From the NCBI GenBank assembly GCA_017519975.1, contig JAFWRM010000036.1:1-64000 (forward strand): DNA of 64,000 nt. The letters run 5' to 3'. Made by a program: the position numbers and the translations under genes. This DNA comes from Oscillospiraceae bacterium. Lineage in GTDB: Bacteria; Bacillota; Clostridia; Oscillospirales; Oscillospiraceae. Shown here piece by piece: positions 1 to 64,000 of the stretch. The first letter of the stretch is position 1. The number at the start of each line of letters is the position of its first letter. The notes under the pieces were generated by a model. It did no database searches, was not told the DNA's origin, and saw only the letters and a list, made by a program, of their open reading frames with translations.

Positions 1-93
1 CATGCGGAAACGTAAGGGACTTATAGAATAAAGCTTAGGCGCGGAGGCCGCGAACCATCTGCGCGGTCTCCATGCACCATTTCGCCGGAAGCG

Positions 94-297
94 GTGCACC
101 ACCAGCGGCGGTCTGGCTGCACCAGCCCGCCGGAATATTCAGCCGGCCTGTGGAAAGTATACGGTGACGTGGAAACCGCGGAAAAAACGTTCAGAAAGTA
201 CAGAAAATGCACGGAGCTTCTTGAGAAAAGGATCAGGACCGGCTGCAGTCTGGATATGCTGACAGCGCCGGAACAAGCTCCGGGAAAGGAAGGATAA
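94..297 (+). CDS. possible small protein or gene remnant, function unknown
   Basis: A short open frame with a GTG start ends just before the flavodoxin ribosome binding site. The second half (charged, Lys/Arg/Glu-rich, helix-like, residues about 20-60) reads like genuine protein, whereas the first 20 residues do not. It may be the 3' remnant of a decayed gene whose upstream frame is broken by a stop at position 13. No family is recognised. The rest of positions 1-300 shows no other supported feature. Confidence 0.25.
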   Translation: MHHQRRSGCTSPPEYSAGLWKVYGDVETAEKTFRKYRKCTELLEKRIRTGCSLDMLTAPEQAPGKEG

Positions 298-300
298 AAC

Positions 301-729
301 ATGGGTAAAGTAGCGATCATTTATTGGAGCGGTTCGGGAAACACGGAGGCCATGGCGGCTGAAGTGGCCAACGGCGTGAAGGAGGCGGGCGGGGAGCCTG
401 TCCTTCTGTTTGCCGATCCCGAAAAGCATCAGGAATTGGAAATGGCCGGCTGTGACGCCGTGGCCTTCGGGTGCCCGGCCATGGGCGCGGAGGAATTGGA
501 GGATACGGTCTTTCTCCCCGTATATGAGGCCTGCCGCCCAAAACTCGGCGGAAAGAAGGTCGCCTTTTTCGGGTCCTACGGCTGGGGCGACGGAGAGTGG
601 ATGCGCACGTGGGAGGATCAGGCAAAGGACGCCGGGATCATCCTTGCGTGTGACAGCGTGCTGTGCAACGAAGCGCCGGATGAGGAAGGAGTCGCCGCCT
701 GCCGGGCCCTGGGAAAGACCCTCGTGTGA
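301..729 (+). CDS. flavodoxin (short-chain)
   Basis: Predicted FMN-binding electron carrier of 142 residues, cytoplasmic, serving low-potential redox reactions. The phosphate-binding loop follows the first beta strand (WSGSGNTEAMA, residues 10-20), as expected for flavodoxins. The FMN-contacting 50s loop (FGCPAMGAEELED) and the 90s loop (FGSYGWGDGEWM) are both present, the latter with the aromatic residue that usually stacks on the flavin. Length fits the short-chain class. An AAGGAAGG ribosome binding site precedes the ATG. The gene stands alone, with a terminator downstream. Confidence 0.93.
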   Translation: MGKVAIIYWSGSGNTEAMAAEVANGVKEAGGEPVLLFADPEKHQELEMAGCDAVAFGCPAMGAEELEDTVFLPVYEACRPKLGGKKVAFFGSYGWGDGEWMRTWEDQAKDAGIILACDSVLCNEAPDEEGVAACRALGKTLV

Positions 730-803
730 ACCCGCACGACAGCCGACGCCGTGGGAAGCCCCCTGAGGCGTGACAGGTTCGCAGGTTTTAAAGCGCAATA
801 CGG

Positions 804-838
804 AAAACGGTCGGCAGGACCCCCTGCCGACCGTTTTT
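804..838. terminator. bidirectional rho-independent terminator
   Basis: A 15-bp perfect stem (804-818 with 823-837) is flanked by an A run on the left and a T run on the right. It can therefore stop transcription from both the flavodoxin gene and the convergent lipoprotein gene. Confidence 0.85.
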
Positions 839-936
839 TACATTTTCCACGCATTCTACGCTGCCCTGCAGCGATCCGCCTGCAAAACGCCGTCCCAGCG
901 CTGTTTATTTCCCCGTTCTTCCGTTTTCAGTATTCA

Positions 937-1434
937 TTATTCATTACCTGAACTCGCGGTATACGCCCTCAGGCAGACGTCAAACCCCTCGATATGCTCT
1001 TCTCCGTTGTAGAGCCGCGTCCGCTGCGCCTTCTCAAATCCGTTTTCCGTCATCAGGAACGACCCGTTGTCGGAAATCTGGGAAAAGAACATGGGTTTTC
1101 CGTTTTCCTTCGTCATGTTCTCATCCGTCCCGATCACCAGGTCGTCGCCCTTCAGCGTCAGCACCAGCGCCCCGGCGCCGGCCGGCAGCGGATCGTAGGC
1201 GGCGGGCAGTTCTTCCTCCGCCGGTTCCACCGGATCAGCAGTTTCGGAACTTTCCGGCTCCTCCGCCCCGCCGTTTTTCGCCGGGACCGGCGTTTCATCG
1301 GAGCTTTGTTCCGTGGGCTCTTCCGGAACGGGATCCGCCCCCGGGGAAGGAGCGGCGCCTTGCCCGCAGGAGCATAGCAGCAGAACGCACAGCAGTACGC
1401 AGACGGCCGCAGACAGGTGTTTTTTACATGTCAT
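937..1434 (-). CDS. small secreted lipoprotein, function unknown
   Basis: A 165-residue protein with a lipoprotein signal peptide: two early Lys residues, a hydrophobic core and a lipobox ending at Cys23 (LCSC). A Pro/Glu-rich, low-complexity linker follows (about residues 30-75). The C-terminal part (about 80-165) is compact and beta-rich in character and contains GALVLTLKGDDLVIGTDENM and a Phe-rich strand; it could be a small lipocalin-like or META-like domain, but I do not recognise the family. It should be anchored to the outer face of the membrane. It is monocistronic and faces the flavodoxin gene. Confidence 0.7.
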   Translation of the reverse strand: MTCKKHLSAAVCVLLCVLLLCSCGQGAAPSPGADPVPEEPTEQSSDETPVPAKNGGAEEPESSETADPVEPAEEELPAAYDPLPAGAGALVLTLKGDDLVIGTDENMTKENGKPMFFSQISDNGSFLMTENGFEKAQRTRLYNGEEHIEGFDVCLRAYTASSGNE

Positions 1435-1739
1435 GATGATTCACCTTGTATTGCAAAGTCATATTGGCCCCGGACCGGCATCGAACGGATTCCGGATCAT
1501 CATTGTAACTCATACTTGCTATACAAGAGAAGAACAAGAATGGCACAAGTAATGGACAGAACTATTTGATAAAATGCTTTTTCAAAAAGTGAAAACCATC
1601 TTTGCAGATTAATATAGTATTCATTTATATTGATAATATGGTATTATTCCAACAGAATAGGACTATTAGAATATAACGGCTTTTTTTCATGGATTACAAT
1701 GGCTGGTATGTTGTGACGACAATGTGAGGAGGATTCATC
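1435..1739. other. intergenic boundary: GC drop into the polysaccharide locus
   Basis: This stretch between the divergent lipoprotein and acyltransferase genes has no convincing gene. GC content falls sharply from about position 1540 onwards, marking the left border of the polysaccharide locus. It holds a candidate promoter for the acyltransferase (listed separately). Confidence 0.6.
1602..1631 (+). promoter_or_regulatory. candidate sigma-A promoter for the acyltransferase gene
   Basis: TTGCAG (1602-1607) and TATATT (1626-1631) are separated by 18 bp, about 110 bp before the TTG start of the next gene. The surrounding DNA is AT-rich, so chance matches are likely. Confidence 0.3.
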
Positions 1740-2843
1740 TTGAAAGGACGCAATTACGGAATTGATCTTCTTCGTTTGGTCTCAATGACCTATGTAATTA
1801 TGCTGCATGTGTTGGGGCAAGGCGGTGTGTTAGCTGCAGCCACAACCGGCGTGCAAAAATGTATGGTGTGGTTTTTAGAAGTATTTGCTTTTTGCGCTGT
1901 GGATTGTTTTGCTCTTATAAGCGGATATGTTGGGTTCAGGGATGGAAAAGTAAAACTGAAACTGGCAAATTATCTGACTATCTGGTTTCAGGTAGTCTTC
2001 TATACCCTGCTGATCACAGTTGTTTTTCAGATTGTTTTGCCAGATGCGGTTCATTGGCTTGATTATGTCAAAGCTTTTCTGCCAGTCACAATGAGTACTT
2101 ACTGGTACTTTACTGCATACACGGGGCTGTTTTTTGTCGCTCCTATAATTAACGCCGCCGTTCAGGGACTGGAAGAAACTCAGGCAAAGAGAATCGTAAT
2201 TGTTTTATTTGCAGTGTTTTCTATCTATGCCACGCTCGTACCTAAAGATGTTTTTGCATTGAAGGATGGGTATTCTTTTGTCTGGCTTATCCTAATGTAC
2301 TTCATTGGTGCAGTTATGAAAAAAACCGGTATGCTTTCTGGTGTTTCCTGTCGTGCTGAGATAATCGGGGTACTGCTATTATGTCTGATAGGCGTAGTAT
2401 GGAGACTTTATAGTGGTATTATTAGTGCACAGGTATTTGGAAAACCGGTTGGAACAGAACTATTATTGAACTATGTATCTCCAACAGTTCTCATCGCAGC
2501 GGTGATTCATTTGCTGCTCTTTAAACGGATAGAGGTTTCCCCTGGAATGAAGAAAGCAATTAGTTTTGCCGCGCCGGGGGCCTTTGCCGCTTATATAATC
2601 AATACAAATCCTTTTATATGGGAGTATTGTATGAAATCACGCTTTGAAGCTCTTGTGAATTACCCAACATATCTGATGCCCGTTATAGTAATTGGGTTTT
2701 CTGTGATATTTGTGCTGCTATCCGTAACAATGGACGGGATGCGCCGCTGGATTTTCCATATTCTTAGAATTGAGAGATTACCGGCATTTATAGATGATAG
2801 AATCCACAGCCTTTTTGCACATATTCATTTGGCCTCTTCTTGA
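1740..2843 (+). CDS. membrane acyltransferase (acyltransferase 3 family)
   Basis: Predicted integral membrane O-acyltransferase of the Acyl_transf_3/OafA type, 367 residues with about ten hydrophobic segments. The family's R-X10-H motif lies in the first segment (Arg12 and His23). Such proteins transfer acetyl or other acyl groups from the cytoplasmic to the outer face, onto sugars of surface polysaccharides. The start is TTG, preceded by GAGGAGG at good spacing. It is the first gene of the low-GC polysaccharide locus and is separated from the next gene by about 320 bp of AT-rich DNA. The acyl donor and target sugar cannot be read from sequence. Confidence 0.85.
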   Translation: MKGRNYGIDLLRLVSMTYVIMLHVLGQGGVLAAATTGVQKCMVWFLEVFAFCAVDCFALISGYVGFRDGKVKLKLANYLTIWFQVVFYTLLITVVFQIVLPDAVHWLDYVKAFLPVTMSTYWYFTAYTGLFFVAPIINAAVQGLEETQAKRIVIVLFAVFSIYATLVPKDVFALKDGYSFVWLILMYFIGAVMKKTGMLSGVSCRAEIIGVLLLCLIGVVWRLYSGIISAQVFGKPVGTELLLNYVSPTVLIAAVIHLLLFKRIEVSPGMKKAISFAAPGAFAAYIINTNPFIWEYCMKSRFEALVNYPTYLMPVIVIGFSVIFVLLSVTMDGMRRWIFHILRIERLPAFIDDRIHSLFAHIHLASS

Positions 2844-3162
2844 CAATCTGATACTGATTCCGAAGAGTGAATGCAAAGTCCCAATGGAAATGGCACAGTA
2901 ATTGCTTTTTAAGAGTTACTATGGCAGTATTATTCTCGACCATTATACCGTGATACTCCTAAGGCGATGTTTAGACTTTTTGTTGTATAACACATCTGCA
3001 TTAATGAAACAAGTACAGATGGTTCTAGAGAAAGTATGGATTATAATTATTCTATTGGCAGATTGTATTGGCCTTTGATAACAGTATTATAATGATTACG
3101 TAAAAAATGCTTGATTTCAAGAAGTACCATTTATTATATTGTTCACAGGAAGGCGATTTAAA
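2844..3162. other. AT-rich intergenic region
   Basis: No gene is seen. A TATAAT box at 3088-3093 could serve the downstream gene, but a well-spaced -35 is not evident (TTGTAT at 3063-3068 gives a long 19-bp spacer). Confidence 0.4.
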
Positions 3163-3900
3163 GTGCTTAGTTATATTATTAGACTTGATGATGCAACTCC
3201 CAAGATGAACCATAATGGTTGGCAAGAAGTAGAGAGCATACTTGATCGCTATGATGTAAAACCGATTGTCGGCATTATCCCAGACAGTAGTGATCCGTTA
3301 TTCTGTTGGGAGGAAGATCCTCGTTTTTGGACTGAAACTGTCCAACGGTGGATAGCTAAGGGGTGGACGATTGCCCAACATGGGTATCATCATGTGTACC
3401 ATCCGTGCAAAGATGGTTCTCATTCTGAGTTTTCCGATCTTTCCTATGAAGAACAGATGTTTAGAATCAAGACCGGATATGAGGTTATGGTTAATAAGGG
3501 ATGTCAGCCATCATGCTTTTTTGCTCCGGGGCATACATTTGATAATACAACGATAGATGTTTGCAGAGATTTTGGACGGTTTGACTTTATTTCTGATGGA
3601 TACGCACTATATCCATATCAGGAAAAAGGAATGTTGTTTTTTCCAAGCATTTTTGATACGCCCCACCGTATTCTGCCCTTTGGCGTATATACGTTTATAC
3701 TGCATCCAAGTTTTACGAAGCAATCTGCATTTTCCCAATTAGACCGTTTTATTTCAAGTAATCGAAAGAGTTTTAGTAGTGCTACTGAAGTTTTGTTACG
3801 CTGTAATAAAATGAGAGAAAAAAGCGCGATAGAGAAAACAATACATCCGACAATTACAACCCTCAGAAAAATTAGAAAGATGTTATTGATTGGTAGATAG
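3163..3900 (+). CDS. DUF2334-like polysaccharide deacetylase-fold protein
   Basis: A 245-residue protein resembling the NodB-like/DUF2334 carbohydrate deacetylases. The N-terminal strand ends in an Asp pair (RLDDATPK), there is a HGYHH histidine motif (Zn-binding H-x3-H type) near residue 77, then FFAPGHTFD, and a late HPS motif. These are the expected metal and catalytic elements. It would remove an acetyl group from a sugar, probably in the surface-polysaccharide pathway. A GTG start at 3163 is chosen because AGGAAGG precedes it at normal distance; an in-frame TTG at 3139 lacks a site. There is no signal peptide, so it probably acts in the cytoplasm. Confidence 0.75.
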   Translation: MLSYIIRLDDATPKMNHNGWQEVESILDRYDVKPIVGIIPDSSDPLFCWEEDPRFWTETVQRWIAKGWTIAQHGYHHVYHPCKDGSHSEFSDLSYEEQMFRIKTGYEVMVNKGCQPSCFFAPGHTFDNTTIDVCRDFGRFDFISDGYALYPYQEKGMLFFPSIFDTPHRILPFGVYTFILHPSFTKQSAFSQLDRFISSNRKSFSSATEVLLRCNKMREKSAIEKTIHPTITTLRKIRKMLLIGR

Positions 3901-4277
3901 TACTAAGGATTATTCTTTAGGCTCTGCGTATAGAAGCAATTATGCAATAAGAATCCCCTCAACAGGCGGTTATTCTGCTCAGTCGAGACACATTTCTATA
4001 TTAGTTTCTTATACAATTATGTAGAGTAGTAGTGAATCTTCATTTTTGAGTACTACTCTAATCAAATATACACTCATTTCATATTCTGGTTGCAGATTCC
4101 TTATAAATGCTGTGGGGAGATATCATTCCTCATAAACTGTAAACCTGTTTTCTTGCTTAAAACAAAAATAAGATTTCTCTATGCGAAACTTCCCAGAGAC
4201 ACTTTATACTACTTATGACATTTATTATTTGATACATTCATCATCCAGATGAAGCCATAATCAAGAAGAGGTAAAGA
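3901..4277. other. AT-rich intergenic region with no gene seen
   Basis: This 377-bp stretch has stops in all frames. No strong hairpin terminator or well-spaced promoter was seen. It may be a scar from recombination within the polysaccharide locus. Confidence 0.5.
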
Positions 4278-5459
4278 ATGAAAGAATGTAGTACGTCAAA
4301 AACGAGAATCAGGAGGAAGAAGATTCTCTTCATTAATAGTCATCTTAGGGTTGGTGGTTGTGAACGGTCCCTTATGGATTTGGTTAATCATTTGGATTAT
4401 AGTCATTATCAGGTCGATTTGCTACTATTGGAACGACAGCATGATTATCTTGAGCAAATTAATAAGGAAGTGCATATCATACAGTGCCCGATTGAAAATT
4501 CGTTTGGCAGTTTTGGACATGTTATTGCCAGAAGTATAAAAAAAAGAGACTGGTTCTCTCTGCGTTTTCGGCTTATTAACAGTATTGCAGCAAGAACCCA
4601 TTCTTCTTTTATCTCCCATGCTAGACAATTGTTGACTGGACTTGAGAAACAATATGATCTCGTTGTGGCTTATCGCCCAGGGATATGTTCTGATCTTGCT
4701 GCGTTTGCTATAAAAGCAAACAAAAGGATCACTTGGTGGCATCATGGTGAGTTTTTTGATTTTGGTCATATCGAGCTATCTTATAAAATGATGGATTATA
4801 TTGTTGCAGTATCAGATAGCAGTGCAGATATCGTTCGAAGCCATTATCCCCAATTCAAAGATAAAGTCAGAATTATACCCAATATGGTCTGTAAGGAAGA
4901 GCTGCTCCAAGAATCAGAAAAATATGCCCCCCCTGCTTCTAATGGACTGAGCATTGTTACAGTGGGAAGAATGTCCCATGAAAAAAATATCCCATTGTGT
5001 ATTCAAATTGCGAGAGTATTAACTGATAGAAACATTAAATATACTTGGAATATTATTGGAGATGGAGAAGAATATGACACTGTTTGGACGGCAATAAAAG
5101 AAAGCAAATTAGAGAATCGTGTTATTTTGCACGGTGCAGTGAGCAATCCATATCCGTATATGAAAACGGCAGATATTCTGGTTCATCCTTCACGGGTAGA
5201 ATCGCAGGGCCTGACTATTTTAGAGGCGATAGCCTTATCTACGCCAGTTGTGTTGGTAAAATCAAATGGCCCCATGGAGTATATCGAGGACAGGAAGACT
5301 GGATTTCTAGTCAATGAGGATCCAGAAGAAATAGCTGATGTTATCGAAGATATTTATAATGGAACGGTAGACGGAGTCGTTATTGCTAAAAACGCAATAC
5401 AGGTATTACAGGCTTTTGACCCATCCAATATTGTTCATAAATTTGAAGAGCTAATATAA
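4278..5459 (+). CDS. family 4 glycosyltransferase
   Basis: GT-B fold glycosyltransferase, 393 residues, predicted to add a sugar to a lipid-linked oligosaccharide at the inner membrane face. The N-terminal Rossmann half begins with KKILFINSHLRVGGCERSL, which has the family's GG-x-E-R/S acceptor loop. The C-terminal half has VGRMSHEKNIPLCI, HGAVSNPYPYMKTADILVHPS and the donor-binding E-x7-E region (ESQGLTILEAIA). RBS GAAGAGG. It is followed after 10 bp by the epimerase gene, so the two are probably co-transcribed. It is similar in layout to the glycosyltransferase at 16437-17636. Confidence 0.9.
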   Translation: MKECSTSKTRIRRKKILFINSHLRVGGCERSLMDLVNHLDYSHYQVDLLLLERQHDYLEQINKEVHIIQCPIENSFGSFGHVIARSIKKRDWFSLRFRLINSIAARTHSSFISHARQLLTGLEKQYDLVVAYRPGICSDLAAFAIKANKRITWWHHGEFFDFGHIELSYKMMDYIVAVSDSSADIVRSHYPQFKDKVRIIPNMVCKEELLQESEKYAPPASNGLSIVTVGRMSHEKNIPLCIQIARVLTDRNIKYTWNIIGDGEEYDTVWTAIKESKLENRVILHGAVSNPYPYMKTADILVHPSRVESQGLTILEAIALSTPVVLVKSNGPMEYIEDRKTGFLVNEDPEEIADVIEDIYNGTVDGVVIAKNAIQVLQAFDPSNIVHKFEELI

Positions 5460-5469
5460 AAGGTAACCT

Positions 5470-6564
5470 ATGAGAAGAATATTACTAGTTTTTGGTACCA
5501 GGCCGGAAGCCATTAAAATGTGCCCGTTGGTCAAGGAACTGAAGCAGCGTGACACCATGAATATCAAAGTCTGTGTTACAGGTCAACACCGGGAAATGCT
5601 GGACGCTGTTCTGCAAGTATTTCAGGTCGTACCCGATTATGATCTGGCGATTATGAAACAGGGGCAGTCACTGTTTGATACTACAGAAACCATACTGTCC
5701 AGAATGAAGAACATTCTGGATAATGCCAAACCTGATCTCGTATTGGTCCATGGGGACACAACCACCGCTTTTGTGGCTGCATTGGCTTGCTTCTATCTGC
5801 AGATTCCTGTAGGGCACGTAGAGGCGGGGTTGCGCACCTATGATCTGACAGCGCCATTCCCAGAGGAATTCAACCGGCAGGCAATCGGTCTTATCAGCCG
5901 TTACCATTTTGCCCCTACGGAACGTGCCAGACAGAACTTGCTGAACGAAGGAAAAGACCCTTCATCTATTTATGTGACCGGTAATACCGTAATCGACGCG
6001 CTGAAGACTACGGTGAGGAAAGATTATGCCCATCCCGAACTGGAATGGGCTAAGGGAAGTCGGCTGATATTGATCACGGCTCATCGGCGTGAGAATCTTG
6101 GTGAACCGATGCGCCAAATGTTCCGGGCCATCCGGATGGTACTGGATGAGCATCCGGATGTGAAGGCCATCTACCCCATACATCTGAACCCCATAGTACG
6201 CAAAACTGCGTATGAAATCCTTGGCGGTGAGGACCGGCTGCACATCATTGAACCGCTGGACGTGCTGGATTTTCATAATTTCATGGCCCGCAGCTATCTT
6301 ATTCTGACGGATTCCGGCGGCATTCAGGAGGAAGCCCCTTCCCTTGGCATTCCTGTTCTGGTCATGCGCAATACTACTGAACGACCAGAGGGCGTAGCGG
6401 CGGGCACTCTTAAGCTGACAGGTACCAGCGAAGCGTCCATCTATTCATGCTTCACTCAGTTACTGGAAGATGAGACCGAATACATGAAAATGAAGCATAC
6501 GGCTAACCCGTACGGTGATGGAACGGCATGTAGGCAAATAGCAGATGTCATAGAAATGGTTTAA
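5470..6564 (+). CDS. wecB: UDP-N-acetylglucosamine 2-epimerase (non-hydrolysing)
   Basis: Interconverts UDP-GlcNAc and UDP-ManNAc, giving ManNAc donors for capsule or wall polysaccharide. The 364 residues show all family signatures: GTRPEAIKMCPLV at the N-terminus, VHGDTTT, HVEAGLRTYD, PEEFNRQ, ITAHRREN, and the C-terminal TDSGGIQEEAPSLG donor-binding loop. Length is normal. Its GC content is higher than in the genes on either side, a sign of mosaic assembly. No UDP-ManNAc dehydrogenase (wecC) is present in the window, so the product is used as ManNAc or processed elsewhere. Confidence 0.95.
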   Translation: MRRILLVFGTRPEAIKMCPLVKELKQRDTMNIKVCVTGQHREMLDAVLQVFQVVPDYDLAIMKQGQSLFDTTETILSRMKNILDNAKPDLVLVHGDTTTAFVAALACFYLQIPVGHVEAGLRTYDLTAPFPEEFNRQAIGLISRYHFAPTERARQNLLNEGKDPSSIYVTGNTVIDALKTTVRKDYAHPELEWAKGSRLILITAHRRENLGEPMRQMFRAIRMVLDEHPDVKAIYPIHLNPIVRKTAYEILGGEDRLHIIEPLDVLDFHNFMARSYLILTDSGGIQEEAPSLGIPVLVMRNTTERPEGVAAGTLKLTGTSEASIYSCFTQLLEDETEYMKMKHTANPYGDGTACRQIADVIEMV

Positions 6565-6643
6565 TACATTAAGAACAGGCAGAGAAAAGTTCTCATTATT
6601 AAGAACGGACCCCAGAAAATATGAGTAATTCAGGAGAATTCCA

Positions 6644-7183
6644 ATGTCAATAAAGCATAGGTTGAAGTTGGTTTATCAAAAGTATATCAAGAAGATGTCA
6701 AATAGTGAAATAATCATAGCGCATCTTAGACGAATAGGGACATCTGTGGGAGAGAGATGTTATATATATTCCAATAACTTGGAGACAAGCGAACCTTATC
6801 TGGTTTTCATTGGAAATGATGTGACTATTGCAGAGGGAGTAAGGTTTACAACTCACGACGACTCAGTTGAAGCTTATTATCGAAAAGATACATTGATCGT
6901 TGGACGAATTACAATTGGGAATAATTGTTTTCTTGGAAGTAATTGCATAGTTTTGCCAGGAGTTACATTAGCTGACAAGTGTATTGTCGGGGCAGGAAGC
7001 GTAATAACCAAAAGCTTTATGGAGGAAGGTACTGTTATTGCAGGGTGTCCAGCAAGAGAAATAAGTAAAGTCAATGACTTATATAGGAAAAATGAGAAAT
7101 ATATAGTGGAGACTTCAGGGATGGACTATCACAGGAGAAAAGAGTATTTCCTTACACATCCTGAAGTATTGAAAAAGGTGTGA
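6644..7183 (+). CDS. left-handed beta-helix O-acetyltransferase
   Basis: A 179-residue hexapeptide-repeat acyltransferase of the maltose/serine O-acetyltransferase type. Repeats run from about residue 45 to 145 (VFIGNDVTIAEGV, RITIGNNCFLGSNCIVLPGVTL, CIVGAGSVI), with the typical closing coil (VIAGCPAREI). The active-site His is in TTHDDS. It probably acetylates a sugar of the polysaccharide using acetyl-CoA, in the cytoplasm as a trimer. It is the last plus-strand gene of the locus and converges on the minus-strand operon at 7247. A related enzyme is encoded at 14603-15154. Confidence 0.87.
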   Translation: MSIKHRLKLVYQKYIKKMSNSEIIIAHLRRIGTSVGERCYIYSNNLETSEPYLVFIGNDVTIAEGVRFTTHDDSVEAYYRKDTLIVGRITIGNNCFLGSNCIVLPGVTLADKCIVGAGSVITKSFMEEGTVIAGCPAREISKVNDLYRKNEKYIVETSGMDYHRRKEYFLTHPEVLKKV

Positions 7184-7246
7184 TTATTGGTAAGATTAAG
7201 ATAAGGAGAATCGATATCTCCCAGGAACAAGGGCTTATACTTTGAA

Positions 7247-7723
7247 CTACTTAGCATTTTGCTCGTCAGTTACGACCTGCTTGAACAGATAGAACCGCTG
7301 AATCGTATAGTTGAGCCCTATGAAGATGATCAGGCCGACCGCCATTGCCACGTTTTCCTGCACCTTTACATCTGCCCCTGACAGGATCCTGCGCATCAGC
7401 GGTTTGGCAATGCCGTAACCCATCAAGTAGCAGAAGCAGATGTTCAGAATATATTTGATTACGATCTTCCAGTTTCTTGTTCTGTTCTTAAAGGTAAAAT
7501 TCTTGTTTAGAAAATACCCTGTGGTAGCGCCGGCAATGTGGTTGCAGGCAGCGGAGATCCAGTAGGGGACGCCAAACACGTTATAGAACAGGAACATGAT
7601 CCCAGCGCCGACCGCCGTGTTGATGCACCCTACGATGGCATATTTCCAGAAAGTGATGTCAAACAGGGTGCCGAAAAAGCTTTTGAGGAAAGATTTCATG
7701 GTATCAACTCTATTCGTAGCCAT
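7247..7723 (-). CDS. GtrA family membrane protein, copy 1
   Basis: A 158-residue protein with four hydrophobic segments and the GtrA signature (FWKYAIVGCINTAVGAG, then YFLNKNFTFK and GLNYTIQRFYLFK). GtrA proteins are thought to flip polyprenyl-linked glucose or other sugars for modification of surface glycans. It lies directly downstream of a second GtrA gene, and the two proteins clearly align over their full length, so this is a tandem duplication. The start could also be the ATG at 7699, which begins nearer the usual family start. It is the last gene of the minus-strand operon. Confidence 0.87.
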   Translation of the reverse strand: MATNRVDTMKSFLKSFFGTLFDITFWKYAIVGCINTAVGAGIMFLFYNVFGVPYWISAACNHIAGATTGYFLNKNFTFKNRTRNWKIVIKYILNICFCYLMGYGIAKPLMRRILSGADVKVQENVAMAVGLIIFIGLNYTIQRFYLFKQVVTDEQNAK

Positions 7724-7740
7724 GCGACGGCATGACAGGT

Positions 7741-8154
7741 TTATTCTTTGTTTTTCTTAAAGACGATAAATCGCTGACTGAGATAATTCAGCCCGACAAA
7801 TATACACATTCCGACAAGCATGGCTATGTTTTCCTGAAGATTCTTACTCTGCCCCTCCAGAATACGAACTGCCAGCGGCTTTGCTATTCCATATGCGATC
7901 AGGTAACACACAGCAATATTGATGATGAATTTCAGAATCACTTTCCAGTTATACCCTTTGTGCTGGAAAGTGAAATTTTTATTCAGGAAAAAACTCACGA
8001 TGCTGCCAATCACATAATTTGCGGCAGAGGAGATCCAATAACTGCAATGAAATACATTATAAAGGAGAAACATGATCCCGGAACCAATGGCAGTATTCAC
8101 GAGGCCAACCAGGATAAACTTCCAGAAGGTTCTATCAAATAGTTTTTTGATCAT
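7741..8154 (-). CDS. GtrA family membrane protein, copy 2
   Basis: About 137 residues from the start MIKKLFDRTFWKF. Four membrane segments and the same signatures as copy 1 are present (LVGLVNTAIGSG, FFLNKNFTFQ, GLNYLSQRFIVFK). The open frame extends further upstream, but this start matches the family and keeps the overlap with the preceding glycosyltransferase gene to 20 bp. With that glycosyltransferase and the large membrane protein at 9085-10623 it forms a gtrA-gtrB-gtrX-like cassette. Confidence 0.85.
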   Translation of the reverse strand: MIKKLFDRTFWKFILVGLVNTAIGSGIMFLLYNVFHCSYWISSAANYVIGSIVSFFLNKNFTFQHKGYNWKVILKFIINIAVCYLIAYGIAKPLAVRILEGQSKNLQENIAMLVGMCIFVGLNYLSQRFIVFKKNKE

Positions 8155-9088
8155 TTCCTTGCCTCGTTGAAACTCCGCACGTGGAAGAAATAATATATCG
8201 CGGGCGCCCTTTGACTTCCTCAAAAATCCTGGCGATATAATACCCGATAATACCCAGACTGATCATGATCATGCTCCCGATAAAAGCAATGATCAGAATT
8301 ACTGTTGTGAAGCCGGGATACGCAACTCCAGTTATTTTCTGTATGAGAGCGATCACTGCAAATACCAGGGCAACCACAAAAGTGACACCTCCAAGCAGCG
8401 TTATAAACTGCATGGGGGCAGTGGAGAAGGAAGTTATATTATTCACCGCATATTTTATCAGGCCAGAGGTGGACCACTTGGACTCTCCGGCCATGCGTTC
8501 CTGCACATCGTAGGAAACGGATGTAGTTTTAAATCCGATCCAGGAGGAAAGTGCCCGAAAAAAAGCACCTTGTTCCCGCATGTTCACCAGAACGTCTACT
8601 GCTCTGCGATCCAACAGCTTGAAATCTGAAGCATTTGCCATATCTATGCCGGATGCCTTGCTGATAATAGCATAAAAGGTCTTTGAGGCAAAAGAATAAG
8701 AACCGGATTCCTTGCCGCGAGAAGATTTCTGCCCTTCAACGATCTCATACCCCTGTTCCCACAGATGATACATTTCTATTATTTTCTCCGGAGGATGCTG
8801 CAGATCACAGTCTATGACTACGCAGCAATCACCATGAGATTCTGTCAGTCCCGCAAGGATAGCGGCCTCTTTCCCAAAATTCCGGGAGAAATGGGCTCCG
8901 CGAATCGAAGGATCTGCAACAGAAAGCTCAGAGATTAGTTTCCAGGTATTATCCTTGGATCCATCATCTACAAACAACAGCTCATATTGTATCTGTGCTT
9001 CACGTAGAAGGGAAGAGATGCGGTCAGATGTGATGGAAATCATGTCCTCCTCGTTATAGGAGGGGATGATGACTGTCAAGAGACTCAT
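8135..9088 (-). CDS. GtrB/DPM1-like family 2 glycosyltransferase
   Basis: Predicted polyprenyl-phosphate sugar synthase of 317 residues: it transfers a sugar from a nucleotide donor to undecaprenyl phosphate. The N-terminal GT-A domain has TVIIPSYNEEDM, FVDDGSKDNTW, the DCDLQHPPE metal-binding motif (DXD equivalent) and an SKW(S) motif near residue 205. Two C-terminal membrane helices (about 225-300) match bactoprenol glucosyltransferases such as GtrB. It overlaps the upstream membrane-protein gene by 4 bp and the GtrA copy 2 gene by 20 bp, indicating translational coupling. Confidence 0.92.
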   Translation of the reverse strand: MSLLTVIIPSYNEEDMISITSDRISSLLREAQIQYELLFVDDGSKDNTWKLISELSVADPSIRGAHFSRNFGKEAAILAGLTESHGDCCVVIDCDLQHPPEKIIEMYHLWEQGYEIVEGQKSSRGKESGSYSFASKTFYAIISKASGIDMANASDFKLLDRRAVDVLVNMREQGAFFRALSSWIGFKTTSVSYDVQERMAGESKWSTSGLIKYAVNNITSFSTAPMQFITLLGGVTFVVALVFAVIALIQKITGVAYPGFTTVILIIAFIGSMIMISLGIIGYYIARIFEEVKGRPRYIISSTCGVSTRQGNDQKTI

Positions 9089-10623
9089 TCTTCGAGGGCT
9101 CCTTCATACTGTATTTTGATACTATCGGGAATACCATAGTATGCCCGAAAATACCGTTCATGAAAATCTGATAGCGGTGGATTATTCCAACCATATTGAG
9201 GCTCACAATAGGAGAGGACCTCAATTGTGGAATCTGAAGGCAATGCTCCTGCTGAAATTGCAGAAACAGCATTGTTAATATGGATGTTGCGATTCTTATA
9301 GTAGCCAATGACTTCGTCAGAAAGGCTGCATATTATTGTAATAATAGCCATGGCTACACTGATAGCAGGCAATGGCCTTTTAATAATAATGATAACTCCA
9401 ACGAATAATAGAGCAACGATGCCCAAATACGGACTAATGCTGAGGCAACATATGGAAATAAAGAGGGGGAATAGTTTTGGTTCTTTTATATTATGAGTAA
9501 GCATAATCAGTATTAAGATGATATAGAGAACAATCCAGCTACATGAAGTACGAAATCCGCTGGGGGTTGTTAACAGTAGCATCATCTGCGAACCTGCGCA
9601 AACAATAAAAAGTGAAATCAAAAAAATGAACTTATATGTTTTAAGCAATCGAATAATAATAGAGCTACCTGAGACAAGTGTGATAATTACGGTGAATAGA
9701 ATCAAATACCAACGGACGGTGAAAAGAGAATACCTAAATACAAGCAATATAGTAATAGCGCTCACAAAGGAAAGAACAGATTGAAAATATTTATGTTCTT
9801 TAATTGTGAAGAAAGCATAGGCTGCATTCAGAATAAAGATGAATACTGAGGGAACGGGTGAATAAAAATCATAATATACCAAATCAATTGCTTTTTGAAT
9901 AACACCATATTCAAAGTCGTGATCAACAGCGTTTGAGACACGAACAAAATTGCCTGGAGCAAGTAGTACTGATGCCAGGGCAAAGACCGAGAAGACAAGC
10001 ACAGACATATTCCATATGCTGATGTGTTTTGTCTTTATCCATTGATAGCCCCAAATCAGAACCATCCACCCGAAGGACATAAGACAGTACTGCTCCATTG
10101 TCAGGCAGGACAAAAAGCATATACATGAGTACAGGAGCTTCTTATGTGTAGATAGCGTTTGATCATTAAGTTTAAGAACGGAAACCAGCGCAGCCAGAAG
10201 GACAACCATAGGAATGAGATAATTCATGGCGCCGGTAAACCAGTAGGTTGTTTCACATGTCATCTGAATACTGATCAAAGAAACCAATACTAAAGATGCA
10301 ATATAGACATAATTGTTCTTTTCCTGGGTTATTTCCGAGACAAGTTTCCATAGTAGATATGCCAAAAGTATAGTTAGCAAGGGAAGGATAAAGATAAATA
10401 TGTATCTGTCAAAACGTAGAAGAAAACTATCTATTATATTGATGAACCATCTACCATTTCCAGTAAAGTAATATGAAAAGACAGATTTCAGTATGCCCTG
10501 CTGCCCAAAAGTGCCATACATATAATCGTCGCCCATAACAAAAGTATTCAGACTGATCAAAAACTGCATTAGGAGAAAGACTACACTGGAAATTACAATG
10601 TGTTTCCCTTTTAAGACTCGCAT
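9085..10623 (-). CDS. polytopic membrane protein, probable GT-C glycosyltransferase
   Basis: 512 residues with about eleven to twelve hydrophobic segments. After the first segment comes an acidic motif (MGDDYMYG), typical of GT-C enzymes that use polyprenyl-phosphate sugars on the outer face. The tail (about 455-512) is soluble. It resembles DUF6056-type proteins and the variable third gene of Gtr cassettes, so the likely role is to attach the sugar that GtrB and GtrA deliver to the surface polymer (inference from context). GC is low. A 106-bp gap lies upstream. Confidence 0.7.
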   Translation of the reverse strand: MRVLKGKHIVISSVVFLLMQFLISLNTFVMGDDYMYGTFGQQGILKSVFSYYFTGNGRWFINIIDSFLLRFDRYIFIFILPLLTILLAYLLWKLVSEITQEKNNYVYIASLVLVSLISIQMTCETTYWFTGAMNYLIPMVVLLAALVSVLKLNDQTLSTHKKLLYSCICFLSCLTMEQYCLMSFGWMVLIWGYQWIKTKHISIWNMSVLVFSVFALASVLLAPGNFVRVSNAVDHDFEYGVIQKAIDLVYYDFYSPVPSVFIFILNAAYAFFTIKEHKYFQSVLSFVSAITILLVFRYSLFTVRWYLILFTVIITLVSGSSIIIRLLKTYKFIFLISLFIVCAGSQMMLLLTTPSGFRTSCSWIVLYIILILIMLTHNIKEPKLFPLFISICCLSISPYLGIVALLFVGVIIIIKRPLPAISVAMAIITIICSLSDEVIGYYKNRNIHINNAVSAISAGALPSDSTIEVLSYCEPQYGWNNPPLSDFHERYFRAYYGIPDSIKIQYEGALEE

Positions 10624-10729
10624 GTTCTCTTTTCCACTCCTTGTTGAGTTATACGAGGAAACGACACCATTCTATAAATGAATGTGCGGAGAGACGATTG
10701 GGCCCTAGGAGCAGAGCCATTAATTGAAT

Positions 10730-11893
10730 TTAACTAGATGATTTTTTCAATAGCTTTATAAGAGTGCCTTTTATTCTTTGTATTAAAGAAAGATGGCGCG
10801 TTTGAGGTAGTGGAACTATAGAAAAGACCAGTGTTTCAAAGTCTTCAGAATTCCAATTGGAAACAAACGTTTTTTTTCCGGGGGTTTCTGAGGTGCTGTC
10901 AACAGCCATGGGATTTCCTTGTACGGCGTCAGACGGGTCAACTTTCAAGAACTTGCATTCCGTCTGAATACCTGACCATATCTTTCGTGCTTTCTCTGTA
11001 TGAAGGAGTACAAGAGACGTTCCTTTGTGATCATCCATTTCCGGATGTTGAGATTCAATTCCCCAATAATCGCCCAAAGAAAAATCACTGCAGCGATCGA
11101 TGCCCTTGAATCTACATTGGAAGCAGGATTCTCTCAAATAAAGATTATGTATGAATCCCTGCATATAGGCGTCCTGCCTGGAGGGCTGTACAAATTGCTG
11201 AGCACCATAATCAAACATGACAGAATAATTCTGCCAGCCGGTATCCTTGCAGCGCAGATAAATAGTCTGCGGACGGATGCCGGCATTGTCTTTCCCTGAA
11301 CGGTAATCAATATAATGCTGCCAGACGGCAGGAGAAGGAACTCCATGGCAGATCAAATCAACACAAATCAGACGATCATATTCTTTTCCAAGGGCTTTTT
11401 TCAGTCCGGCAATCTGACAGGATGTCCCGCTGTACAGTACATAACGGCCATGCTGCAAGGCTTCTTCCGCCTCAAGAAAAGAGGAGCCTGTCTTGCTTTG
11501 CACGTATTTTGCTCCTTTTAGGAGGAAAAGATCTTCTGCATCGTCAATACAGATATGACTGACGGAAAAATCTTCTTCATAGGCAGCGCCAAAAACAACG
11601 CCACCTTTTTCAAGTACCCACCGGGCAAGCAACTCGAAAACTCCTCCGGACGTAGCCTGAAGACGATCACTCTCCGAACGATTCATAGCGGCATAGGCGG
11701 TCGTGGGACTGTAGACCGCAGGAGAGTGTAGAACAGGGCAGACGTAATCACATTTTCCACAAGAAACGCAGGAATCCTCAACAACTGACGGATACAAAAA
11801 TCCAAATTCATCCGCCTGCATGGTGATACAGGAGACGGGGCAAATGGTAGCACAGACACCACAACCGGTGCAGAGGGCTTTGTCACACAGCAT
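10730..11893 (-). CDS. ferredoxin-domain / FrhB-like (coenzyme F420 hydrogenase beta type) protein
   Basis: A 387-residue protein. Residues 1-60 hold two 4Fe-4S ferredoxin motifs (CTGCGVCATICPVSC and CVSCGKCDYVCPV). The remainder matches the FrhB/FdhB C-terminal domain found in F420-dependent and flavin oxidoreductases (ATSGGVFELLARW, YSGTSCQIAGLKKAL, CVDLICHGVPSP, CRFKG, SLGDYWG). In polysaccharide loci such genes typically sit next to a pyruvyltransferase gene, as here (two genes away), suggesting a redox step on a sugar, but the reaction is not established. It is encoded 3 bp downstream of the flippase gene in the same operon. Confidence 0.88.
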   Translation of the reverse strand: MLCDKALCTGCGVCATICPVSCITMQADEFGFLYPSVVEDSCVSCGKCDYVCPVLHSPAVYSPTTAYAAMNRSESDRLQATSGGVFELLARWVLEKGGVVFGAAYEEDFSVSHICIDDAEDLFLLKGAKYVQSKTGSSFLEAEEALQHGRYVLYSGTSCQIAGLKKALGKEYDRLICVDLICHGVPSPAVWQHYIDYRSGKDNAGIRPQTIYLRCKDTGWQNYSVMFDYGAQQFVQPSRQDAYMQGFIHNLYLRESCFQCRFKGIDRCSDFSLGDYWGIESQHPEMDDHKGTSLVLLHTEKARKIWSGIQTECKFLKVDPSDAVQGNPMAVDSTSETPGKKTFVSNWNSEDFETLVFSIVPLPQTRHLSLIQRIKGTLIKLLKKSSS

Positions 11894-11896
11894 TTC

Positions 11897-13426
11897 TCAG
11901 GCCTCCTGCTTAGAAATCCTTTTCCATAGCTTTTTTATGGGAGAAGCAATCAGGTTTTTCTCGTAGCTGTTCATCATAAAACGGTAAGCGAGGATACAGT
12001 AAAGAACTGAATAGACGATCGCCAAACCAAAAAAGGACAGCCAGTTTGAGATTGAAATGGCATCCAGAATGAACCACCAGGATACACCCATGATGAACAT
12101 TATGGGCGACATTCGCAGAATGTTTTTCCAGAACCGGGGGATATTCAGTCCGATAGCTTTGTGATAGTAAACATTCATGATAAAGATGTTGCCAATCACA
12201 TAGGCAATACATGTGGCACCAGCAGCTCCAATAATTCCCCATCTTTCGACCCACCAGAAGGTGAGAGCAACATTCGCAATGGCAACACATAGATACACAA
12301 CGGATCGAAAGCGATGTCGATTTAGCGCATATAAGATATTCAGACCGGTATTCTGAATCAATGGCACGGTGACAGGTATCATGGTTAGAAGGGCAACGTA
12401 ATATGCTGGAGCATAGTCTTTTCCTGCCCAAAGAGCAATAAACTGACGACCAAATGCTACAAATGCAGAGATAATAAAAGAGATGAGTATAAACTGCAGA
12501 CGTCCAATTTTTATAAACAGAGCATCGTATTCCTCTTTGGGAACGTCCTTTACCGCCATGGAAGTAATACGAGGCATGATCAACCCGCTGACAGCGGTAG
12601 ATAAGCTGGTAATGTACCCATTGAAACTTGCTCCAATATTATAAATGGCTGTCATTACGCTTCCCAGAGCCCACCCTATGATCAGCTTATCTGTGGACCA
12701 GTAAAGAATATCTACGATCTGAGCAAGAAATACAAAGGAAGAAAACCTTAGAATCTCCTGCAAAACTCCTGACTCAGTCTTCTTGAAAGAGGGAGTTATC
12801 CCAAGTGTCTTATGCGTATACAGTACATATAAGGCATATGTGAGCAGGTGCATCCCCATTGCGCACAATACAAGACCAACAGAACCATAACCAAGCCAGA
12901 GAAACACAAGATTAATGCAGGGAGTAAGTATGCTTGTCAGGATTCCTGTCAGTTTACTGAAGACAAAGCGCTCGTGGGCGATGATAATGGAACTGTATAC
13001 ATTGAACGGCATGAAAACTGCGGTGTTGATCGTCATCAGCAAAACCAGTTTTTTAAGTAATGAAAGTTCCTCTGCGGATAACGAGCGCCTAAAAACGCTG
13101 AGATGAAAGGAGAGAAACGTGCCTGCAATCAGTATGATAATCCCAATGAGAGAGTAGAGCTTGATAAACAGACCAAATACGCGCTTCTCGCCTTCAATGT
13201 CATTTTCCGCTTTGTACTTTGAAAGATACCGAACGATGGACCCTCCGATACCAAAATTCAACAGGCCAAGATAGCCGAGAATAGAGGCGGCGATACCATA
13301 GAGACCAAACTCCTGCTGCCCAAGCAGTCGGAGCATGATAGGTGTATAGATGAAAGGTATTAAGTTTCCAATCAACAGATTAGCGTATGAGAGCAGCACA
13401 CCTGTTTTTAATTGGTTCCTTTTCAT
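11897..13426 (-). CDS. Wzx-like polysaccharide flippase (MATE/MOP superfamily)
   Basis: 509 residues with about fourteen membrane segments. The N-terminus (LKTGVLLSYANLLIGNLIPF, PIMLRLLGQQEFGLYGIA) is characteristic of oligosaccharide flippases. It would move the undecaprenyl-linked repeat unit to the outer face for polymerisation by the EpsG-like protein encoded at 20373-21476. Its start overlaps the stop of the upstream pyruvyltransferase gene by 4 bp (ATGA), showing translational coupling. Confidence 0.93.
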   Translation of the reverse strand: MKRNQLKTGVLLSYANLLIGNLIPFIYTPIMLRLLGQQEFGLYGIAASILGYLGLLNFGIGGSIVRYLSKYKAENDIEGEKRVFGLFIKLYSLIGIIILIAGTFLSFHLSVFRRSLSAEELSLLKKLVLLMTINTAVFMPFNVYSSIIIAHERFVFSKLTGILTSILTPCINLVFLWLGYGSVGLVLCAMGMHLLTYALYVLYTHKTLGITPSFKKTESGVLQEILRFSSFVFLAQIVDILYWSTDKLIIGWALGSVMTAIYNIGASFNGYITSLSTAVSGLIMPRITSMAVKDVPKEEYDALFIKIGRLQFILISFIISAFVAFGRQFIALWAGKDYAPAYYVALLTMIPVTVPLIQNTGLNILYALNRHRFRSVVYLCVAIANVALTFWWVERWGIIGAAGATCIAYVIGNIFIMNVYYHKAIGLNIPRFWKNILRMSPIMFIMGVSWWFILDAISISNWLSFFGLAIVYSVLYCILAYRFMMNSYEKNLIASPIKKLWKRISKQEA

Positions 13427-14613
13427 TTCGATGCAGCTACCTCTTTCAACACGGCTATTGCATTCTCGCCGTTCTTTAGATAATCAGGAAGGCGGGAGGA
13501 AAGGTGTGTACGCAGTTGATCGCTCTTTTCATATAGAGCCAGGAATGCGTTAGTCAGGTCAGTCGGAGTCTGCAGATCCTGAACGGGAAGTACGTATCCG
13601 GTCTCGTCGTCAAAAAGGTCTCTCGCAATTCCTTTTGCCTTTACAGAATAACCAAGTACTAATGTGGGAACTCCGGTGGAATATGCCGCAATAGTGGCGT
13701 GAGTACGTGCCCCAATGAAGAATCTACATTGGGAGATGATGTATTTCAGTTCAGGAGCTGTATGATCATCAACCATGATGATTCTGTCGCTGCAATCGAA
13801 ATCACGGTACAGGTTTTCATGCACTGAAAGATCACTGACATGCTTCCAAACGACATGCGGAATCAGTGCAATGCTTAAATCAGTTTCATTAAGAATATAA
13901 CTGATTAATTGTTTATAGTTTTCGTAAGCAATGCCGGTGGTTTTCTCGTTGCTGATTATTGTTGGCGTTGCATTAATGCCAATTATGTTTCCTGCTGAAA
14001 AGCGTGAATCCAACGGACAAGCCACGGGACTCATGAAGAAAGCAGGATCCGGTGCTAGTACTGTCCGATCGTTGACCTGGCGAAGGGCATTGTACGTGAT
14101 GGTTTCTCTTGCAACGATTGCATCGTAGAGAGCAAAGTCTTTATTATAGGTTGCTGAGCTTATCAGAGATGGTTCTACTGAACATCCCCAAAGGATGGTC
14201 TTTATTCCATGTCGATGATATTCTCGGTTAAGCCAGGGATAGATTTCCGTGCCGTTGTAACAATAGTTATCTCCGCCAATGGACAGAGCAATAGTGGTTT
14301 TATCCGAAACATCACGAATGCCGGGGAGATAATACAGCCCGTCCATTTCAACATAGGAATGAATCAGTTTCATCTTGAGATATGCTTTTAAAAACTTAAG
14401 ATCATGTGGTATTTTTGATTTGGCTGGTTTTATGGACAAAAGCAAATCTAATCCGTAACGCGAATCCTCTGATATATCATTTGATTGGAGAAGAAAAGAA
14501 AAGGGCTCGTTCTTGAGAAGTATAATAGTTCCCCGGACGATGGCTTCACAACCATGATTACCACTGCTTCCGTTTCCGTAGAACAATATGTTATTATCCA
14601 GTTTACTTGTCAT
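13423..14613 (-). CDS. polysaccharide pyruvyl transferase family protein
   Basis: About 396 residues, predicted to add a ketal-linked pyruvate from phosphoenolpyruvate to a sugar of the repeat unit. Family marks: an N-terminal FYGNGSSGNHGCEAIVRG (nucleotide-sugar-like fold opening), SIGGDNYCYNG, and a late FIGARTHATIAAYSTGVPTLVLGYSVKAKG region containing the conserved R-x-H. ATG 14613 is preferred; an in-frame TTG lies two codons upstream. It sits between an acetyltransferase and the flippase and overlaps the flippase gene by 4 bp. Confidence 0.9.
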   Translation of the reverse strand: MTSKLDNNILFYGNGSSGNHGCEAIVRGTIILLKNEPFSFLLQSNDISEDSRYGLDLLLSIKPAKSKIPHDLKFLKAYLKMKLIHSYVEMDGLYYLPGIRDVSDKTTIALSIGGDNYCYNGTEIYPWLNREYHRHGIKTILWGCSVEPSLISSATYNKDFALYDAIVARETITYNALRQVNDRTVLAPDPAFFMSPVACPLDSRFSAGNIIGINATPTIISNEKTTGIAYENYKQLISYILNETDLSIALIPHVVWKHVSDLSVHENLYRDFDCSDRIIMVDDHTAPELKYIISQCRFFIGARTHATIAAYSTGVPTLVLGYSVKAKGIARDLFDDETGYVLPVQDLQTPTDLTNAFLALYEKSDQLRTHLSSRLPDYLKNGENAIAVLKEVAASK

Positions 14614-15154
14614 AGCCAATACCAGATATCAGTTCATTTTTCATTTCTGCCTTTTCCGCATCAGTTTTTTCGTTCCACATTGTATGGTAAACGGGCCGAG
14701 TTTCCATGTTTTGGCGGTGACGATCTACGTAATCATTGTATGAACAAAGAAAATGTACGGGATTTCCAGCTACTACACTATTATCAGGGATATCCCTGGA
14801 GACAACGGAACCTGCTCCAACAATAACATTATTCCCAATTCTTACATTTGGAAGAATAATACTTCCCCGACCAACGAAAACATTATCGCCTATGATGACG
14901 CGACCCACTTTACTGACGCCCAAAGGTATTTGGGTGCTTGCATCGTGAGCAAGTACTGTAACGCCGGTTAGCGTCACATTATTACCGATGCTAACTAAAA
15001 ACCCGTGACAGAAATCTATGCTTGTGCCATATAAATGGACATTTTCACCAATTTCCACTCCGCGTTTGCGAAGTTCTTCTATGCTGTTATAATCTACTCG
15101 CTGTTTCAGCCCGAGACCAATTAAAATGCGGTAAAAAAAGGAAGTTTCTTTCAT
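14603..15154 (-). CDS. hexapeptide-repeat acetyltransferase
   Basis: A 183-residue left-handed beta-helix enzyme. Repeats (VEIGENVHLYG, VSIGNNVTLTGVTVLAH, VIIGDNVFVGRGSIILPNVRIGNNVIVGAGSV) are followed by SVVAGNPVHFLC. The His in LAHDAST corresponds to the catalytic His of maltose/galactoside acetyltransferases. Likely role: O-acetylation of the polysaccharide precursor. The C-terminal tail (about 140-183) is charged, as in the related enzyme at 6644-7183. It ends within the start of the pyruvyltransferase gene. Confidence 0.87.
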   Translation of the reverse strand: MKETSFFYRILIGLGLKQRVDYNSIEELRKRGVEIGENVHLYGTSIDFCHGFLVSIGNNVTLTGVTVLAHDASTQIPLGVSKVGRVIIGDNVFVGRGSIILPNVRIGNNVIVGAGSVVSRDIPDNSVVAGNPVHFLCSYNDYVDRHRQNMETRPVYHTMWNEKTDAEKAEMKNELISGIGYDK

Positions 15155-15216
15155 TTATAGTATATATCCTTTCCAATAACAATTATGCTTTTCATTCCAC
15201 TAAAGAGATCGATTCT

Positions 15217-16440
15217 TTACTTTTGGTTCAGAATTGTGTGTACCACGTTTTGCGGCATGAAGGCCTCGACTGACCGGTAGGTACGTTTTTCCTCATGAAT
15301 ACGTTGCAATGCTTCCAGAATTGAGGATCGGTCATTGGCGGAGAATACATATCTGTCAAACGGTTCAAAAAAAGAACGGATGCGGAGCTGCTCTTCAGGA
15401 GTTCCATCCAGAATAAACAGAATCGGCTTGGTTGTAGCGGAATAGTGATAAACCTTGCCCGGAATCTGGCCTCCTTTCAGGTTGCATAGATGGACCAGAA
15501 TCTCCGTATCGTTCTGATAGTTGGCCAGAACGTCAAGCGTGACTCTTCCTGAAACCGAAACATTATCTGTAGAGGTAAGCCCAAGATCAGAATCACCACA
15601 GATACAGGTCCGGATGCCAGCGTTTCTTACTGCCTCATAGAAAGGAAGCAGATTGCGCGTTTTCGAATAATAGTCGCCAAAATAACCACAGGAAAAGGAA
15701 GCCGAGACGCTTTCCCGTGAAGCACCAGACAATTCTGGCAGGCAGGGAAGCGGGACATATTTCATCTTGTCAGCGCAATCCGAGAACAGTTGCTTTTGAT
15801 AGTCCAACGTTAACGGACTGACATAATAGATTTCGGAGGCGGCTTGCAGAAGCTCATGTTCTTCCTGCCGGACAAGAGAGGATCTGGAACTGTAAAGATC
15901 GCCATACCATGGATCTTCCCATACCTGGACCCACCGCTTGCATTGTATGCGGCCCTTACGGATAAGCTCCCGTGCCAGTTTGTGACTGGCGGAGGGGGAT
16001 GAATTTGAGAAAACAAGATCATATACCTCGTTGGAAGAAAAGCGAATGGCTTCCTTTAACCATGTTTTCTCCAGCGGATACAGAGGATCTGCCGGAAACA
16101 CCAAGTAAAACAGCCGCTTTCCGGCAGAACGGATCGAGAACGGTGGTTTTTTACTGGAAGCAGCACTGGGACTTGCATTATTCTGAGATCCGGTATTCGC
16201 AGGGGCGGTTCCTCTCAAAGCAAGGCGAAGCCTGTCGGGAAAAGATAAGGAATCATAGGCATGATATGCCGCACCTTTCCAGATGGGAAGGGCGGAGTCC
16301 TTCGCACCCCAGCTGTCCTTTGCCATGAGGATATCGACGGAACAACGGTTTTCTAATAATCCCTTTACGAATGCGTTGTGACTGATATTGGCAGAGGTAT
16401 TCCGCGTCAGACAGCTGGCGGTAATATATAGTACTCTCAT
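15217..16440 (-). CDS. GT-B glycosyltransferase
   Basis: 407 residues. The N-terminus (MRVLYITASCLTRNTSANISHN) and the later IPGKVYHYSATTKPILFILDG region fit a GT-B glycosyltransferase with a poorly conserved donor half. The segment at about residues 75-110 is Ser/Ala/Pro-rich and looks like a variable linker. It probably transfers one sugar of the repeat unit. Its start overlaps the stop of the preceding glycosyltransferase gene by 4 bp. Confidence 0.75.
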   Translation of the reverse strand: MRVLYITASCLTRNTSANISHNAFVKGLLENRCSVDILMAKDSWGAKDSALPIWKGAAYHAYDSLSFPDRLRLALRGTAPANTGSQNNASPSAASSKKPPFSIRSAGKRLFYLVFPADPLYPLEKTWLKEAIRFSSNEVYDLVFSNSSPSASHKLARELIRKGRIQCKRWVQVWEDPWYGDLYSSRSSLVRQEEHELLQAASEIYYVSPLTLDYQKQLFSDCADKMKYVPLPCLPELSGASRESVSASFSCGYFGDYYSKTRNLLPFYEAVRNAGIRTCICGDSDLGLTSTDNVSVSGRVTLDVLANYQNDTEILVHLCNLKGGQIPGKVYHYSATTKPILFILDGTPEEQLRIRSFFEPFDRYVFSANDRSSILEALQRIHEEKRTYRSVEAFMPQNVVHTILNQK

Positions 16441-17636
16441 AGTTGCTCCAATAGCTTTTTCAGTAACACGACTTCCTCGGAATTGGAAAAGTCTTTATTT
16501 GAAAGATCATTCTGTATTCCCTTCAGTATAGACGAATCTTTGAGAAGAGAAGAAATGGCCTTGGCACATCCTGTATTATCCATCGGAACTATTATTCCGT
16601 CCAACCCATCTTCCAACTGACTGGAAGACGTGGGATAATCGGTAATGACTACGGGCTTTCCCAACAACTGAGCTTCACGCACCGTTACGGCCTTGCCCTC
16701 GTAGCGGCTGGGCTGCACGTACAGGTCGCAGGCTGCGATATAGGGGTAAGGATTTTCCCTCTTGCCCAGAATGATAACGTTTTCCTGCATGCCGGCTTCG
16801 GCTATCTTATGGCGGATCAGTTCTTCCTCTCCGCCGTAACCGATCAGATACCATTTGACGGGAAGCCCGGCAGCCCGGATGCGGGCACAGATGTCCGGCA
16901 CGTTGTCAAAGTTCTTTGCGTGAGAGAAACGGCCGATGGACAGCAGTCGGATGCTGCCGTCTGCCGGCATTTCATCTTCTGCGGAAAAAGCCTTTGATTG
17001 CTCCCGAATCAGCTTTTCCGGCAGGGTGTTCTCCATGACCATGGTTTTATCTGCAAGTGAGGGGAAGACGCCGGTAAAGCTTTTTACCACGTCTTCCGAT
17101 ACGCCTACGATGTGGTCGTACCGGCCCCACATGGCAAGCTCTGACTCAACATTTACTGCCAGCCGGCTGTAATCCGTATGGATCCAGGCGGCTTTCTTTT
17201 TTGCCTGCACCTTTTCGGCAGCGAAGTAATGAGGGGTAAGAAAACTGACGGCCAGATCGTAAACGCCGGTTCCAACAGTGGGCATGAAAGCGCGGGTGTA
17301 CTTATGACTGTATTCCAGACTGACGGCGTTCTCCTTCAGTTTGTGTTGCTTCACATACGCAGCCGCCTTACGCTTGCCGATGAAGCGGCCGAAGGCTACG
17401 CCGAAGTGCCCGCTTTTCAGTACCTGGGCAATGGGAACGGCCAGGCAGGCGTACTGCGGGATCTCCGGCAGCAGATTCACCTGTTCCGGAATGCAGGACA
17501 TCAGTTCTCCTGTGTGGCGCATCAGAAACAAGTCGACTTCATATTCAGAATAATCCAGACTATGCAGCAGGCCGATGAGGGAACGTTCGGCACCGCCCAG
17601 TTCGAGGGCATGAGAAAAGATTAGGATTCGTTTCAT
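16437..17636 (-). CDS. family 4 glycosyltransferase
   Basis: 399-residue GT-B enzyme. N-terminal motif KRILIFSHALELGGAERSL, then the C-terminal donor domain with LSIGRFSHAKNFDNV, ILGKRENPYPYIAACDLYVQPS, RYEGKAVTVREAQLLGKPVVITDYPT (E-x7-E type). It resembles the enzyme at 4278-5459 in length and order of motifs, including the NPYPY segment, though GC is distinctly higher. It adds a sugar to the lipid-linked intermediate. Confidence 0.92.
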   Translation of the reverse strand: MKRILIFSHALELGGAERSLIGLLHSLDYSEYEVDLFLMRHTGELMSCIPEQVNLLPEIPQYACLAVPIAQVLKSGHFGVAFGRFIGKRKAAAYVKQHKLKENAVSLEYSHKYTRAFMPTVGTGVYDLAVSFLTPHYFAAEKVQAKKKAAWIHTDYSRLAVNVESELAMWGRYDHIVGVSEDVVKSFTGVFPSLADKTMVMENTLPEKLIREQSKAFSAEDEMPADGSIRLLSIGRFSHAKNFDNVPDICARIRAAGLPVKWYLIGYGGEEELIRHKIAEAGMQENVIILGKRENPYPYIAACDLYVQPSRYEGKAVTVREAQLLGKPVVITDYPTSSSQLEDGLDGIIVPMDNTGCAKAISSLLKDSSILKGIQNDLSNKDFSNSEEVVLLKKLLEQL

Positions 17637-17642
17637 AATGAT

Positions 17643-18674
17643 TTATCTGGCAAAAAGCTTATCTATGCCTTGATGCACAGGCTTTTCAATGAGTCTGAGA
17701 AGAAATGATACAATGACCGTGAGAAGGATCATAAAAGCATAAATCAGAAGCGGATATCTGGCCACGTATACCAGGTCTTTGAACAGAACCAGATAGAAAA
17801 ACATATGAGTCAGCCATATGTTGGTGGAATGAGTTCCCATGAACGTCGCGGCATTCCTGATGAAAGCCGGCTTCTTCCAGAAATGGAACAGAGTAATGAT
17901 GACAATGCCCGTAAACGGAGCTACGAACAGGCTGCGAAGAATGAGCGTATGGGCCAATAGCATGATGACAAACACGACAAGAGAGAGAACAATGCGCCAC
18001 AGTTTTGGTATTGCCTGCCAGTACTTGTACAGATTTGAAAAGATGCAGGCTTTTGCAAATACTGCGCCGATCAGGTATTCGAACAAGGTCGTGCCTGTAG
18101 GGCCAAGCCGGAGAAGAAACCAGTTTTCTGTTTCCACCTCAAAACGCAGATAGTATGCGGCAAAATAGAGAATAAACCCACAGATCAGAACAATTGCTGG
18201 GGAGAATCTTTTTACAGTTTTGAGGATGAGAGGGGAAAGCAATACAAGTGTGGTATAGGCGTACATATACCACCACGCACCGTTGTAGTTTAGACTGATG
18301 AGGCTTAGATTGCCCAGAAGTCTTTTCAAGCTTCCCGGCATGAATTCACCGTGCCCTGAAATCAGGCTGACTACGGAAAATACCAGCGCGATGAGCCAGA
18401 AGGAACAAAAGAGTTTTAATAAGGAGATCAGACGATTCCTGTAAAAATGAGGATCAGATTCAAACAAAGTCATGTGGGCATATCCGCTGCAGAAAGCAAA
18501 CCCCATGACACAAAAATCACACAATTGGGCAAAATAGAAAGAGAGAGGGATGCTATTTATGAATAATACAGGAGAAAAGAGGCCTTGATAGTTCTGTGAA
18601 AATACATGCAGGCAAGCCATTGCTAAAATGGATATGCCCTGAACCATCTTAGTATCTTTATTGGTCAATTCCAT
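17643..18674 (-). CDS. membrane acyltransferase (acyltransferase 3 family)
   Basis: 343 residues with about ten membrane segments. The first helix holds KMVQGISILAMACLHVF, where His23 matches the active-site His of the family; the usual Arg is replaced by a Lys/Gln context, as in a clostridial subgroup. It probably O-acetylates the polymer at the membrane. It is the second enzyme of this family in the locus (the other is at 1740-2843) and has low GC. Confidence 0.82.
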   Translation of the reverse strand: MELTNKDTKMVQGISILAMACLHVFSQNYQGLFSPVLFINSIPLSFYFAQLCDFCVMGFAFCSGYAHMTLFESDPHFYRNRLISLLKLFCSFWLIALVFSVVSLISGHGEFMPGSLKRLLGNLSLISLNYNGAWWYMYAYTTLVLLSPLILKTVKRFSPAIVLICGFILYFAAYYLRFEVETENWFLLRLGPTGTTLFEYLIGAVFAKACIFSNLYKYWQAIPKLWRIVLSLVVFVIMLLAHTLILRSLFVAPFTGIVIITLFHFWKKPAFIRNAATFMGTHSTNIWLTHMFFYLVLFKDLVYVARYPLLIYAFMILLTVIVSFLLRLIEKPVHQGIDKLFAR

Positions 18675-18765
18675 TATTTTCCTCTTCTAATTCACAACAA
18701 TGTGAGAATGCTGTCAGTTTCTCACGGCTTTTGAGCATGGGGAAAAGGTATGTATTTCACAATAA

Positions 18766-19596
18766 TCAGCCGATTTCAAGGTACCAGTCTTTGATATCTT
18801 TCTTGTATCTTTTATCTTCTGGAGGCAATTGCATGTAATCCTTGTACTGCTTCCTGAGTATTTCATCATAGCAGTCGACAGAAGCAAGCATTCTTCCTTC
18901 AAACGGAAGAGAAATGATTTTATAAGAATCGGGAATACAATAGTGTTTAAGTCCACCGTCATAGACCGAACCATAATTATGAGACAGCCCTTTTTTGTCA
19001 ACGTAAAGATCATATATCAATCGATTCAAGAACTTTTCGGAGAAAATGATCCTGAGCAGATGACTAAAGAGAAGCCCTATGTAGAATAAAGCTTTCATTT
19101 TATGAGAGCTTTTTTTGATGTTGGTTATCAGAAGCCGCTTCTCGTCCCATGGCAGGGACGCTGTGCGGAGAAACAATCTTAGCTTTTCATAAATGCGTTT
19201 CCGAGTAGAAGATAAATCTTTGGTTCGATCCAGTAGAAAAATGTCTACGATGATCTGTTTTGCGATATTCAGATCTTTAGCCGCTGCCAAGCAGTAAACA
19301 GTACCCTTCTTTCCAATCTTGACTTGAGAGAGATATTTCTCAACCCCTATAATACGGATTTCTTTATCCGAATTTAGTTCCTGCCTGGCGATACAAATAA
19401 ATCGTTCATAGTTTTCACGGGTCATCCCTATGTCCACATCGTCATCCCAAGGAATGAAGCCCTTATGACGAACGGCTCCCAATAATGTACCATACAGCAG
19501 AAAGTATTCGATATTGTTCCGTTCACAGATATCGACAATTTCAAATAATATTTCTTTACATACAGCCTGTATCCTTGGGATATCCTGAATATCCAT
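18766..19596 (-). CDS. LicD family phosphotransferase, copy 1
   Basis: About 276 residues with the LicD/fukutin-like nucleotidyltransferase signature YFLLYGTLLGAVRHKGFIPWDDDVDIGM, whose Asp cluster binds metal. LicD proteins attach phosphocholine or related phosphoalcohols to cell-surface glycans. The start MDIQDIPRI is chosen because GAAGG lies at the right distance; a longer frame would overlap the upstream gene by 28 bp. No licA or licC gene for choline uptake or activation is seen nearby, so the transferred group is uncertain. Confidence 0.87.
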   Translation of the reverse strand: MDIQDIPRIQAVCKEILFEIVDICERNNIEYFLLYGTLLGAVRHKGFIPWDDDVDIGMTRENYERFICIARQELNSDKEIRIIGVEKYLSQVKIGKKGTVYCLAAAKDLNIAKQIIVDIFLLDRTKDLSSTRKRIYEKLRLFLRTASLPWDEKRLLITNIKKSSHKMKALFYIGLLFSHLLRIIFSEKFLNRLIYDLYVDKKGLSHNYGSVYDGGLKHYCIPDSYKIISLPFEGRMLASVDCYDEILRKQYKDYMQLPPEDKRYKKDIKDWYLEIG

Positions 19597-19597
19597 A

Positions 19598-20362
19598 TTA
19601 TCTACCTTCTTTAAACAATGTGACAATTCTTCTTATCCAGCGCTTACCTTTTACTTTAAATCGTTCCGCGGGGGGCAGCCAGGACAAAGAATACCTATGT
19701 ATTGCACGGGTGTGTTCTGTTAGTTTTATTATCCCTGTGAGGCTATCATAGGGATTGAAGTATTCTTTTGGATATATAGTGAACTTTGAAACATGTTGAA
19801 TGCAGTTTAAGTCTTTCAAACCATGAGAGACTAAGAGGGTCGTTGTATTCCTAACAACGGCAATTAGGTTGTAAGAGCCATCTTCTTTAACAAAGTTCAG
19901 ATTCTGATACAGGTCAAGAAATTCTTTATAAAAAGGATTGTGAGGTTCCGAACCCATAACCAATCCAGGACTGACTCTGATGGCAAAAGAGTCATAAGCT
20001 TGGTCTGCAAGAGAAGGAGCACTTTTACCGTCACTCAATCTGCCATCGATTTCGCAGGCAAAGAAGGGGCCTTCGGATATGATATCGTCCAATCCTTTGA
20101 TTATTTCAACGTCTGTATCAAAATAGAGTCCACCGTATTGATACAGAACGTCATAACGTACGTAATCACTGACGTAAGCATATTTTTTCTCCGCATATGC
20201 CTGCCTGAGATAGGGAAGCTTAGAAACATCGTAATTATCTTCGTTCCATTCTCTTATCTCATAATCCGGTAAGAATCGGCGCCAACTGGCTATGCATTTT
20301 TCAGCAGTCTTTGGGAGAGGCTTTCTTCCGAACCAGCAGTAGTGAATTATCTTAGGAATCAT
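19598..20362 (-). CDS. GT32-like glycosyltransferase (capsular polysaccharide synthesis type)
   Basis: About 254 residues. It begins IPKIIHYCWFGRKPLP and carries YAYVSDYVRYDVLYQYGGLYFDTDVE, which includes the DXD metal site of GT32/Och1-like enzymes. It transfers a hexose or GlcNAc-type sugar to the repeat unit. The start at 20362 follows TGAGGAAA at normal spacing; the frame runs 12 codons further upstream without support. It lies 10 bp downstream of the polymerase gene. Confidence 0.9.
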   Translation of the reverse strand: MIPKIIHYCWFGRKPLPKTAEKCIASWRRFLPDYEIREWNEDNYDVSKLPYLRQAYAEKKYAYVSDYVRYDVLYQYGGLYFDTDVEIIKGLDDIISEGPFFACEIDGRLSDGKSAPSLADQAYDSFAIRVSPGLVMGSEPHNPFYKEFLDLYQNLNFVKEDGSYNLIAVVRNTTTLLVSHGLKDLNCIQHVSKFTIYPKEYFNPYDSLTGIIKLTEHTRAIHRYSLSWLPPAERFKVKGKRWIRRIVTLFKEGR

Positions 20363-20372
20363 GATGGTTTCC

Positions 20373-21476
20373 TCATAGCAGAGACTTAATGTAATCAATC
20401 AGAGAGATAGCAGAATAATTATTGTTAAAGCTGCCGTGTAGCGAGTTCTCGTAAACAAAAAACACAATGAAACATACAATGGCTAGGCATGTGAGTATCC
20501 TTTTGGTGCGATGTTCAAACTGATTTAGCAACCAAGGCAAAGAGAGGCACTGGAAGATAAGAAAATAGTTGGCCAGTCGTGCGAAGTAATTTGCTGTACC
20601 AAATAAACCGACAAACATGATGGTAGCATTCATCATTGTGAGATTGAGGATAAGGTTTTGAATACGGTTATTCTCGTCGCGTATAATCCGTCGTGTAAAA
20701 AAGGAGATGACGACAGGAACAGAAACGACTGCCAGGCGGAATGGATTTACGCCCTCACCGGAAAACTCCTCAATATTAAAAGATTCGCCCAGCATGGCGG
20801 TAATGTTGATAACTGTGCCTAACAGAGGCTGCAATAAAATACCTGCAATAAAAAAAGCTCCTAATATAATCCAGGTTTTAACTGTCCAAGGGTGAAAATC
20901 CAAAATCGGAATCAGAAAGAACATCAATACGTACGGATGAAAAAGCATTCCAATCAGGAGATATACAGCGAATGGAATATATCGTTTTCTAATATATCGA
21001 TCGGTAGCTAGCAGGCCGAAAGCGATAGCAGCACATTGCTTGATTGCAGCTAAAGAAAAGACATAACATCCAGCAGTAAATAAGAGAAAAATAGAAAGCC
21101 AAAGATTCGTACTGTATTTACGTATAAACCAAAGATATATACCAATAATAAACAAAGCGTAAAACATCAGGTAGGATTGACCTGAGAAATTCGCTAGTTT
21201 TAGTAGTTTGATAACAATACTGTACCCAGGATTATTTCCGAGCTTCCAACTGATAGAAGAATCATATGAAGTGGTTTGATAAGTGTTGAGGTATGTTTCA
21301 GTGTCGTTGAAACCCGTTCTAAGTCCTGCGAATAGAATCATGCAGACAGCCATCACAGCATAAATGATCCAGTCCTTTTTATACTGGCCGTCTTCTGTCA
21401 GCTTTCGGGTGTTCACGTGCTGAGAGAGCCATGCCAATATGATGCTTGTAATTGTGATGGGCAGAAGCTCGCTCAT
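20373..21476 (-). CDS. EpsG/Wzy-like polysaccharide polymerase
   Basis: 367 residues with about ten membrane segments. EpsG-family marks are visible: FAGLRTGFNDTETYLNTY after the second helix, a central AIKQCAAIAFGLLA helix, and a FHPYVLMFF segment. It would link flipped repeat units outside the membrane, working with the Wzx-like flippase encoded at 11897-13426. It is preceded by a good ribosome binding site (GAGGAGATC) and has low GC. Confidence 0.85.
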   Translation of the reverse strand: MSELLPITITSIILAWLSQHVNTRKLTEDGQYKKDWIIYAVMAVCMILFAGLRTGFNDTETYLNTYQTTSYDSSISWKLGNNPGYSIVIKLLKLANFSGQSYLMFYALFIIGIYLWFIRKYSTNLWLSIFLLFTAGCYVFSLAAIKQCAAIAFGLLATDRYIRKRYIPFAVYLLIGMLFHPYVLMFFLIPILDFHPWTVKTWIILGAFFIAGILLQPLLGTVINITAMLGESFNIEEFSGEGVNPFRLAVVSVPVVISFFTRRIIRDENNRIQNLILNLTMMNATIMFVGLFGTANYFARLANYFLIFQCLSLPWLLNQFEHRTKRILTCLAIVCFIVFFVYENSLHGSFNNNYSAISLIDYIKSLL

Positions 21477-21490
21477 AGTGATCTCCTCGC

Positions 21491-22390
21491 TTAACGGGCT
21501 TTTTTCTTAACGATGCAGCTCAGCAGAAAGCCGGCGGGCGTGCAGACGGCGCAGAGCGCCGGACTTGGGGCTTTTCGAATAAAGCTCTTTTCCCGTGCCA
21601 GAATGCTGCTGGAGCAGTAATGGACGTAATCGATCAGTGTGCGTTTGGCGCTTTCCGGGGTCTGCAGCCGTACCAGCCGCCAGAAGGCAAATCCCTTCGG
21701 GTTGCGCAAGTATTGGCGCCACATGTTTTTCGTGCTGCCGTCCTCCTGATACTCCACATTGCAGAGAGTTCTATCCAGAACAGCCATTTTGTATTTCTGA
21801 TCGATGAGACGGTATTTATAGGAAAGTGCTACGTATTTTTCGCCTTCAAATACTGGATAGGGAGGAACGGACTTTATTATATCCGTCCGGTACACCAGCT
21901 TCTTATCGCCGCTGCCGCCGGCGGCGTAATAACCGCTGACGGTGGATTCCGTCAACCCTTCCGGGAATCCGCTTCCGATCACTCGGCCGGCAAAGTCCGC
22001 GTCCAGACCCATGATGCCGGCGTATCCATTGTTTCGTACCTGCTCCCATTTTTCAAGGATCAGGGCGACGGCGTTCTCCGCCATGGCGTCGTCCGAATCG
22101 ATGCACACGTTCAGCTCCGTATCCACGTTTTCATAGGCCGTATTATGGGCGGTGTGCATGCCGCCGTTTTCCTTGTACACATAGCGGATCTCAAATCCGT
22201 TTTCCTCGGCCTGCCAGGCTTTCACCAGCTCCGCGGTATGATCCGTGGACCCGTCGTCCACGATGAGCCATAGGAAATCCTTGCATGGCTGAGCACGGAG
22301 CGACTCATATACCCGGGCCAGCGTGTGTGCCCGGTTGTAGGTAGGAGTGAAAACCGTCAGCAGGACGGGGGAATCATCGGCACTTTTCAA
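21491..22390 (-). CDS. family 2 glycosyltransferase
   Basis: A 299-residue GT-A enzyme. Motifs: TVFTPTYNRAHTL, LIVDDGSTDHT, and the DXD-like site CIDSDDAM, followed by acceptor-side residues KNMWRQYLRNPKGFAFWR. The start is TTG, preceded by GGAGGAG at 7-nt spacing, which decides it. It overlaps the upstream glycosyltransferase gene by 17 bp. GC is higher than in its downstream neighbours. Confidence 0.92.
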   Translation of the reverse strand: MKSADDSPVLLTVFTPTYNRAHTLARVYESLRAQPCKDFLWLIVDDGSTDHTAELVKAWQAEENGFEIRYVYKENGGMHTAHNTAYENVDTELNVCIDSDDAMAENAVALILEKWEQVRNNGYAGIMGLDADFAGRVIGSGFPEGLTESTVSGYYAAGGSGDKKLVYRTDIIKSVPPYPVFEGEKYVALSYKYRLIDQKYKMAVLDRTLCNVEYQEDGSTKNMWRQYLRNPKGFAFWRLVRLQTPESAKRTLIDYVHYCSSSILAREKSFIRKAPSPALCAVCTPAGFLLSCIVKKKAR

Positions 22391-23486
22391 GATAAAACTC
22401 CTCCAGTTTTCTGGCGGTGTCGTTTACGTCAAATCCGTGGGCGATGATCTCCTGAGAATGATCCGTCCGCTGGATGGCGGCGCATGCAAGCAGCTGATCT
22501 GCCCAGGAAATCGGTCCGTCATTCAGGCTCTTCTGCACGACCAGCCCTTCCGTAACGATGCAGTCCGGGGGAATGGTATCCGAGATCACGCAGGGCAGGC
22601 CGGCGCACTGTGCTTCCACCAGAGTGACGGGCAGGCCCTCATAAATGGAAGGAAAAAGAAAAACGTCCATGGCCTGCAGCAGGAGGGCAACGTCGGCGCG
22701 GACGCCGGTAAATATCACGCGATCGGAAAGATCCAGGGTTCTGACCAGCGCCTCCACCTCGGGCTTCTCGGCTCCGTTGCCCACGAGCAGGAGCCTGGCG
22801 TCCGGATGCTTTTCCGTCAGCGCCTGAAAGCTCCGCACTGCAAAGGGCTGGTTTTTTACGGCGTCGAAACGGCCCACGTGCCCGACCACCAGAGAATCAG
22901 CAACGCCCAGTTCTTCGCGGATCTGCCGGCGGGTATCTTCGTCGTAACGGAAAGCGACCGTATCGATAGCGTTGTTCAGAATGCGGAATCTTGAGGAATC
23001 CACGACGGCTTGCCCATAGCGGTCGACTCCTGCTGCTATAGAACAGGCAAAGAACCAGTCGGCGATGTGCCGCGTGGGGTAGGAAAAGGCACGGTACAGA
23101 AATGATCTCGCGCTGTGATCCGTGCCGGAACTGTGACTGTGGGCGACAGTGAAAAGCCCGCTTTTTTTCGCGGCTTTCAGATACACGGCGGCTGAACTGC
23201 CGATATGGCCGTGGACGACGGGATAGTCTGAGGCGTGCTCCGTGAAAAAGGCGTTCCACCAACGGCGGTAGCTGAAAACGTTTGAGCCGGCAAATCTTGG
23301 GCAATGCCAGATCCTGCCGCCCAGGAAAAGAATTTCGTCATCATAAGCGCAGGGTTTATCTGTGTGGACGACGAAGTCAAACTGGATCTTTTCCCGGTCG
23401 ATCTTCCGGTACAGATTCATGATCATCGTTTCGGCGCCGCCGCGGTTCATGCTGCCGATCACTTGTAAAACACGAATGGGGGACAT
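22374..23486 (-). CDS. family 4 glycosyltransferase
   Basis: A 370-residue GT-B enzyme starting IRVLQVIGSMNRGGAETMIMNLYR. The donor half shows VGHVGRFDAVKNQPF, VIFTGVRADVALLLQAMDVFLFPSIYEGLPVTLVEAQCAG (E-x7-E). It closely follows the EpsF/CapM pattern of exopolysaccharide synthesis. It lies 4 bp downstream of a licD gene and is translationally coupled to the next gene. Confidence 0.93.
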   Translation of the reverse strand: MSPIRVLQVIGSMNRGGAETMIMNLYRKIDREKIQFDFVVHTDKPCAYDDEILFLGGRIWHCPRFAGSNVFSYRRWWNAFFTEHASDYPVVHGHIGSSAAVYLKAAKKSGLFTVAHSHSSGTDHSARSFLYRAFSYPTRHIADWFFACSIAAGVDRYGQAVVDSSRFRILNNAIDTVAFRYDEDTRRQIREELGVADSLVVGHVGRFDAVKNQPFAVRSFQALTEKHPDARLLLVGNGAEKPEVEALVRTLDLSDRVIFTGVRADVALLLQAMDVFLFPSIYEGLPVTLVEAQCAGLPCVISDTIPPDCIVTEGLVVQKSLNDGPISWADQLLACAAIQRTDHSQEIIAHGFDVNDTARKLEEFYLEKCR

Positions 23487-23490
23487 AGTC

Positions 23491-24318
23491 TCAGTCCTTT
23501 TTCAGGTCTTCATAATTGTGCTCAAAGTTCAAAACGGTGGGATGATGGCGCCATGTGCGCTCGCTTTCAGGGGGGAGCTGTTGGTAATCTCCGTAGATTC
23601 TACGCAGCATTTCGTCCCATTGGGCAAAGCAGGAACAGGTCATATCCTCAAACGGCAGTTCCACATAGTTCTCCAGCATGTCTACGGGGTAGGGCCGATT
23701 CAGAGAACGGAATACCTCTATGCCGATGGGCGAGAGCGTTCGGTCGTCGTCACGGGCAGTGATCTTTTTCAGCAGGCCCTGTCGGGCTCTTGCCCGGCCT
23801 TTCTTTGGCTTGAGGGCCAACAGCAGACGGGACCCGGCCTTCAAGAAAAGACCGTTTTCTTCCGGAACGAATTCACGGGTATACAGCTGGTAGCGCATGC
23901 AGCGCCAACGGAACAGATACCGGGCAAGGCGTCCGTCGGGAATACGGTCAATGGGGAAAATATCTATGAAGATCCCGTTGTGATACAGCCCGGCTTCCCA
24001 GTCTGCCTGGACGAAAGCCGTGTTGTCTTTTCGAATCTTGGTGAAGGATTGGGTGAAGGTGGGCGTATTCTCTTTGTTCTGAAGGATCAGGCCGGGGTGT
24101 TTCGTCTGCGCCCAGAGGGACAGAAATCTGTCGTAATCCTTCCGGGCCATGCAGATATCCAAATCATCGTCCCAGGGGATGAAGCCCTGATGGCGAACAG
24201 CGCCCAGTAGCGTGCCTCCGAACAGACTGTAACGGACGCCATTCTCCCGGCAGAAAGCGTCTACCGCTTTCAGCATGTCCAGCTGTATCTGTTGGAGTTT
24301 TCTGAGTGTTGTATCCAT
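23491..24318 (-). CDS. LicD family phosphotransferase, copy 2
   Basis: 275 residues with the LicD signature (YSLFGGTLLGAVRHQGFIPWDDDLDICMARKDYDRF, residues about 30-65) and the downstream FIDIFPIDRIPD motif. It is distinct from the copy encoded at 18766-19596: the two share the active-site block but differ elsewhere and in GC content, so this is probably not a recent duplication. It is predicted to transfer a phosphoalcohol group to a polysaccharide sugar. Confidence 0.9.
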   Translation of the reverse strand: MDTTLRKLQQIQLDMLKAVDAFCRENGVRYSLFGGTLLGAVRHQGFIPWDDDLDICMARKDYDRFLSLWAQTKHPGLILQNKENTPTFTQSFTKIRKDNTAFVQADWEAGLYHNGIFIDIFPIDRIPDGRLARYLFRWRCMRYQLYTREFVPEENGLFLKAGSRLLLALKPKKGRARARQGLLKKITARDDDRTLSPIGIEVFRSLNRPYPVDMLENYVELPFEDMTCSCFAQWDEMLRRIYGDYQQLPPESERTWRHHPTVLNFEHNYEDLKKD

Positions 24319-24356
24319 GAGTTTTAAGTCCTGCTCCGTCCCCTCAATATAAGTAT

Positions 24357-25448
24357 TTATTTTGAAAACAGTTCCTTCATTGTCGCTTCAACGACCTTTC
24401 TGCGGTCGAAACGCTGTTCCATCAGGCGGCGGCTCACGGCACCCATGTTTTGCTTCTGCTCGTAGGGCAGCAGATGGAATTTCTCCATGGCGTCGTACAG
24501 ACTGGCGGCATCCTGCGGGCGGCAGAGATAACCGCTTTTCCCATCCAGCACGGCCTCACGGCAGCCGGGCACGTCCGTGGTGATCAGGGGGCGGCCTGTC
24601 GCGGCCGCTTCCTGCAGCACGTTGCTCATGCCCTCATGATAGCTGGGCAGCACCAGACAGCTGCAGGCGTCATAGAAATTCCATGGATCCTCTCGGTAGC
24701 CATGGAAGGTGATGAAGCCGCGGCGCACCATGTCGCCGATAACGGCGGAGTAATCGTCGTCGAACCAGCCGACCATGTCGAAGACCACCGCGTCGCCATA
24801 GGCGGCTTTCAGTTTTTCCGCACAGGAGAAGAATTCCTCCACGCCCTTTTCCCGCATCACCCTGCTGAGAAAAAGAAAACGGGTCACGCCATCGTCCGCA
24901 GGGTAGGGGGCGGGATCGTATTCCTCCAGGTTTACGCCGGCCCCGGGCATGAGCCGGATCTGGTTGGCTTTTACCGCGTGTACACGAAGCAGGGCCTCGG
25001 GATTATCCGCATTTTCAAAAAATACCGTTCCCGCCTTCTTCAGGGCGGTCCGGTAAAGTTGGGTAACTAAGGCGCGCAGCGCCCCTTTTTTTTGAAAAGC
25101 CGTACCCAGACCGGTGATGTTGCACACATACGGAACCCTCGCCATGCGGCAGGCAATGCCGCCGTAAACGTTCGGCTTGACGGTATAGGTGATCACCAGA
25201 TCCGGACGAATGTCCTTCAGCATTTTACGGTAACGGGAAAACAGCTTCCGGTCGTTCAAAGGGTTGACGCCGCGGCTGTCCAAAGGGGTTTCGATGAATT
25301 CACAGCCCATGTCCCGCAGCGGCCGGACCAGAGGCTGGTCCGGCAGAGAGAGCACTACCCGGTGCCCCTGTTCCAGCATGGCTGCGATCAGTTCCTTTCG
25401 GAAACGGTACAGACCTACATCGCGATTGGTGAGGATAAGAACGGTCAT
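24357..25448 (-). CDS. PglA-like family 4 glycosyltransferase
   Basis: A 363-residue GT-B enzyme. Its N-terminus (MTVLILTNRDVGLYRFRKELI) and the ITYTVKPNVYGGIACRMARVPYVCNITGLGTAF segment are typical of PglA-type enzymes, which add the second sugar (often GalNAc) to an undecaprenyl-linked starter sugar. The C-terminal donor domain holds LFLSRVMREKGVEEFF and SYHEGMSNVLQEAAATGRP. It overlaps the acetyltransferase gene by 4 bp, as pglA-pglD-like pairs often do. The starter enzyme itself (PglC-like) is not in the window. Confidence 0.9.
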   Translation of the reverse strand: MTVLILTNRDVGLYRFRKELIAAMLEQGHRVVLSLPDQPLVRPLRDMGCEFIETPLDSRGVNPLNDRKLFSRYRKMLKDIRPDLVITYTVKPNVYGGIACRMARVPYVCNITGLGTAFQKKGALRALVTQLYRTALKKAGTVFFENADNPEALLRVHAVKANQIRLMPGAGVNLEEYDPAPYPADDGVTRFLFLSRVMREKGVEEFFSCAEKLKAAYGDAVVFDMVGWFDDDYSAVIGDMVRRGFITFHGYREDPWNFYDACSCLVLPSYHEGMSNVLQEAAATGRPLITTDVPGCREAVLDGKSGYLCRPQDAASLYDAMEKFHLLPYEQKQNMGAVSRRLMEQRFDRRKVVEATMKELFSK

Positions 25449-26056
25449 CTCAGTTTCCTCGCGGGCACGCCACAGTAAACGCCGGGATCAGTGATGTTCT
25501 TTACGACAACAGCGCCTGCGCCAAGCATGCAGTCGGGACAAATGGAGATGCAGTTGTTCACGGATGCCCCGATGCCCACCCAGGTGGATTTACCGATGAA
25601 CACTTCACCGCCGGTCTTGGCGGCGACGGATACATGTACATAGTCCTCCAGCACGGTGTTGTGTTCCACTATGGCACCGGTATTCAGAATGCAGTGCCTG
25701 CCGATGGTTACCCCCGGGCTGACGATGGTGCCGGCCATGATCATGCTGCCCTCTCCGATCGTCGTTTCCAGATTCGAAACAATGGCCGAGGAATGGATGG
25801 CGGTGTACCACTTGGCCCATGGCATGCTTTCTGCAATGCGCTCACGTACGGCGGGCTCTCCAATGGCTACCACAAAGTAAGCGTCGGGCCAGCGGGAGGC
25901 GTCGGCAATGGAACCCAGAACGGGAAAACCTGCCAGACTGGTCTTTTCCGAATCGTCGTCCAGGAAGCCCAGCAGTTCGTCTCCAGCATTGATAACGATA
26001 TCCGCGATTACCTTACCATGACCTCCGGCACCGATGATGATAACTTTCTTATGCAT
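25445..26056 (-). CDS. NeuD/PglD-like sugar O/N-acetyltransferase
   Basis: About 203 residues. The N-terminal Rossmann-like part (KVIIIGAGGHGKVIADIV) binds the nucleotide sugar; the C-terminal left-handed beta-helix (about 95-203) binds acetyl-CoA, with the GAIVEHNTVLEDYVHVSVAAKTGG block that includes the catalytic His of PglD. It ends with GVPARKLR. ATG 26056 is chosen for its GGAG site 8 nt upstream; a TTG lies two codons before it. It is the first gene of the long minus-strand operon. No aminotransferase or dehydratase gene for bacillosamine synthesis is present. Confidence 0.92.
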   Translation of the reverse strand: MHKKVIIIGAGGHGKVIADIVINAGDELLGFLDDDSEKTSLAGFPVLGSIADASRWPDAYFVVAIGEPAVRERIAESMPWAKWYTAIHSSAIVSNLETTIGEGSMIMAGTIVSPGVTIGRHCILNTGAIVEHNTVLEDYVHVSVAAKTGGEVFIGKSTWVGIGASVNNCISICPDCMLGAGAVVVKNITDPGVYCGVPARKLR

Positions 26057-26377
26057 GTACAAAACTCCGATTCTCTTTTGATCCTTCTACTTAAAAACCC
26101 AAGCATACGCACGTCCCGCATTACAGCGCGGACCACAGACAAAAAGGATACGGCTGGATATGGGGGATGCGAAATCATAATAAACTTTTCAGATGTGAAT
26201 GCCCACAATACGCACATCATACCATTGTAATTAAAACTAATATATACTATTACAATTATAAGGAAAAAACAAGTAAAACAGAGGAAATTATGGAATTTTT
26301 TTGTGATTAAAGGAACGCCGGCGGACTGCTGTGATCCGCCGGCGTTATCTATACTGGCGGTGAAGGGAGGCGTTTTC
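26057..26377. other. intergenic region: operon promoter side and right border of the polysaccharide locus
   Basis: AT-rich DNA at about 26160-26310 precedes the minus-strand operon. A TATAAT box on the minus strand (complement of 26255-26260) is a possible -10, without a convincing -35. At 26314-26346 a 12-bp perfect GC-rich inverted repeat with a 9-nt loop lies between the polysaccharide locus and the phage-like module. It lacks a T tract, so it is not a clear terminator. Confidence 0.4.
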
Positions 26378-26632
26378 ATGGAAAAACGGGGAAACGAAAG
26401 GGTGCGGCAGGTGCTGACGGCCGCCGACACGCTGATGGATCTGATCACCGGCACCGCCGACGGGCTGGAGGCCGGGGACATGACAGGCATCAAGACGCTG
26501 ACGGCGGCGCTGAAGGATCTGCGGGATATCCAGAGCAAGGCGGAGGCGGAGCTGAGAGCCTCCGCGGCGGACGAGGACTCCGGGACGGGCGTGGTGCTGA
26601 TACCGGAGGCGGGAGAGAGCCTGCGGCAATGA
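26378..26632 (+). CDS. small phage-associated protein upstream of terminase, function unknown
   Basis: 84 residues from the ATG preceded by GGGAGG. The protein is helical and acidic (MEKRGNERVRQVLTAADTLM, then KTLTAALKDLRDIQSKAEAEL). Position directly before the large terminase suggests a small-terminase-like or packaging role, but no helix-turn-helix is evident and length is short, so this is inference from context. The last codons (about 26602-26632) are duplicated exactly 210 bp downstream as part of a 71-bp direct repeat. Confidence 0.55.
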   Translation: MEKRGNERVRQVLTAADTLMDLITGTADGLEAGDMTGIKTLTAALKDLRDIQSKAEAELRASAADEDSGTGVVLIPEAGESLRQ

Positions 26633-26672
26633 AATGTCCGATGGACATGAAATTCGCCTGCGGCGAGTGAAA
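26602..26672 (+). repeat. 71-bp direct repeat, copy 1
   Basis: Identical to 26812-26882. It spans the last ten codons and stop of the small gene plus the first hairpin units of the adjoining TGAAA-spaced array. This is a segmental duplication with copies offset by 210 bp. Confidence 0.9.
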
Positions 26673-26720
26673 ATGCCCTGCGGTCAGTGAAACGCGCTTC
26701 GCAGCGCATGAAAGGAGAAA
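26630..26720 (+). repeat. array of short hairpin units spaced by TGAAA, array 1
   Basis: Four units of 18-21 bp, each a small inverted repeat (for example TTCGCC-TGC-GGCGAG), are separated by TGAAA and end in ATGAAAGGAGAAA, which supplies ribosome-binding-site-like sequence. A second array lies at 26840-26931, and fragments occur near 28380 and 28630. Confidence 0.75.
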
Positions 26721-26733
26721 GATGGATTATTTC

Positions 26734-26783
26734 GATCCCTCAGTCAGCCGTACGGCTGACAGCTCCCTTTCGCAAAGGGAGCC
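26734..26783 (+). repeat. palindromic repeat (GCTCCCTTTCGCAAAGGGAGC family), copy 1
   Basis: Starts GATCCCTCAG, then an 18-bp palindrome (26743-26760), then AGCTCCCTTTCGCAAAGGGAGCC. The same composite unit is seen at 34073-34121 and, in a variant, at 55128-55175; the second half alone is at 28569-28591 and 36049-36071. Confidence 0.85.
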
Positions 26784-26811
26784 GGGGATGGGAGAGAGGG
26801 CCACTTCATCC

Positions 26812-26882
26812 ACCGGAGGCGGGAGAGAGCCTGCGGCAATGAAATGTCCGATGGACATGAAATTCGCCTGCGGCGAGTGAAA
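26812..26882 (+). repeat. 71-bp direct repeat, copy 2
   Basis: Identical to 26602-26672. It carries a second, non-functional copy of the end of the upstream small gene. The continuation diverges but remains a TGAAA-spaced hairpin array up to the terminase ribosome binding site. Confidence 0.9.
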
Positions 26883-26941
26883 TTACCTTTTGGGTAGTGA
26901 AACGCGCCTGTCGGCGCATGAAAGGAGAAAAGGGGGATGGA

Positions 26942-28378
26942 ATGGAGGAGAGAGTGATCTGGCTGCCGCAGCCGCGGCAGGCGGCCTTCATGAGCCGGCC
27001 GGAGTACGAGTGCCTGTACGGCGGAGCCGCCGGGGGAGGGAAGAGCGACGCGCTGCTGGCCGAGGCCCTGCGGCAGGTGCACATCCCCGCCTACCGGGGC
27101 CTGCTGCTGAGAAAGACGGTGCCCCAGCTGGCCGAGCTGATCGACCGCAGCCGGGCGCTGTACGGCGGCGCCTTTCCGGGGGCGGAGTACCGGGCTGTGA
27201 GCCACACGTGGGAGTTCCCCTCCGGGGCAAAGATCAGCTTCGGCAGCATGCAGCACACGCAGGACCGTCACAATTACCAGGGACGGCGCTTCGACTTCAT
27301 CGGGTTCGACGAGCTGACGCACTTTACCTGGGAGGAGTACAGCTACATGTTCTCCCGCAACCGGCCGGGGCCTTCGCCGGACGGAAGAAGGACCCGGGTG
27401 TACATCCGGGCCACGGCCAACCCGGGCGGCGTTGGCCACGGGTGGGTGAAGGCGCGGTTCATCGATCCGGCCCCGCCCATGACGCCCGTGACGGAAAAAC
27501 TGACGCTGGCGCTGCCGGAGGGCGGGACGAGGGAGCTGACGCGCAGCCGCGTCTTCGTGCCCGCCACCGTTTTCGATAATCAGGCGCTGCTGGAGGCGGA
27601 CCCGGCATATCTGGCCAGTCTGGCCATGCTGCCCCGGGCGGAGCGGGAGGCCCTGCTGTACGGCAGCTGGACCAGCTTCAGCGGCCAGGTGTTCGAGGAG
27701 TGGCGGGATCTGCCCGAAAAGTACGCCGAGGGCACGGGCACCCACGTGATCGAGCCCTTCGATCCGCCCCAGGACTGGCGCTGCTGGCGGGGCTTCGATT
27801 TCGGCTACAGCCGGCCCTACGCCGTGGGGTGGTTCCTGGCGGATCGGGAGGGGCGGCTGTATCTGGCAAAGGAGCTGTACGGCTGGGACGGCACGCCCAA
27901 CGGCGGGGCGCGGGAGGATCCGGTGACCATCGCCCGGCGCATCCGCCAGGAGGAGGACGCCGATCCGCTGCTGCGGGGCCGGCAGATCTTCGGCGTGGCC
28001 GATCCCAGCATTTTCGACGGCAGCCGGGGCGAGAGCATCGCGGACATGATGGCCCGGCCGCCGTACCGGGTGACCTTTTATCCGGGGCGCAACGCCCGCC
28101 TGGCCGGGAAGATGCAGCTGCACTACCGGCTGGCGATGGACGGCGGCGGGCTGCCCATGCTGCAGGTGTTCCGCACCTGCCGGAACTTCATCCGCACGGT
28201 GCCTGCGCTGACCTACGACCCGGTGCGGCCGGAGGACGTGGACACGTCGATGGAGGACCACATGTACGACATGTGCCGCTACGTGCTGATGGAGAGCCCC
28301 ATCTCCCCGCCGGCTCCGGCGGAAAGGCGCGTGCGCTGGCCCGACCCGCTGAACAGGAATGAAGGAATGAAGAGATGA
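26942..28378 (+). CDS. phage terminase large subunit
   Basis: DNA-packaging motor ATPase and nuclease, 478 residues. Walker A is GGAAGGGKS (residues 27-35), Walker B is FDFIGFDELTHF near residue 115, and a TANPGG coupling motif follows. The RNase H-like nuclease half starts at WRGFDFGYSRPYA (about residue 280) and continues with FGVADPSIFDG and an acidic C-terminal part. Both enzymatic halves look intact. The ATG at 26942 follows AGGGGG; the frame extends upstream through a GTG inside the hairpin array without support. It opens the phage-head module. Confidence 0.93.
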   Translation: MEERVIWLPQPRQAAFMSRPEYECLYGGAAGGGKSDALLAEALRQVHIPAYRGLLLRKTVPQLAELIDRSRALYGGAFPGAEYRAVSHTWEFPSGAKISFGSMQHTQDRHNYQGRRFDFIGFDELTHFTWEEYSYMFSRNRPGPSPDGRRTRVYIRATANPGGVGHGWVKARFIDPAPPMTPVTEKLTLALPEGGTRELTRSRVFVPATVFDNQALLEADPAYLASLAMLPRAEREALLYGSWTSFSGQVFEEWRDLPEKYAEGTGTHVIEPFDPPQDWRCWRGFDFGYSRPYAVGWFLADREGRLYLAKELYGWDGTPNGGAREDPVTIARRIRQEEDADPLLRGRQIFGVADPSIFDGSRGESIADMMARPPYRVTFYPGRNARLAGKMQLHYRLAMDGGGLPMLQVFRTCRNFIRTVPALTYDPVRPEDVDTSMEDHMYDMCRYVLMESPISPPAPAERRVRWPDPLNRNEGMKR

Positions 28379-28515
28379 TCGATGCCTGCGGGCAGTGAAA
28401 GGCGTCCTGCTGGTGTTCCCCGGGGGCTCCGATCCTTCAGTCTCGTCCTCACAAGCTGCGGATCGTTCGCTTCCGCATAAATGCGAAAGCTCATTCCCTC
28501 CGCGGCTCGTCCTAT

Positions 28516-28550
28516 CCCCATGAAACGCACTGCGCTGGCGTTTCATGGGG
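28516..28550. repeat. 13-bp inverted repeat between terminase and portal genes
   Basis: CCCCATGAAACGC (28516-28528) pairs perfectly with 28538-28550. No T tract follows. It lies in a 270-bp spacer otherwise made of repeat fragments. Confidence 0.7.
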
Positions 28551-28568
28551 GCCCCGGGGGTTTGCGGC

Positions 28569-28591
28569 AGCTCCCTTTCGCAAAGGGAGCC
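28569..28591 (+). repeat. palindromic repeat (GCTCCCTTTCGCAAAGGGAGC family), copy 2
   Basis: Only the second half of the composite unit is present, directly before the portal gene region. Confidence 0.85.
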
Positions 28592-28647
28592 ATTAATGAG
28601 GGGAGCGGAACAGGGAAGAAAACTCGTGGCGCATGAAAGGAGAAATG

Positions 28648-30357
28648 ATGGAAGTTACCGAACGAAAGCCCATAGGCACCGAGCAGGTGCGGCAGTGGCA
28701 GCGGGAGTTCGAGCGCTGCCGGGCGGGCAAGCGGAAGCTGGAGCAGCGGATCATCGACGCCGAGCAGGCCTGGAAGCTGCGCCACTGGGAGCAGATCCGG
28801 CCCCGGGACGGCGGCGCGCCGGAGCCGGCCTCCGGCTGGCTGGTGAACGTGATCCTCAGCAAGCACAGCGACGCGTGCGACAGCTACCCCCGTCCGGTGT
28901 GCCTGCCGCGGGAGGAGGGGGACGGGCCGGAGGCGGAGATGCTGACGGACATCCTGCCCGTGATCCTGCAGCAGAACCGCTTTGACCAGGTGTGGAGCGA
29001 CGTGTGGTGGTACAAGCTCAAGGGCGGCACCGGGGTATACGGCGTGTTCTGGGATCCTTCCCGGCACGACGGTCTGGGGGACGTGGCCATACGGAAGATC
29101 GACCTGCTGAATCTGTTCTGGGAGCCGGGCGTGGCGGACATTCAGGACAGCCGCTGGGTCTTCCACGCGGAGCTCGCGGATACTGGGGCGCTGGAACGGC
29201 GCTGGCCCCATCTGGCGGGGCGGCTGCCCTCCGGCCGCGGTCTGCTGAGCCGCTACCGTACGGAGGAGACCTCCGACGCCGGGGACAAAACGCTGGTGAC
29301 GGACGTTTACTACAAAAAGCGGCAGGACGGACGCACGGTGCTGCACTACGCCAAGTACGCCGGGGAAGAGCTGCTGTTCGCCACGGAAAATGAGACGGAA
29401 CCCGTGACGGCGCCGTTCACGGATCCGGCCACGGGGACGGTCGGCCTGCGGGAGGTGCGCCGCCCGTACGCGGAGACGGGCCTGTACGCCCATGGGCGCT
29501 ACCCCTTCGTGTTCGACGCGCTGTTTCCGGAGGAGGGCTACCCCAACTGCGGCTTCGGCTACGTGGACCTGTGCCGCGACCCGCAGAAGTACATCGACCT
29601 GATGGACAGCGCGCTGCTGCAGAACATGCTGGCCAATGTGACGCCCCGCTGGTTCGTGCGTTCCGACGGCGGCCTGAACGAGGCCGAGTACGCCGACCTG
29701 ACCAAGCCCTTTGTGCACCTGTCCGGCCGGCTGGATAACGACAGCATCCGCCCCATCGACACGACGGGCCTCAGCTCCGTGTACGTGAGCCTGAAGCAGC
29801 TGAAGATCGAGGAGCTCAAGCAGGTGTCCGGCAACCGGGACGTAAACAACGGGGGCGTGGGTGCGGGAGTCACGGCGGCCTCCGCCATCGCCGCCCTGCA
29901 GGAGGCAGGCGGCGGCATCAGCCGCGACATGATCGCCGCCTCCTACCGCGCCTTCCGCCAGGTGGTGGAGCTGTGCATCGAGCTGATCCGTGAGTTTTAC
30001 GATACGCCCCGCCAGTTCCGCATCCGCGGGGCGGGGGCGGCCCGGTTCGTCACCTACGATAACGCGGGGCTGCGGCCGCGCAGCCGGGGCGGCCTGCTGG
30101 GCGTGGACCTGGGCTGCCGCGTGCCCGTGTTCGACATCGAGGTGGAGGTGGAGCGGGATACGCCCTTCGCCACCGCCGTGAACAACGAGCTGGCCATGCA
30201 GATGTTCCGGCTGGGGGCCTTCCGGCCGGAAAACGCCGCCCAGACCCTGCTGCTGCTGGACATGATGGACTTCCGGGGCAAGCAGCAGATGAGGGAGAAG
30301 CTGATGGGTATGGCAATGGAAATGAATGCTGAAAACGTAAGAATGAATAACGGATAA
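28648..30357 (+). CDS. phage portal protein (podovirus-like)
   Basis: 569 residues, predicted to form the dodecameric DNA entry ring of the head. The identity rests on position after the terminase, size, and portal-like blocks: an N-terminal helical arm rich in Arg/Glu, a mid-region GGTGVYGVFWDPS (about residue 130), and the helix FGYVDLCRDPQKYIDLMDSALLQN (about 300-325), with a long Gln/Leu-rich C-terminal part. ATG 28648 has an AAAGGAG site at suitable distance; upstream ATGs are within the site. No transposase or frameshift interrupts it. Confidence 0.7.
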   Translation: MEVTERKPIGTEQVRQWQREFERCRAGKRKLEQRIIDAEQAWKLRHWEQIRPRDGGAPEPASGWLVNVILSKHSDACDSYPRPVCLPREEGDGPEAEMLTDILPVILQQNRFDQVWSDVWWYKLKGGTGVYGVFWDPSRHDGLGDVAIRKIDLLNLFWEPGVADIQDSRWVFHAELADTGALERRWPHLAGRLPSGRGLLSRYRTEETSDAGDKTLVTDVYYKKRQDGRTVLHYAKYAGEELLFATENETEPVTAPFTDPATGTVGLREVRRPYAETGLYAHGRYPFVFDALFPEEGYPNCGFGYVDLCRDPQKYIDLMDSALLQNMLANVTPRWFVRSDGGLNEAEYADLTKPFVHLSGRLDNDSIRPIDTTGLSSVYVSLKQLKIEELKQVSGNRDVNNGGVGAGVTAASAIAALQEAGGGISRDMIAASYRAFRQVVELCIELIREFYDTPRQFRIRGAGAARFVTYDNAGLRPRSRGGLLGVDLGCRVPVFDIEVEVERDTPFATAVNNELAMQMFRLGAFRPENAAQTLLLLDMMDFRGKQQMREKLMGMAMEMNAENVRMNNG

Positions 30358-30521
30358 ATGAGAAAAAGCGGCGCGGGGATGGCGGAAAGATGGCGGTTTT
30401 TTGGACGCCCGCAACTTGACGGATCCGAGGTATTCTGACGGTGGGAATTCCCTTTCCGGCCGGACGGCGATGAGCTCCGCCGCCGGCACACAGCCATGTG
30501 ACAGTGAAAGGAGACGCGAAC

Positions 30522-30977
30522 ATGTCGGATTGCGCATACGGAAGCGAACTGGTATTCTGCCCGTTTTTTCACCGGGCGACGAAGCAGACGCTGGTCTGCG
30601 AAGGGCCGGGGGTAAACAGCACGGTCACCCTGAGATTCCCCTCGGCGGAGGAGAAGCTGTGCCACAAGCGGAGCTACTGCGACGGGTGGACGTATCGGAA
30701 GTGCCCGTTCTACCGCGGCGCCGCGATGAAATATGGAGATCCCGAAACGTGGGAAGGAGGAACGGAAGATGACGATCGGAGAAGCCATGGCACTGGTGGA
30801 CCGGCTGACGGCCAACCAGATCAGCGGGGCGGACAAGCTGGCCTGGCTCAGCGGGCTGGACGCCAGCCTGTACCTGAGCGTGTGGAAAACGCACCGGATG
30901 CCGGAGGACGGGGGCTTCGCCGGGTACGGGCCGGAGACCCCGCCGGACACCGGGCTGCTGGCCCCGCCGCCCTTTGA
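30522..30977 (+). CDS. Cys-rich small phage protein with read-through tail
   Basis: From the ATG after AAAGGAG, the first about 70 residues form a compact Cys/His-rich block (CAYGSELVFCPFFH, LVCEG, CHKRSYCDGW, CPFY), consistent with a small zinc-binding or disulphide-rich fold. After residue about 80 the frame runs on into the next gene by 209 bp, where its Arg/Gly/Ala/Pro composition looks like an out-of-frame shadow. Either the original stop has been lost or the two genes truly overlap. The function is unknown; Cys-rich small proteins do occur among phage structural genes. Confidence 0.55.
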   Translation: MSDCAYGSELVFCPFFHRATKQTLVCEGPGVNSTVTLRFPSAEEKLCHKRSYCDGWTYRKCPFYRGAAMKYGDPETWEGGTEDDDRRSHGTGGPADGQPDQRGGQAGLAQRAGRQPVPERVENAPDAGGRGLRRVRAGDPAGHRAAGPAAL

Positions 30978-31140
30978 CGAGATCTACCGCTGGTACCTGG
31001 AGATGCAGATCCACGGCGCCAACGGGGAGACGGCGCGGTACAACGCCGCGGCCGAAAAATACAACGCGGCCCTGATCGCGTACATGGACTGGGTGAACCG
31101 CCGGTACGCGCCGCTGGGCACGCGCATGAAATGGTGGTGA
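30769..31140 (+). CDS. phage structural-module protein, function unknown
   Basis: 123 residues. The start is ATG after GGAAGGAGG. The N-terminal half is helical (TIGEAMALVDRLTANQISG, DKLAWLSGLDASLY), followed by a Pro-rich loop and a C-terminal amphipathic helix with Tyr/Ala periodicity (EKYNAALIAYMDWVNRRYA). Size and position between portal and the large beta-rich protein suggest a head-completion or connector adaptor, but this is inference from gene order. Confidence 0.7.
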   Translation: MTIGEAMALVDRLTANQISGADKLAWLSGLDASLYLSVWKTHRMPEDGGFAGYGPETPPDTGLLAPPPFDEIYRWYLEMQIHGANGETARYNAAAEKYNAALIAYMDWVNRRYAPLGTRMKWW

Positions 31141-31144
31141 GAGC

Positions 31145-32920
31145 ATGTTTTACCCGAAAGTGCAGGGGCCGGCCACCTTCCGGCGCACGCGCACGGCCTT
31201 CGGCGGCTACCGCCATGAGCTGACCGCGGCGGAGGGCGACTGGTACGACGAAGAGAACATGACCGACCGGGACTGGCCGGCCGCCGCGGCCCGCGGGCCG
31301 CGGTACGCGGGGCCGGACCTCGGCAGCGCCGACGGCATCTGCGCGGGGGACGCCCTTTACTGGACAGACGCGGAGGGCCGCCTGATCCGGAACGGGCAGC
31401 CCACCGGCCTGACGCTGACGCCCGGTACGGCCAGGCAGTTCGTGTTCATGGGGGCGCATCTGGTGATCTTTCCGGATAAGAAGTATCTGAACACGGCGGA
31501 TCCGGCGGACTTCGGAAGTCTGGAAGCCGCCGCCGAGGCGGAGAGTCCCGTAGTGACCCTGTGCCGGTCCGACGGTTCGCCCCTGGAGCCGTCCGCCGCC
31601 GGGGAGACGCCGCCCGCGGATCCGGGCGACGGGGATCTGTGGGTGGATACCGGGGCGGAGACGGGAGGCCTGAAGCGGTACGACGCCGCTTCCGGCCTCT
31701 GGGCCGCGGCGCCTGAACCCCTGGTCCGGCTCAGCGCGCCTGGCGTCGGGGCCGGCCTCAAAGCGGGGGATGGGGTGACGGTGTCCGGCCTTCACGCCCC
31801 CGAGGGCTCGCCCGCCCAGGCCCGGGCGGAGGCGCTGAACGGCGTGCACGTGCTGACAGGCGCGGAAGCGGACAGCGTGACCTTTCCGGGACTCCTTCCC
31901 GCCGGCTTCACCGCCGCCGGAACGGTGCGTCTGGAGCGCCGGTGCCCGGACATGGACTACGTGTGCCAGTGCGGCAACCGGCTGTGGGGGTGCTTCCACG
32001 GGGTGGACGCCGAGGGGCGGACGGTGAACCAGCTGTACGCCTGCCGCCTGGGGGACTTTACCAACTGGCAGACCTACGAGGGCCTTTCCACGGATGCCTG
32101 GGCCGCCGCCTGCGGCACGCCCGGGCCGTGGACGGGCTGCGCGGCCTACGACGGCTGCCCGACCTTTTTCAAGCAGGACGCGGTGCACCGGATCTACGTC
32201 AGCCCCAATGGAGCCCATCAGGTGGCGTCCGCCGCCGTCCGGGGCGTGCGGCGGGGCTGCTGGCGCAGCCTGGCCGTGTGCGGAGAGGTGCTGTACTACG
32301 TGGCCCGGGAGGGCGTGATGGCCTACACCGGCGCCATGCCCGTGAGAGTGTCCGACGCCCTGGGGGAGGCCGACCTGACCGACGCCTGCGCCGGCGTGCT
32401 GGGGGACCGGTACTATCTCACCGCGGGGGACGGCACAGGGGTGCGGCCGACCTTCGTCTACCACCCCGCCCGCCGGCTGTGGCACCGCCACAGCCCCAAC
32501 GGCGCCGTATGCTGGGCCCAGAAGGACGGAGTGTTGTACTGGCAGACCGCGGAGGGGCGCCTGGGCCTGAGCGGGCCTTCGGAACTGGTCGCCGCGGTGC
32601 CGGAAAGCTACGTTCCCTGGTACTGCGAAACGGGGATGATCGGGTTCGAACAGCCGGAGCAGAAGGTGCTGTCCCGCTTTCTGCTGCGCCTGTACCTCGG
32701 GCCCGGCGCCCGCTGCGAGCTGCTGATCCGGTACGACGACGGCGACTGGGTCAGCCGCGGCATCGTGGAGCGGGAGGGCGTGCACAGCGTCCTTGCGGCT
32801 GTGCTGCCGCGGCGGTGCGACCACTGCCGGCTGCGCCTGCAGGGGCAGGGGGAGATGCGGCTGTATTCCCTGAGCTGCGTGCTGGAGGAAGGGAGCGATA
32901 ACTCATGGTATTTCATGTGA
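31145..32920 (+). CDS. large beta-rich phage protein, possible head-completion/stabilisation protein
   Basis: 591 residues, not recognised with certainty. The N-terminus (FRRTRTAFGGYRHELTAAEG, then YDEENMTDRDWPAAAARGPR) matches a pattern seen in proteins that follow portals in podovirus-like prophages, in which a W/Y-D-x-x-N-M segment opens a beta-propeller-like body. Repeated strand-turn blocks follow (CQCGNRLWGCFHGVD, VCGEVLYYVAREGVMAYTG, WAQKDGVLYWQTAEGRLG). It may act like the P22 gp10 DNA-stabilising protein, but this is unproven. It begins 4 bp after the previous stop. Confidence 0.5.
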   Translation: MFYPKVQGPATFRRTRTAFGGYRHELTAAEGDWYDEENMTDRDWPAAAARGPRYAGPDLGSADGICAGDALYWTDAEGRLIRNGQPTGLTLTPGTARQFVFMGAHLVIFPDKKYLNTADPADFGSLEAAAEAESPVVTLCRSDGSPLEPSAAGETPPADPGDGDLWVDTGAETGGLKRYDAASGLWAAAPEPLVRLSAPGVGAGLKAGDGVTVSGLHAPEGSPAQARAEALNGVHVLTGAEADSVTFPGLLPAGFTAAGTVRLERRCPDMDYVCQCGNRLWGCFHGVDAEGRTVNQLYACRLGDFTNWQTYEGLSTDAWAAACGTPGPWTGCAAYDGCPTFFKQDAVHRIYVSPNGAHQVASAAVRGVRRGCWRSLAVCGEVLYYVAREGVMAYTGAMPVRVSDALGEADLTDACAGVLGDRYYLTAGDGTGVRPTFVYHPARRLWHRHSPNGAVCWAQKDGVLYWQTAEGRLGLSGPSELVAAVPESYVPWYCETGMIGFEQPEQKVLSRFLLRLYLGPGARCELLIRYDDGDWVSRGIVEREGVHSVLAAVLPRRCDHCRLRLQGQGEMRLYSLSCVLEEGSDNSWYFM

Positions 32921-33072
32921 CCCCGCCGCCGGAGCCCTCCGGACCGGAAACGGCCCGGCTGACCGAATGGCTGTACCGGCTGGCGGAATATCTGAACGTG
33001 TACATGAACAGCGGAGAAGCGGCGGCCGGCCCCTCCCGGGGGGACGGCGCCACGGATGGGAAAGGAGAATGA
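32905..33072 (+). CDS. small phage-module protein (55 aa), function unknown
   Basis: The ATG lies inside the end of the preceding gene (16-bp overlap) and the TGA stop overlaps the ribosome-binding-site region of the next. The protein has a Pro-rich N-terminus, an amphipathic helix (RLTEWLYRLAEYLNVYM) and a Gly/Ala-rich tail. The helix is protein-like and the tight packing between two genes supports translation. No family is recognised. Confidence 0.55.
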   Translation: MVFHVTPPPEPSGPETARLTEWLYRLAEYLNVYMNSGEAAAGPSRGDGATDGKGE

Positions 33073-33073
33073 A

Positions 33074-33925
33074 ATGGCAAACGCGATCACGGCGGCAAAG
33101 CCCTTCGAGGAGAGCGAGGAGGCCCGCCGCTGGCGGGAGAAGCTGGAGCGTACGGCGGAGCAGCGGCCGGGCGGGTATTCCGGCGCCTACGCCGAACGCC
33201 TGGCGGAAATGTACGACCGGCTGAACAGCCGACAGCCCTTCCGGTACGATCCGGCGCGGGACGGGCTTTATCTTTCGGCGCGGGAACAGGCCGCGCGTCT
33301 CGGTCAGCGCGCCATGCGGGATACGATGGGGCAGGCGGCCGCCCTGACCGGAGGGTACGGCAGCACCTACGCCCAGGCGGCGGGCCAACAGGCCTACGAC
33401 AATTATCTGCTGCGGCTCAACGAGCAGGTGCCGGAGCTGGCCCGCCTGGCGCGCCAGAGCTACGACGCGGATACGGATGCGCTGTACCGCCAGTATGAGG
33501 CCGCCCGGGCGGCGGACGAAACCGACTACGCCCGTGCCAGGGACGCCCTGGCGGACTGGCGGGGCGACCTGCAGCTGTACGAATCGATGTATTCAAGTCA
33601 GCGGGACAGGGAGAAGGATTTGTACGACGCCGCGCTGGAGCAGGCGCGCTGGCAGGCGGACTTCGACGAAAACCAGCGGCAGTTCGACCTCACCTACGGG
33701 CTGAACGCCGCGAAGGCGGCGTCCGCCGGGCGCTCCTCCGGATCCCGTTCCGGCGGGGGAACGAAGGCGAAGACCTACGACGGCCTGACGGACGATCAGC
33801 TGCGGGGCCGCCTGCAGGCGCTGCTGGACCGGCTGCCCGCCGCCCAGGTGGCCCGGGTGCTGAAGCAGGGGGCCTCCGGTTTGACGAAGTCCCAGGCGGC
33901 CAGAGCCCTGCAGCTGCTACGGTAA
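33074..33925 (+). CDS. helical phage protein with Tyr/Gly/Ala-rich segment, probable internal virion protein
   Basis: 283 residues from the ATG after AAAGGAG. The central part has a Gly/Tyr/Ala-rich segment (AAALTGGYGSTYAQAAGQQA) followed by long charged helices likely to form a coiled coil (about 110-225). The C-terminus (GLTDDQLRGRLQALLDRLPA, then TKSQAARALQLLR) looks like a small helical repeat. I have seen this architecture only in phage-like structural modules of gut Firmicutes; the exact role is not known. An internal or ejection protein is plausible. Confidence 0.6.
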   Translation: MANAITAAKPFEESEEARRWREKLERTAEQRPGGYSGAYAERLAEMYDRLNSRQPFRYDPARDGLYLSAREQAARLGQRAMRDTMGQAAALTGGYGSTYAQAAGQQAYDNYLLRLNEQVPELARLARQSYDADTDALYRQYEAARAADETDYARARDALADWRGDLQLYESMYSSQRDREKDLYDAALEQARWQADFDENQRQFDLTYGLNAAKAASAGRSSGSRSGGGTKAKTYDGLTDDQLRGRLQALLDRLPAAQVARVLKQGASGLTKSQAARALQLLR

Positions 33926-33932
33926 TTTACCG
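33920..33932. promoter_or_regulatory. palindrome CGGTAATTTACCG, possible operator
   Basis: A 13-bp perfect palindrome overlaps the stop codon of the internal-protein gene. The core GGTAAWTTACC recurs at 36641-36651. A half-site-like TTATGGTAAA follows at 33941-33950, and a hairpin without T tract lies at 33971-33991. Confidence 0.35.
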
Positions 33933-34035
33933 TAATATTATTATGGTAAATTCAGAAAACGGGAAAAACGGGGACTGCTGAAGGCAGTCCCGCGCCCGTT
34001 ACAATGGTGACATCCGCAGGAAAGGAGAAAAAGCC

Positions 34036-34596
34036 ATGGAAAACGATAACGTGACGACGGCGGAAGCCGAGCGATCCTTCCGTCAGGCAGAGCCTGACAG
34101 CTCCCTTTCGCAAAGGGAGCCCATGGAGGAAACGCAGACGACGGAGGGAACGGACCTGCCTCAGCGGGAAGATCCTATCCCTGAAGGGGAGGGAGGCACG
34201 GAGGCAGCCGTGACGGATGAGGAGCCTGCCTCCCCGACGGAGCCGGACGTTTCCGCGCAGACGGAGGAATTGCGGCGGTTTTATCCCGGCTTCGACGAGA
34301 AAACGGACGGCGCGGACCCCGCCTTCCGCGCCATGGTGGCCGCCGGAGTGCCCATGCGCCGCGCCTACGAGGCCCTGCACCTGGAGGACCTGATCTCCGG
34401 AGCGATGGCCTACGCTTCCCGCCGGACGCTGGAGCGGCTGGCGGGGGCGGCCCTGGCGGGGCAGCAGCGCCCGGAGGAAAACGGCCTGCGCACGGGTCAG
34501 CCCGCCGCCCCGGTCTTCGACCCCAGGACCATGACGAAGGAGCAGGCGAAGGAACTGCGAGACCGCGTCTTCCGCGGAGAGAAAGTATATCTGTAA
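34036..34596 (+). CDS. scaffold-like phage protein with an in-frame palindromic repeat
   Basis: 186 residues, located just before the capsid gene, where phage scaffolding proteins normally lie. It is acidic at the N-terminus (Glu/Thr/Pro-rich, residues 30-80), then shows RRFYPGFDEKTDGADPAFRAMV and a helical region ending with TMTKEQAKELRDRVFRGEKVYL, resembling the helix-rich tail of scaffolds. Residues about 13-29 are encoded by the genome's palindromic repeat (34073-34121) and read SFRQAEPDSSLSQREP, so the repeat was inserted without breaking the frame. RBS AAAGGAG. Confidence 0.65.
   Translation: MENDNVTTAEAERSFRQAEPDSSLSQREPMEETQTTEGTDLPQREDPIPEGEGGTEAAVTDEEPASPTEPDVSAQTEELRRFYPGFDEKTDGADPAFRAMVAAGVPMRRAYEALHLEDLISGAMAYASRRTLERLAGAALAGQQRPEENGLRTGQPAAPVFDPRTMTKEQAKELRDRVFRGEKVYL
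34073..34121 (+). repeat. palindromic repeat, copy 3, in frame within the scaffold-like gene
   Basis: Same composite structure as 26734-26783: GATCCTTCCGTCAGG, palindromic middle, then AGCTCCCTTTCGCAAAGGGAGCC. It is translated as part of the scaffold-like protein. Confidence 0.88.
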
Positions 34597-34699
34597 AGAC
34601 AAAAGCGGCGGAAGAGACGCACGCCTTATCCGGGAAAAGTGAGTTGGGGGAGAAAACCGGATTTCTCCCGGAAACGAGCGAAAAGAAAGGAGATAAAGC

Positions 34700-35983
34700 A
34701 TGAGCAACGAAAGCACTTTCAACGCGGCGGGCACCAACGTGACCGCCTCCGCCGGATACGTCAACGCCTACACGGGCGCACCGGTGGATCCGAATCCCGA
34801 AGGCATCGGGATGAGCGACGCCATGAAGACCTATTACGACACGGAGCTGCTGCAGAACGCCCGCTCCAAGCTGGTGTTCAGCCAGCTGGGCAAGCGGCAG
34901 GCACTGCCGCGGAACCACGGCGCCACGGTGGAGATGCGCAAGTTCAACACCTTCGCGCCGGCCGCCCAGCCCCTGCAGGAGGGCGTGATCCCTCCCGGCA
35001 AGCAGTTCGGCATGACGGCCGTCACCGCCGCCGTCAGCCAGTACGGCGACTATACCACCGTCAGCGACGTGCTGGAGACCCACGCCGTGGATCCCATCAT
35101 CCTGGGGGCCGCGGAGGAGATGGGGGCCGCCGCGGGCGAGACGGCAGACCTGCTGTGCCGCAACGAGCTGCTGAGCGGCACCAACGTCATCTACGCTCCC
35201 TGCCCCAACGGGGACGGGACCTATGAGCCGGTGGAGACCCGCGGCGGTCTGAACGGCAGCTGCACCATCACGCCGGACGTGGTGAACCAGGCCGTGACCA
35301 TGCTGAAAAAGCAGAAGGCCCCCACGCTGGAGGGCAACTGCTACGCCGTGGTCATCCACCCCTCCGTGGCGTACGACCTGCGCAAGAGCGAGGAGTGGAT
35401 CGACGTGCACAAGTACGCAAGCCCTGAGGAGATCTACAACGGCGAGATCGGCAAGCTGCACGGCTGCCGCTTCATCGAAACGACCAACGCCCCCGTGCTG
35501 CGGGGCGAGGATCTGGCCTCCGACCGCCGCACGCTGACGGTCAGCGCCAACGCCGCCGCCGGGACCTCCACGCTGGGGATCACCGGCGGTACGGTGGAGG
35601 CGGGCAGCCTGGCGGGACGAAGGGTGTACATCGCCGGCGTCAGCTACACCGTCACGGGCAATACGGGCGACAGTATCACCATCGAGCCCGCCGCGGAGAC
35701 CGCGGTCCCGGGAGGCACGGTGATCCTGCCCGGTGAGGGCGGGGGCGACGGCGGCGCCGTGTACGCCACCCTGTTCTTCGGGAAGGACGCCTTCTGCGTG
35801 GTGGATCCCGCCGGCATGGGCATGGAGATGATCATCAAGCCCCGCGGAGAGGTGGGCGGCCCGCTGGAGCAGTTCTCCACCGTGGGCTACAAGTTCGAAA
35901 CGGCCACCGCCATCCTGTATCAGGAGCGGATGGTGCGTGTGGAGTCCGGCAGCGCCTACAGCGCCGTGGACGAGGCCAACTGA
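34700..35983 (+). CDS. N4-gp56-like major capsid protein
   Basis: A 427-residue protein of the HK97-fold N4-gp56 family. Diagnostic features are MSDAMKTYYDTELLQNARSKLVFSQLGKRQALPRNHG (about 38-74), TVEMRKFNTFAPAAQPLQEG, the SDVLETHAVDPI segment and the late RPRGE-type block (IIKPRGEVGGPLEQFSTVGYKFETATAILYQERMVRVESG). An Ig-like or beta-tongue insertion, Gly/Thr-rich, runs about 272-352. It is complete and has a strong AAAGGAGAT ribosome binding site. Confidence 0.9.
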   Translation: MSNESTFNAAGTNVTASAGYVNAYTGAPVDPNPEGIGMSDAMKTYYDTELLQNARSKLVFSQLGKRQALPRNHGATVEMRKFNTFAPAAQPLQEGVIPPGKQFGMTAVTAAVSQYGDYTTVSDVLETHAVDPIILGAAEEMGAAAGETADLLCRNELLSGTNVIYAPCPNGDGTYEPVETRGGLNGSCTITPDVVNQAVTMLKKQKAPTLEGNCYAVVIHPSVAYDLRKSEEWIDVHKYASPEEIYNGEIGKLHGCRFIETTNAPVLRGEDLASDRRTLTVSANAAAGTSTLGITGGTVEAGSLAGRRVYIAGVSYTVTGNTGDSITIEPAAETAVPGGTVILPGEGGGDGGAVYATLFFGKDAFCVVDPAGMGMEMIIKPRGEVGGPLEQFSTVGYKFETATAILYQERMVRVESGSAYSAVDEAN

Positions 35984-36000
35984 AGAAAGGAGCGTGCATC

Positions 36001-36381
36001 ATGGCGGAAAGAAAAACGGCGGCGAATGCGGCCGCGGAGACGGAAAAGAGCTCCCTTTCGCAAAGGGAGCCCATGGAGAGGACGGAGAACGGGGGACCTT
36101 CCGCGCAGATTCTGTCAGGCGCACCCATGCCCCCTTTGGGAGCCAAGGGGGGTGGCGCGGCAGGAGCCGCGCCGGGGGGATCGGCCCGCCGGACGGTGAC
36201 CCTGCGGCTGCCTCGGGCGAGGGCCGGGGAGGAGGACACCGTGTTCGTCGGGGTGAACGGCAGGGCCTGGCGCATCCGCCGGGGCGTGACCGTAGAGGTG
36301 CCCCGCAGCGTGGCGGAGGTGCTGCGCAACGGCATGAGCGCCGAGGAACGGGCGGAGCTGTATAAGGCGACGCTGAGCTGA
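36001..36381 (+). CDS. small phage-module protein with two in-frame repeat insertions
   Basis: 126 residues with RBS GAAAGGAG. The C-terminal 65 residues form a plausible compact domain (RRTVTLRLPRARAGEEDTVF, VGVNGRAWRIRRGVTVEVP, VAEVLRNGMSAEERAEL) like small proteins that follow capsid genes. The N-terminal 60 residues are largely repeat-derived: a palindromic repeat encodes SSLSQREP, and a second GC-rich palindromic segment (about 36116-36178) encodes MPPLGAKGGGAAGAAPGG. It is the last gene of the phage-head module, followed by a terminator. Exact function is unknown. Confidence 0.65.
   Translation: MAERKTAANAAAETEKSSLSQREPMERTENGGPSAQILSGAPMPPLGAKGGGAAGAAPGGSARRTVTLRLPRARAGEEDTVFVGVNGRAWRIRRGVTVEVPRSVAEVLRNGMSAEERAELYKATLS
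36049..36071 (+). repeat. palindromic repeat, copy 4, in frame
   Basis: AGCTCCCTTTCGCAAAGGGAGCC followed by CATGGAGA, the same junction as in the scaffold-like gene (copy 3). Confidence 0.88.
36116..36178 (+). repeat. second type of GC-rich palindromic segment, in frame
   Basis: Two imperfect stem-loops: GCCCCCTTTGGG-AGCC-AAGGGGGGTGGC type and GCGCGGC-AGGA-GCCGCGC. Only one copy is in the window, so its status as a repeat family is inferred from structure and placement. Confidence 0.5.
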
Positions 36382-36396
36382 TAATCCAAACCATAT

Positions 36397-36437
36397 AAGG
36401 GCGGCGGAGATCCCGCAAGGGATCACCGCCGCCCTTT
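36397..36437 (+). terminator. rho-independent-type terminator after the phage module
   Basis: An 11-bp outer stem (397-407 with 426-436 of this kilobase) and a 6-bp inner stem around a GCAA loop, with only a short T tail. Confidence 0.75.
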
Positions 36438-36639
36438 CATTGTCTGGAAACAGCCTGTGCGCTGCATGACCGGAATAACAATAGAAGATAATTTTGCTAA
36501 AAAGCAATACAGATAATAGAACAATGCGAAATAAGCCACAAAACCGCCTAAATGGTTTACCATAACATTTTTTATGGTATTATCATTGGAAATTTGGTAA
36601 ATAATTACGAAAAATTTGGTTGTTCATTGGCCCTCGTTA

Positions 36640-36652
36640 TGGTAAATTACCA
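36640..36652. promoter_or_regulatory. palindrome TGGTAAATTACCA, possible operator upstream of the giant gene
   Basis: A 13-bp perfect palindrome with the same GGTAAWTTACC core as the site at 33920-33932. A related imperfect site (TGGTTTACCA) lies at 36553-36562, and ATGGTA repeats lie between. Confidence 0.4.
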
Positions 36653-36818
36653 ATGGCAGTATCCCTGTCAAGGCAGAGTCGGCTGCCAGAAACAGATCCG
36701 GTATGGAGGCTCTCAGCGCAGGCTTTTTCTGCGAATAAGTCTGCACGTGATCGGCTGAAACCCGGTTTTTGCATGTTTACATACGGTGAGAGAGCATAAG
36801 AAAACGAGGTGCCCGAGT

Positions 36819-39800
36819 ATGAAGAAAAAGTTATTGTCCCTGCTTTTGGTCCTGTGCCTGCTGCTGAGCTTCGTCCCGGCAACGGCGCTGGCCGCGGAAG
36901 AGACGGCAGAGGCGGCCATCGAGACCGTTGAGGTCGTCGACGAGCACTCCGGTGAGGAAGAGGCGGCCTTGCCCGAATCATCGGAGGAAGCCGAAGCCGA
37001 CGATCCGGAACCGGCGGAACAGGCGCCGGAGGCGGAGCCTGCCCAGGAGCGGGAAGCCGCCGATGAGCCGCAGGCCGAGAAACCCGCGGAGGGGGAAAAA
37101 TCGGCCGAAACGGTCGAAGAGCCTCAGAAGGAAACGGAAGAGGCCGAACCCTACGTTTATACGTATGAGGCTGCGGAAGGCGTTGGCCTTGTGCTCGCCC
37201 GCGACAACGGCTCAGGCTACGACGTGCTTGCGCGCCGGGACGGCACACTTGTCGTTGAACAGCTTTCCGAACTGACCTCAGCCACCGTCGACGAGGGCAT
37301 GCTGTGGCAGGTGAAGGGCGTCAACGGCGCGTTCACCATCAGCGGCGGCGATGCGTACCTGTCGGTCGAGGGCGGCAGCGTCGTCCTGACCTCCGGCGCC
37401 GTCAGCTACTGGGATTATAACGGCAGTTACGTCGACTTCACTACCTGGGCGGATGAGATGTATCTCATCTCCGTCAGCGGCGGGGAGGTCTTCGCGTATA
37501 ACGGCGATTTCGACGCCGCTTCCGGCGCTGCCGTCTTCTACGCAAAGGCGAGCGAAGCGGTAAAGGAGAAGAGCTCCCCCGCGGGCCGGGCGACGAAAGC
37601 CGCTTCTGCCGGTACGGCGGATCACTACATCGCCGTAGCGTCCGACCGACACGGAAATTCCTCTGCCATCAAGAACGCCATGGGCGGGATGCCCTCCAAC
37701 GTGGAGTACGTCGTTCTGGACGGCGATCTGGTGGACAGCGGCAGTTACAACACCTCTACCATCCAGACGGAGGTCCGCAGTGGAGCGGGCCTGTCCGATG
37801 CTACCGTTCACGTCGTTTACGCCAGCCACGATTCCAGCGCGAACGACGACGCCGGAATACTGAAGGGCAGAAGCAGCTCGGAACTGATGTATACCGGGAA
37901 AAACGAGGACGGTACCACGGCGTATTACGCATACTGTGCTTCCTACAATTCGTTGACCAGCTCCAACACCGGTTTCACCGACGCAGCCGCGTTCAAGAGC
38001 TGGGTCGATGCAAACTGCACGGATACGAGCATCCCAATCATCGTGATCGGGCACGTTCCTCTGCACTATTCAAGGAACGATAACGGCGGAGCGGTGGCGT
38101 GGAACAAGGCGCTGAACTATGCCGCGACCGGAGAAGAGACCACGGCTGCCGGCAAGGAGATCATCCGTGACGTGATTTATCTGCACGGCCATAACCATAC
38201 CACGGAGAGCAATGCGGAGTATTATATTCCCCGCGGCTCCACCATGCAGATCTACAACAGCAGCAACTCGTCGCATATCTACTACACATATACGACGGCG
38301 GGCTATCTGCGAGACAACACCTCCGCGACGCTGATCGCCATCGACAGCGCCAACATTACCATATCCAAATACAAAAACGGTTCTGTCACCAGCACGTACG
38401 CAAGCACCGGAGCAAATACGAATTTCTCCGATACTTATGACACCGCAGCAACCCATACCATCGCTCGCGTCGCCTCCAACGCCGGGCAGACCGTCGTGGA
38501 AGACGTAGTGGTGGATGAGGGGACCGCGTCCCATCAGATCGATGTCACCTGCAAGGTCAATGGGGAGACCGTAACTCCGACGACGGTGACCTATGCGGTC
38601 AAAGAGGATACGTCCAAAATCATCGACAGCATCTCTGATACCGGCCTGATCACCTTCGCATCCGGAAAGACCGGCACCGCGACGGTGACGGTCAGCTGGA
38701 CGTATACCGCGACCAGAGCCGTAGGCGACACGTATGCCGGAGAGAAAGACATCACCGTCACGGTGAAAGGGGAATCTTCCTCCGGGGGCACGACGTCCGA
38801 GACGGTTTACGTGCTGGCGGATACACTGGAGGCCGGGAAGAATTATCTTATCGTAAACCGTAATGCTTCATCCGGCTACGCTGTTTCTCATTCGACAACG
38901 ACAGTCACTGCCGATGAAGTTGCAATTCAAAACGGCATAGAGGCTACTGACAATAAAGCCTACATAAACAGCGATGACGTTGCAGAAGCCTCCGTTTGGT
39001 CAGCCGCCGATGGAATAATTCTGACAAATGACGGCTACTATTTCTATGTTTCCGGAAGCAGCAACAACTTGGCAGTAGCTACAAGCTACGGGAGCCAGGC
39101 ACGGACAAACTGGTCTTATAGCGGTAACAAACTCCTTGCTGTGAGAAGTGGAAGCACAAGTGGGTATTATGCGTATTATTCAAATGGGTGGAATGCAACA
39201 AGCAGTAGTTCCACAGCGACAAATGTCTACCTCTTTGCTGAAACTGAAATACAGACAGGCGTCGAATACACCTTCACCGCGGACGATGTCACCGTCATGG
39301 CGAAGGAAGACGGTACTGTCGACAGCAAAACCATCTCCTATGAGTTGACGGCTAATGGGGAGACGGTCAGGCCGACATCGGTTGCCTATGTTGTGAAGAG
39401 TGACGCCGACGGCATCATCGCCGGCATCTCTGATGATGGAACAATCACGTTTGCCTCCAATAAGACCGGCACCGCCACGGTGACCGTCAGCTTCACCTAT
39501 GCTCCGAATGCGGGCACCCGCTCCGTCACCGTCGGCGCGGACGGCACCGTTACCGGGTCCGCGGACATCACCGTCACGGTGATGGAATATCAGGAGCACA
39601 ACTGGAGCACCAGCTCGGTCTGGGTGTGGGCTGAGGATTTCAGCACGGCAACGGCCAAATTCGGTTGCCTGGACGACGGATGCACGGAAGAATATACCGC
39701 TGAGGCAACGGTCGTGATGACGGAAAATGATCCGACCTGTCAGGAGGCGAAGGTTTATACCTATACGGCTACGGCAATCGGCCCAGATGGACAGACTTAT

Positions 39801-42800
39801 ACGGACGTTAAAACATCCGGCGGCGATCATGAAGTTGCCATCTATAAGTTGGTCGATTCGCTCACAGCAGGGGGAGAGTATCTGATCGTCAGCACCAATA
39901 CCGCAGGCACCGGTTATGTGCTGACTAACAACAACGGGACGGTTGCCGCGTCTCAGGTGACGATCCATGCCCCGGAAGCAGACGATGACGTTGACGTCAA
40001 TTATATTCTCGTTGATGGTCTGCCAACCGGAACGGGATGGTCGACGACGGCTTATACAGCGACTATAGATAATACTGCCTATAGTGGTTTTAAACTGACA
40101 AATGGAGATTACTATCTCCAGGCGACTGGGCAGAGCGCAGGTACCCTGACGATAGCCACGAGTGAAAACTACAGTGCCAGTGTGTGGAACTATTCGAGAA
40201 GCACAACGAACGCCTTGGACTATCACTATCGTGGAACATCTTCAGAGCAGACGAGGTATATTACATATTTTTCCAATGCGTTTGCCAGTACGAACAGCGC
40301 CGCGGTCGTCTATATATTCGAGCGCACGGCGATGCATGACGGTGAGTACGGGCCGCACGACTATCATTATGATGGGATGACCTATAATGACGGTTATGAG
40401 ACCGCCTACGGCACGTTTACCTGCTCCGTATGCGGGACGACCGCCACGGTTCCTGCGGAAGTGACATGGGAAGACAAGGAAGAAAACTGCGAACGTCCGT
40501 ACCGTACCCAGTATGTCGCCGTGATTAGTGCAGACGACAGTCTGGACGGGCAGGAGCATGTGGATGATTCCAAGTATGTTCAGAAACAGAAGCCAATCAT
40601 TACTACGCAAGATGATGCAACTGTTTATGTGCGTGTGACAGGTACAAATGTTTCTCTAAATAAGAATTACCTTATTGTTAACACAAATTCACAACAGAAT
40701 GGTGCACACGCTTTAAGAAGACTGAATACCACTGCGGTGGGGGATGCATCGGTTAACGTGCTATCTGGGTCAGTCAATGGAACAACGACATCATATATCC
40801 AGGAAGTAGATTCGACAGCAATTTGGACTGCAAGCAATAGTACTACAAGGCCACGCTTCAGTAATAATGGTTATTACTTGTATCGCTCTAGTAGTACTTC
40901 TTTAACCGTTTCAAATAGGAATAATACTTCTTGGATCGTTGGAACAAATACTCTGGCCTATTCATCGGGGTACACGAGCAACTATATCAGGTATAGTAAC
41001 GGCTGGGGATTAACGACATCAAACACCAATAATAACGCGTATCTATATGAAGAACTCTCTGGCGCAACTATTCAGGTGACGACCTATGAGGATGCACCTG
41101 CCCTCGGTCACACCTTCGGTGAGAACAGTCACACGGCGGCCGTTGCTCCCACCTGTGAGGAAGACGGCAACATCGAGTACTGGACCTGTGAGCGTTGCGG
41201 CAAGCACTTCAGCGACGAAACAGGAACAACGGAGATTACCGACGTTACAATCCCGGCCACGGGCCACGCCTGGGGTGAAGTCACCTATACATGGGCGGAA
41301 GATAACAGCACGGTAACTGCGACGCATGTGTGCGCCAACGACGAATCCCATGTGGAGACGGAGACGGTCGACACCGTGATGGTCGGGACGGGGGCGACCT
41401 GCACGGCGGCCGGCAGTGTGACCTATACTGCCACGTTTGTGAATACGGCCTTCGAGACTCAGACGAAGACGGTGGAGAGCGAGGCGCTCGGCCATGACTG
41501 GGGAGAATGGGAAGTCACGACGCCCGCGACCTGTGAGGAAGCCGGCGTGGAAACCCGCGCCTGCAGTCGCTGCGATGAGACGGAAACGAGGGCAATCCCG
41601 GCCACCGGGCACGCCTGGGGAACTCCGAGCTACGAGTGGTCTGCGGACAACAGCCGCGTAACGGCGACGAGAGTCTGCACGAATGACGATTCTCATATAG
41701 AAACGGAGACGGTCAGTACTACGTCCGAGATCACGAAGGCGCCCACCTGTACGGAAACCGGCGTGCGCACGTATACCAGCGCGGCGTTTACAAACGGCGC
41801 GTTTGCGGTGCAGACGAAGGAAGTGGCCGAACCTGCCACCGGGCATACCGTGGTTACGGATGCAGCGGTAGCTCCGACGTGCACGGAGACCGGCCTGACG
41901 GAAGGCAGCCACTGCTTGGTGTGCAATGAAGTGCTCGTAGCGCAGGAAGTGATTCCCGCTCTCGGTCACGACTTCGGCGAGTGGACGCAGACGACGGCTC
42001 CGACCTGCACGGAAAAGGGCGAAGAGACCCGGTATTGCAGCCGGTGCGATGCAACGGAAACGAGAGAGGTTGTTCCTCTGGGCCACGAGTGGCAGTTTGT
42101 CAGCATCACGTGGACAGGCAGCGATGAGGACGGATACACTGCGGCGGCTGCCAACTACATCTGCGCGCATGATCCGGACAACCATACGAGAGCCGTCGAC
42201 GCGTTGATCACGACCGCGTCTCAGGATGCCACCTGCGAGACGGCCGGAACCGTGACCTATACGGCGACGGTCAGCGCGGATGCCAGTCTGGACAGAACGG
42301 CGCATACGGACAGCAAGACCGTGACCGGAACGGCACTGGGTCATGATTATCAGTTGACCGGCTGGACGTGGTCTGAGGATCACAGTTCGGCGACAGTGAC
42401 CTTTACCTGCACGCATGACAGCACCCACGTGCAGACGGTGACGGCTGCGGTCACGTCCGCGACGACGGCGGCGACCTGTGAGACCGATGGAAAGACGGTC
42501 TACATGGCGACGGCGACCTTCGAGGGCAAGACCTACACGGATACGCAGGAAACGGCGATCCCGGCCACGGGCCATGCCTGGGGAACTCCGACCTACGAGT
42601 GGTCTGCGGACAACGGCAGCGTAACGGCGACGAGAGTCTGCGCGCATGACGCTGGTCACGTGGAGACGGAAACGGCCAGCGCGACATCCGAGATCACAAC
42701 GGCGCCGACCTGTACGGAAACCGGCGTGCGCACCTATACCAGTGCGGCGTTTACAAACAGTGCTTTTACGGTGCAGACGAAGGAAGTGGTCGAACCCGCC

Positions 42801-45800
42801 GCGGGCCACACCGCAGTTACCGACGCGGCCGTAGCTCCGACGTGCACGGAGACCGGACTGACGGAAGGCAGCCACTGCTCGGTGTGCAATGAAGTACTCG
42901 TGGCACAGGAAGTGATTCCCGCTCTCGGTCACGACTTCGGCGAGTGGACGCAGACGACGGCTCCGACCTGCACGGAAAAGGGCGAAGAGACCCGGTATTG
43001 CAGCCGGCATGATGCAACGGAAACGAGAGAGGTTGCTCCTCTGGGGCACGAGTGGCAGTTTGTCAGCATCACGTGGACAGGCAGCGATGAGGACGGATAC
43101 ACGGCGGCGGCTGCCAACTACATCTGCACGCATGATCCGGACAACCATACGAGAGCCGTCGACGCGTTGATCACGACCGCGTCTCAGGATGCCACCTGCG
43201 AGACGGCCGGAACCGTGACCTATACGGCGACGGTCAGAGCGGATGCCAGTCTGGACAGAACGGCGCATACGGACAGCAAGACCGTGACCGGAACGGCACT
43301 GGGTCATGATTATCAGGTGACCGGTTGGACGTGGTCTGAGGATCACAGTTCGGCGACGGTGACCTTCACCTGCACACATGACAGCACCCACGTGCAGACG
43401 GTGACCGCGACGGTCACATCCGCGACGACGGCGGCGACCTGTGAGACCGATGGAAAGACGGTCTACATGGCGACGGCGACCTTCAACGGCGCGGAATACG
43501 TCGATACGCAGGAAGTGGAGATCCCGGCCACCGGGCATAATTGGGGTACTCCGTCCTACGAATGGTCTTCGGACAACAGCAGCGTCACGGCAACGCGTAC
43601 CTGCGCGAACGACGCGACGCACGTGGAGACCGAGACGGCGGGCACAACTGCCGTTGTGATCAGGGAAGCCACCGTCACCACGCCGGGCAGCATGACCTAT
43701 ACGGCGACGTTTGCCAACACGGAGTTCAAAACCCAGACGAAGACGGTCGCGATACCGGTTCTGGAAACGACCTATACGCTGAAATACAACGCCAACGGCG
43801 GTACCGGTGCACCGGAGGATCAGACGATCACCAACAACACAGGTTCAGCGATGTTCACGGTCAGCGGAACGAAGCCCACAAGGGCGCACTATACCTTCCT
43901 GGGCTGGGGGATCAGACCTGACGTAGACACGCCGATCGACGGCATTACGATCCAAGTGATCTATCCGAGTACGGAAAGGACACTGTACGCCCTGTGGCAG
44001 ATCGATTCCCATGCGGTGACGTTCATCGACAGCATCGACGGTTCCATGCTGGGGAAACAGACCCTCGAATACGGTGAAGCGGCACAGATACCTGAGGCGC
44101 CGCAGCGTGACGGGTGGGAATTCCACGGCTGGTCGAGCAGCGATACGGAGTATTCCGCGTATGGCTTTAACGGAGTCGCTGAAGATACCACGGTCTACGC
44201 CGTCTGGCGCAGGCAGATCACGGTATTCCGATATGACCTGGAAGAGGGATTGGACCATGTGTCAGGACGTGCCTTTGTCAACGACAACAGCGTGCCTGTT
44301 GTCACCGGATACACGGCGGAGATCCTGAATATCAGCCAGAGCAAGGTGTTTGCGCTCACCGAAAGCCATGACAGCTACACGACGTTTGACGGCTGGGCCG
44401 TGTCTGACAATCCGGCCTTCAGGCCGTCGAAGGATACCCGGATGGACTCGACCGCCAGTAACTGGACGTACGATCTCAGCCAGGCAGACAGCGCTCATGT
44501 CTACGTATGGGCCGTGTTTGAGTACGCGAAGCATAACGTGCAGCTCGTTGACACTGTGACCGGGCAGATCGTGGAAACGATCATCGTGGATCACGGCGCC
44601 CAGCTTTGGGATACCGTATCCCTCGAATGGACGAATAAGCCCGGCTATGAATTCGGCGGCTGGTACAACGACCCGGAGTGCACGGAAGCTGAAACGTCAG
44701 TCATGGCGGACACCGTACGCTACGCGAAGTTCACTCCGATCGAGTACAGCATTACCTACAACGCCGACGGCGGCACGCTGCCCGCGGACGCGGTGACGAA
44801 GTACACGGTCGAAAGCGAGAGCATCAGCCTGCCGAATCCGACCAGAGAGGGCTACGGCTTCGAGGGCTGGTATGAGAAGGAAGATCTGAGCGGTACGCCG
44901 GTCACGCAGATCGCGAAGGGCAGCATCGGAAACAAGGTCTATTACGCCAAGTGGACGGCGGGGGCCTACACGATCACCTATGTGCTGGACGGCGGAACGA
45001 ACGCGGAAGGCAACCCGAGCAGCTACACGGTGGAGACGGAAACCGTCACCCTGGCGGACGCCGCCAAGACGGGCTACACCTTTAACGGCTGGTACAGCGA
45101 CGCGGCGTTCACCACGAAGGTGACCCAGATCGTGAAGGGAACCACCGGAGACCTCACCCTGTACGCGAAGTTCACCGTCAACAGCTATAAGATCAACTGG
45201 ACGGTGGACGGAACGGTCACCCAGCTGACGTATGAATACGGCGCGGCGATCGAGGCACCGGCGGATCCGACCAAGGAAGGCTACACCTTCGCCGGATGGG
45301 ATCCGGAAGTCCCGGCGACGATGCCCGCACAGGATCTGACGATCACGGCCAAGTGGACGATCAATCAGTACGATCTGACGATCCATTACGTGTACGCGGA
45401 CGGCGGCAAGGCGGCGGAGGACTACACCGCGAAGGTGGAGTACAAAGCGGCCTACTCCGTGGTCAGCCCGACCATCACCGGATACACCGCGGACAAGGCG
45501 ACGGTGGAAGGCACCATGGGCGCCGAAGCCGTGGAAGTGACCGTAACGTATACCGTGAACCGGTACGACCTGACGATCCACTATGTGTACGCGGACGGCG
45601 GCAAGGCGGCGGAGGACTACACCGCGAAGGTGGAGTACAAAGCGGATTACTCCGTGGTCAGCCCGACCATCATCGGATACACCGCGGACAAGACGGCGGT
45701 GGCAGGAACCATGGGCACTGAAGCCGTGGAAACGACGGTAACGTACACACCGGTCACCTACACCATCAGCTACCGGCTCAACGGCGGTACGTTGCCGGAG

Positions 45801-48800
45801 GGGCAGAGCAACCCGGAGACCTATACGGTGGAGAGCGACGCGATCACGCTGATCAACCCGGAGAAGACGGGCCATACGTTCGTCGGATGGGAAGGGGAAG
45901 ATCTGGCGGAGGCGACTGTGACCGTGACGATCCCGAAGGGGTCCACGGGCAACCGCGAGTACGAGGCCATCTGGACAGTCAATCAGTACACCATCACGTT
46001 TAATACCTCCGGCGGCAGCGCGGTGGCGGCGATCACGGCCGACTACGGCACGGCGATCATGGCGCCCGCAAACCCGACCAGAGAGGGATACACCTTCGAC
46101 GGCTGGGATAGGGAGATCCCGGCGACCATGCCGGCAGAGAACGTGACGATCACCGCAAAGTGGAAGATCAACCAGTACACCATTACGTTTGATACCGCCG
46201 GCGGCAGCGCGGTGGCGGCGATCACGGCCGACTACGGCACGGCGATCACGGCGCCCGCAGACCCGACCAGGGAAGGTTACGCCTTCAAGGGCTGGAGTCC
46301 GGCGATCCCGGCGACCATGCCGGCGGAGAACGTAACGGTCACGGCGACGTGGGAAGCCGTTGAGTACAGCATCACTTATGATCTGACCGGCGGCGAACTG
46401 CCTGACAATCTGACCAACCCGGCAAGCTACACCGTAACGACGGAGACATTCACGCTGATCAACCCGGAGAAGGCCGGCTACACGTTTGCCGGCTGGACGG
46501 GAACGGGTCTGACGGAAGCGACCAGGACAGTAACGATCGCGGCCGGCAGCACAGGCAACCGTGAGTACACGGCAACGTGGACACCGATCGCATACGCCGT
46601 CACCTACACGCTCAACGGCGGCACGCTGCCGGAGGGGCAGAGCAACCCGGAGACCTACACGGTCGAGAGCGACTCGATCACGCTGGTCAACCCGGAGAAG
46701 GCCGGCTACGAATTTGCCGGCTGGGCGGGAACAGAGCTGGCGGAACCCACTGTGACCGTGACGATCATGAAAGGATCCATTGGGAACAGAGAATATGAAG
46801 CGGTATGGACGCCGATCGAATACAGCATCACCTACAACGCAGGCGGCGGCACGCTGCCCGCGGACGCGGTGACGAAGTACACGGTCGAAAGCGAGAGCAT
46901 CAGCCTGCCGAATCCGACCAGAGAGGGCTACGGCTTCGACGGCTGGTATGAGAAGGAAGATCTGAGCGGCACGCCGGTCACGCAGATCGCGAAGGGCAGC
47001 ACCGGAAACAAGGTCTATTACGCCAAGTGGACGGCGGGGGCCTACACGATCACCTACGTGCTGGACGGCGGAACGAACGCGGAAGGCAACCCGAGCAGCT
47101 ACACGGTGGAGACGGAAACCGTCACCCTGGCGGACGCCGTGAAGACGGGCTGCACCTTTAACGGCTGGTACAGCGACGCGGCGTTCACCACGAAGGTGAC
47201 GCAGATCGTGAAGGGAACTACCGGAGACCTCACCCTGTACGCAAAGTGGACGGTGAACCGGTACGACCTGACGATCCACTACGTGTACGCGGACGGCGGC
47301 AAGGCGGCGGAGGACTACACCACGAAGGTGGAGTACAAAGCGGCCTACTCCGTGGTCAGCCCGGCCATCACCGGATACACCCCGGACAAGGCGACGGTGG
47401 AAGGCACCATGGGCGCCGAAGCCGTGGAAGTGACCGTAACGTACAGGATCGACCGGTACACCGTGACGTTCCTCGCCTACGACGGCGAGACCGTGCTCGG
47501 GACCGAGACGGTGGATTACGGAACGGCGTGGACGGCCGTCGAAAAGCCTGAGGCCCCGGCCAGGGAAGGCCATACCTTCACCGGCTGGAGCGAGGCGCCG
47601 GAGACGGTGACCGGAAACGTTACCGTAACGGCATCCTACACGGTGAACAGATACCACATCACCTGGGTCGTGGACGTCATCAGCACTCAGTTCAGTTACG
47701 ACTACGGAGAGGCGATCCCCGTGCCCGCGGATCCGACCAGAGAGGGGTACACCTTCGAAGGCTGGAGCCCGGCGATCCCGGCCACCATGCCGGCGGAGGA
47801 TCTGACGATCACGGCACAGTGGAAGGCCATCGAGTACACGATCACCTACAACGCAGGCGGCGGCACGCTGCCCGCGGATGCGGCGAAGAGTTACACCGTC
47901 GAAGACACCGTGACCCTGCCGACCCCGACCAGAGCGGGCTACGGCTTCGGCGGCTGGTATGAGATGGAAGATCTGAGCGGCACGCCGGTCACGCAGATCG
48001 CGAAGGGCAGCACCGGAAACAAGGTCTATTACGCCAAGTGGACGGCGGGGGCCTACACGATCACCTATGTGCTGGACGGCGGAACGAACGCGGAAGGCAA
48101 CCCGACCAGCTACACGGTGGAGACGGAAACCGTCACCCTGGCGGACGCCGTGAAGACGGGCTACACCTTTAACGGCTGGTACAGCGACGCGGCGTTCACC
48201 ACGAAGGTGACGCAGATCACCAAGGGCAGCACCGGAGACATCACCCTGTATGCGAAGTGGACGGTGAACCGGTACGATCTGACGATCCATTACGTGTACG
48301 CCGACGGCGGCAAGGCGGCGGAGGATTACACCGCGAAGGTGGACTACAACGCCGAATATTCCGTGGCCAGCCCGGCCATCACCGGGTACACCGCGGACAA
48401 GACGACGGTGGAAGGCACCATGGGCGCCGAAGCCGTGGAAGTGACCGTAACGTATAAGGCCAACGGCTATACCGTCACCTGGAAAAACGCGGACGGCACC
48501 GTGCTCGAGACGGACGCGGACGTGCCTTACGGCACGACCCCGACCTACGACGGCAAGACTCCGACCAGGGCGGCGGATGAGCAGTACCTCTATACGTTCG
48601 CGGGCTGGGATCCTGCCGTCACGGCGGTGACCGGAGACGCGACCTATACGGCAACGTTCAGCATCGCGCCGCGCACCTACGGCGAACCCGAGTGGACGTG
48701 GACGGCGGACGGTGAAGGCGGATATACGGCGGCGGCGACCTTCACGACCAACGACGGCGGCACGGAATTCACGAAGACCGTGGACGCGGCCGTGACGGAA

Positions 48801-50306
48801 ACGACGACGGAGCCGACCTGCGAGACGGCCGGAAAGACGGTGTACACCGCTTCGGCGACCTTCGAAGGCAGGACCTGGACGGAGACGAAGGAAGTGGAGA
48901 TCCCGGCGACCGGGCACGATTACGAGCTGACGGGCTGGACGTGGTCCGAGGACGGCATCACGGCTACGGCGACCTTTACCTGCGCCAACGACAGCACGCA
49001 CGTGAAGACCGTGGACGCGACGGTAACGAAAGAGACGACCGAGGCGACCGCGGGCGAGACCGGAAAAACGGTGTATACGGCCACGGTGACGCTGGACGGC
49101 AAGACCCATACCGATACCAGAGAGGAGATCCTGCCGATCCTGGATACCACTTATACCCTGAGCTACGACGCCAACGGCGGCACGGGCGCGCCAGAGGCGC
49201 AGACGGTGACGAACAATACCCTGAGCGCACAGTTCACCGTCAGCAGCGCGAAACCGACCCGTACGAACCACACGTTCCTGGGCTGGGCGACGACCGCGGA
49301 CGCGACGGAGCCCATGAAGGACGCAACGGTCACCCTGACCTATCCGGAGACCAGCGCGGTGCTGTACGCCGTGTGGGCGGAGATCGTTCCGACCTTCAGG
49401 ACGCACTCCTTGACTCTGAGCGGCCAGATCGGCGTGAACTTCTTCCTGGATCTGCCGAAGCTGGAGGGAGTGGATTACAGCGACAGCTACGTGGAGTTCA
49501 TCATCAGCGGCAAGGGCGGCACGAAGACGGTGGACGACTATGATCCCTCGTTCATGAACACGAGCGGGAAATACTACGGCTTCACCTGCTACGTGTGGTC
49601 CATCCAGATGGCAGACACCATCACGGCCATTTTCCACTACGGAGATGGCAAGACCGTCCGCGAGGAGTACTCCGTCGCGAAGTACATCGAAGCGTTCGAA
49701 AAGAACAGGGGCGCGATGGATGAAAAGATGGCTGCGCTGATCGAAGCGATCGCGGACTACGGCCATTACATCCAGATCTACCTCTCCGCCGTCAATAAGT
49801 GGACCATCGGAAAAGACTACGCGGAGATGAGCCGGCATTACGCCGACAGCTACGATTACGACGAGATCCTGGCGAAGGTGCGGTCGAGCGCCATCGTCCG
49901 GACGCTGGACGGCTCGAAGATCGAGAAGGCAACGTACCGGCTGCAGCTGGCGTCGGAGACGGATCTGGAGGTCTTCCTGCAGACGACGGACGGCTCGGCG
50001 CCGACGGACGTGACGGTATCGATCCTGCGTCAGACCACCGGAACCACGACCAGAACGACGGTCACTCCGGTAAAGCAGGCCGACGGAAGATATCGGATCA
50101 CCATCCCGAGCATTTCCGCCCACAGGCTGGGTGACCGGGTCACCATCACCGGCAGCGCCGGCGGAACGTTCAAGGTAGAGGTATCCCCGCTGTCGCTCGT
50201 CTTCGACGTGCTGACGAACAGCACGGACAAGGCGGCGCGCGACGGACTGTCCTCCTTCTACGCCTACAGCGAGGCGGCGTATGAGTACCGCAAGGCCAAT
50301 CCCTGA
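36819..50306 (+). CDS. giant secreted repeat protein with calcineurin-like phosphoesterase domain
   Basis: About 4,495 residues from ATG 36819. A signal peptide (1-26) and an acidic Pro/Glu/Ala region (27-108) are followed by a beta domain (109-255). A metallophosphoesterase domain (265-535) has Asp276/His278, GD around 303, SHD at about 337, His412 and GHNH (458-460). Next come Big-like domains, three YLIVN modules (from about 662, 1007 and 1267), a GH-x-W/Cys repeat array (1427-2316), about twenty FxGW InlB-type repeats and four MucBP-like repeats (2318-3948), further repeats, and a distinct C-terminal domain (4190-4495). There is no LPXTG or transmembrane tail. Likely role: an extracellular adhesin-like or sensory protein, with the phosphoesterase substrate unknown. 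Confidence 0.85.
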   Translation: MKKKLLSLLLVLCLLLSFVPATALAAEETAEAAIETVEVVDEHSGEEEAALPESSEEAEADDPEPAEQAPEAEPAQEREAADEPQAEKPAEGEKSAETVEEPQKETEEAEPYVYTYEAAEGVGLVLARDNGSGYDVLARRDGTLVVEQLSELTSATVDEGMLWQVKGVNGAFTISGGDAYLSVEGGSVVLTSGAVSYWDYNGSYVDFTTWADEMYLISVSGGEVFAYNGDFDAASGAAVFYAKASEAVKEKSSPAGRATKAASAGTADHYIAVASDRHGNSSAIKNAMGGMPSNVEYVVLDGDLVDSGSYNTSTIQTEVRSGAGLSDATVHVVYASHDSSANDDAGILKGRSSSELMYTGKNEDGTTAYYAYCASYNSLTSSNTGFTDAAAFKSWVDANCTDTSIPIIVIGHVPLHYSRNDNGGAVAWNKALNYAATGEETTAAGKEIIRDVIYLHGHNHTTESNAEYYIPRGSTMQIYNSSNSSHIYYTYTTAGYLRDNTSATLIAIDSANITISKYKNGSVTSTYASTGANTNFSDTYDTAATHTIARVASNAGQTVVEDVVVDEGTASHQIDVTCKVNGETVTPTTVTYAVKEDTSKIIDSISDTGLITFASGKTGTATVTVSWTYTATRAVGDTYAGEKDITVTVKGESSSGGTTSETVYVLADTLEAGKNYLIVNRNASSGYAVSHSTTTVTADEVAIQNGIEATDNKAYINSDDVAEASVWSAADGIILTNDGYYFYVSGSSNNLAVATSYGSQARTNWSYSGNKLLAVRSGSTSGYYAYYSNGWNATSSSSTATNVYLFAETEIQTGVEYTFTADDVTVMAKEDGTVDSKTISYELTANGETVRPTSVAYVVKSDADGIIAGISDDGTITFASNKTGTATVTVSFTYAPNAGTRSVTVGADGTVTGSADITVTVMEYQEHNWSTSSVWVWAEDFSTATAKFGCLDDGCTEEYTAEATVVMTENDPTCQEAKVYTYTATAIGPDGQTYTDVKTSGGDHEVAIYKLVDSLTAGGEYLIVSTNTAGTGYVLTNNNGTVAASQVTIHAPEADDDVDVNYILVDGLPTGTGWSTTAYTATIDNTAYSGFKLTNGDYYLQATGQSAGTLTIATSENYSASVWNYSRSTTNALDYHYRGTSSEQTRYITYFSNAFASTNSAAVVYIFERTAMHDGEYGPHDYHYDGMTYNDGYETAYGTFTCSVCGTTATVPAEVTWEDKEENCERPYRTQYVAVISADDSLDGQEHVDDSKYVQKQKPIITTQDDATVYVRVTGTNVSLNKNYLIVNTNSQQNGAHALRRLNTTAVGDASVNVLSGSVNGTTTSYIQEVDSTAIWTASNSTTRPRFSNNGYYLYRSSSTSLTVSNRNNTSWIVGTNTLAYSSGYTSNYIRYSNGWGLTTSNTNNNAYLYEELSGATIQVTTYEDAPALGHTFGENSHTAAVAPTCEEDGNIEYWTCERCGKHFSDETGTTEITDVTIPATGHAWGEVTYTWAEDNSTVTATHVCANDESHVETETVDTVMVGTGATCTAAGSVTYTATFVNTAFETQTKTVESEALGHDWGEWEVTTPATCEEAGVETRACSRCDETETRAIPATGHAWGTPSYEWSADNSRVTATRVCTNDDSHIETETVSTTSEITKAPTCTETGVRTYTSAAFTNGAFAVQTKEVAEPATGHTVVTDAAVAPTCTETGLTEGSHCLVCNEVLVAQEVIPALGHDFGEWTQTTAPTCTEKGEETRYCSRCDATETREVVPLGHEWQFVSITWTGSDEDGYTAAAANYICAHDPDNHTRAVDALITTASQDATCETAGTVTYTATVSADASLDRTAHTDSKTVTGTALGHDYQLTGWTWSEDHSSATVTFTCTHDSTHVQTVTAAVTSATTAATCETDGKTVYMATATFEGKTYTDTQETAIPATGHAWGTPTYEWSADNGSVTATRVCAHDAGHVETETASATSEITTAPTCTETGVRTYTSAAFTNSAFTVQTKEVVEPAAGHTAVTDAAVAPTCTETGLTEGSHCSVCNEVLVAQEVIPALGHDFGEWTQTTAPTCTEKGEETRYCSRHDATETREVAPLGHEWQFVSITWTGSDEDGYTAAAANYICTHDPDNHTRAVDALITTASQDATCETAGTVTYTATVRADASLDRTAHTDSKTVTGTALGHDYQVTGWTWSEDHSSATVTFTCTHDSTHVQTVTATVTSATTAATCETDGKTVYMATATFNGAEYVDTQEVEIPATGHNWGTPSYEWSSDNSSVTATRTCANDATHVETETAGTTAVVIREATVTTPGSMTYTATFANTEFKTQTKTVAIPVLETTYTLKYNANGGTGAPEDQTITNNTGSAMFTVSGTKPTRAHYTFLGWGIRPDVDTPIDGITIQVIYPSTERTLYALWQIDSHAVTFIDSIDGSMLGKQTLEYGEAAQIPEAPQRDGWEFHGWSSSDTEYSAYGFNGVAEDTTVYAVWRRQITVFRYDLEEGLDHVSGRAFVNDNSVPVVTGYTAEILNISQSKVFALTESHDSYTTFDGWAVSDNPAFRPSKDTRMDSTASNWTYDLSQADSAHVYVWAVFEYAKHNVQLVDTVTGQIVETIIVDHGAQLWDTVSLEWTNKPGYEFGGWYNDPECTEAETSVMADTVRYAKFTPIEYSITYNADGGTLPADAVTKYTVESESISLPNPTREGYGFEGWYEKEDLSGTPVTQIAKGSIGNKVYYAKWTAGAYTITYVLDGGTNAEGNPSSYTVETETVTLADAAKTGYTFNGWYSDAAFTTKVTQIVKGTTGDLTLYAKFTVNSYKINWTVDGTVTQLTYEYGAAIEAPADPTKEGYTFAGWDPEVPATMPAQDLTITAKWTINQYDLTIHYVYADGGKAAEDYTAKVEYKAAYSVVSPTITGYTADKATVEGTMGAEAVEVTVTYTVNRYDLTIHYVYADGGKAAEDYTAKVEYKADYSVVSPTIIGYTADKTAVAGTMGTEAVETTVTYTPVTYTISYRLNGGTLPEGQSNPETYTVESDAITLINPEKTGHTFVGWEGEDLAEATVTVTIPKGSTGNREYEAIWTVNQYTITFNTSGGSAVAAITADYGTAIMAPANPTREGYTFDGWDREIPATMPAENVTITAKWKINQYTITFDTAGGSAVAAITADYGTAITAPADPTREGYAFKGWSPAIPATMPAENVTVTATWEAVEYSITYDLTGGELPDNLTNPASYTVTTETFTLINPEKAGYTFAGWTGTGLTEATRTVTIAAGSTGNREYTATWTPIAYAVTYTLNGGTLPEGQSNPETYTVESDSITLVNPEKAGYEFAGWAGTELAEPTVTVTIMKGSIGNREYEAVWTPIEYSITYNAGGGTLPADAVTKYTVESESISLPNPTREGYGFDGWYEKEDLSGTPVTQIAKGSTGNKVYYAKWTAGAYTITYVLDGGTNAEGNPSSYTVETETVTLADAVKTGCTFNGWYSDAAFTTKVTQIVKGTTGDLTLYAKWTVNRYDLTIHYVYADGGKAAEDYTTKVEYKAAYSVVSPAITGYTPDKATVEGTMGAEAVEVTVTYRIDRYTVTFLAYDGETVLGTETVDYGTAWTAVEKPEAPAREGHTFTGWSEAPETVTGNVTVTASYTVNRYHITWVVDVISTQFSYDYGEAIPVPADPTREGYTFEGWSPAIPATMPAEDLTITAQWKAIEYTITYNAGGGTLPADAAKSYTVEDTVTLPTPTRAGYGFGGWYEMEDLSGTPVTQIAKGSTGNKVYYAKWTAGAYTITYVLDGGTNAEGNPTSYTVETETVTLADAVKTGYTFNGWYSDAAFTTKVTQITKGSTGDITLYAKWTVNRYDLTIHYVYADGGKAAEDYTAKVDYNAEYSVASPAITGYTADKTTVEGTMGAEAVEVTVTYKANGYTVTWKNADGTVLETDADVPYGTTPTYDGKTPTRAADEQYLYTFAGWDPAVTAVTGDATYTATFSIAPRTYGEPEWTWTADGEGGYTAAATFTTNDGGTEFTKTVDAAVTETTTEPTCETAGKTVYTASATFEGRTWTETKEVEIPATGHDYELTGWTWSEDGITATATFTCANDSTHVKTVDATVTKETTEATAGETGKTVYTATVTLDGKTHTDTREEILPILDTTYTLSYDANGGTGAPEAQTVTNNTLSAQFTVSSAKPTRTNHTFLGWATTADATEPMKDATVTLTYPETSAVLYAVWAEIVPTFRTHSLTLSGQIGVNFFLDLPKLEGVDYSDSYVEFIISGKGGTKTVDDYDPSFMNTSGKYYGFTCYVWSIQMADTITAIFHYGDGKTVREEYSVAKYIEAFEKNRGAMDEKMAALIEAIADYGHYIQIYLSAVNKWTIGKDYAEMSRHYADSYDYDEILAKVRSSAIVRTLDGSKIEKATYRLQLASETDLEVFLQTTDGSAPTDVTVSILRQTTGTTTRTTVTPVKQADGRYRITIPSISAHRLGDRVTITGSAGGTFKVEVSPLSLVFDVLTNSTDKAARDGLSSFYAYSEAAYEYRKANP
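41607..42569 (+). repeat. 963-bp internal tandem repeat, copy 1
   Basis: Encodes 321 residues of the GH-x-W/Cys array. It is nearly identical to 42570-43532 over long stretches, with both copies in the same frame and exactly the same period. Confidence 0.9.
42570..43532 (+). repeat. 963-bp internal tandem repeat, copy 2
   Basis: Second copy of the 321-residue unit. Differences are scattered substitutions, including loss of one CxxC cysteine (Cys to His near nt 43009-43011). The low divergence suggests recent duplication or gene conversion. Confidence 0.9.
44745..48451 (+). repeat. region of near-identical InlB-type and MucBP-like cassettes
   Basis: A two-repeat InlB-type cassette starts near 44745, 46815 and 47830. 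A MucBP-like unit beginning YDLTIHYVYADGGKAAEDYT starts near 45367, 45562, 47260 and 48268. Copies are highly similar at nucleotide level, consistent with repeated recombination. Confidence 0.8.
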
Positions 50307-50330
50307 GACAGGCAGACACTCATGACGGAC

Positions 50331-50371
50331 AGGGCCGCCCCTCCGACGCAGGTCGGAGGGGCGGCCCTCTT
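50331..50371 (+). terminator. strong terminator of the giant gene
   Basis: A 17-bp perfect GC-rich stem (331-347 with 352-368 of this kilobase), loop GCAG, followed by CTCTT. Confidence 0.85.
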
Positions 50372-50397
50372 ACCGGCTGCCGGACAATAAGCACGAC

Positions 50398-50433
50398 GCG
50401 GCGGGCGGCCCGTTCCGGGCACCCGCCGCTTTT
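50398..50433 (+). terminator. second hairpin with T tail
   Basis: GCGGCGGG (50398-50405) pairs with CCCGCCGC (50422-50429), followed by TTTT. It could back up the first terminator. Confidence 0.5.
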
Positions 50434-50536
50434 GCCTGCCGGCGCGTTGACGGCGGCGCCGGGATGGGGTAAACTGACAGAGCATGCGCACGGGTTTTAC
50501 GTGCAGACTTCTGACATTCGCGCGGGGAGGAACGGC

Positions 50537-52567
50537 ATGAGGATCGGAATAGGGATCGATACGGGAGGCACGTGCACGGACGCCGTGGCCTTTGACATGG
50601 ATGCGGGAAAGGTGCTGGCCAAGGGCAAGGCCCTGACCACCCACTCCTGCCTGCAGAACGGCATCGCCGGCGCGCTGGATACGCTGCCGCAGGAGATGAT
50701 CCGCAAGGCGGAGATCGTGTGCCTTTCCACCACGCTGGCTACCAACGCCTGCCTGGAGGGCAAGGGCAGCCGCTGCCGGCTGGTGATCTTCGGCCTGACG
50801 GACGAGCTGGTGCGGCGCTTCAAAATCGACGAGAATTACGGCATCCCGCTGGACCGCGTGACCTGCGTGGACACGAAGGGCAGCGCCGACGGCCTGCGCA
50901 TCGACGTGCCGGACTGGGACCGGCTGCTGGAGGAGAAGGGCGCCTGGCTGGCCGACGCGGACGTGCTGGCCTGCTCTGAGCTGTACTCCGCCAACAACGG
51001 CGCTCCGGCGGAGCGGGGGCTGAAGGAGCTGACGGCGGAGCGCCTGGGCATTCAGACGGTGTGCGCGTCGGAGATCACCAGTGAGCTGAACGTGATCGCC
51101 CGCGGGGCCACGGCCATGCTGAACGCGCGCCTGCTGCCCATCATCAACGACTTCATCGGCGCCATCCTGGGCGACCTGAAGCGCCGGGGCTACGAGGGCC
51201 CCGTCACGGTGGTGCGCAGCGACGGCAGCCGCATGAACGCGGCCTCTACCCTGAACAAGCCGGTGGAGACCATCCTGTCCGGGCCAGCGGCCAGCGTGCT
51301 GGCCGGCCGGGGCTTCTACGGCGGGGAGAACTACGTGACGGTGGACATGGGCGGCACCACTACGGACGTATCCGTGGTCATCGGCGGACGGCCGACCCCC
51401 GCCCGGGGCGGCATCCGGCTGGGGCCCTGGCGCACTACGGTACAGGGGATTTTCGCCTCTCCCTTCGCCCTCGGGGGCGATACCCAGGTCTGGCAGGAGG
51501 ACAAGACCCACACGCTGCACCTGGGGGTGCGGCGCGTCAAGTCCCTGTGCTCCGCGGCCGTACAGTGGCCGGAGATCAAGGGCATGCTGGCGCGCATCGC
51601 GAACGCGCCGGAAAAGCACATCAACCGCTTCCCCCTGCATGAGGTGCTGTACCTGCTGCACGCGCCGGAGCGGCCGGAGATGTACACGGAGGATGAGCGA
51701 CGGCTGATCGATCGCCTGGCCCAGGGTCCGATCCTGCTGGAGGATCTGAAGGAACAGGTCGGGCTGGATCTTTACTATTTCTCCAGCGAGCGGCTGGAGT
51801 CCGAGGGCGTGGTGATGCGCTGCGGTCTGACGCCGACGGACTTCATGCACATCCGGGGGGATTACAATGAATACGACCGGGAGGCCAGCGTACTGGCGGC
51901 CCGGTACCTGCTGGCGGCCCTGGGACGGGAGGACACCGAGGAGGAGCTGGAAGCCCTGTGCGCCGAGGTGTACGACGCGGTGGAGGAGCGGCTGTACCGC
52001 AATCTGGTGCACATCCTGCTGCGGCAGCGCTTCCCGGACGTGTACGAAGGCGCGCTGGACCCGCAGCTGGAGCATCTGATCACCCAGACCTGGCGGGACC
52101 GGAAGACGGTGAAAAGCCCGTACGTGCGGTCTCTGTTCGGCACCGGCATGGCGCTGGTGGGCATCGGGGCGCCGATCCACGTGTTCCTGCCGGAGGTGGC
52201 CGAGGCCCTGGGGGCCGAGTGCGTGCTGCCGCAGGACCACGACGTGGCCAACGCCATCGGGGCCCTGCAGGCCCGGGTGAACGCCACGGTGCGGCTGGAG
52301 ATTACCCAGATGCAGACGGGGGACGGCACGCTGTACTACGTAGCCCATCTGCCCAACGGAAGTCTGCGGACGGACACGGTGGAGCAGGCACTGGAGGCGG
52401 CGAAGACCGCCGCGGCGCGCAAGGCGGTGGAGGAGGCCCGGCGCCGCGGCGCGAAGGGCCGGCTGAAGCCGGTGATCCGCACGGGCAGCGCCGTGGTGAA
52501 GGACGAGCGCAGCGGCATGGACGTGACCATGGGCACCGTGGTGGAGGCCGAAGTGATCAGCGAATGA
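50537..52567 (+). CDS. hydantoinase/oxoprolinase family protein (HyuA-like)
   Basis: 676 residues. The ASKHA nucleotide-binding fold is shown by GIGIDTGGTCTDAVAFD at the start and VTVDMGGTTTDVSVVIGG (about residues 270-290). The family includes ATP-dependent hydantoinase and 5-oxoprolinase subunits and acetone carboxylase-like proteins. After residue about 330 comes a helical insertion with a winged-helix-like stretch (EDERRLIDRLAQGPILLEDLKEQVGL), not typical of classical HyuA; then the fold resumes (GIGAPIHVFLPEVAEALG). No HyuB partner is encoded nearby, so the substrate is unknown. ATG 50537 follows GGGGAGG; the longer open frame upstream is unsupported. Confidence 0.85.
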   Translation: MRIGIGIDTGGTCTDAVAFDMDAGKVLAKGKALTTHSCLQNGIAGALDTLPQEMIRKAEIVCLSTTLATNACLEGKGSRCRLVIFGLTDELVRRFKIDENYGIPLDRVTCVDTKGSADGLRIDVPDWDRLLEEKGAWLADADVLACSELYSANNGAPAERGLKELTAERLGIQTVCASEITSELNVIARGATAMLNARLLPIINDFIGAILGDLKRRGYEGPVTVVRSDGSRMNAASTLNKPVETILSGPAASVLAGRGFYGGENYVTVDMGGTTTDVSVVIGGRPTPARGGIRLGPWRTTVQGIFASPFALGGDTQVWQEDKTHTLHLGVRRVKSLCSAAVQWPEIKGMLARIANAPEKHINRFPLHEVLYLLHAPERPEMYTEDERRLIDRLAQGPILLEDLKEQVGLDLYYFSSERLESEGVVMRCGLTPTDFMHIRGDYNEYDREASVLAARYLLAALGREDTEEELEALCAEVYDAVEERLYRNLVHILLRQRFPDVYEGALDPQLEHLITQTWRDRKTVKSPYVRSLFGTGMALVGIGAPIHVFLPEVAEALGAECVLPQDHDVANAIGALQARVNATVRLEITQMQTGDGTLYYVAHLPNGSLRTDTVEQALEAAKTAAARKAVEEARRRGAKGRLKPVIRTGSAVVKDERSGMDVTMGTVVEAEVISE

Positions 52568-52634
52568 CCCCGGCGGCGCGGCGGGAGCTGTGACGGATGA
52601 AGGGCAGCCCCGGCTCATAGTCGGGGCGTGACAG

Positions 52635-52675
52635 AAAAACAGAGCCGCGCGGGTTTCCCGCGCGGCTCTGTTTTT
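52635..52675. terminator. bidirectional terminator between HyuA-like gene and gpmI
   Basis: A 19-bp stem (AAAAACAGAGCCGCGCGGG with its complement) and 3-nt loop, flanked by A and T runs, serves both convergent genes. Confidence 0.9.
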
Positions 52676-52687
52676 CGGCTTTCAGAA

Positions 52688-54202
52688 TCAGAAGAGGGAG
52701 ACGCCCGTCATCTCCTCCGGCTGGGGCAGGCCCAGCAGCTTCAGAAGAGTGGGGGCAATGTCGCACAGGCGGCCGTCACGCAGGCGGGCGGCCCGCCCGA
52801 TCATGAACAGAGGCACCCGGTTGGTGCTGTGAGCGGTGTGGGGGGTGACGCCGTCGGCCTCCAGCATCTCCTCGGCGTTGCCGTGGTCCGCCGTCACGAT
52901 GGAAACGCCGCCGGCGGCCGCGACGGCCCGCACCACCTTTTCCAGGCAGCGGTCCACCGTCTCCACGGCCTTCACCACGGCGTCGAAAACGCCGGTGTGG
53001 CCCACCATGTCACAGTTGGCAAAGTTCAGCACGATCAGGTCGTACTCATTGGAGATGGCGGCGTCCGCCGCCTTTTCGGCCACCTCCACGGCGCTCATCT
53101 CCGGGATCAGGTCGTAGGTGGGGAACTGCTTCGGGGAGGGGACCAGGATCCGGCTTTCCCCGGGGAAGGGCTCTTCCCGGCCGCCGTTGAAGAAGAAGGT
53201 GACGTGGGCGTATTTTTCCGTCTCCGCGATGCGCAGCTGCGTCATGCCCGCTTCGCTGACGATCTGGCCCAGGGTGTGGTCCGGCTCCTCCGGCGGCCAG
53301 GCCACCTCCACGTTGGGGATGGTCTCGTCGTAGCAGGTGGCGCATACGAAGCGCACGGGAAAGCAACCGCCGCGGCGCTCGAACCCGTCGAAGTCCGGAT
53401 CGGTGAAGGCACGGGTGATCTGCCGCGCCCGGTCGGGGCGGAAGTTGATGAAGATGATCCCGTCGCCGGGCCGCACCAGACCGGTTTCGTCACAGATCAC
53501 AGGCTCGACGAACTCGTCGGTGATGCCGCGTTTATAGGAATCCAGCACCGCGCGCACCGGATCCGCCGCGCGCTCCCCCTCGCCGAAGACCATGGCGTTG
53601 TAGGCCCTCGCCGTGCGTTCCCAGCGCTTGTCGCGGTCCATGGCGTAGAAGCGGCCCATCACGGTGGCGATGGTTCCGACGCCGATCTCCGCGCAGGCTT
53701 CCTCCAGCTGCCGCAGATACTCGGCCGCGGAAGAGGGGGGCACGTCGCGCCCGTCGAGAAAGGCGTGGATCATCACCTTTTTCAGCCCGCGGGCGGCGGC
53801 CATGCGCAGAAAAGCCAGCAGATGGTCGGAGTGGCTGTGCACCCCGCCGGGGGATACCAGGCCGAACAGGTGAAGGGCGGAGCCGTCGGTCAGGCAGCCA
53901 TCCATGACGCGGCACAGAACTTGGTTTTTAAAGAAGGCGCCGTTCCGGATGTCCCGCGTGATGCGGGTCAGGTCCTGATACACGACGCGCCCGGCGCCGA
54001 GGTTGGTGTGGCCGACCTCGCTGTTGCCCATCTGTCCGGCGGGCAGCCCCACGTCCTCGCCGGAGGCGCTGACGGTGCAGTGGGGAAAATCTGAGGCCAG
54101 ACGGTTCAGGAAGGGCGTTTCCGCCCGGGAAACGGCGTTGCCGGGCCCGTCCGGGGCCAGGCCGAGGCCGTCCAGAATGATGAGTGCTACCGGATGTTTC
54201 AT
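52688..54202 (-). CDS. gpmI: 2,3-bisphosphoglycerate-independent phosphoglycerate mutase
   Basis: Glycolytic enzyme interconverting 3- and 2-phosphoglycerate, 504 residues, cytoplasmic, Mn-dependent. The alkaline-phosphatase-like fold is visible: VALIILDGLGL with its metal Asp at the start, the phosphorylated Ser in MGNSEVGHTNLGAGR, SPGGVHSHSDHLLA, LDGRDVPPSSA, NFRPDRARQITR, NCDMVGHTG and TADHGNAEEM. Length is normal. The start follows AGGAGGTACCCT. It is the last gene of the gpmI-tpiA-pgk group, with pgk furthest upstream. Confidence 0.97.
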   Translation of the reverse strand: MKHPVALIILDGLGLAPDGPGNAVSRAETPFLNRLASDFPHCTVSASGEDVGLPAGQMGNSEVGHTNLGAGRVVYQDLTRITRDIRNGAFFKNQVLCRVMDGCLTDGSALHLFGLVSPGGVHSHSDHLLAFLRMAAARGLKKVMIHAFLDGRDVPPSSAAEYLRQLEEACAEIGVGTIATVMGRFYAMDRDKRWERTARAYNAMVFGEGERAADPVRAVLDSYKRGITDEFVEPVICDETGLVRPGDGIIFINFRPDRARQITRAFTDPDFDGFERRGGCFPVRFVCATCYDETIPNVEVAWPPEEPDHTLGQIVSEAGMTQLRIAETEKYAHVTFFFNGGREEPFPGESRILVPSPKQFPTYDLIPEMSAVEVAEKAADAAISNEYDLIVLNFANCDMVGHTGVFDAVVKAVETVDRCLEKVVRAVAAAGGVSIVTADHGNAEEMLEADGVTPHTAHSTNRVPLFMIGRAARLRDGRLCDIAPTLLKLLGLPQPEEMTGVSLF

Positions 54203-54233
54203 AGGGTACCTCCTGGGTGAAAGTGAAAAAGCC

Positions 54234-54259
54234 AAAAGCCGGCGCAGCGCCGGCTTTTT
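54234..54259 (-). terminator. hairpin terminator between tpiA and gpmI
   Basis: AAAAGCCGGCGC with its near-perfect complement ending in TTTTT; functional in either direction. It implies gpmI has some separate transcription or is reached by read-through. Confidence 0.65.
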
Positions 54260-54268
54260 CCGCTTATG

Positions 54269-55039
54269 TCAGGGTGCCGCCGCGGCGGCGAGGATCGCCG
54301 CGAAGGAAGCGGCCTTCAGCGAGGCGCCGCCCACCAGGGCACCGTCTACGTCCGGACCGGCCAGCAGGGCGCCGGCGTTCTCCGGGGTGACGGAGCCGCC
54401 GTACAGCACGGGCACCTGGTCTCCGGCGCTTCCGAACCGACGGGTCAGGCAGGCGCGGATGTGGGCGGCCATGGCCTGGGCGTCCGCGGGAGAGGCGTTG
54501 CGTCCGGTGCCGATGGCCCAGACGGGCTCATAGGCCACGGCCAGCCGGTCCAGCTCCTCCGGATCAAAATCCGCCAGGGCGCTTTCCAGCTGCGCGGCGA
54601 CCCAGGCGTCCTGTCCGCCGTCGGCGCGCACGGCCTCCGGCTCACCTACGCACAGCATCACGCGAAGCGCGGAGGAAAGGGCGTTTTTTACCCGACGGGC
54701 TACGTCCGCGTCCGTATCGCCGAACAGCTGCCGGCGCTCGCTGTGGCCCACCAGGGTCCACTGCGCCCCCGCGGCAGCGGCCTGGCGGGCGCTCACCTCT
54801 CCGGTGTAGGCGCCGGCCTCGTACACGCTCACGTTCTGCACGGCCACGCTTACGGGCAGATCGCGGAATACCTCCGCGGCCTCTGCCACGAGAAGATAAG
54901 GCACGGCCAGCACGATCTCCGGAAGGGGACCCTCCGGCAGATGTTCGGCCAGTTCGCGGGCAAAGGCCAGGCAGTCCCCGGTCGTACCGTTCAGTTTCCA
55001 GTTGCCGCCGATCACGGCGCGCCGCTTTTCAGTGTTCAT
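54269..55039 (-). CDS. tpiA: triosephosphate isomerase
   Basis: Interconverts dihydroxyacetone phosphate and glyceraldehyde 3-phosphate. 256 residues of TIM barrel: substrate Lys in GGNWKLNGT, catalytic His in LVGHSERRQLFGD, catalytic Glu in AYEPVWAIGTGRNASP, and the phosphate loop VLYGGSVTPENAG. The ATG at 55039 follows GGAGAG; the frame upstream of it is repeat-related DNA and is not supported as coding. It lies between pgk and gpmI. Confidence 0.97.
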   Translation of the reverse strand: MNTEKRRAVIGGNWKLNGTTGDCLAFARELAEHLPEGPLPEIVLAVPYLLVAEAAEVFRDLPVSVAVQNVSVYEAGAYTGEVSARQAAAAGAQWTLVGHSERRQLFGDTDADVARRVKNALSSALRVMLCVGEPEAVRADGGQDAWVAAQLESALADFDPEELDRLAVAYEPVWAIGTGRNASPADAQAMAAHIRACLTRRFGSAGDQVPVLYGGSVTPENAGALLAGPDVDGALVGGASLKAASFAAILAAAAAP

Positions 55040-55127
55040 AAGCTCTCCGGAAGAATGATTGATCCTGCCCGTCCGACGGGAGTGCAGACAGGGGAAATGT
55101 TCAGAGAAATGACGGGATTTTCCGCTC

Positions 55128-55175
55128 GATCCCTCAGCCGCGCCAAGCGCGCAGGCTCCCTTTTGCAAAGGAGCC
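55128..55175 (+). repeat. palindromic repeat (CTCCCTTTTGCAAAGGAG variant), copy 5
   Basis: GATCCCTCAG, a GCGCC/GGCGC-type middle palindrome, then GGCTCCCTTTTGCAAAGGAGCC. It is the same family as the copies in the phage module but lies between tpiA and pgk, so the repeat belongs to the host genome. Confidence 0.8.
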
Positions 55176-55209
55176 TTTCCGCTGCGTCCGGCGCGATCCG
55201 GGAGGGCGT

Positions 55210-56406
55210 TTATTCCTTATCGTCGAGGCAGGCGATGCCCGGAAGGTCCTTGCCCTCCAGGAATTCCAGGGAGGCGCCGCCGCCGGTGGAGATGTGGGTG
55301 AAGCGGTCCTCCAGGCCGAACTCACGCACGGCGGAGGCGGAGTCCCCGCCGCCTACGATGGAAACGCAGTCCGTATCCGCGATGGCCTTGGCCACGGCCA
55401 GCGTACCCTTGGCGAAGGCGGGATACTCGAACACGCCCATGGGGCCGTTCCAGACCACGGTGCGGGAGGCGGCGATCACGTCGCAGAACGCCTTCGAGGT
55501 CTCCGGCCCGATGTCCAGACCCATCAGATCTTCATAGATGTCGTCGCTGGGTACGACGGAGGAATCCACGTTGGGGGCCAGCTCCGTGGCGGCCACGGTG
55601 TCCGTCGGCAGATAGATCTTCACGCCCAGACGCTCGGCCTTGGCCAGCATCTCGCGGGCGTAATCCATCTGATCGCTCTCGCAGATGCTGCGCCCGATGC
55701 GGCCGCCCTGGGCCTTGATGAAGGTGAAGGCCATGCCGCCGCCGATGAGCAGCGCGTCCGCCTTCTCCAGCAGGTTGGAGATCACGCCCAGCTTGTCCGA
55801 TACCTTGGAACCGCCCAGGATGGCCGTCAGCGGCTTCTGGGGCTTATCCAGAATGTCCCCCAGATAGCGGATCTCCGTATTCAGCAGCATGCCGGAAACG
55901 GAGGGGAGATACTCCGCCACGCCAGCGGTGGAGGCATGGGCGCGATGCACGCAGCCGAAGGCGTCCGTCACAAAAATATCCGCCATGGAGGCAAGCTCCC
56001 TGGCAAACAGGGGATCGTTGGCCTCCTCCTCCGGATGGAAGCGGAGGTTCTCCAGCAGCATGATCTCCCCGGGGATCAGCGTATCCGCCAGCATCCTGGC
56101 ACTGGGGCCGACCACGTCCCGCGCGATCTTCACGGGGATGCCCAGCTCCTTGGTCAGAAGCTCGCCCACAGGGGCCATGGAAAGCTCCGGTTTCCACACG
56201 CCCTTGGGCCGCCCCAGGTGGGAGCAGGCGATCACGGCGGCGCCGTGGTCCAGCAGATAGCGGATGGTGGGCAGCGCGGCGATCACGCGGCCGGGGTCCG
56301 TGATGCGGCCGGTATACTTGTCCCGAGGGACGTTGAAATCGCACCGGAGAAGAACTTTCTTCCCGGAAACGTCGATGTCTTCCACAGTTTTCTTATTGTA
56401 ATGCAT
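55210..56406 (-). CDS. pgk: phosphoglycerate kinase
   Basis: Transfers the high-energy phosphate of 1,3-bisphosphoglycerate to ADP. 398 residues, normal length. N-domain: KKVLLRCDFNVPRDKYTGRITD, CSHLGRPKG; hinge and C-domain: GGSKVSDKLGVISNLL, GGGMAFTF, VWNGPMGVFEYPAFAKGT, and SIVGGGDSASAVREFG, which binds nucleotide phosphates. ATG 56406 follows GGGAGG. It has its own promoter at 56459-56487. The usual partner gapA is not in the window. Confidence 0.97.
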   Translation of the reverse strand: MHYNKKTVEDIDVSGKKVLLRCDFNVPRDKYTGRITDPGRVIAALPTIRYLLDHGAAVIACSHLGRPKGVWKPELSMAPVGELLTKELGIPVKIARDVVGPSARMLADTLIPGEIMLLENLRFHPEEEANDPLFARELASMADIFVTDAFGCVHRAHASTAGVAEYLPSVSGMLLNTEIRYLGDILDKPQKPLTAILGGSKVSDKLGVISNLLEKADALLIGGGMAFTFIKAQGGRIGRSICESDQMDYAREMLAKAERLGVKIYLPTDTVAATELAPNVDSSVVPSDDIYEDLMGLDIGPETSKAFCDVIAASRTVVWNGPMGVFEYPAFAKGTLAVAKAIADTDCVSIVGGGDSASAVREFGLEDRFTHISTGGGASLEFLEGKDLPGIACLDDKE

Positions 56407-56458
56407 GGCTCTGACCTCCCGTTTCGATCGATCCTGCGAAGGGTGTTCCGTCGCCTCC

Positions 56459-56487
56459 ATCATAATAGGAAACCGAGCGGATTTCAA
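56459..56487 (-). promoter_or_regulatory. sigma-A promoter of pgk
   Basis: On the minus strand TTGAAA (complement of 56482-56487), a 17-bp spacer and TATGAT (complement of 56459-56464), about 50 bp before the pgk start. Confidence 0.75.
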
Positions 56488-56515
56488 CCCGAAAACGGAA
56501 AATCCCCGCCGGCAC

Positions 56516-56544
56516 TTTTCATCTTCACCGCTTTCGTTTATACT
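56516..56544 (+). promoter_or_regulatory. candidate promoter of rsmA
   Basis: TTTTCA (56516-56521) and TATACT (56539-56544), 17-bp spacer, about 40 bp before the start codon, divergent from the pgk promoter. Confidence 0.5.
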
Positions 56545-56584
56545 GGCATCGGCCCCGCACCGCGGGCGGAAGGAGGAAACGAAG

Positions 56585-57448
56585 ATGGATCTGTGCGACC
56601 CCCGGGTCATCCGGGTGCTTCTGGAGAAAAACGGCTTCCGGTTTTCCCGCGCCATGGGGCAGAACTTTCTGATCGATCCCACCGTGCCGGAGCGCATCGC
56701 GGAAGCGGCGGACCCCGGACCGGAGGACGGCGTTCTGGAGATCGGGCCCGGCATCGGCACGCTGACGGTGCGTCTGGCCGAGCGGGCCGGGCGCGTGTGC
56801 TGCGTGGAGCTGGACCGGACCCTGCTCCCCATCCTGGCGAAGACCCTGGCCGGATACGGAAACGTGACCGTCGTCAGCGGAGACATCCTGAAGACGGATC
56901 TTCGGGAACTGGCGGAACGGGTACTGGCCGGGCGGCGGCTGTCCGTCTGCGCCAATCTGCCCTACAACATCACCACCCCGGTGCTGACCCGGCTGCTGGA
57001 ATCCGGGCTGTTCGAGCGGCTGACGGTGATGATCCAGCGGGAGGTGGCGGCCCGGATCTGCGCCCGGCCGGGAACGGCGGATTACGGCGCCTTCACCCTG
57101 TTCTGCGATTACCACGCCCGGGCCGAGCGCCTGTTCGACGTGCCGCCGGGGTGCTTCATGCCCGCCCCGAAGGTCACCAGCACGGTGATCCGCCTCACCC
57201 CGCGGCCGGCGCCGCCGGAGGTGGAGGACCGGAACCTGTTCTTCCGCACGGTGCGGGCCTCCTTCGCCCAGCGGAGAAAGACGCTGGTCAACGGGCTGGC
57301 CGCCGCCTTTCCGCTGCCGAAGGCGGAACTGGCGGACGCACTTACGGCCTGCGGGCTGGACGAACGGACCCGGGGCGAGGCCCTGAGTCCGGAACAGTTT
57401 GCCGCCGTGGCCCGGGAAGTGGGCGCCCGCCTGGGCAAAAAGCCTTGA
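56585..57448 (+). CDS. rsmA: 16S rRNA dimethyladenosine transferase
   Basis: Dimethylates two adjacent adenosines near the 3' end of 16S rRNA using S-adenosylmethionine (KsgA). 287 residues: AMGQNFLIDPTVPERIAEAA, SAM loop VLEIGPGIGTLTVRLAE, CVELDRTLLPIL, and the catalytic NLPYNITTPVLTRLL motif, followed by the C-terminal RNA-binding part (FFRTVRASFAQRRKTLVNGL). Start chosen at ATG after AGGAGG; the longer frame overlaps the pgk promoter. Confidence 0.97.
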   Translation: MDLCDPRVIRVLLEKNGFRFSRAMGQNFLIDPTVPERIAEAADPGPEDGVLEIGPGIGTLTVRLAERAGRVCCVELDRTLLPILAKTLAGYGNVTVVSGDILKTDLRELAERVLAGRRLSVCANLPYNITTPVLTRLLESGLFERLTVMIQREVAARICARPGTADYGAFTLFCDYHARAERLFDVPPGCFMPAPKVTSTVIRLTPRPAPPEVEDRNLFFRTVRASFAQRRKTLVNGLAAAFPLPKAELADALTACGLDERTRGEALSPEQFAAVAREVGARLGKKP

Positions 57449-57473
57449 CGGAACGGGAAAATGCCGGTATAAT
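57445..57473 (+). promoter_or_regulatory. sigma-A promoter of the SH3-domain gene
   Basis: TTGACG (57445-57450), a 17-bp spacer and a consensus TATAAT (57468-57473). It overlaps the rsmA stop codon. Confidence 0.85.
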
Positions 57474-57542
57474 TCTGTATTATGTTAAGTAACCCCACGG
57501 GCGCACGCCCGGAGGACGGAAGGAAAGAACGGAGGCGCGGAC

Positions 57543-58214
57543 ATGGCATTTGTGTCAGACGTTAAATGCGGAAAATGCGACAGACGGTATTCCGGCCTGA
57601 GGGCGCGGTGCCCCTACTGCGGCGCCCGCCGCGGCAAGGCCGGCAAGCACGCCAACAAGGGCGGCAACACCACCGGCAAGCTGATCGTCGGGCTGATCTT
57701 GATCCTGCTGCTGATCGCCGCCGTGGTATTTCTGATCCTCACCGGAGGGGAGAACTTCGGGAAGAAGGACGGCGCCAAGACGCCGGATAAGCCGGCCGAG
57801 GAGACCCAGCAGAACGGCGGCAGCATCATGGGCAACGATGAAGACGTGACCACTGTGGACGGCAACGAGTACGTGCCCGCCGAACAGCCGGAAGAGCCCG
57901 GCGGAGAAGGCGAAGGCACGCAGACCCCCGAGGGGGAGGACGGCGAGATGGCGGCCCCGGATGAGCTGACCTACCCGTGGACGGGGACGGTCCAGGCTTC
58001 CTCCGTGCGCGTGCGCAGCGGAGCCGGCACCTCCTACAGTGAGGTGAATTACGCCACCTCCGGGCAGGAGGTAACGGTCACCGGTGACCTCAAGGGCGAG
58101 ACCATCACGGACGGCGGAGAATCCTCCGACGTGTGGTATAAGATCGAATACACCACCAACGGCGTCAAGGTGGAGGGCTATCTGAACAGCCTGTTCGTGG
58201 CGCCGAAGAGCTGA
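57543..58214 (+). CDS. membrane-anchored zinc-ribbon and SH3b-domain protein
   Basis: 223 residues. Residues 7-30 hold a zinc ribbon (CGKCDRRYSGLRARCPYCGARR, two CxxC pairs). A transmembrane helix (about 45-68, GLILILLLIAAVVFLIL) is followed by an acidic Gly/Glu/Pro linker and a C-terminal bacterial SH3 domain (about 150-221, ASSVRVRSGAGTSYSEVNYA and VEGYLNSLFVAP), expected to lie outside the cell and bind peptidoglycan. It is monocistronic with its own promoter and terminator. The function is unknown; a wall-sensing or tethering role is inference. Confidence 0.85.
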   Translation: MAFVSDVKCGKCDRRYSGLRARCPYCGARRGKAGKHANKGGNTTGKLIVGLILILLLIAAVVFLILTGGENFGKKDGAKTPDKPAEETQQNGGSIMGNDEDVTTVDGNEYVPAEQPEEPGGEGEGTQTPEGEDGEMAAPDELTYPWTGTVQASSVRVRSGAGTSYSEVNYATSGQEVTVTGDLKGETITDGGESSDVWYKIEYTTNGVKVEGYLNSLFVAPKS

Positions 58215-58231
58215 CGGAACAGAGACCGCCG

Positions 58232-58262
58232 CGGCGGGGAGCGATGAGCTCCCCGCCGTTTT
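58232..58262 (+). terminator. terminator of the SH3-domain gene
   Basis: CGGCGGGGAGC with its perfect complement around a GATGA loop, then TTTT. Confidence 0.85.
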
Positions 58263-58336
58263 GCGTACCGAAAAATGCGAAGGCGGAGACTGGAAGAAAA
58301 AAGGTAGAGTTCTCGTAAAAAAAGACAGAAAACTAC

Positions 58337-58365
58337 TGGTAAAGCGGAGCATGTTCGGATATAAT
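58337..58365 (+). promoter_or_regulatory. candidate promoter of the V-type ATPase operon
   Basis: Consensus TATAAT at 58360-58365 with a weak -35 (TGGTAA) at 17-bp spacing, about 85 bp before the first gene. Confidence 0.5.
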
Positions 58366-58448
58366 AATCAACTGGATACTGCCGCCGCGGCAGGCGGCGG
58401 GCGGTACCGTGCTATACAGCAAAATGCACCGGGAAGGGCGGCGATACG

Positions 58449-58763
58449 ATGTCTTTAGACACCATCAGGATCATCACCGAAGCGGAGCAGGCGGCGCAGA
58501 AGTCACGGGACGAGACGGCGGCGCGGTGCGCTTCGGCGCTGAAGGAGGCGCGGCAGGCCGGCGCCGACCTGATCGAGGACGCCGGGAAGCGGGCCGGCGA
58601 GGAAGCCGGACGCCTGAAGGCAAAGGCCGAAGAGGAAGGAAAGGCCGCGGCCATGGAGCTGGTGGAAAAAACCAGGAACCAGAAGGCCGTCATTCTGGCC
58701 TCCGCGGAAGCCAGAATGGACGCCGCTGTATCCGCCATCGTGGACAGCATCCTCAAAGGGTAA
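58449..58763 (+). CDS. V-type ATPase subunit G/H (peripheral stalk)
   Basis: A 104-residue, almost entirely helical, Ala/Glu/Lys-rich protein typical of the small peripheral-stalk subunit (H in archaea, NtpF in Enterococcus) that forms a right-handed coiled coil with subunit E. Heptad-like periodicity runs throughout (EAEQAAQKSRDETAARCASA). First gene of the operon, followed after 42 bp by subunit I, as in the Enterococcus hirae ntp order. Confidence 0.85.
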   Translation: MSLDTIRIITEAEQAAQKSRDETAARCASALKEARQAGADLIEDAGKRAGEEAGRLKAKAEEEGKAAAMELVEKTRNQKAVILASAEARMDAAVSAIVDSILKG

Positions 58764-58805
58764 GGAGGGCTGTCTTATGGAAAAGGAAAGAAAGGAGGCG
58801 ATCGC

Positions 58806-60752
58806 TTGGCCATAGTCCGAATGAAGCGCCTGAGGCTGGCGGGCCTTCAGGCGGACCGGGACGGTCTGCTGGAGGATCTGCAGAAGCTGGGCTGCGTAGA
58901 GCTGGAAAGCCCCGCGGACCCGGAGGACGCCCAGGAGTGGCTCTCCCTCACGTCACGGGATGAGGCGGACGACAGCGAGCTCCGTGCCGCAAAATCCAGA
59001 CTGACGGCGGCGCTGGACGCGCTGAACCGGTACGCGCCGGCCAAGGGAGGCCTGTTCGCGGAACGGCCCCAGATCAGCCGCGGCGAGTTCTTCTCCGTAA
59101 AGGACGTGGGGCCGCAGCTGAAGACCGCGGAGGCGGTGCTGGAGGCGGAGGACGGCGTGAAAACGGCGCTGGACAGGCGCGGAAGGCTGGAGAACCGGAT
59201 CCGCGCACTGGAGCCCTGGGTCATGCTGGACGTGCCGCTGAACTGTACGAAAACGGGCAGCACCCGCCGCATTCTGGGGACGATGCCCGGATCGCGGACG
59301 GAGCAGCAGGTCAAGGACCGGCTGGACGCGGAGGGCGTGGATTACAGCTACGCGGAGATCAGCCGGGAGGAGGATACGGCCTACGTACGCCTCCTGGTAT
59401 ACAAGGACGACTATGAGGAGGCCTGGCGCACGCTGCGGCAGCTGGGGTTCGCGGAGGTGAACCTCCCCTCCGTCGAAGGAACGGCCGCCGAGGCGCTGGC
59501 CGCCCTGAGGGAGGAGCACGAAAAGGCGCAGGAGAGCGTGCAGCGGGCGGAGCAGGAAGTGAAGGAGCTGGCTCCCGTACGGGAGGAGCTGCAGCTTGCG
59601 ATAGACCGCATCACCCGCCTGGAAGACGAGCAGGCGGTGAGGCAGGAGCTGATGCTGACCGACCGGGCGTTCTATACGGAGGGCTGGGTCCCCGCGGAAT
59701 CCGAACCGGAGCTGGCGCGGCTTCTTGACCGGCACCCGGTGTGCTGGGAGACGGAGGACGTGCCCTTTGAGGAGAGCACCGAGGTACCCACCAAGCTGAA
59801 GAACAATTTCCTGACCCGGCCGATGAACATGGTCACCAACATGTACAGCCTGCCGGCGTACGGAACGGTGGATCCCAACCCCGTCATGGCTCCCTTCTTC
59901 GTGCTGTTTTACGGCATGATGATGGCGGACATGGCCTACGGCATTCTGATGATCCTGGTCGGGATCATCATCCTGAAAAAGATGCACCCGCGCGAGGGAA
60001 TGAAGAATTTGGCCGGCATAGCGATCCTGTGCGGCATCAGCACCTTCATTTTCGGCGCGCTGACCGGCGGCTTCTTCGGGGATTTCATCCCCTGCGTGGC
60101 GAAGCTGATCAATCCGAACACCACGCTGACGGAGCTGCCCCATCTGTTCACGCCGCTGAACGATACCGTCACGATCCTGATCGGATCCCTCGCGCTGGGG
60201 CTGATCCAGGTCATCGCCGGCATGCTCATCAGCGTCGTCTATAAGACGAAGCACGGGAATTTCATCGACGCGCTGTTCGATGAGATCACCTGGTGGATCA
60301 TCCTGGCCGGCGTCGCGCTGGCGGTGCTGGGCATAGGCAACGTATACGGCGTTCCCGTGTGCCTGGTCGTCGGCGGACTGATGCTGGTGTTCGGCGGAAC
60401 GAGAGAGGCCAAGGGCTTCGGCAAGGTCACCAAGCTGGTGGGTCTGATCTACAACGGCGTGACGGGCTATTTCAGCGACATTCTGTCCTACGCCCGGCTC
60501 ATGGCCCTGATGCTGGCCGGCAGCGTCATCGCGCAGGTGTTCAACACCCTCGGCATGGTGATGGGAAACCTTCCGGTCTTCCTCATCATCTCCCTGGTGG
60601 GCAACATTCTGAACCTGGTGCTGAACCTGCTGGGCTGCTACGTGCACGACCTGCGGCTGCAGTGCCTGGAGTTCTTCAACCGGTTCCATCATGAGGGCGG
60701 AAGGGCCTTCAAACCCCTGCAGGCTGAAACAAAATATGTGGATATCATCTAA
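58806..60752 (+). CDS. V-type ATPase subunit I (membrane stator)
   Basis: 648 residues. The N-terminal half (1-330) is cytosolic and coiled-coil-rich; the C-terminal half has about seven to eight membrane helices (from VMAPFFVLFYGMMMADMAYG), including the SYARLMALMLAGSVIAQVFN helix with the conserved Arg that faces the rotor ring. It forms the ion half-channels and links them to the peripheral stalk. The start is TTG with AAAGGAGG upstream. Its C-terminus is close to the family pattern (EFFNRFHHEGGRAFKPL). Confidence 0.95.
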   Translation: MAIVRMKRLRLAGLQADRDGLLEDLQKLGCVELESPADPEDAQEWLSLTSRDEADDSELRAAKSRLTAALDALNRYAPAKGGLFAERPQISRGEFFSVKDVGPQLKTAEAVLEAEDGVKTALDRRGRLENRIRALEPWVMLDVPLNCTKTGSTRRILGTMPGSRTEQQVKDRLDAEGVDYSYAEISREEDTAYVRLLVYKDDYEEAWRTLRQLGFAEVNLPSVEGTAAEALAALREEHEKAQESVQRAEQEVKELAPVREELQLAIDRITRLEDEQAVRQELMLTDRAFYTEGWVPAESEPELARLLDRHPVCWETEDVPFEESTEVPTKLKNNFLTRPMNMVTNMYSLPAYGTVDPNPVMAPFFVLFYGMMMADMAYGILMILVGIIILKKMHPREGMKNLAGIAILCGISTFIFGALTGGFFGDFIPCVAKLINPNTTLTELPHLFTPLNDTVTILIGSLALGLIQVIAGMLISVVYKTKHGNFIDALFDEITWWIILAGVALAVLGIGNVYGVPVCLVVGGLMLVFGGTREAKGFGKVTKLVGLIYNGVTGYFSDILSYARLMALMLAGSVIAQVFNTLGMVMGNLPVFLIISLVGNILNLVLNLLGCYVHDLRLQCLEFFNRFHHEGGRAFKPLQAETKYVDII

Positions 60753-60758
60753 TACTAA

Positions 60759-61247
<489 letters not shown>

Positions 61248-61265
61248 GCGAGCGGGAACTCATGT

Positions 61266-61865
61266 ATGAACGGGATAGAAAGATTAACGGCCCGTATTCA
61301 GGCCGAGGCCGAGGCTGAGAACGCCGCCGCGCTGGAAAGCGCGCAGCGCCAGGCCGAAGAGATCCTCGAAAAATACCGGCAGAGCGCGGAGGAGGAGTAT
61401 TCCCGCCTGGTGGAGGAGGCCGGACAGACGGCTTCGCGACAGAAGGAACAGCTGATCTCGGCGGCGCGGCTGGAGGCCGGCAAGCAGGTGCTGATCACGA
61501 AACAGGAGCAGCTGCAGCTGGCTTTCGACAAGGCCGCGGAACAGCTGCTGGCGCTGCCCGCGGACCGCTATGCGGAGCTGCTGGTCCGTCTGGTCGTATC
61601 CGCCAGCCGCACCGGGAAGGAGACCATCCTGCTGAACGCCGCGGACCGGAAGGCCTACGGCGAAGCGGTGACGGAGAGAGCCAACCGCGCACTGGCCGAA
61701 CAGGGCCGCCCCGCGGAGCTGACGCTGGCGGCCGAAACGCGGAACATCGACGGCGGCGCCGTGCTGAAGGATGGGAACATCGAGGTGAACTGTTCCCTGG
61801 CTTCCCTGATCGAGGCGAGACGGGAAGAGCTGTCCGTAGAGACCGCGCGCAGCCTGTTCCAGTGA
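61266..61865 (+). CDS. V-type ATPase subunit E
   Basis: 199 residues. The N-terminal half is a long Glu/Ala/Gln-rich helix pairing with the G/H subunit; the C-terminal part is the globular domain (about 110-199, with LVRLVVSASRTGKETILLN and IEVNCSLASLIEARREEL). It forms the peripheral stalk and contacts subunits A/B. Gene order and size fit NtpE. Confidence 0.9.
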   Translation: MNGIERLTARIQAEAEAENAAALESAQRQAEEILEKYRQSAEEEYSRLVEEAGQTASRQKEQLISAARLEAGKQVLITKQEQLQLAFDKAAEQLLALPADRYAELLVRLVVSASRTGKETILLNAADRKAYGEAVTERANRALAEQGRPAELTLAAETRNIDGGAVLKDGNIEVNCSLASLIEARREELSVETARSLFQ

Positions 61866-61886
61866 GCGCAGGAGGGAGGTATCCTT

Positions 61887-62885
61887 TTGGCGCATAAGAA
61901 AGCAAAGGATCGGGACTATCTGTTCCTTTCCTCCTATATCCACGCCCGCGAGACGCACCTGCTGTCCGCCGAGGACCTGGAACGCATGGTCTCCGCCCCG
62001 TCGAAGATCGAGGTGGGACGCGTTCTGGAGGAGGCGGGCTACGAGGGCATCGTCGGGGCCAGCATTCCGGCGCTGGAGCGGAAGCTGACGGAGAAACGCC
62101 TGGAGTTTTACCGGGAGCTGGATTCCATGGCTCCCGATCCGGCCGTGCTGGATATTTTCCGGGCCAAATACGATTACCACAACGCCAAGGCCGTCATCAA
62201 GGGCCTGGCCCAGAACCGCACCGGCACGCGAAGCCTGTCCGATCTGGGCCGCATCCCGGCCAGGGAGATGATGGAGGCCATCGTTCGGGACGATACCGAC
62301 GCGCTGCCGGAGATCCTGGCAGGCAGCGTCGCCCAGGCCAGAGAAAAGCTGGCGAAGACCGGCAACGCTCAGGCGGCCGATCAGGTGATGGACAACGGCT
62401 ATTTCCGGGAGATCACCGCCCTGGCGGCGAGCACCGGAAGCAAGGGGGCCGCGGGCTATGTGCGCCTGCTGGCCGACGTGACGAATCTGCGGACGCTGGT
62501 CCGCATCCAGCGGCAGAAACAGCCGGAGCACGCCCTGCGCCTCAGTCTGGTAGAGGGCGGCAGCGTCTCCCCGGAGGAGGTGCTGGCGGCGGCGGAGGCC
62601 GGCCGGAAGCCGGACGAGATCTTTGCCGGACCGGAACTGAAGCAGGCCGCGATGGCCGGAACGGAGGCCGTGAGCGGGGGAACGCTGACGGAATTCGAAC
62701 GGCTGTGCGACAGCGCGATGAACGCCTACTGCGCGGAGATCCGGCGCGAAAGCTTCGGACCCGCCACGCTGATCGCCTATCTCCACCTGCTGGAGAACGA
62801 GGATCAGGCGGTGCGCATCATCGTGACCAGCCGGGCGGCCGGGCTGCGGGGCGACAGCGTGAGAGAAAGGCTGCGTGACGTGTAA
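61887..62885 (+). CDS. V-type ATPase subunit C
   Basis: 332 residues, helical, matching the funnel-shaped subunit that connects the central stalk to the rotor ring (NtpC/AtpC-archaeal type). Marks: DYLFLSSYIHARETHLLSAEDL at the N-terminus, AKYDYHNAKAVIKG, VTNLRTLVRI and the C-terminal YLHLLENEDQAVRIIVTSRAAGL. Start TTG with GGAGGGAGG. It overlaps the next start by one base (TAATG). Confidence 0.93.
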   Translation: MAHKKAKDRDYLFLSSYIHARETHLLSAEDLERMVSAPSKIEVGRVLEEAGYEGIVGASIPALERKLTEKRLEFYRELDSMAPDPAVLDIFRAKYDYHNAKAVIKGLAQNRTGTRSLSDLGRIPAREMMEAIVRDDTDALPEILAGSVAQAREKLAKTGNAQAADQVMDNGYFREITALAASTGSKGAAGYVRLLADVTNLRTLVRIQRQKQPEHALRLSLVEGGSVSPEEVLAAAEAGRKPDEIFAGPELKQAAMAGTEAVSGGTLTEFERLCDSAMNAYCAEIRRESFGPATLIAYLHLLENEDQAVRIIVTSRAAGLRGDSVRERLRDV

Positions 62886-63205
62886 TGGCACAGTCTTACA
62901 AAATAGGCGTGATCGGCGATTCGCTGACGGTGAACGGATTCAAGGCCCTGGGGCTGGATACGTACGCCTGCCCGACCGTGGACAACGCCCGGCGGGCCCT
63001 GCGGACCATGGCGCAGGAGAACTACGCCATCGTGTACATCACCGAGCAGCTGGCGGCGGAGATGACGGCCGACATCGCCCGATACAAGGACAGCGTCACG
63101 CCGGCGGTCATCTTGATCCCCGGAAGCGCCGGCAGCCTCGGCATCGGCAAGAACTCCCTGCGTGAAGCGGTGGAGCGGGCCGTGGGAGGCGCCGACATCC
63201 TCTGA
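62885..63205 (+). CDS. V-type ATPase subunit F
   Basis: 106 residues with the Rossmann-like fold of the central-stalk subunit F (NtpG in Enterococcus): KIGVIGDSLTVNGFKALGLDTYAC, NYAIVYITEQLAAEM and a PAVILIPGSAGSLGIGK block. It binds the D subunit inside the A3B3 hexamer. Coupled to subunit C by a TAATG overlap. Confidence 0.95.
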   Translation: MAQSYKIGVIGDSLTVNGFKALGLDTYACPTVDNARRALRTMAQENYAIVYITEQLAAEMTADIARYKDSVTPAVILIPGSAGSLGIGKNSLREAVERAVGGADIL

Positions 63206-63274
63206 TCCTGAAACGCGGAACGCCGGCCGGCGGCCGGCGATGAAGATCCTACAGAAAGGACTGATACTCAGCAA

Positions 63275-64000
63275 ATGAGCGGAAGAGTTGTTAAGGTCTC
63301 CGGACCTCTGGTGGTGGCCGAGGGACTGGCCGACGCCAACATGGCGGACGTGGTCCGTATCGGCGAGCAGCGGCTCATCGGCGAGATACTGAACATGAAC
63401 GGCGACAGCGCCTCCATCCAGGTGTACGAAGAGACCTCCGGCCTCGGGCCCGGGGCGGAGGTGGAAACCACCGGCGCCCCCCTGTCGGTGGAGCTGGGGC
63501 CCGGCCTGATCGAGAGCATCTATGACGGCATCCAGCGCCCGCTGGACAAGATCATGGCCATTGCCGGCAGCACCATCACCCGAGGCATCGAAGTGCCCGG
63601 CCTGGACCGGGAGAAGCAGTGGGACTTCGTCCCCACGGCGCAGGTGGGCCACAAGGTCTCCGGCGGTGACGTGATCGGCACCGTGCAGGAGACGGCCGTG
63701 GTGCTGCACCGCATCATGGTGCCCCCCGGAGTCAGCGGGACCGTGAAGGAGATCCGGCGCGGCCTGTTCACCGTTACGGATACGGTCGCCGTCCTGACGA
63801 AGGACGACGGGACCGAGGTCGAACTGACCATGATGCAGAAGTGGCCCGTCCGAATCAGCCGTCCCTACGTGCAGAAATACAATCCCGTGAAGCCTCTGTC
63901 CAGCGGCCAGCGGATCATCGACACCATGTTCCCCCTGGCCAAGGGCGGAACGGCGGCGGTGCCCGGCCCCTTCGGCAGCGGCAAGACGGTCATCCAGCAT
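63275..64000 (+). CDS. V-type ATPase subunit A (catalytic), partial, cut by window end
   Basis: The first 242 codons are present and the frame is open to the window edge. It begins MSGRVVKVSGPLVVAEGL (beta barrel), followed by the non-homologous region typical of A subunits (GLIESIYDGIQRPL, WDFVPTAQVG, VPPGVSGTVKEI), and reaches the Walker A loop GPFGSGKT near residue 232. It hydrolyses ATP together with subunit B, which with D should lie beyond the window. The start ATG follows AGAAAGGA. Confidence 0.97.
   Translation, partial: MSGRVVKVSGPLVVAEGLADANMADVVRIGEQRLIGEILNMNGDSASIQVYEETSGLGPGAEVETTGAPLSVELGPGLIESIYDGIQRPLDKIMAIAGSTITRGIEVPGLDREKQWDFVPTAQVGHKVSGGDVIGTVQETAVVLHRIMVPPGVSGTVKEIRRGLFTVTDTVAVLTKDDGTEVELTMMQKWPVRISRPYVQKYNPVKPLSSGQRIIDTMFPLAKGGTAAVPGPFGSGKTVIQH

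Follow-up and report, generated by a model that had tools for sequence, protein, structure and literature searches.

In-frame copies of a small two-hairpin palindromic repeat in two genes of a phage head module from an Oscillospiraceae genome

The window analyzed here is a stretch of 64,000 nucleotides from an Oscillospiraceae genome. Positions 26362-36381, approximately 18 kb from tpiA-pgk, are taken up by a compact phage module restricted to head genes (terminase, P22-like portal, internal virion-type protein, scaffold-like protein, capsid). None of the module proteins scanned against Pfam and PHROG was recognised as a tail, lysis or integrase product. Six copies of a short palindromic element were located in the window, two of which (26734 and 28513-28591) lie in the module outside its genes.

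26734..26783, + strand: full subfamily-A element, 54.8 bits; non-coding, upstream of the terminase gene and between two Gut-1-like leader copies; no coding signal
26939..35983, + strand: head module genes for terminase large subunit, portal (P22-like), internal-virion-type protein and major head protein (Pfam and PHROG matches)
28513..28591, + strand: degenerate subfamily-A copy, 27.7 bits, hairpin 2 intact; between the terminase and portal genes; no coding signal
34036..34596, + strand: scaffold-like protein gene, 186 aa, PHROG 13908 (match to residues 76-185 only), adjacent to the major capsid gene
34073..34121, + strand: full subfamily-A two-hairpin element, 62 bits (covariance model), DNA fold z = -5.7; in frame, encoding RSFRQAEPDSSLSQREP
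36001..36381, + strand: small head-module protein gene, 126 aa, PHROG 15239 (match to residues 78-122)
36049..36070, + strand: half element, hairpin 2 of subfamily A; exact match, model positions 30-52 only; in frame, encoding SSLSQREP
36127..36182, - strand: full subfamily-B element, inverted, 73.9 bits, the top score of all copies in its own genome; in frame, encoding APMPPLGAKGGGAAGAAPGGSA
55128..55177, + strand: subfamily-A element between tpiA and pgk, 37.5 bits, E = 1e-7 (covariance model)

An earlier note on this DNA had described a palindromic unit translated as SSLSQREP in two module genes and recurring between tpiA and pgk. The peptide was indeed found in frame in both ORFs (34036-34596 and 36001-36381), followed each time by CCATGGAG, and the tpiA-pgk copy is genuine, though divergent. 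Both coding units named in the note are real, but 34073-34121 is a whole element of 49 nt while the copy at 36049 is the second half only; the inverted in-frame copy at 36127-36182 and those at 26734 and 28513-28591 had been overlooked.

The 22-nt palindrome AGCTCCCTTTCGCAAAGGGAGC corresponds to hairpin 2 of a two-hairpin element of approximately 45-57 nt with the 5' end GATCC. Exact copies start at 26761, 28569, 34099 and 36049 in the window, where none were expected based on 100 dinucleotide-preserving shuffles, and eight occurrences with two mismatches or fewer were counted in the 2.36 Mb genome. Two subfamilies, each with constant ends, were distinguished: subfamily A (approximately 49 nt), GATCCYTCNG - hairpin 1 - CA - hairpin 2 - GCC, and subfamily B (54-57 nt), GATCCCCCCGG - hairpin 1 - CA - CCCCCCTTGG..AAAGGGGGCATG. 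Single copies fold as two adjacent hairpins (z -4.3 to -6.7). In an alignment of eight copies, with 5' ends GATCCCTCAG / GATCCCCCCG, standard pairs filled 92% of the pair cells and 6 of the 14 pairs had changed on both sides; when the partners were slid by 1-3 columns as a control, 60% or less remained paired.

Based upon a covariance model trained on these eight aligned copies, about 30 copies were identified in the same genome (E < 0.05), and 25 of the 60 genomes searched were positive, with a maximum of 80 copies in one relative. The element family is dispersed across many related Clostridia; no Rfam family matched it at the gathering score. The 10-kb head module holds five copies against approximately 0.1 expected from the density elsewhere (p = 1e-7, or 3e-7 with clusters collapsed), with the reservation that elements cluster and the five are not necessarily all independent insertions. 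Three of the five, in two genes, are in frame. The palindrome alone contains no stop codon in any of the six frames, and the full subfamily-A unit is open in two of the three coding-strand frames, the third often being closed by a TGA within the element. Since the element is stop-free in most frames, an in-frame position is by itself weak evidence. The preferred frames were likewise discounted as evidence of selection on the peptide because of this frequent internal TGA.

In the scaffold-like gene the full A element provides residues 13-29, inside the unconserved N-terminus. A codon model in which true and false frames were well separated (mean 0.51 versus -0.56) gave same-frame coding signal on both flanks of the element. 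This N-terminus is not reliably alignable to the homologues, so the exact boundaries of the insertion are not proved. Among the homologues, L084, from a different bacterial family, contains a subfamily-A element of its own in frame (DSSLPEGAK), while L089, from the same genus as L084, carries three in-frame copies of an unrelated dispersed repeat with 15-55 matches per genome in that genus (DNA search). At L089:979-1869 and L083:1495-2220, scaffold homologues in another bacterial family carry two to three in-frame copies of a GTCATTCCGAG..CTCGGGATGACA repeat of approximately 100 nt, a repeat found dispersed through the same genomes. The idea that scaffold N-termini are generally rich in hairpins was rejected, the density being 0.70 per kb in N-terminus and core alike.

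For the small head-module protein the comparison is more direct. In 29 aligned homologues, the closest of which are 63-68% identical in the core, a short tail leads straight into V-x-V-R-L-P, while the protein of the window has approximately 45 extra N-terminal residues ahead of this motif, among them those encoded by the half A copy and by the inverted B copy. On alignment with these homologues, insertion into this protein is clear. The codon model gave strong coding signal on one flank of the element at 36127 and weak signal on the other; the flanks at 36049 were too short to inform. By AlphaFold2 modeling, the N-terminal regions of both proteins are predicted to be disordered: pLDDT was about 45-54 for residues 1-70 of the scaffold-like protein, with a core mostly above 90 (weaker around residues 141-160), and about 43-62 for residues 1-60 of the small protein, remaining low through residue 64 before a core (65-126) mostly above 90. 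The earlier note had held that the peptide would belong to the protein family if orthologous proteins in unrelated hosts all carried it. About 50 scaffold and the 29 small-protein homologues lack SSLSQREP, save a single scaffold with an independent element of its own, which bears out a dispersed palindromic repeat that does not belong to the phage protein family.

Both genes have AAAGGAG at a spacing of 8 nt before the upstream ATG, much as in the other module genes, and the upstream start is therefore the better call. The element might instead be a 5' untranslated region, with the true start at the ATG just after it (M30 of the scaffold-like protein, M25 of the small protein) and ribosomes binding at the GGGAG within the hairpin. 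An in-frame ATG does follow GGGAGCCC in both genes, many N-terminal intragenic REPs are cautioned to be really extragenic for this reason (PMC3733652), and the start of the scaffold gene resembles the DNA following its element, as judged against a null not conditioned on ATG. The downstream ATG, however, lies only 3 nt from its GGGAG, whereas the upstream ATGs have their AAAGGAG at 8 nt; the upstream frame is intact in both genes, homologous small proteins begin with the same M-A-rich tail, and the second element of the small gene sits past the downstream ATG anyway. A downstream start is thus considered quite unlikely. The CATGGAG common to both genes after the element may reflect a duplication around the insertion, an observation which is only suggestive.

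Apart from those in the phage module, every cellular copy tested was intergenic. This applied to the 25 in the same genome (0/25 intragenic, against 3/5 inside the module, p = 0.0025), to 84 in regions of three relatives (0/84), and to 26 single-copy loci from many relatives, a few of which overlap the three (0/26). The pgk-tpiA gap is kept in four relatives, two of them of the same genus, and the element is absent from all four, which supports gain of the window copy at that site. No target-site duplication was defined, the empty sites being too diverged to read one.

The exact subfamily-A pattern was present in 85 stretches in IMG/VR. When viral and cellular copies were scored with the same intragenic classifier, 16 of the 76 copies on viral contigs were intragenic with coding signal on both sides, versus 0/84 cellular copies (p = 2.7e-6; 13/73 after removal of homologous pairs, p = 2.5e-5), in a comparison where the exact pattern served to choose the viral set and model hits the main cellular set (0/32 cellular copies when the exact pattern was applied there too, p = 0.0027), where IMG/VR contigs may include prophage remnants or host fragments, and where phages have less intergenic space. 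The suggestion in the earlier note that the repeat tolerates coding positions accordingly holds for phage genes and fails for the bacterial genes surveyed.

Phage genomes are densely coding. The excess of intragenic copies could then merely mirror scarce intergenic DNA, more of the surviving insertions being intragenic for want of other sites, and the 34 viral copies that still lie between co-directional genes are in keeping with this. Bacterial genomes, though, are mostly coding too, yet none of the cellular copies in the three sets above was intragenic, where packing alone would have left some; we regard it as a somewhat unlikely explanation.

Among the viral genes hit, PHROG matches support two different portal genes, a ParB-like gene, an endolysin gene and one for a D5-like regulator, besides members of two families whose function is unknown. 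In the endolysin gene the element falls between the two domain matches (PHROG), and in the portal family it fills a loop of variable length among homologues. The ParB-like family comprises three groups: group 1 has the element peptide, group 2 has at the same linker an element-like sequence read in another frame, and group 3 is 10 residues shorter. In the ParB-like genes L354 and L232, element-derived peptide occurs at one linker in two different reading frames in two phage groups.

These genes also bear upon the state of the module. Were it a decaying prophage, the insertions would be neutral damage, as might be expected from the missing tail, lysis and integrase assignments and from the crowding of five copies into 10 kb. 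The frames of the module are nevertheless open and codon-biased, and viral contigs likewise have in-frame elements in genes for portal, ParB-like and endolysin proteins; decay is considered somewhat unlikely. That the module has long resided in the chromosome, as the earlier note had proposed from the repeats, is not established, given that viral contigs also carry the element; nor is it established that the peptide is put to use, as the note's wording had allowed.

Of the 16 intragenic viral copies, 15 share the orientation of the gene (12 of 13 de-duplicated, p = 0.0017). Together with the repeated targeting of the same scaffold protein in another bacterial family, by two different repeats, this orientation could indicate an adaptive role, in which head assembly or translation is tuned by the added disordered segment or by a hairpin in the RNA close to the start. 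Of about 50 scaffold homologues, however, only a few contain any such insert, its presence varies among near relatives, the genes hit are functionally unrelated, and tolerance accounts for all of these observations. A benefit of this kind is highly improbable.

The most probable explanation, to which we assign a probability of roughly 0.8, is that a small non-autonomous two-hairpin REP-like repeat of gut Clostridia has inserted several times into the phage head module, three copies lying in two genes, and persists there by tolerance. We infer that the copies arrived by transposition, that they were fixed through tolerance and not benefit, and that the peptides are translated. The element would move without an enzyme of its own; the probable route is processing in trans of its single-stranded hairpin DNA. 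Insertions would then be filtered by tolerance, those in disordered tails, loops and linkers surviving. Their persistence is attributed to an element that is short, stop-free in most frames and encodes a largely hydrophilic, unstructured peptide, and to N-terminal segments that are unconserved in the protein family.

The genome contains a single Y1 gene, whose product resembles REP-associated transposases (PF01797, 28.6 bits, over the cut-off; NCBIfam REP_Tyr_transpos, 54 bits, below the cut-off of 80). The model search revealed no elements flanking it, one element cluster of the genome lying about 9 kb away, and none flanking 10 long-ORF Y1 genes of relatives. PF01797 was present in 13/25 element-positive and 13/35 element-negative genomes (p = 0.30). 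Mobilisation by a RAYT was rejected on the ground that the Y1 genes lack flanking elements; the associated REP-type (TnpA-REP) transposase sought by the earlier note was not borne out, the sole candidate of REP type having no elements around it. A post-hoc split by Y1 type (8/10 versus 17/50 positive, p = 0.012) was not relied on, several of these Y1 genes belonging to different groups.

Rickettsia palindromic elements (RPE) are likewise palindromic repeats found in frame within genes, where the added peptide is tolerated by the protein (PMC10969869). Compared by description, they differ in being approximately 150 bp long and in occupying bacterial metabolic genes, whereas the present element of approximately 45-57 nt lies in phage genes and in no bacterial gene tested (the same 0/25, 0/84 and 0/26 cellular copies). 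Intragenic GTAG- or CGTC-tagged REPs, according to the main text of PMC3733652, are small dispersed palindromes, single or in inverted pairs, some of them in ORFs with the N-terminus favoured over the end; that main text makes no mention of Clostridia or Firmicutes. The present element resembles them in these respects and in its many dispersed, mostly intergenic short copies, but has two hairpins after a GATCC leader and no GTAG/CGTC tag at the hairpin foot, CGTC adjoining hairpin 1 in just one of the eight aligned copies. With REPIN/BIME systems and their RAYTs it shares clusters, hairpin DNA, a RAYT-like gene in the genome and inverted pairs, as at 36049(+)/36127(-) and on contig C53 at 9325(+)/9443(-)/9533(+); it differs in lacking a GT[AG]G foot and, unlike a REPtron, elements around the Y1 gene, and its presence does not track Y1 genes overall. 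MITEs are similarly short, non-autonomous and dispersed, and the inverted A/B pairs here have complementary GATCC..GGATC ends, but no target-site duplication was demonstrated and no parent transposon found. In-frame palindromic repeats are thus already known, as RPE and intragenic REPs, and the variant described here lies in phage genes.

Such repeats have been recorded chiefly as curiosities of host genes, in Rickettsia and a few other bacteria, and a search of the open-access literature yielded no account of in-frame REPs within phage genes. On a broader and more tentative view, which we hold at a little under even odds, host-derived palindromic repeats would time and again supply gut phage proteins with disordered peptide segments. 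Phages of Clostridia would repeatedly acquire REP-like host DNA, in frame, where capsid, portal and lysis proteins have loops, linkers and tails, whereas host genes would stay closed to it. If true for phage proteins of this dominant gut clade, it would provide a testable route to new disordered segments in phage structural proteins, and in-frame elements would lead to protein ends being misannotated; because phage and host genes differ so clearly, the question of tolerance also becomes measurable.

Several further observations were made. On the IMG/VR contig segment L101:1646-6076, which bears a related head module, seven elements occur in 6 kb; all are on one strand, and none falls within the scaffold, capsid or small-protein ORFs. 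In the window, two copies of the Gut-1 RNA (RF01706; 26627-26698 and 26855-26929), which lie within 119-nt repeats 91% alike, flank the element that precedes the terminase gene. Five Gut-1 matches were identified in the genome, one adjoining an element on contig C29; Gut-1 could be a phage leader, or a dispersed repeat in its own right. Directly after the module, an ORF of 4506 aa (36786-50306) is rich in internal repeats belonging to several families; its N-terminus is signal-like, and the product is probably a surface protein.
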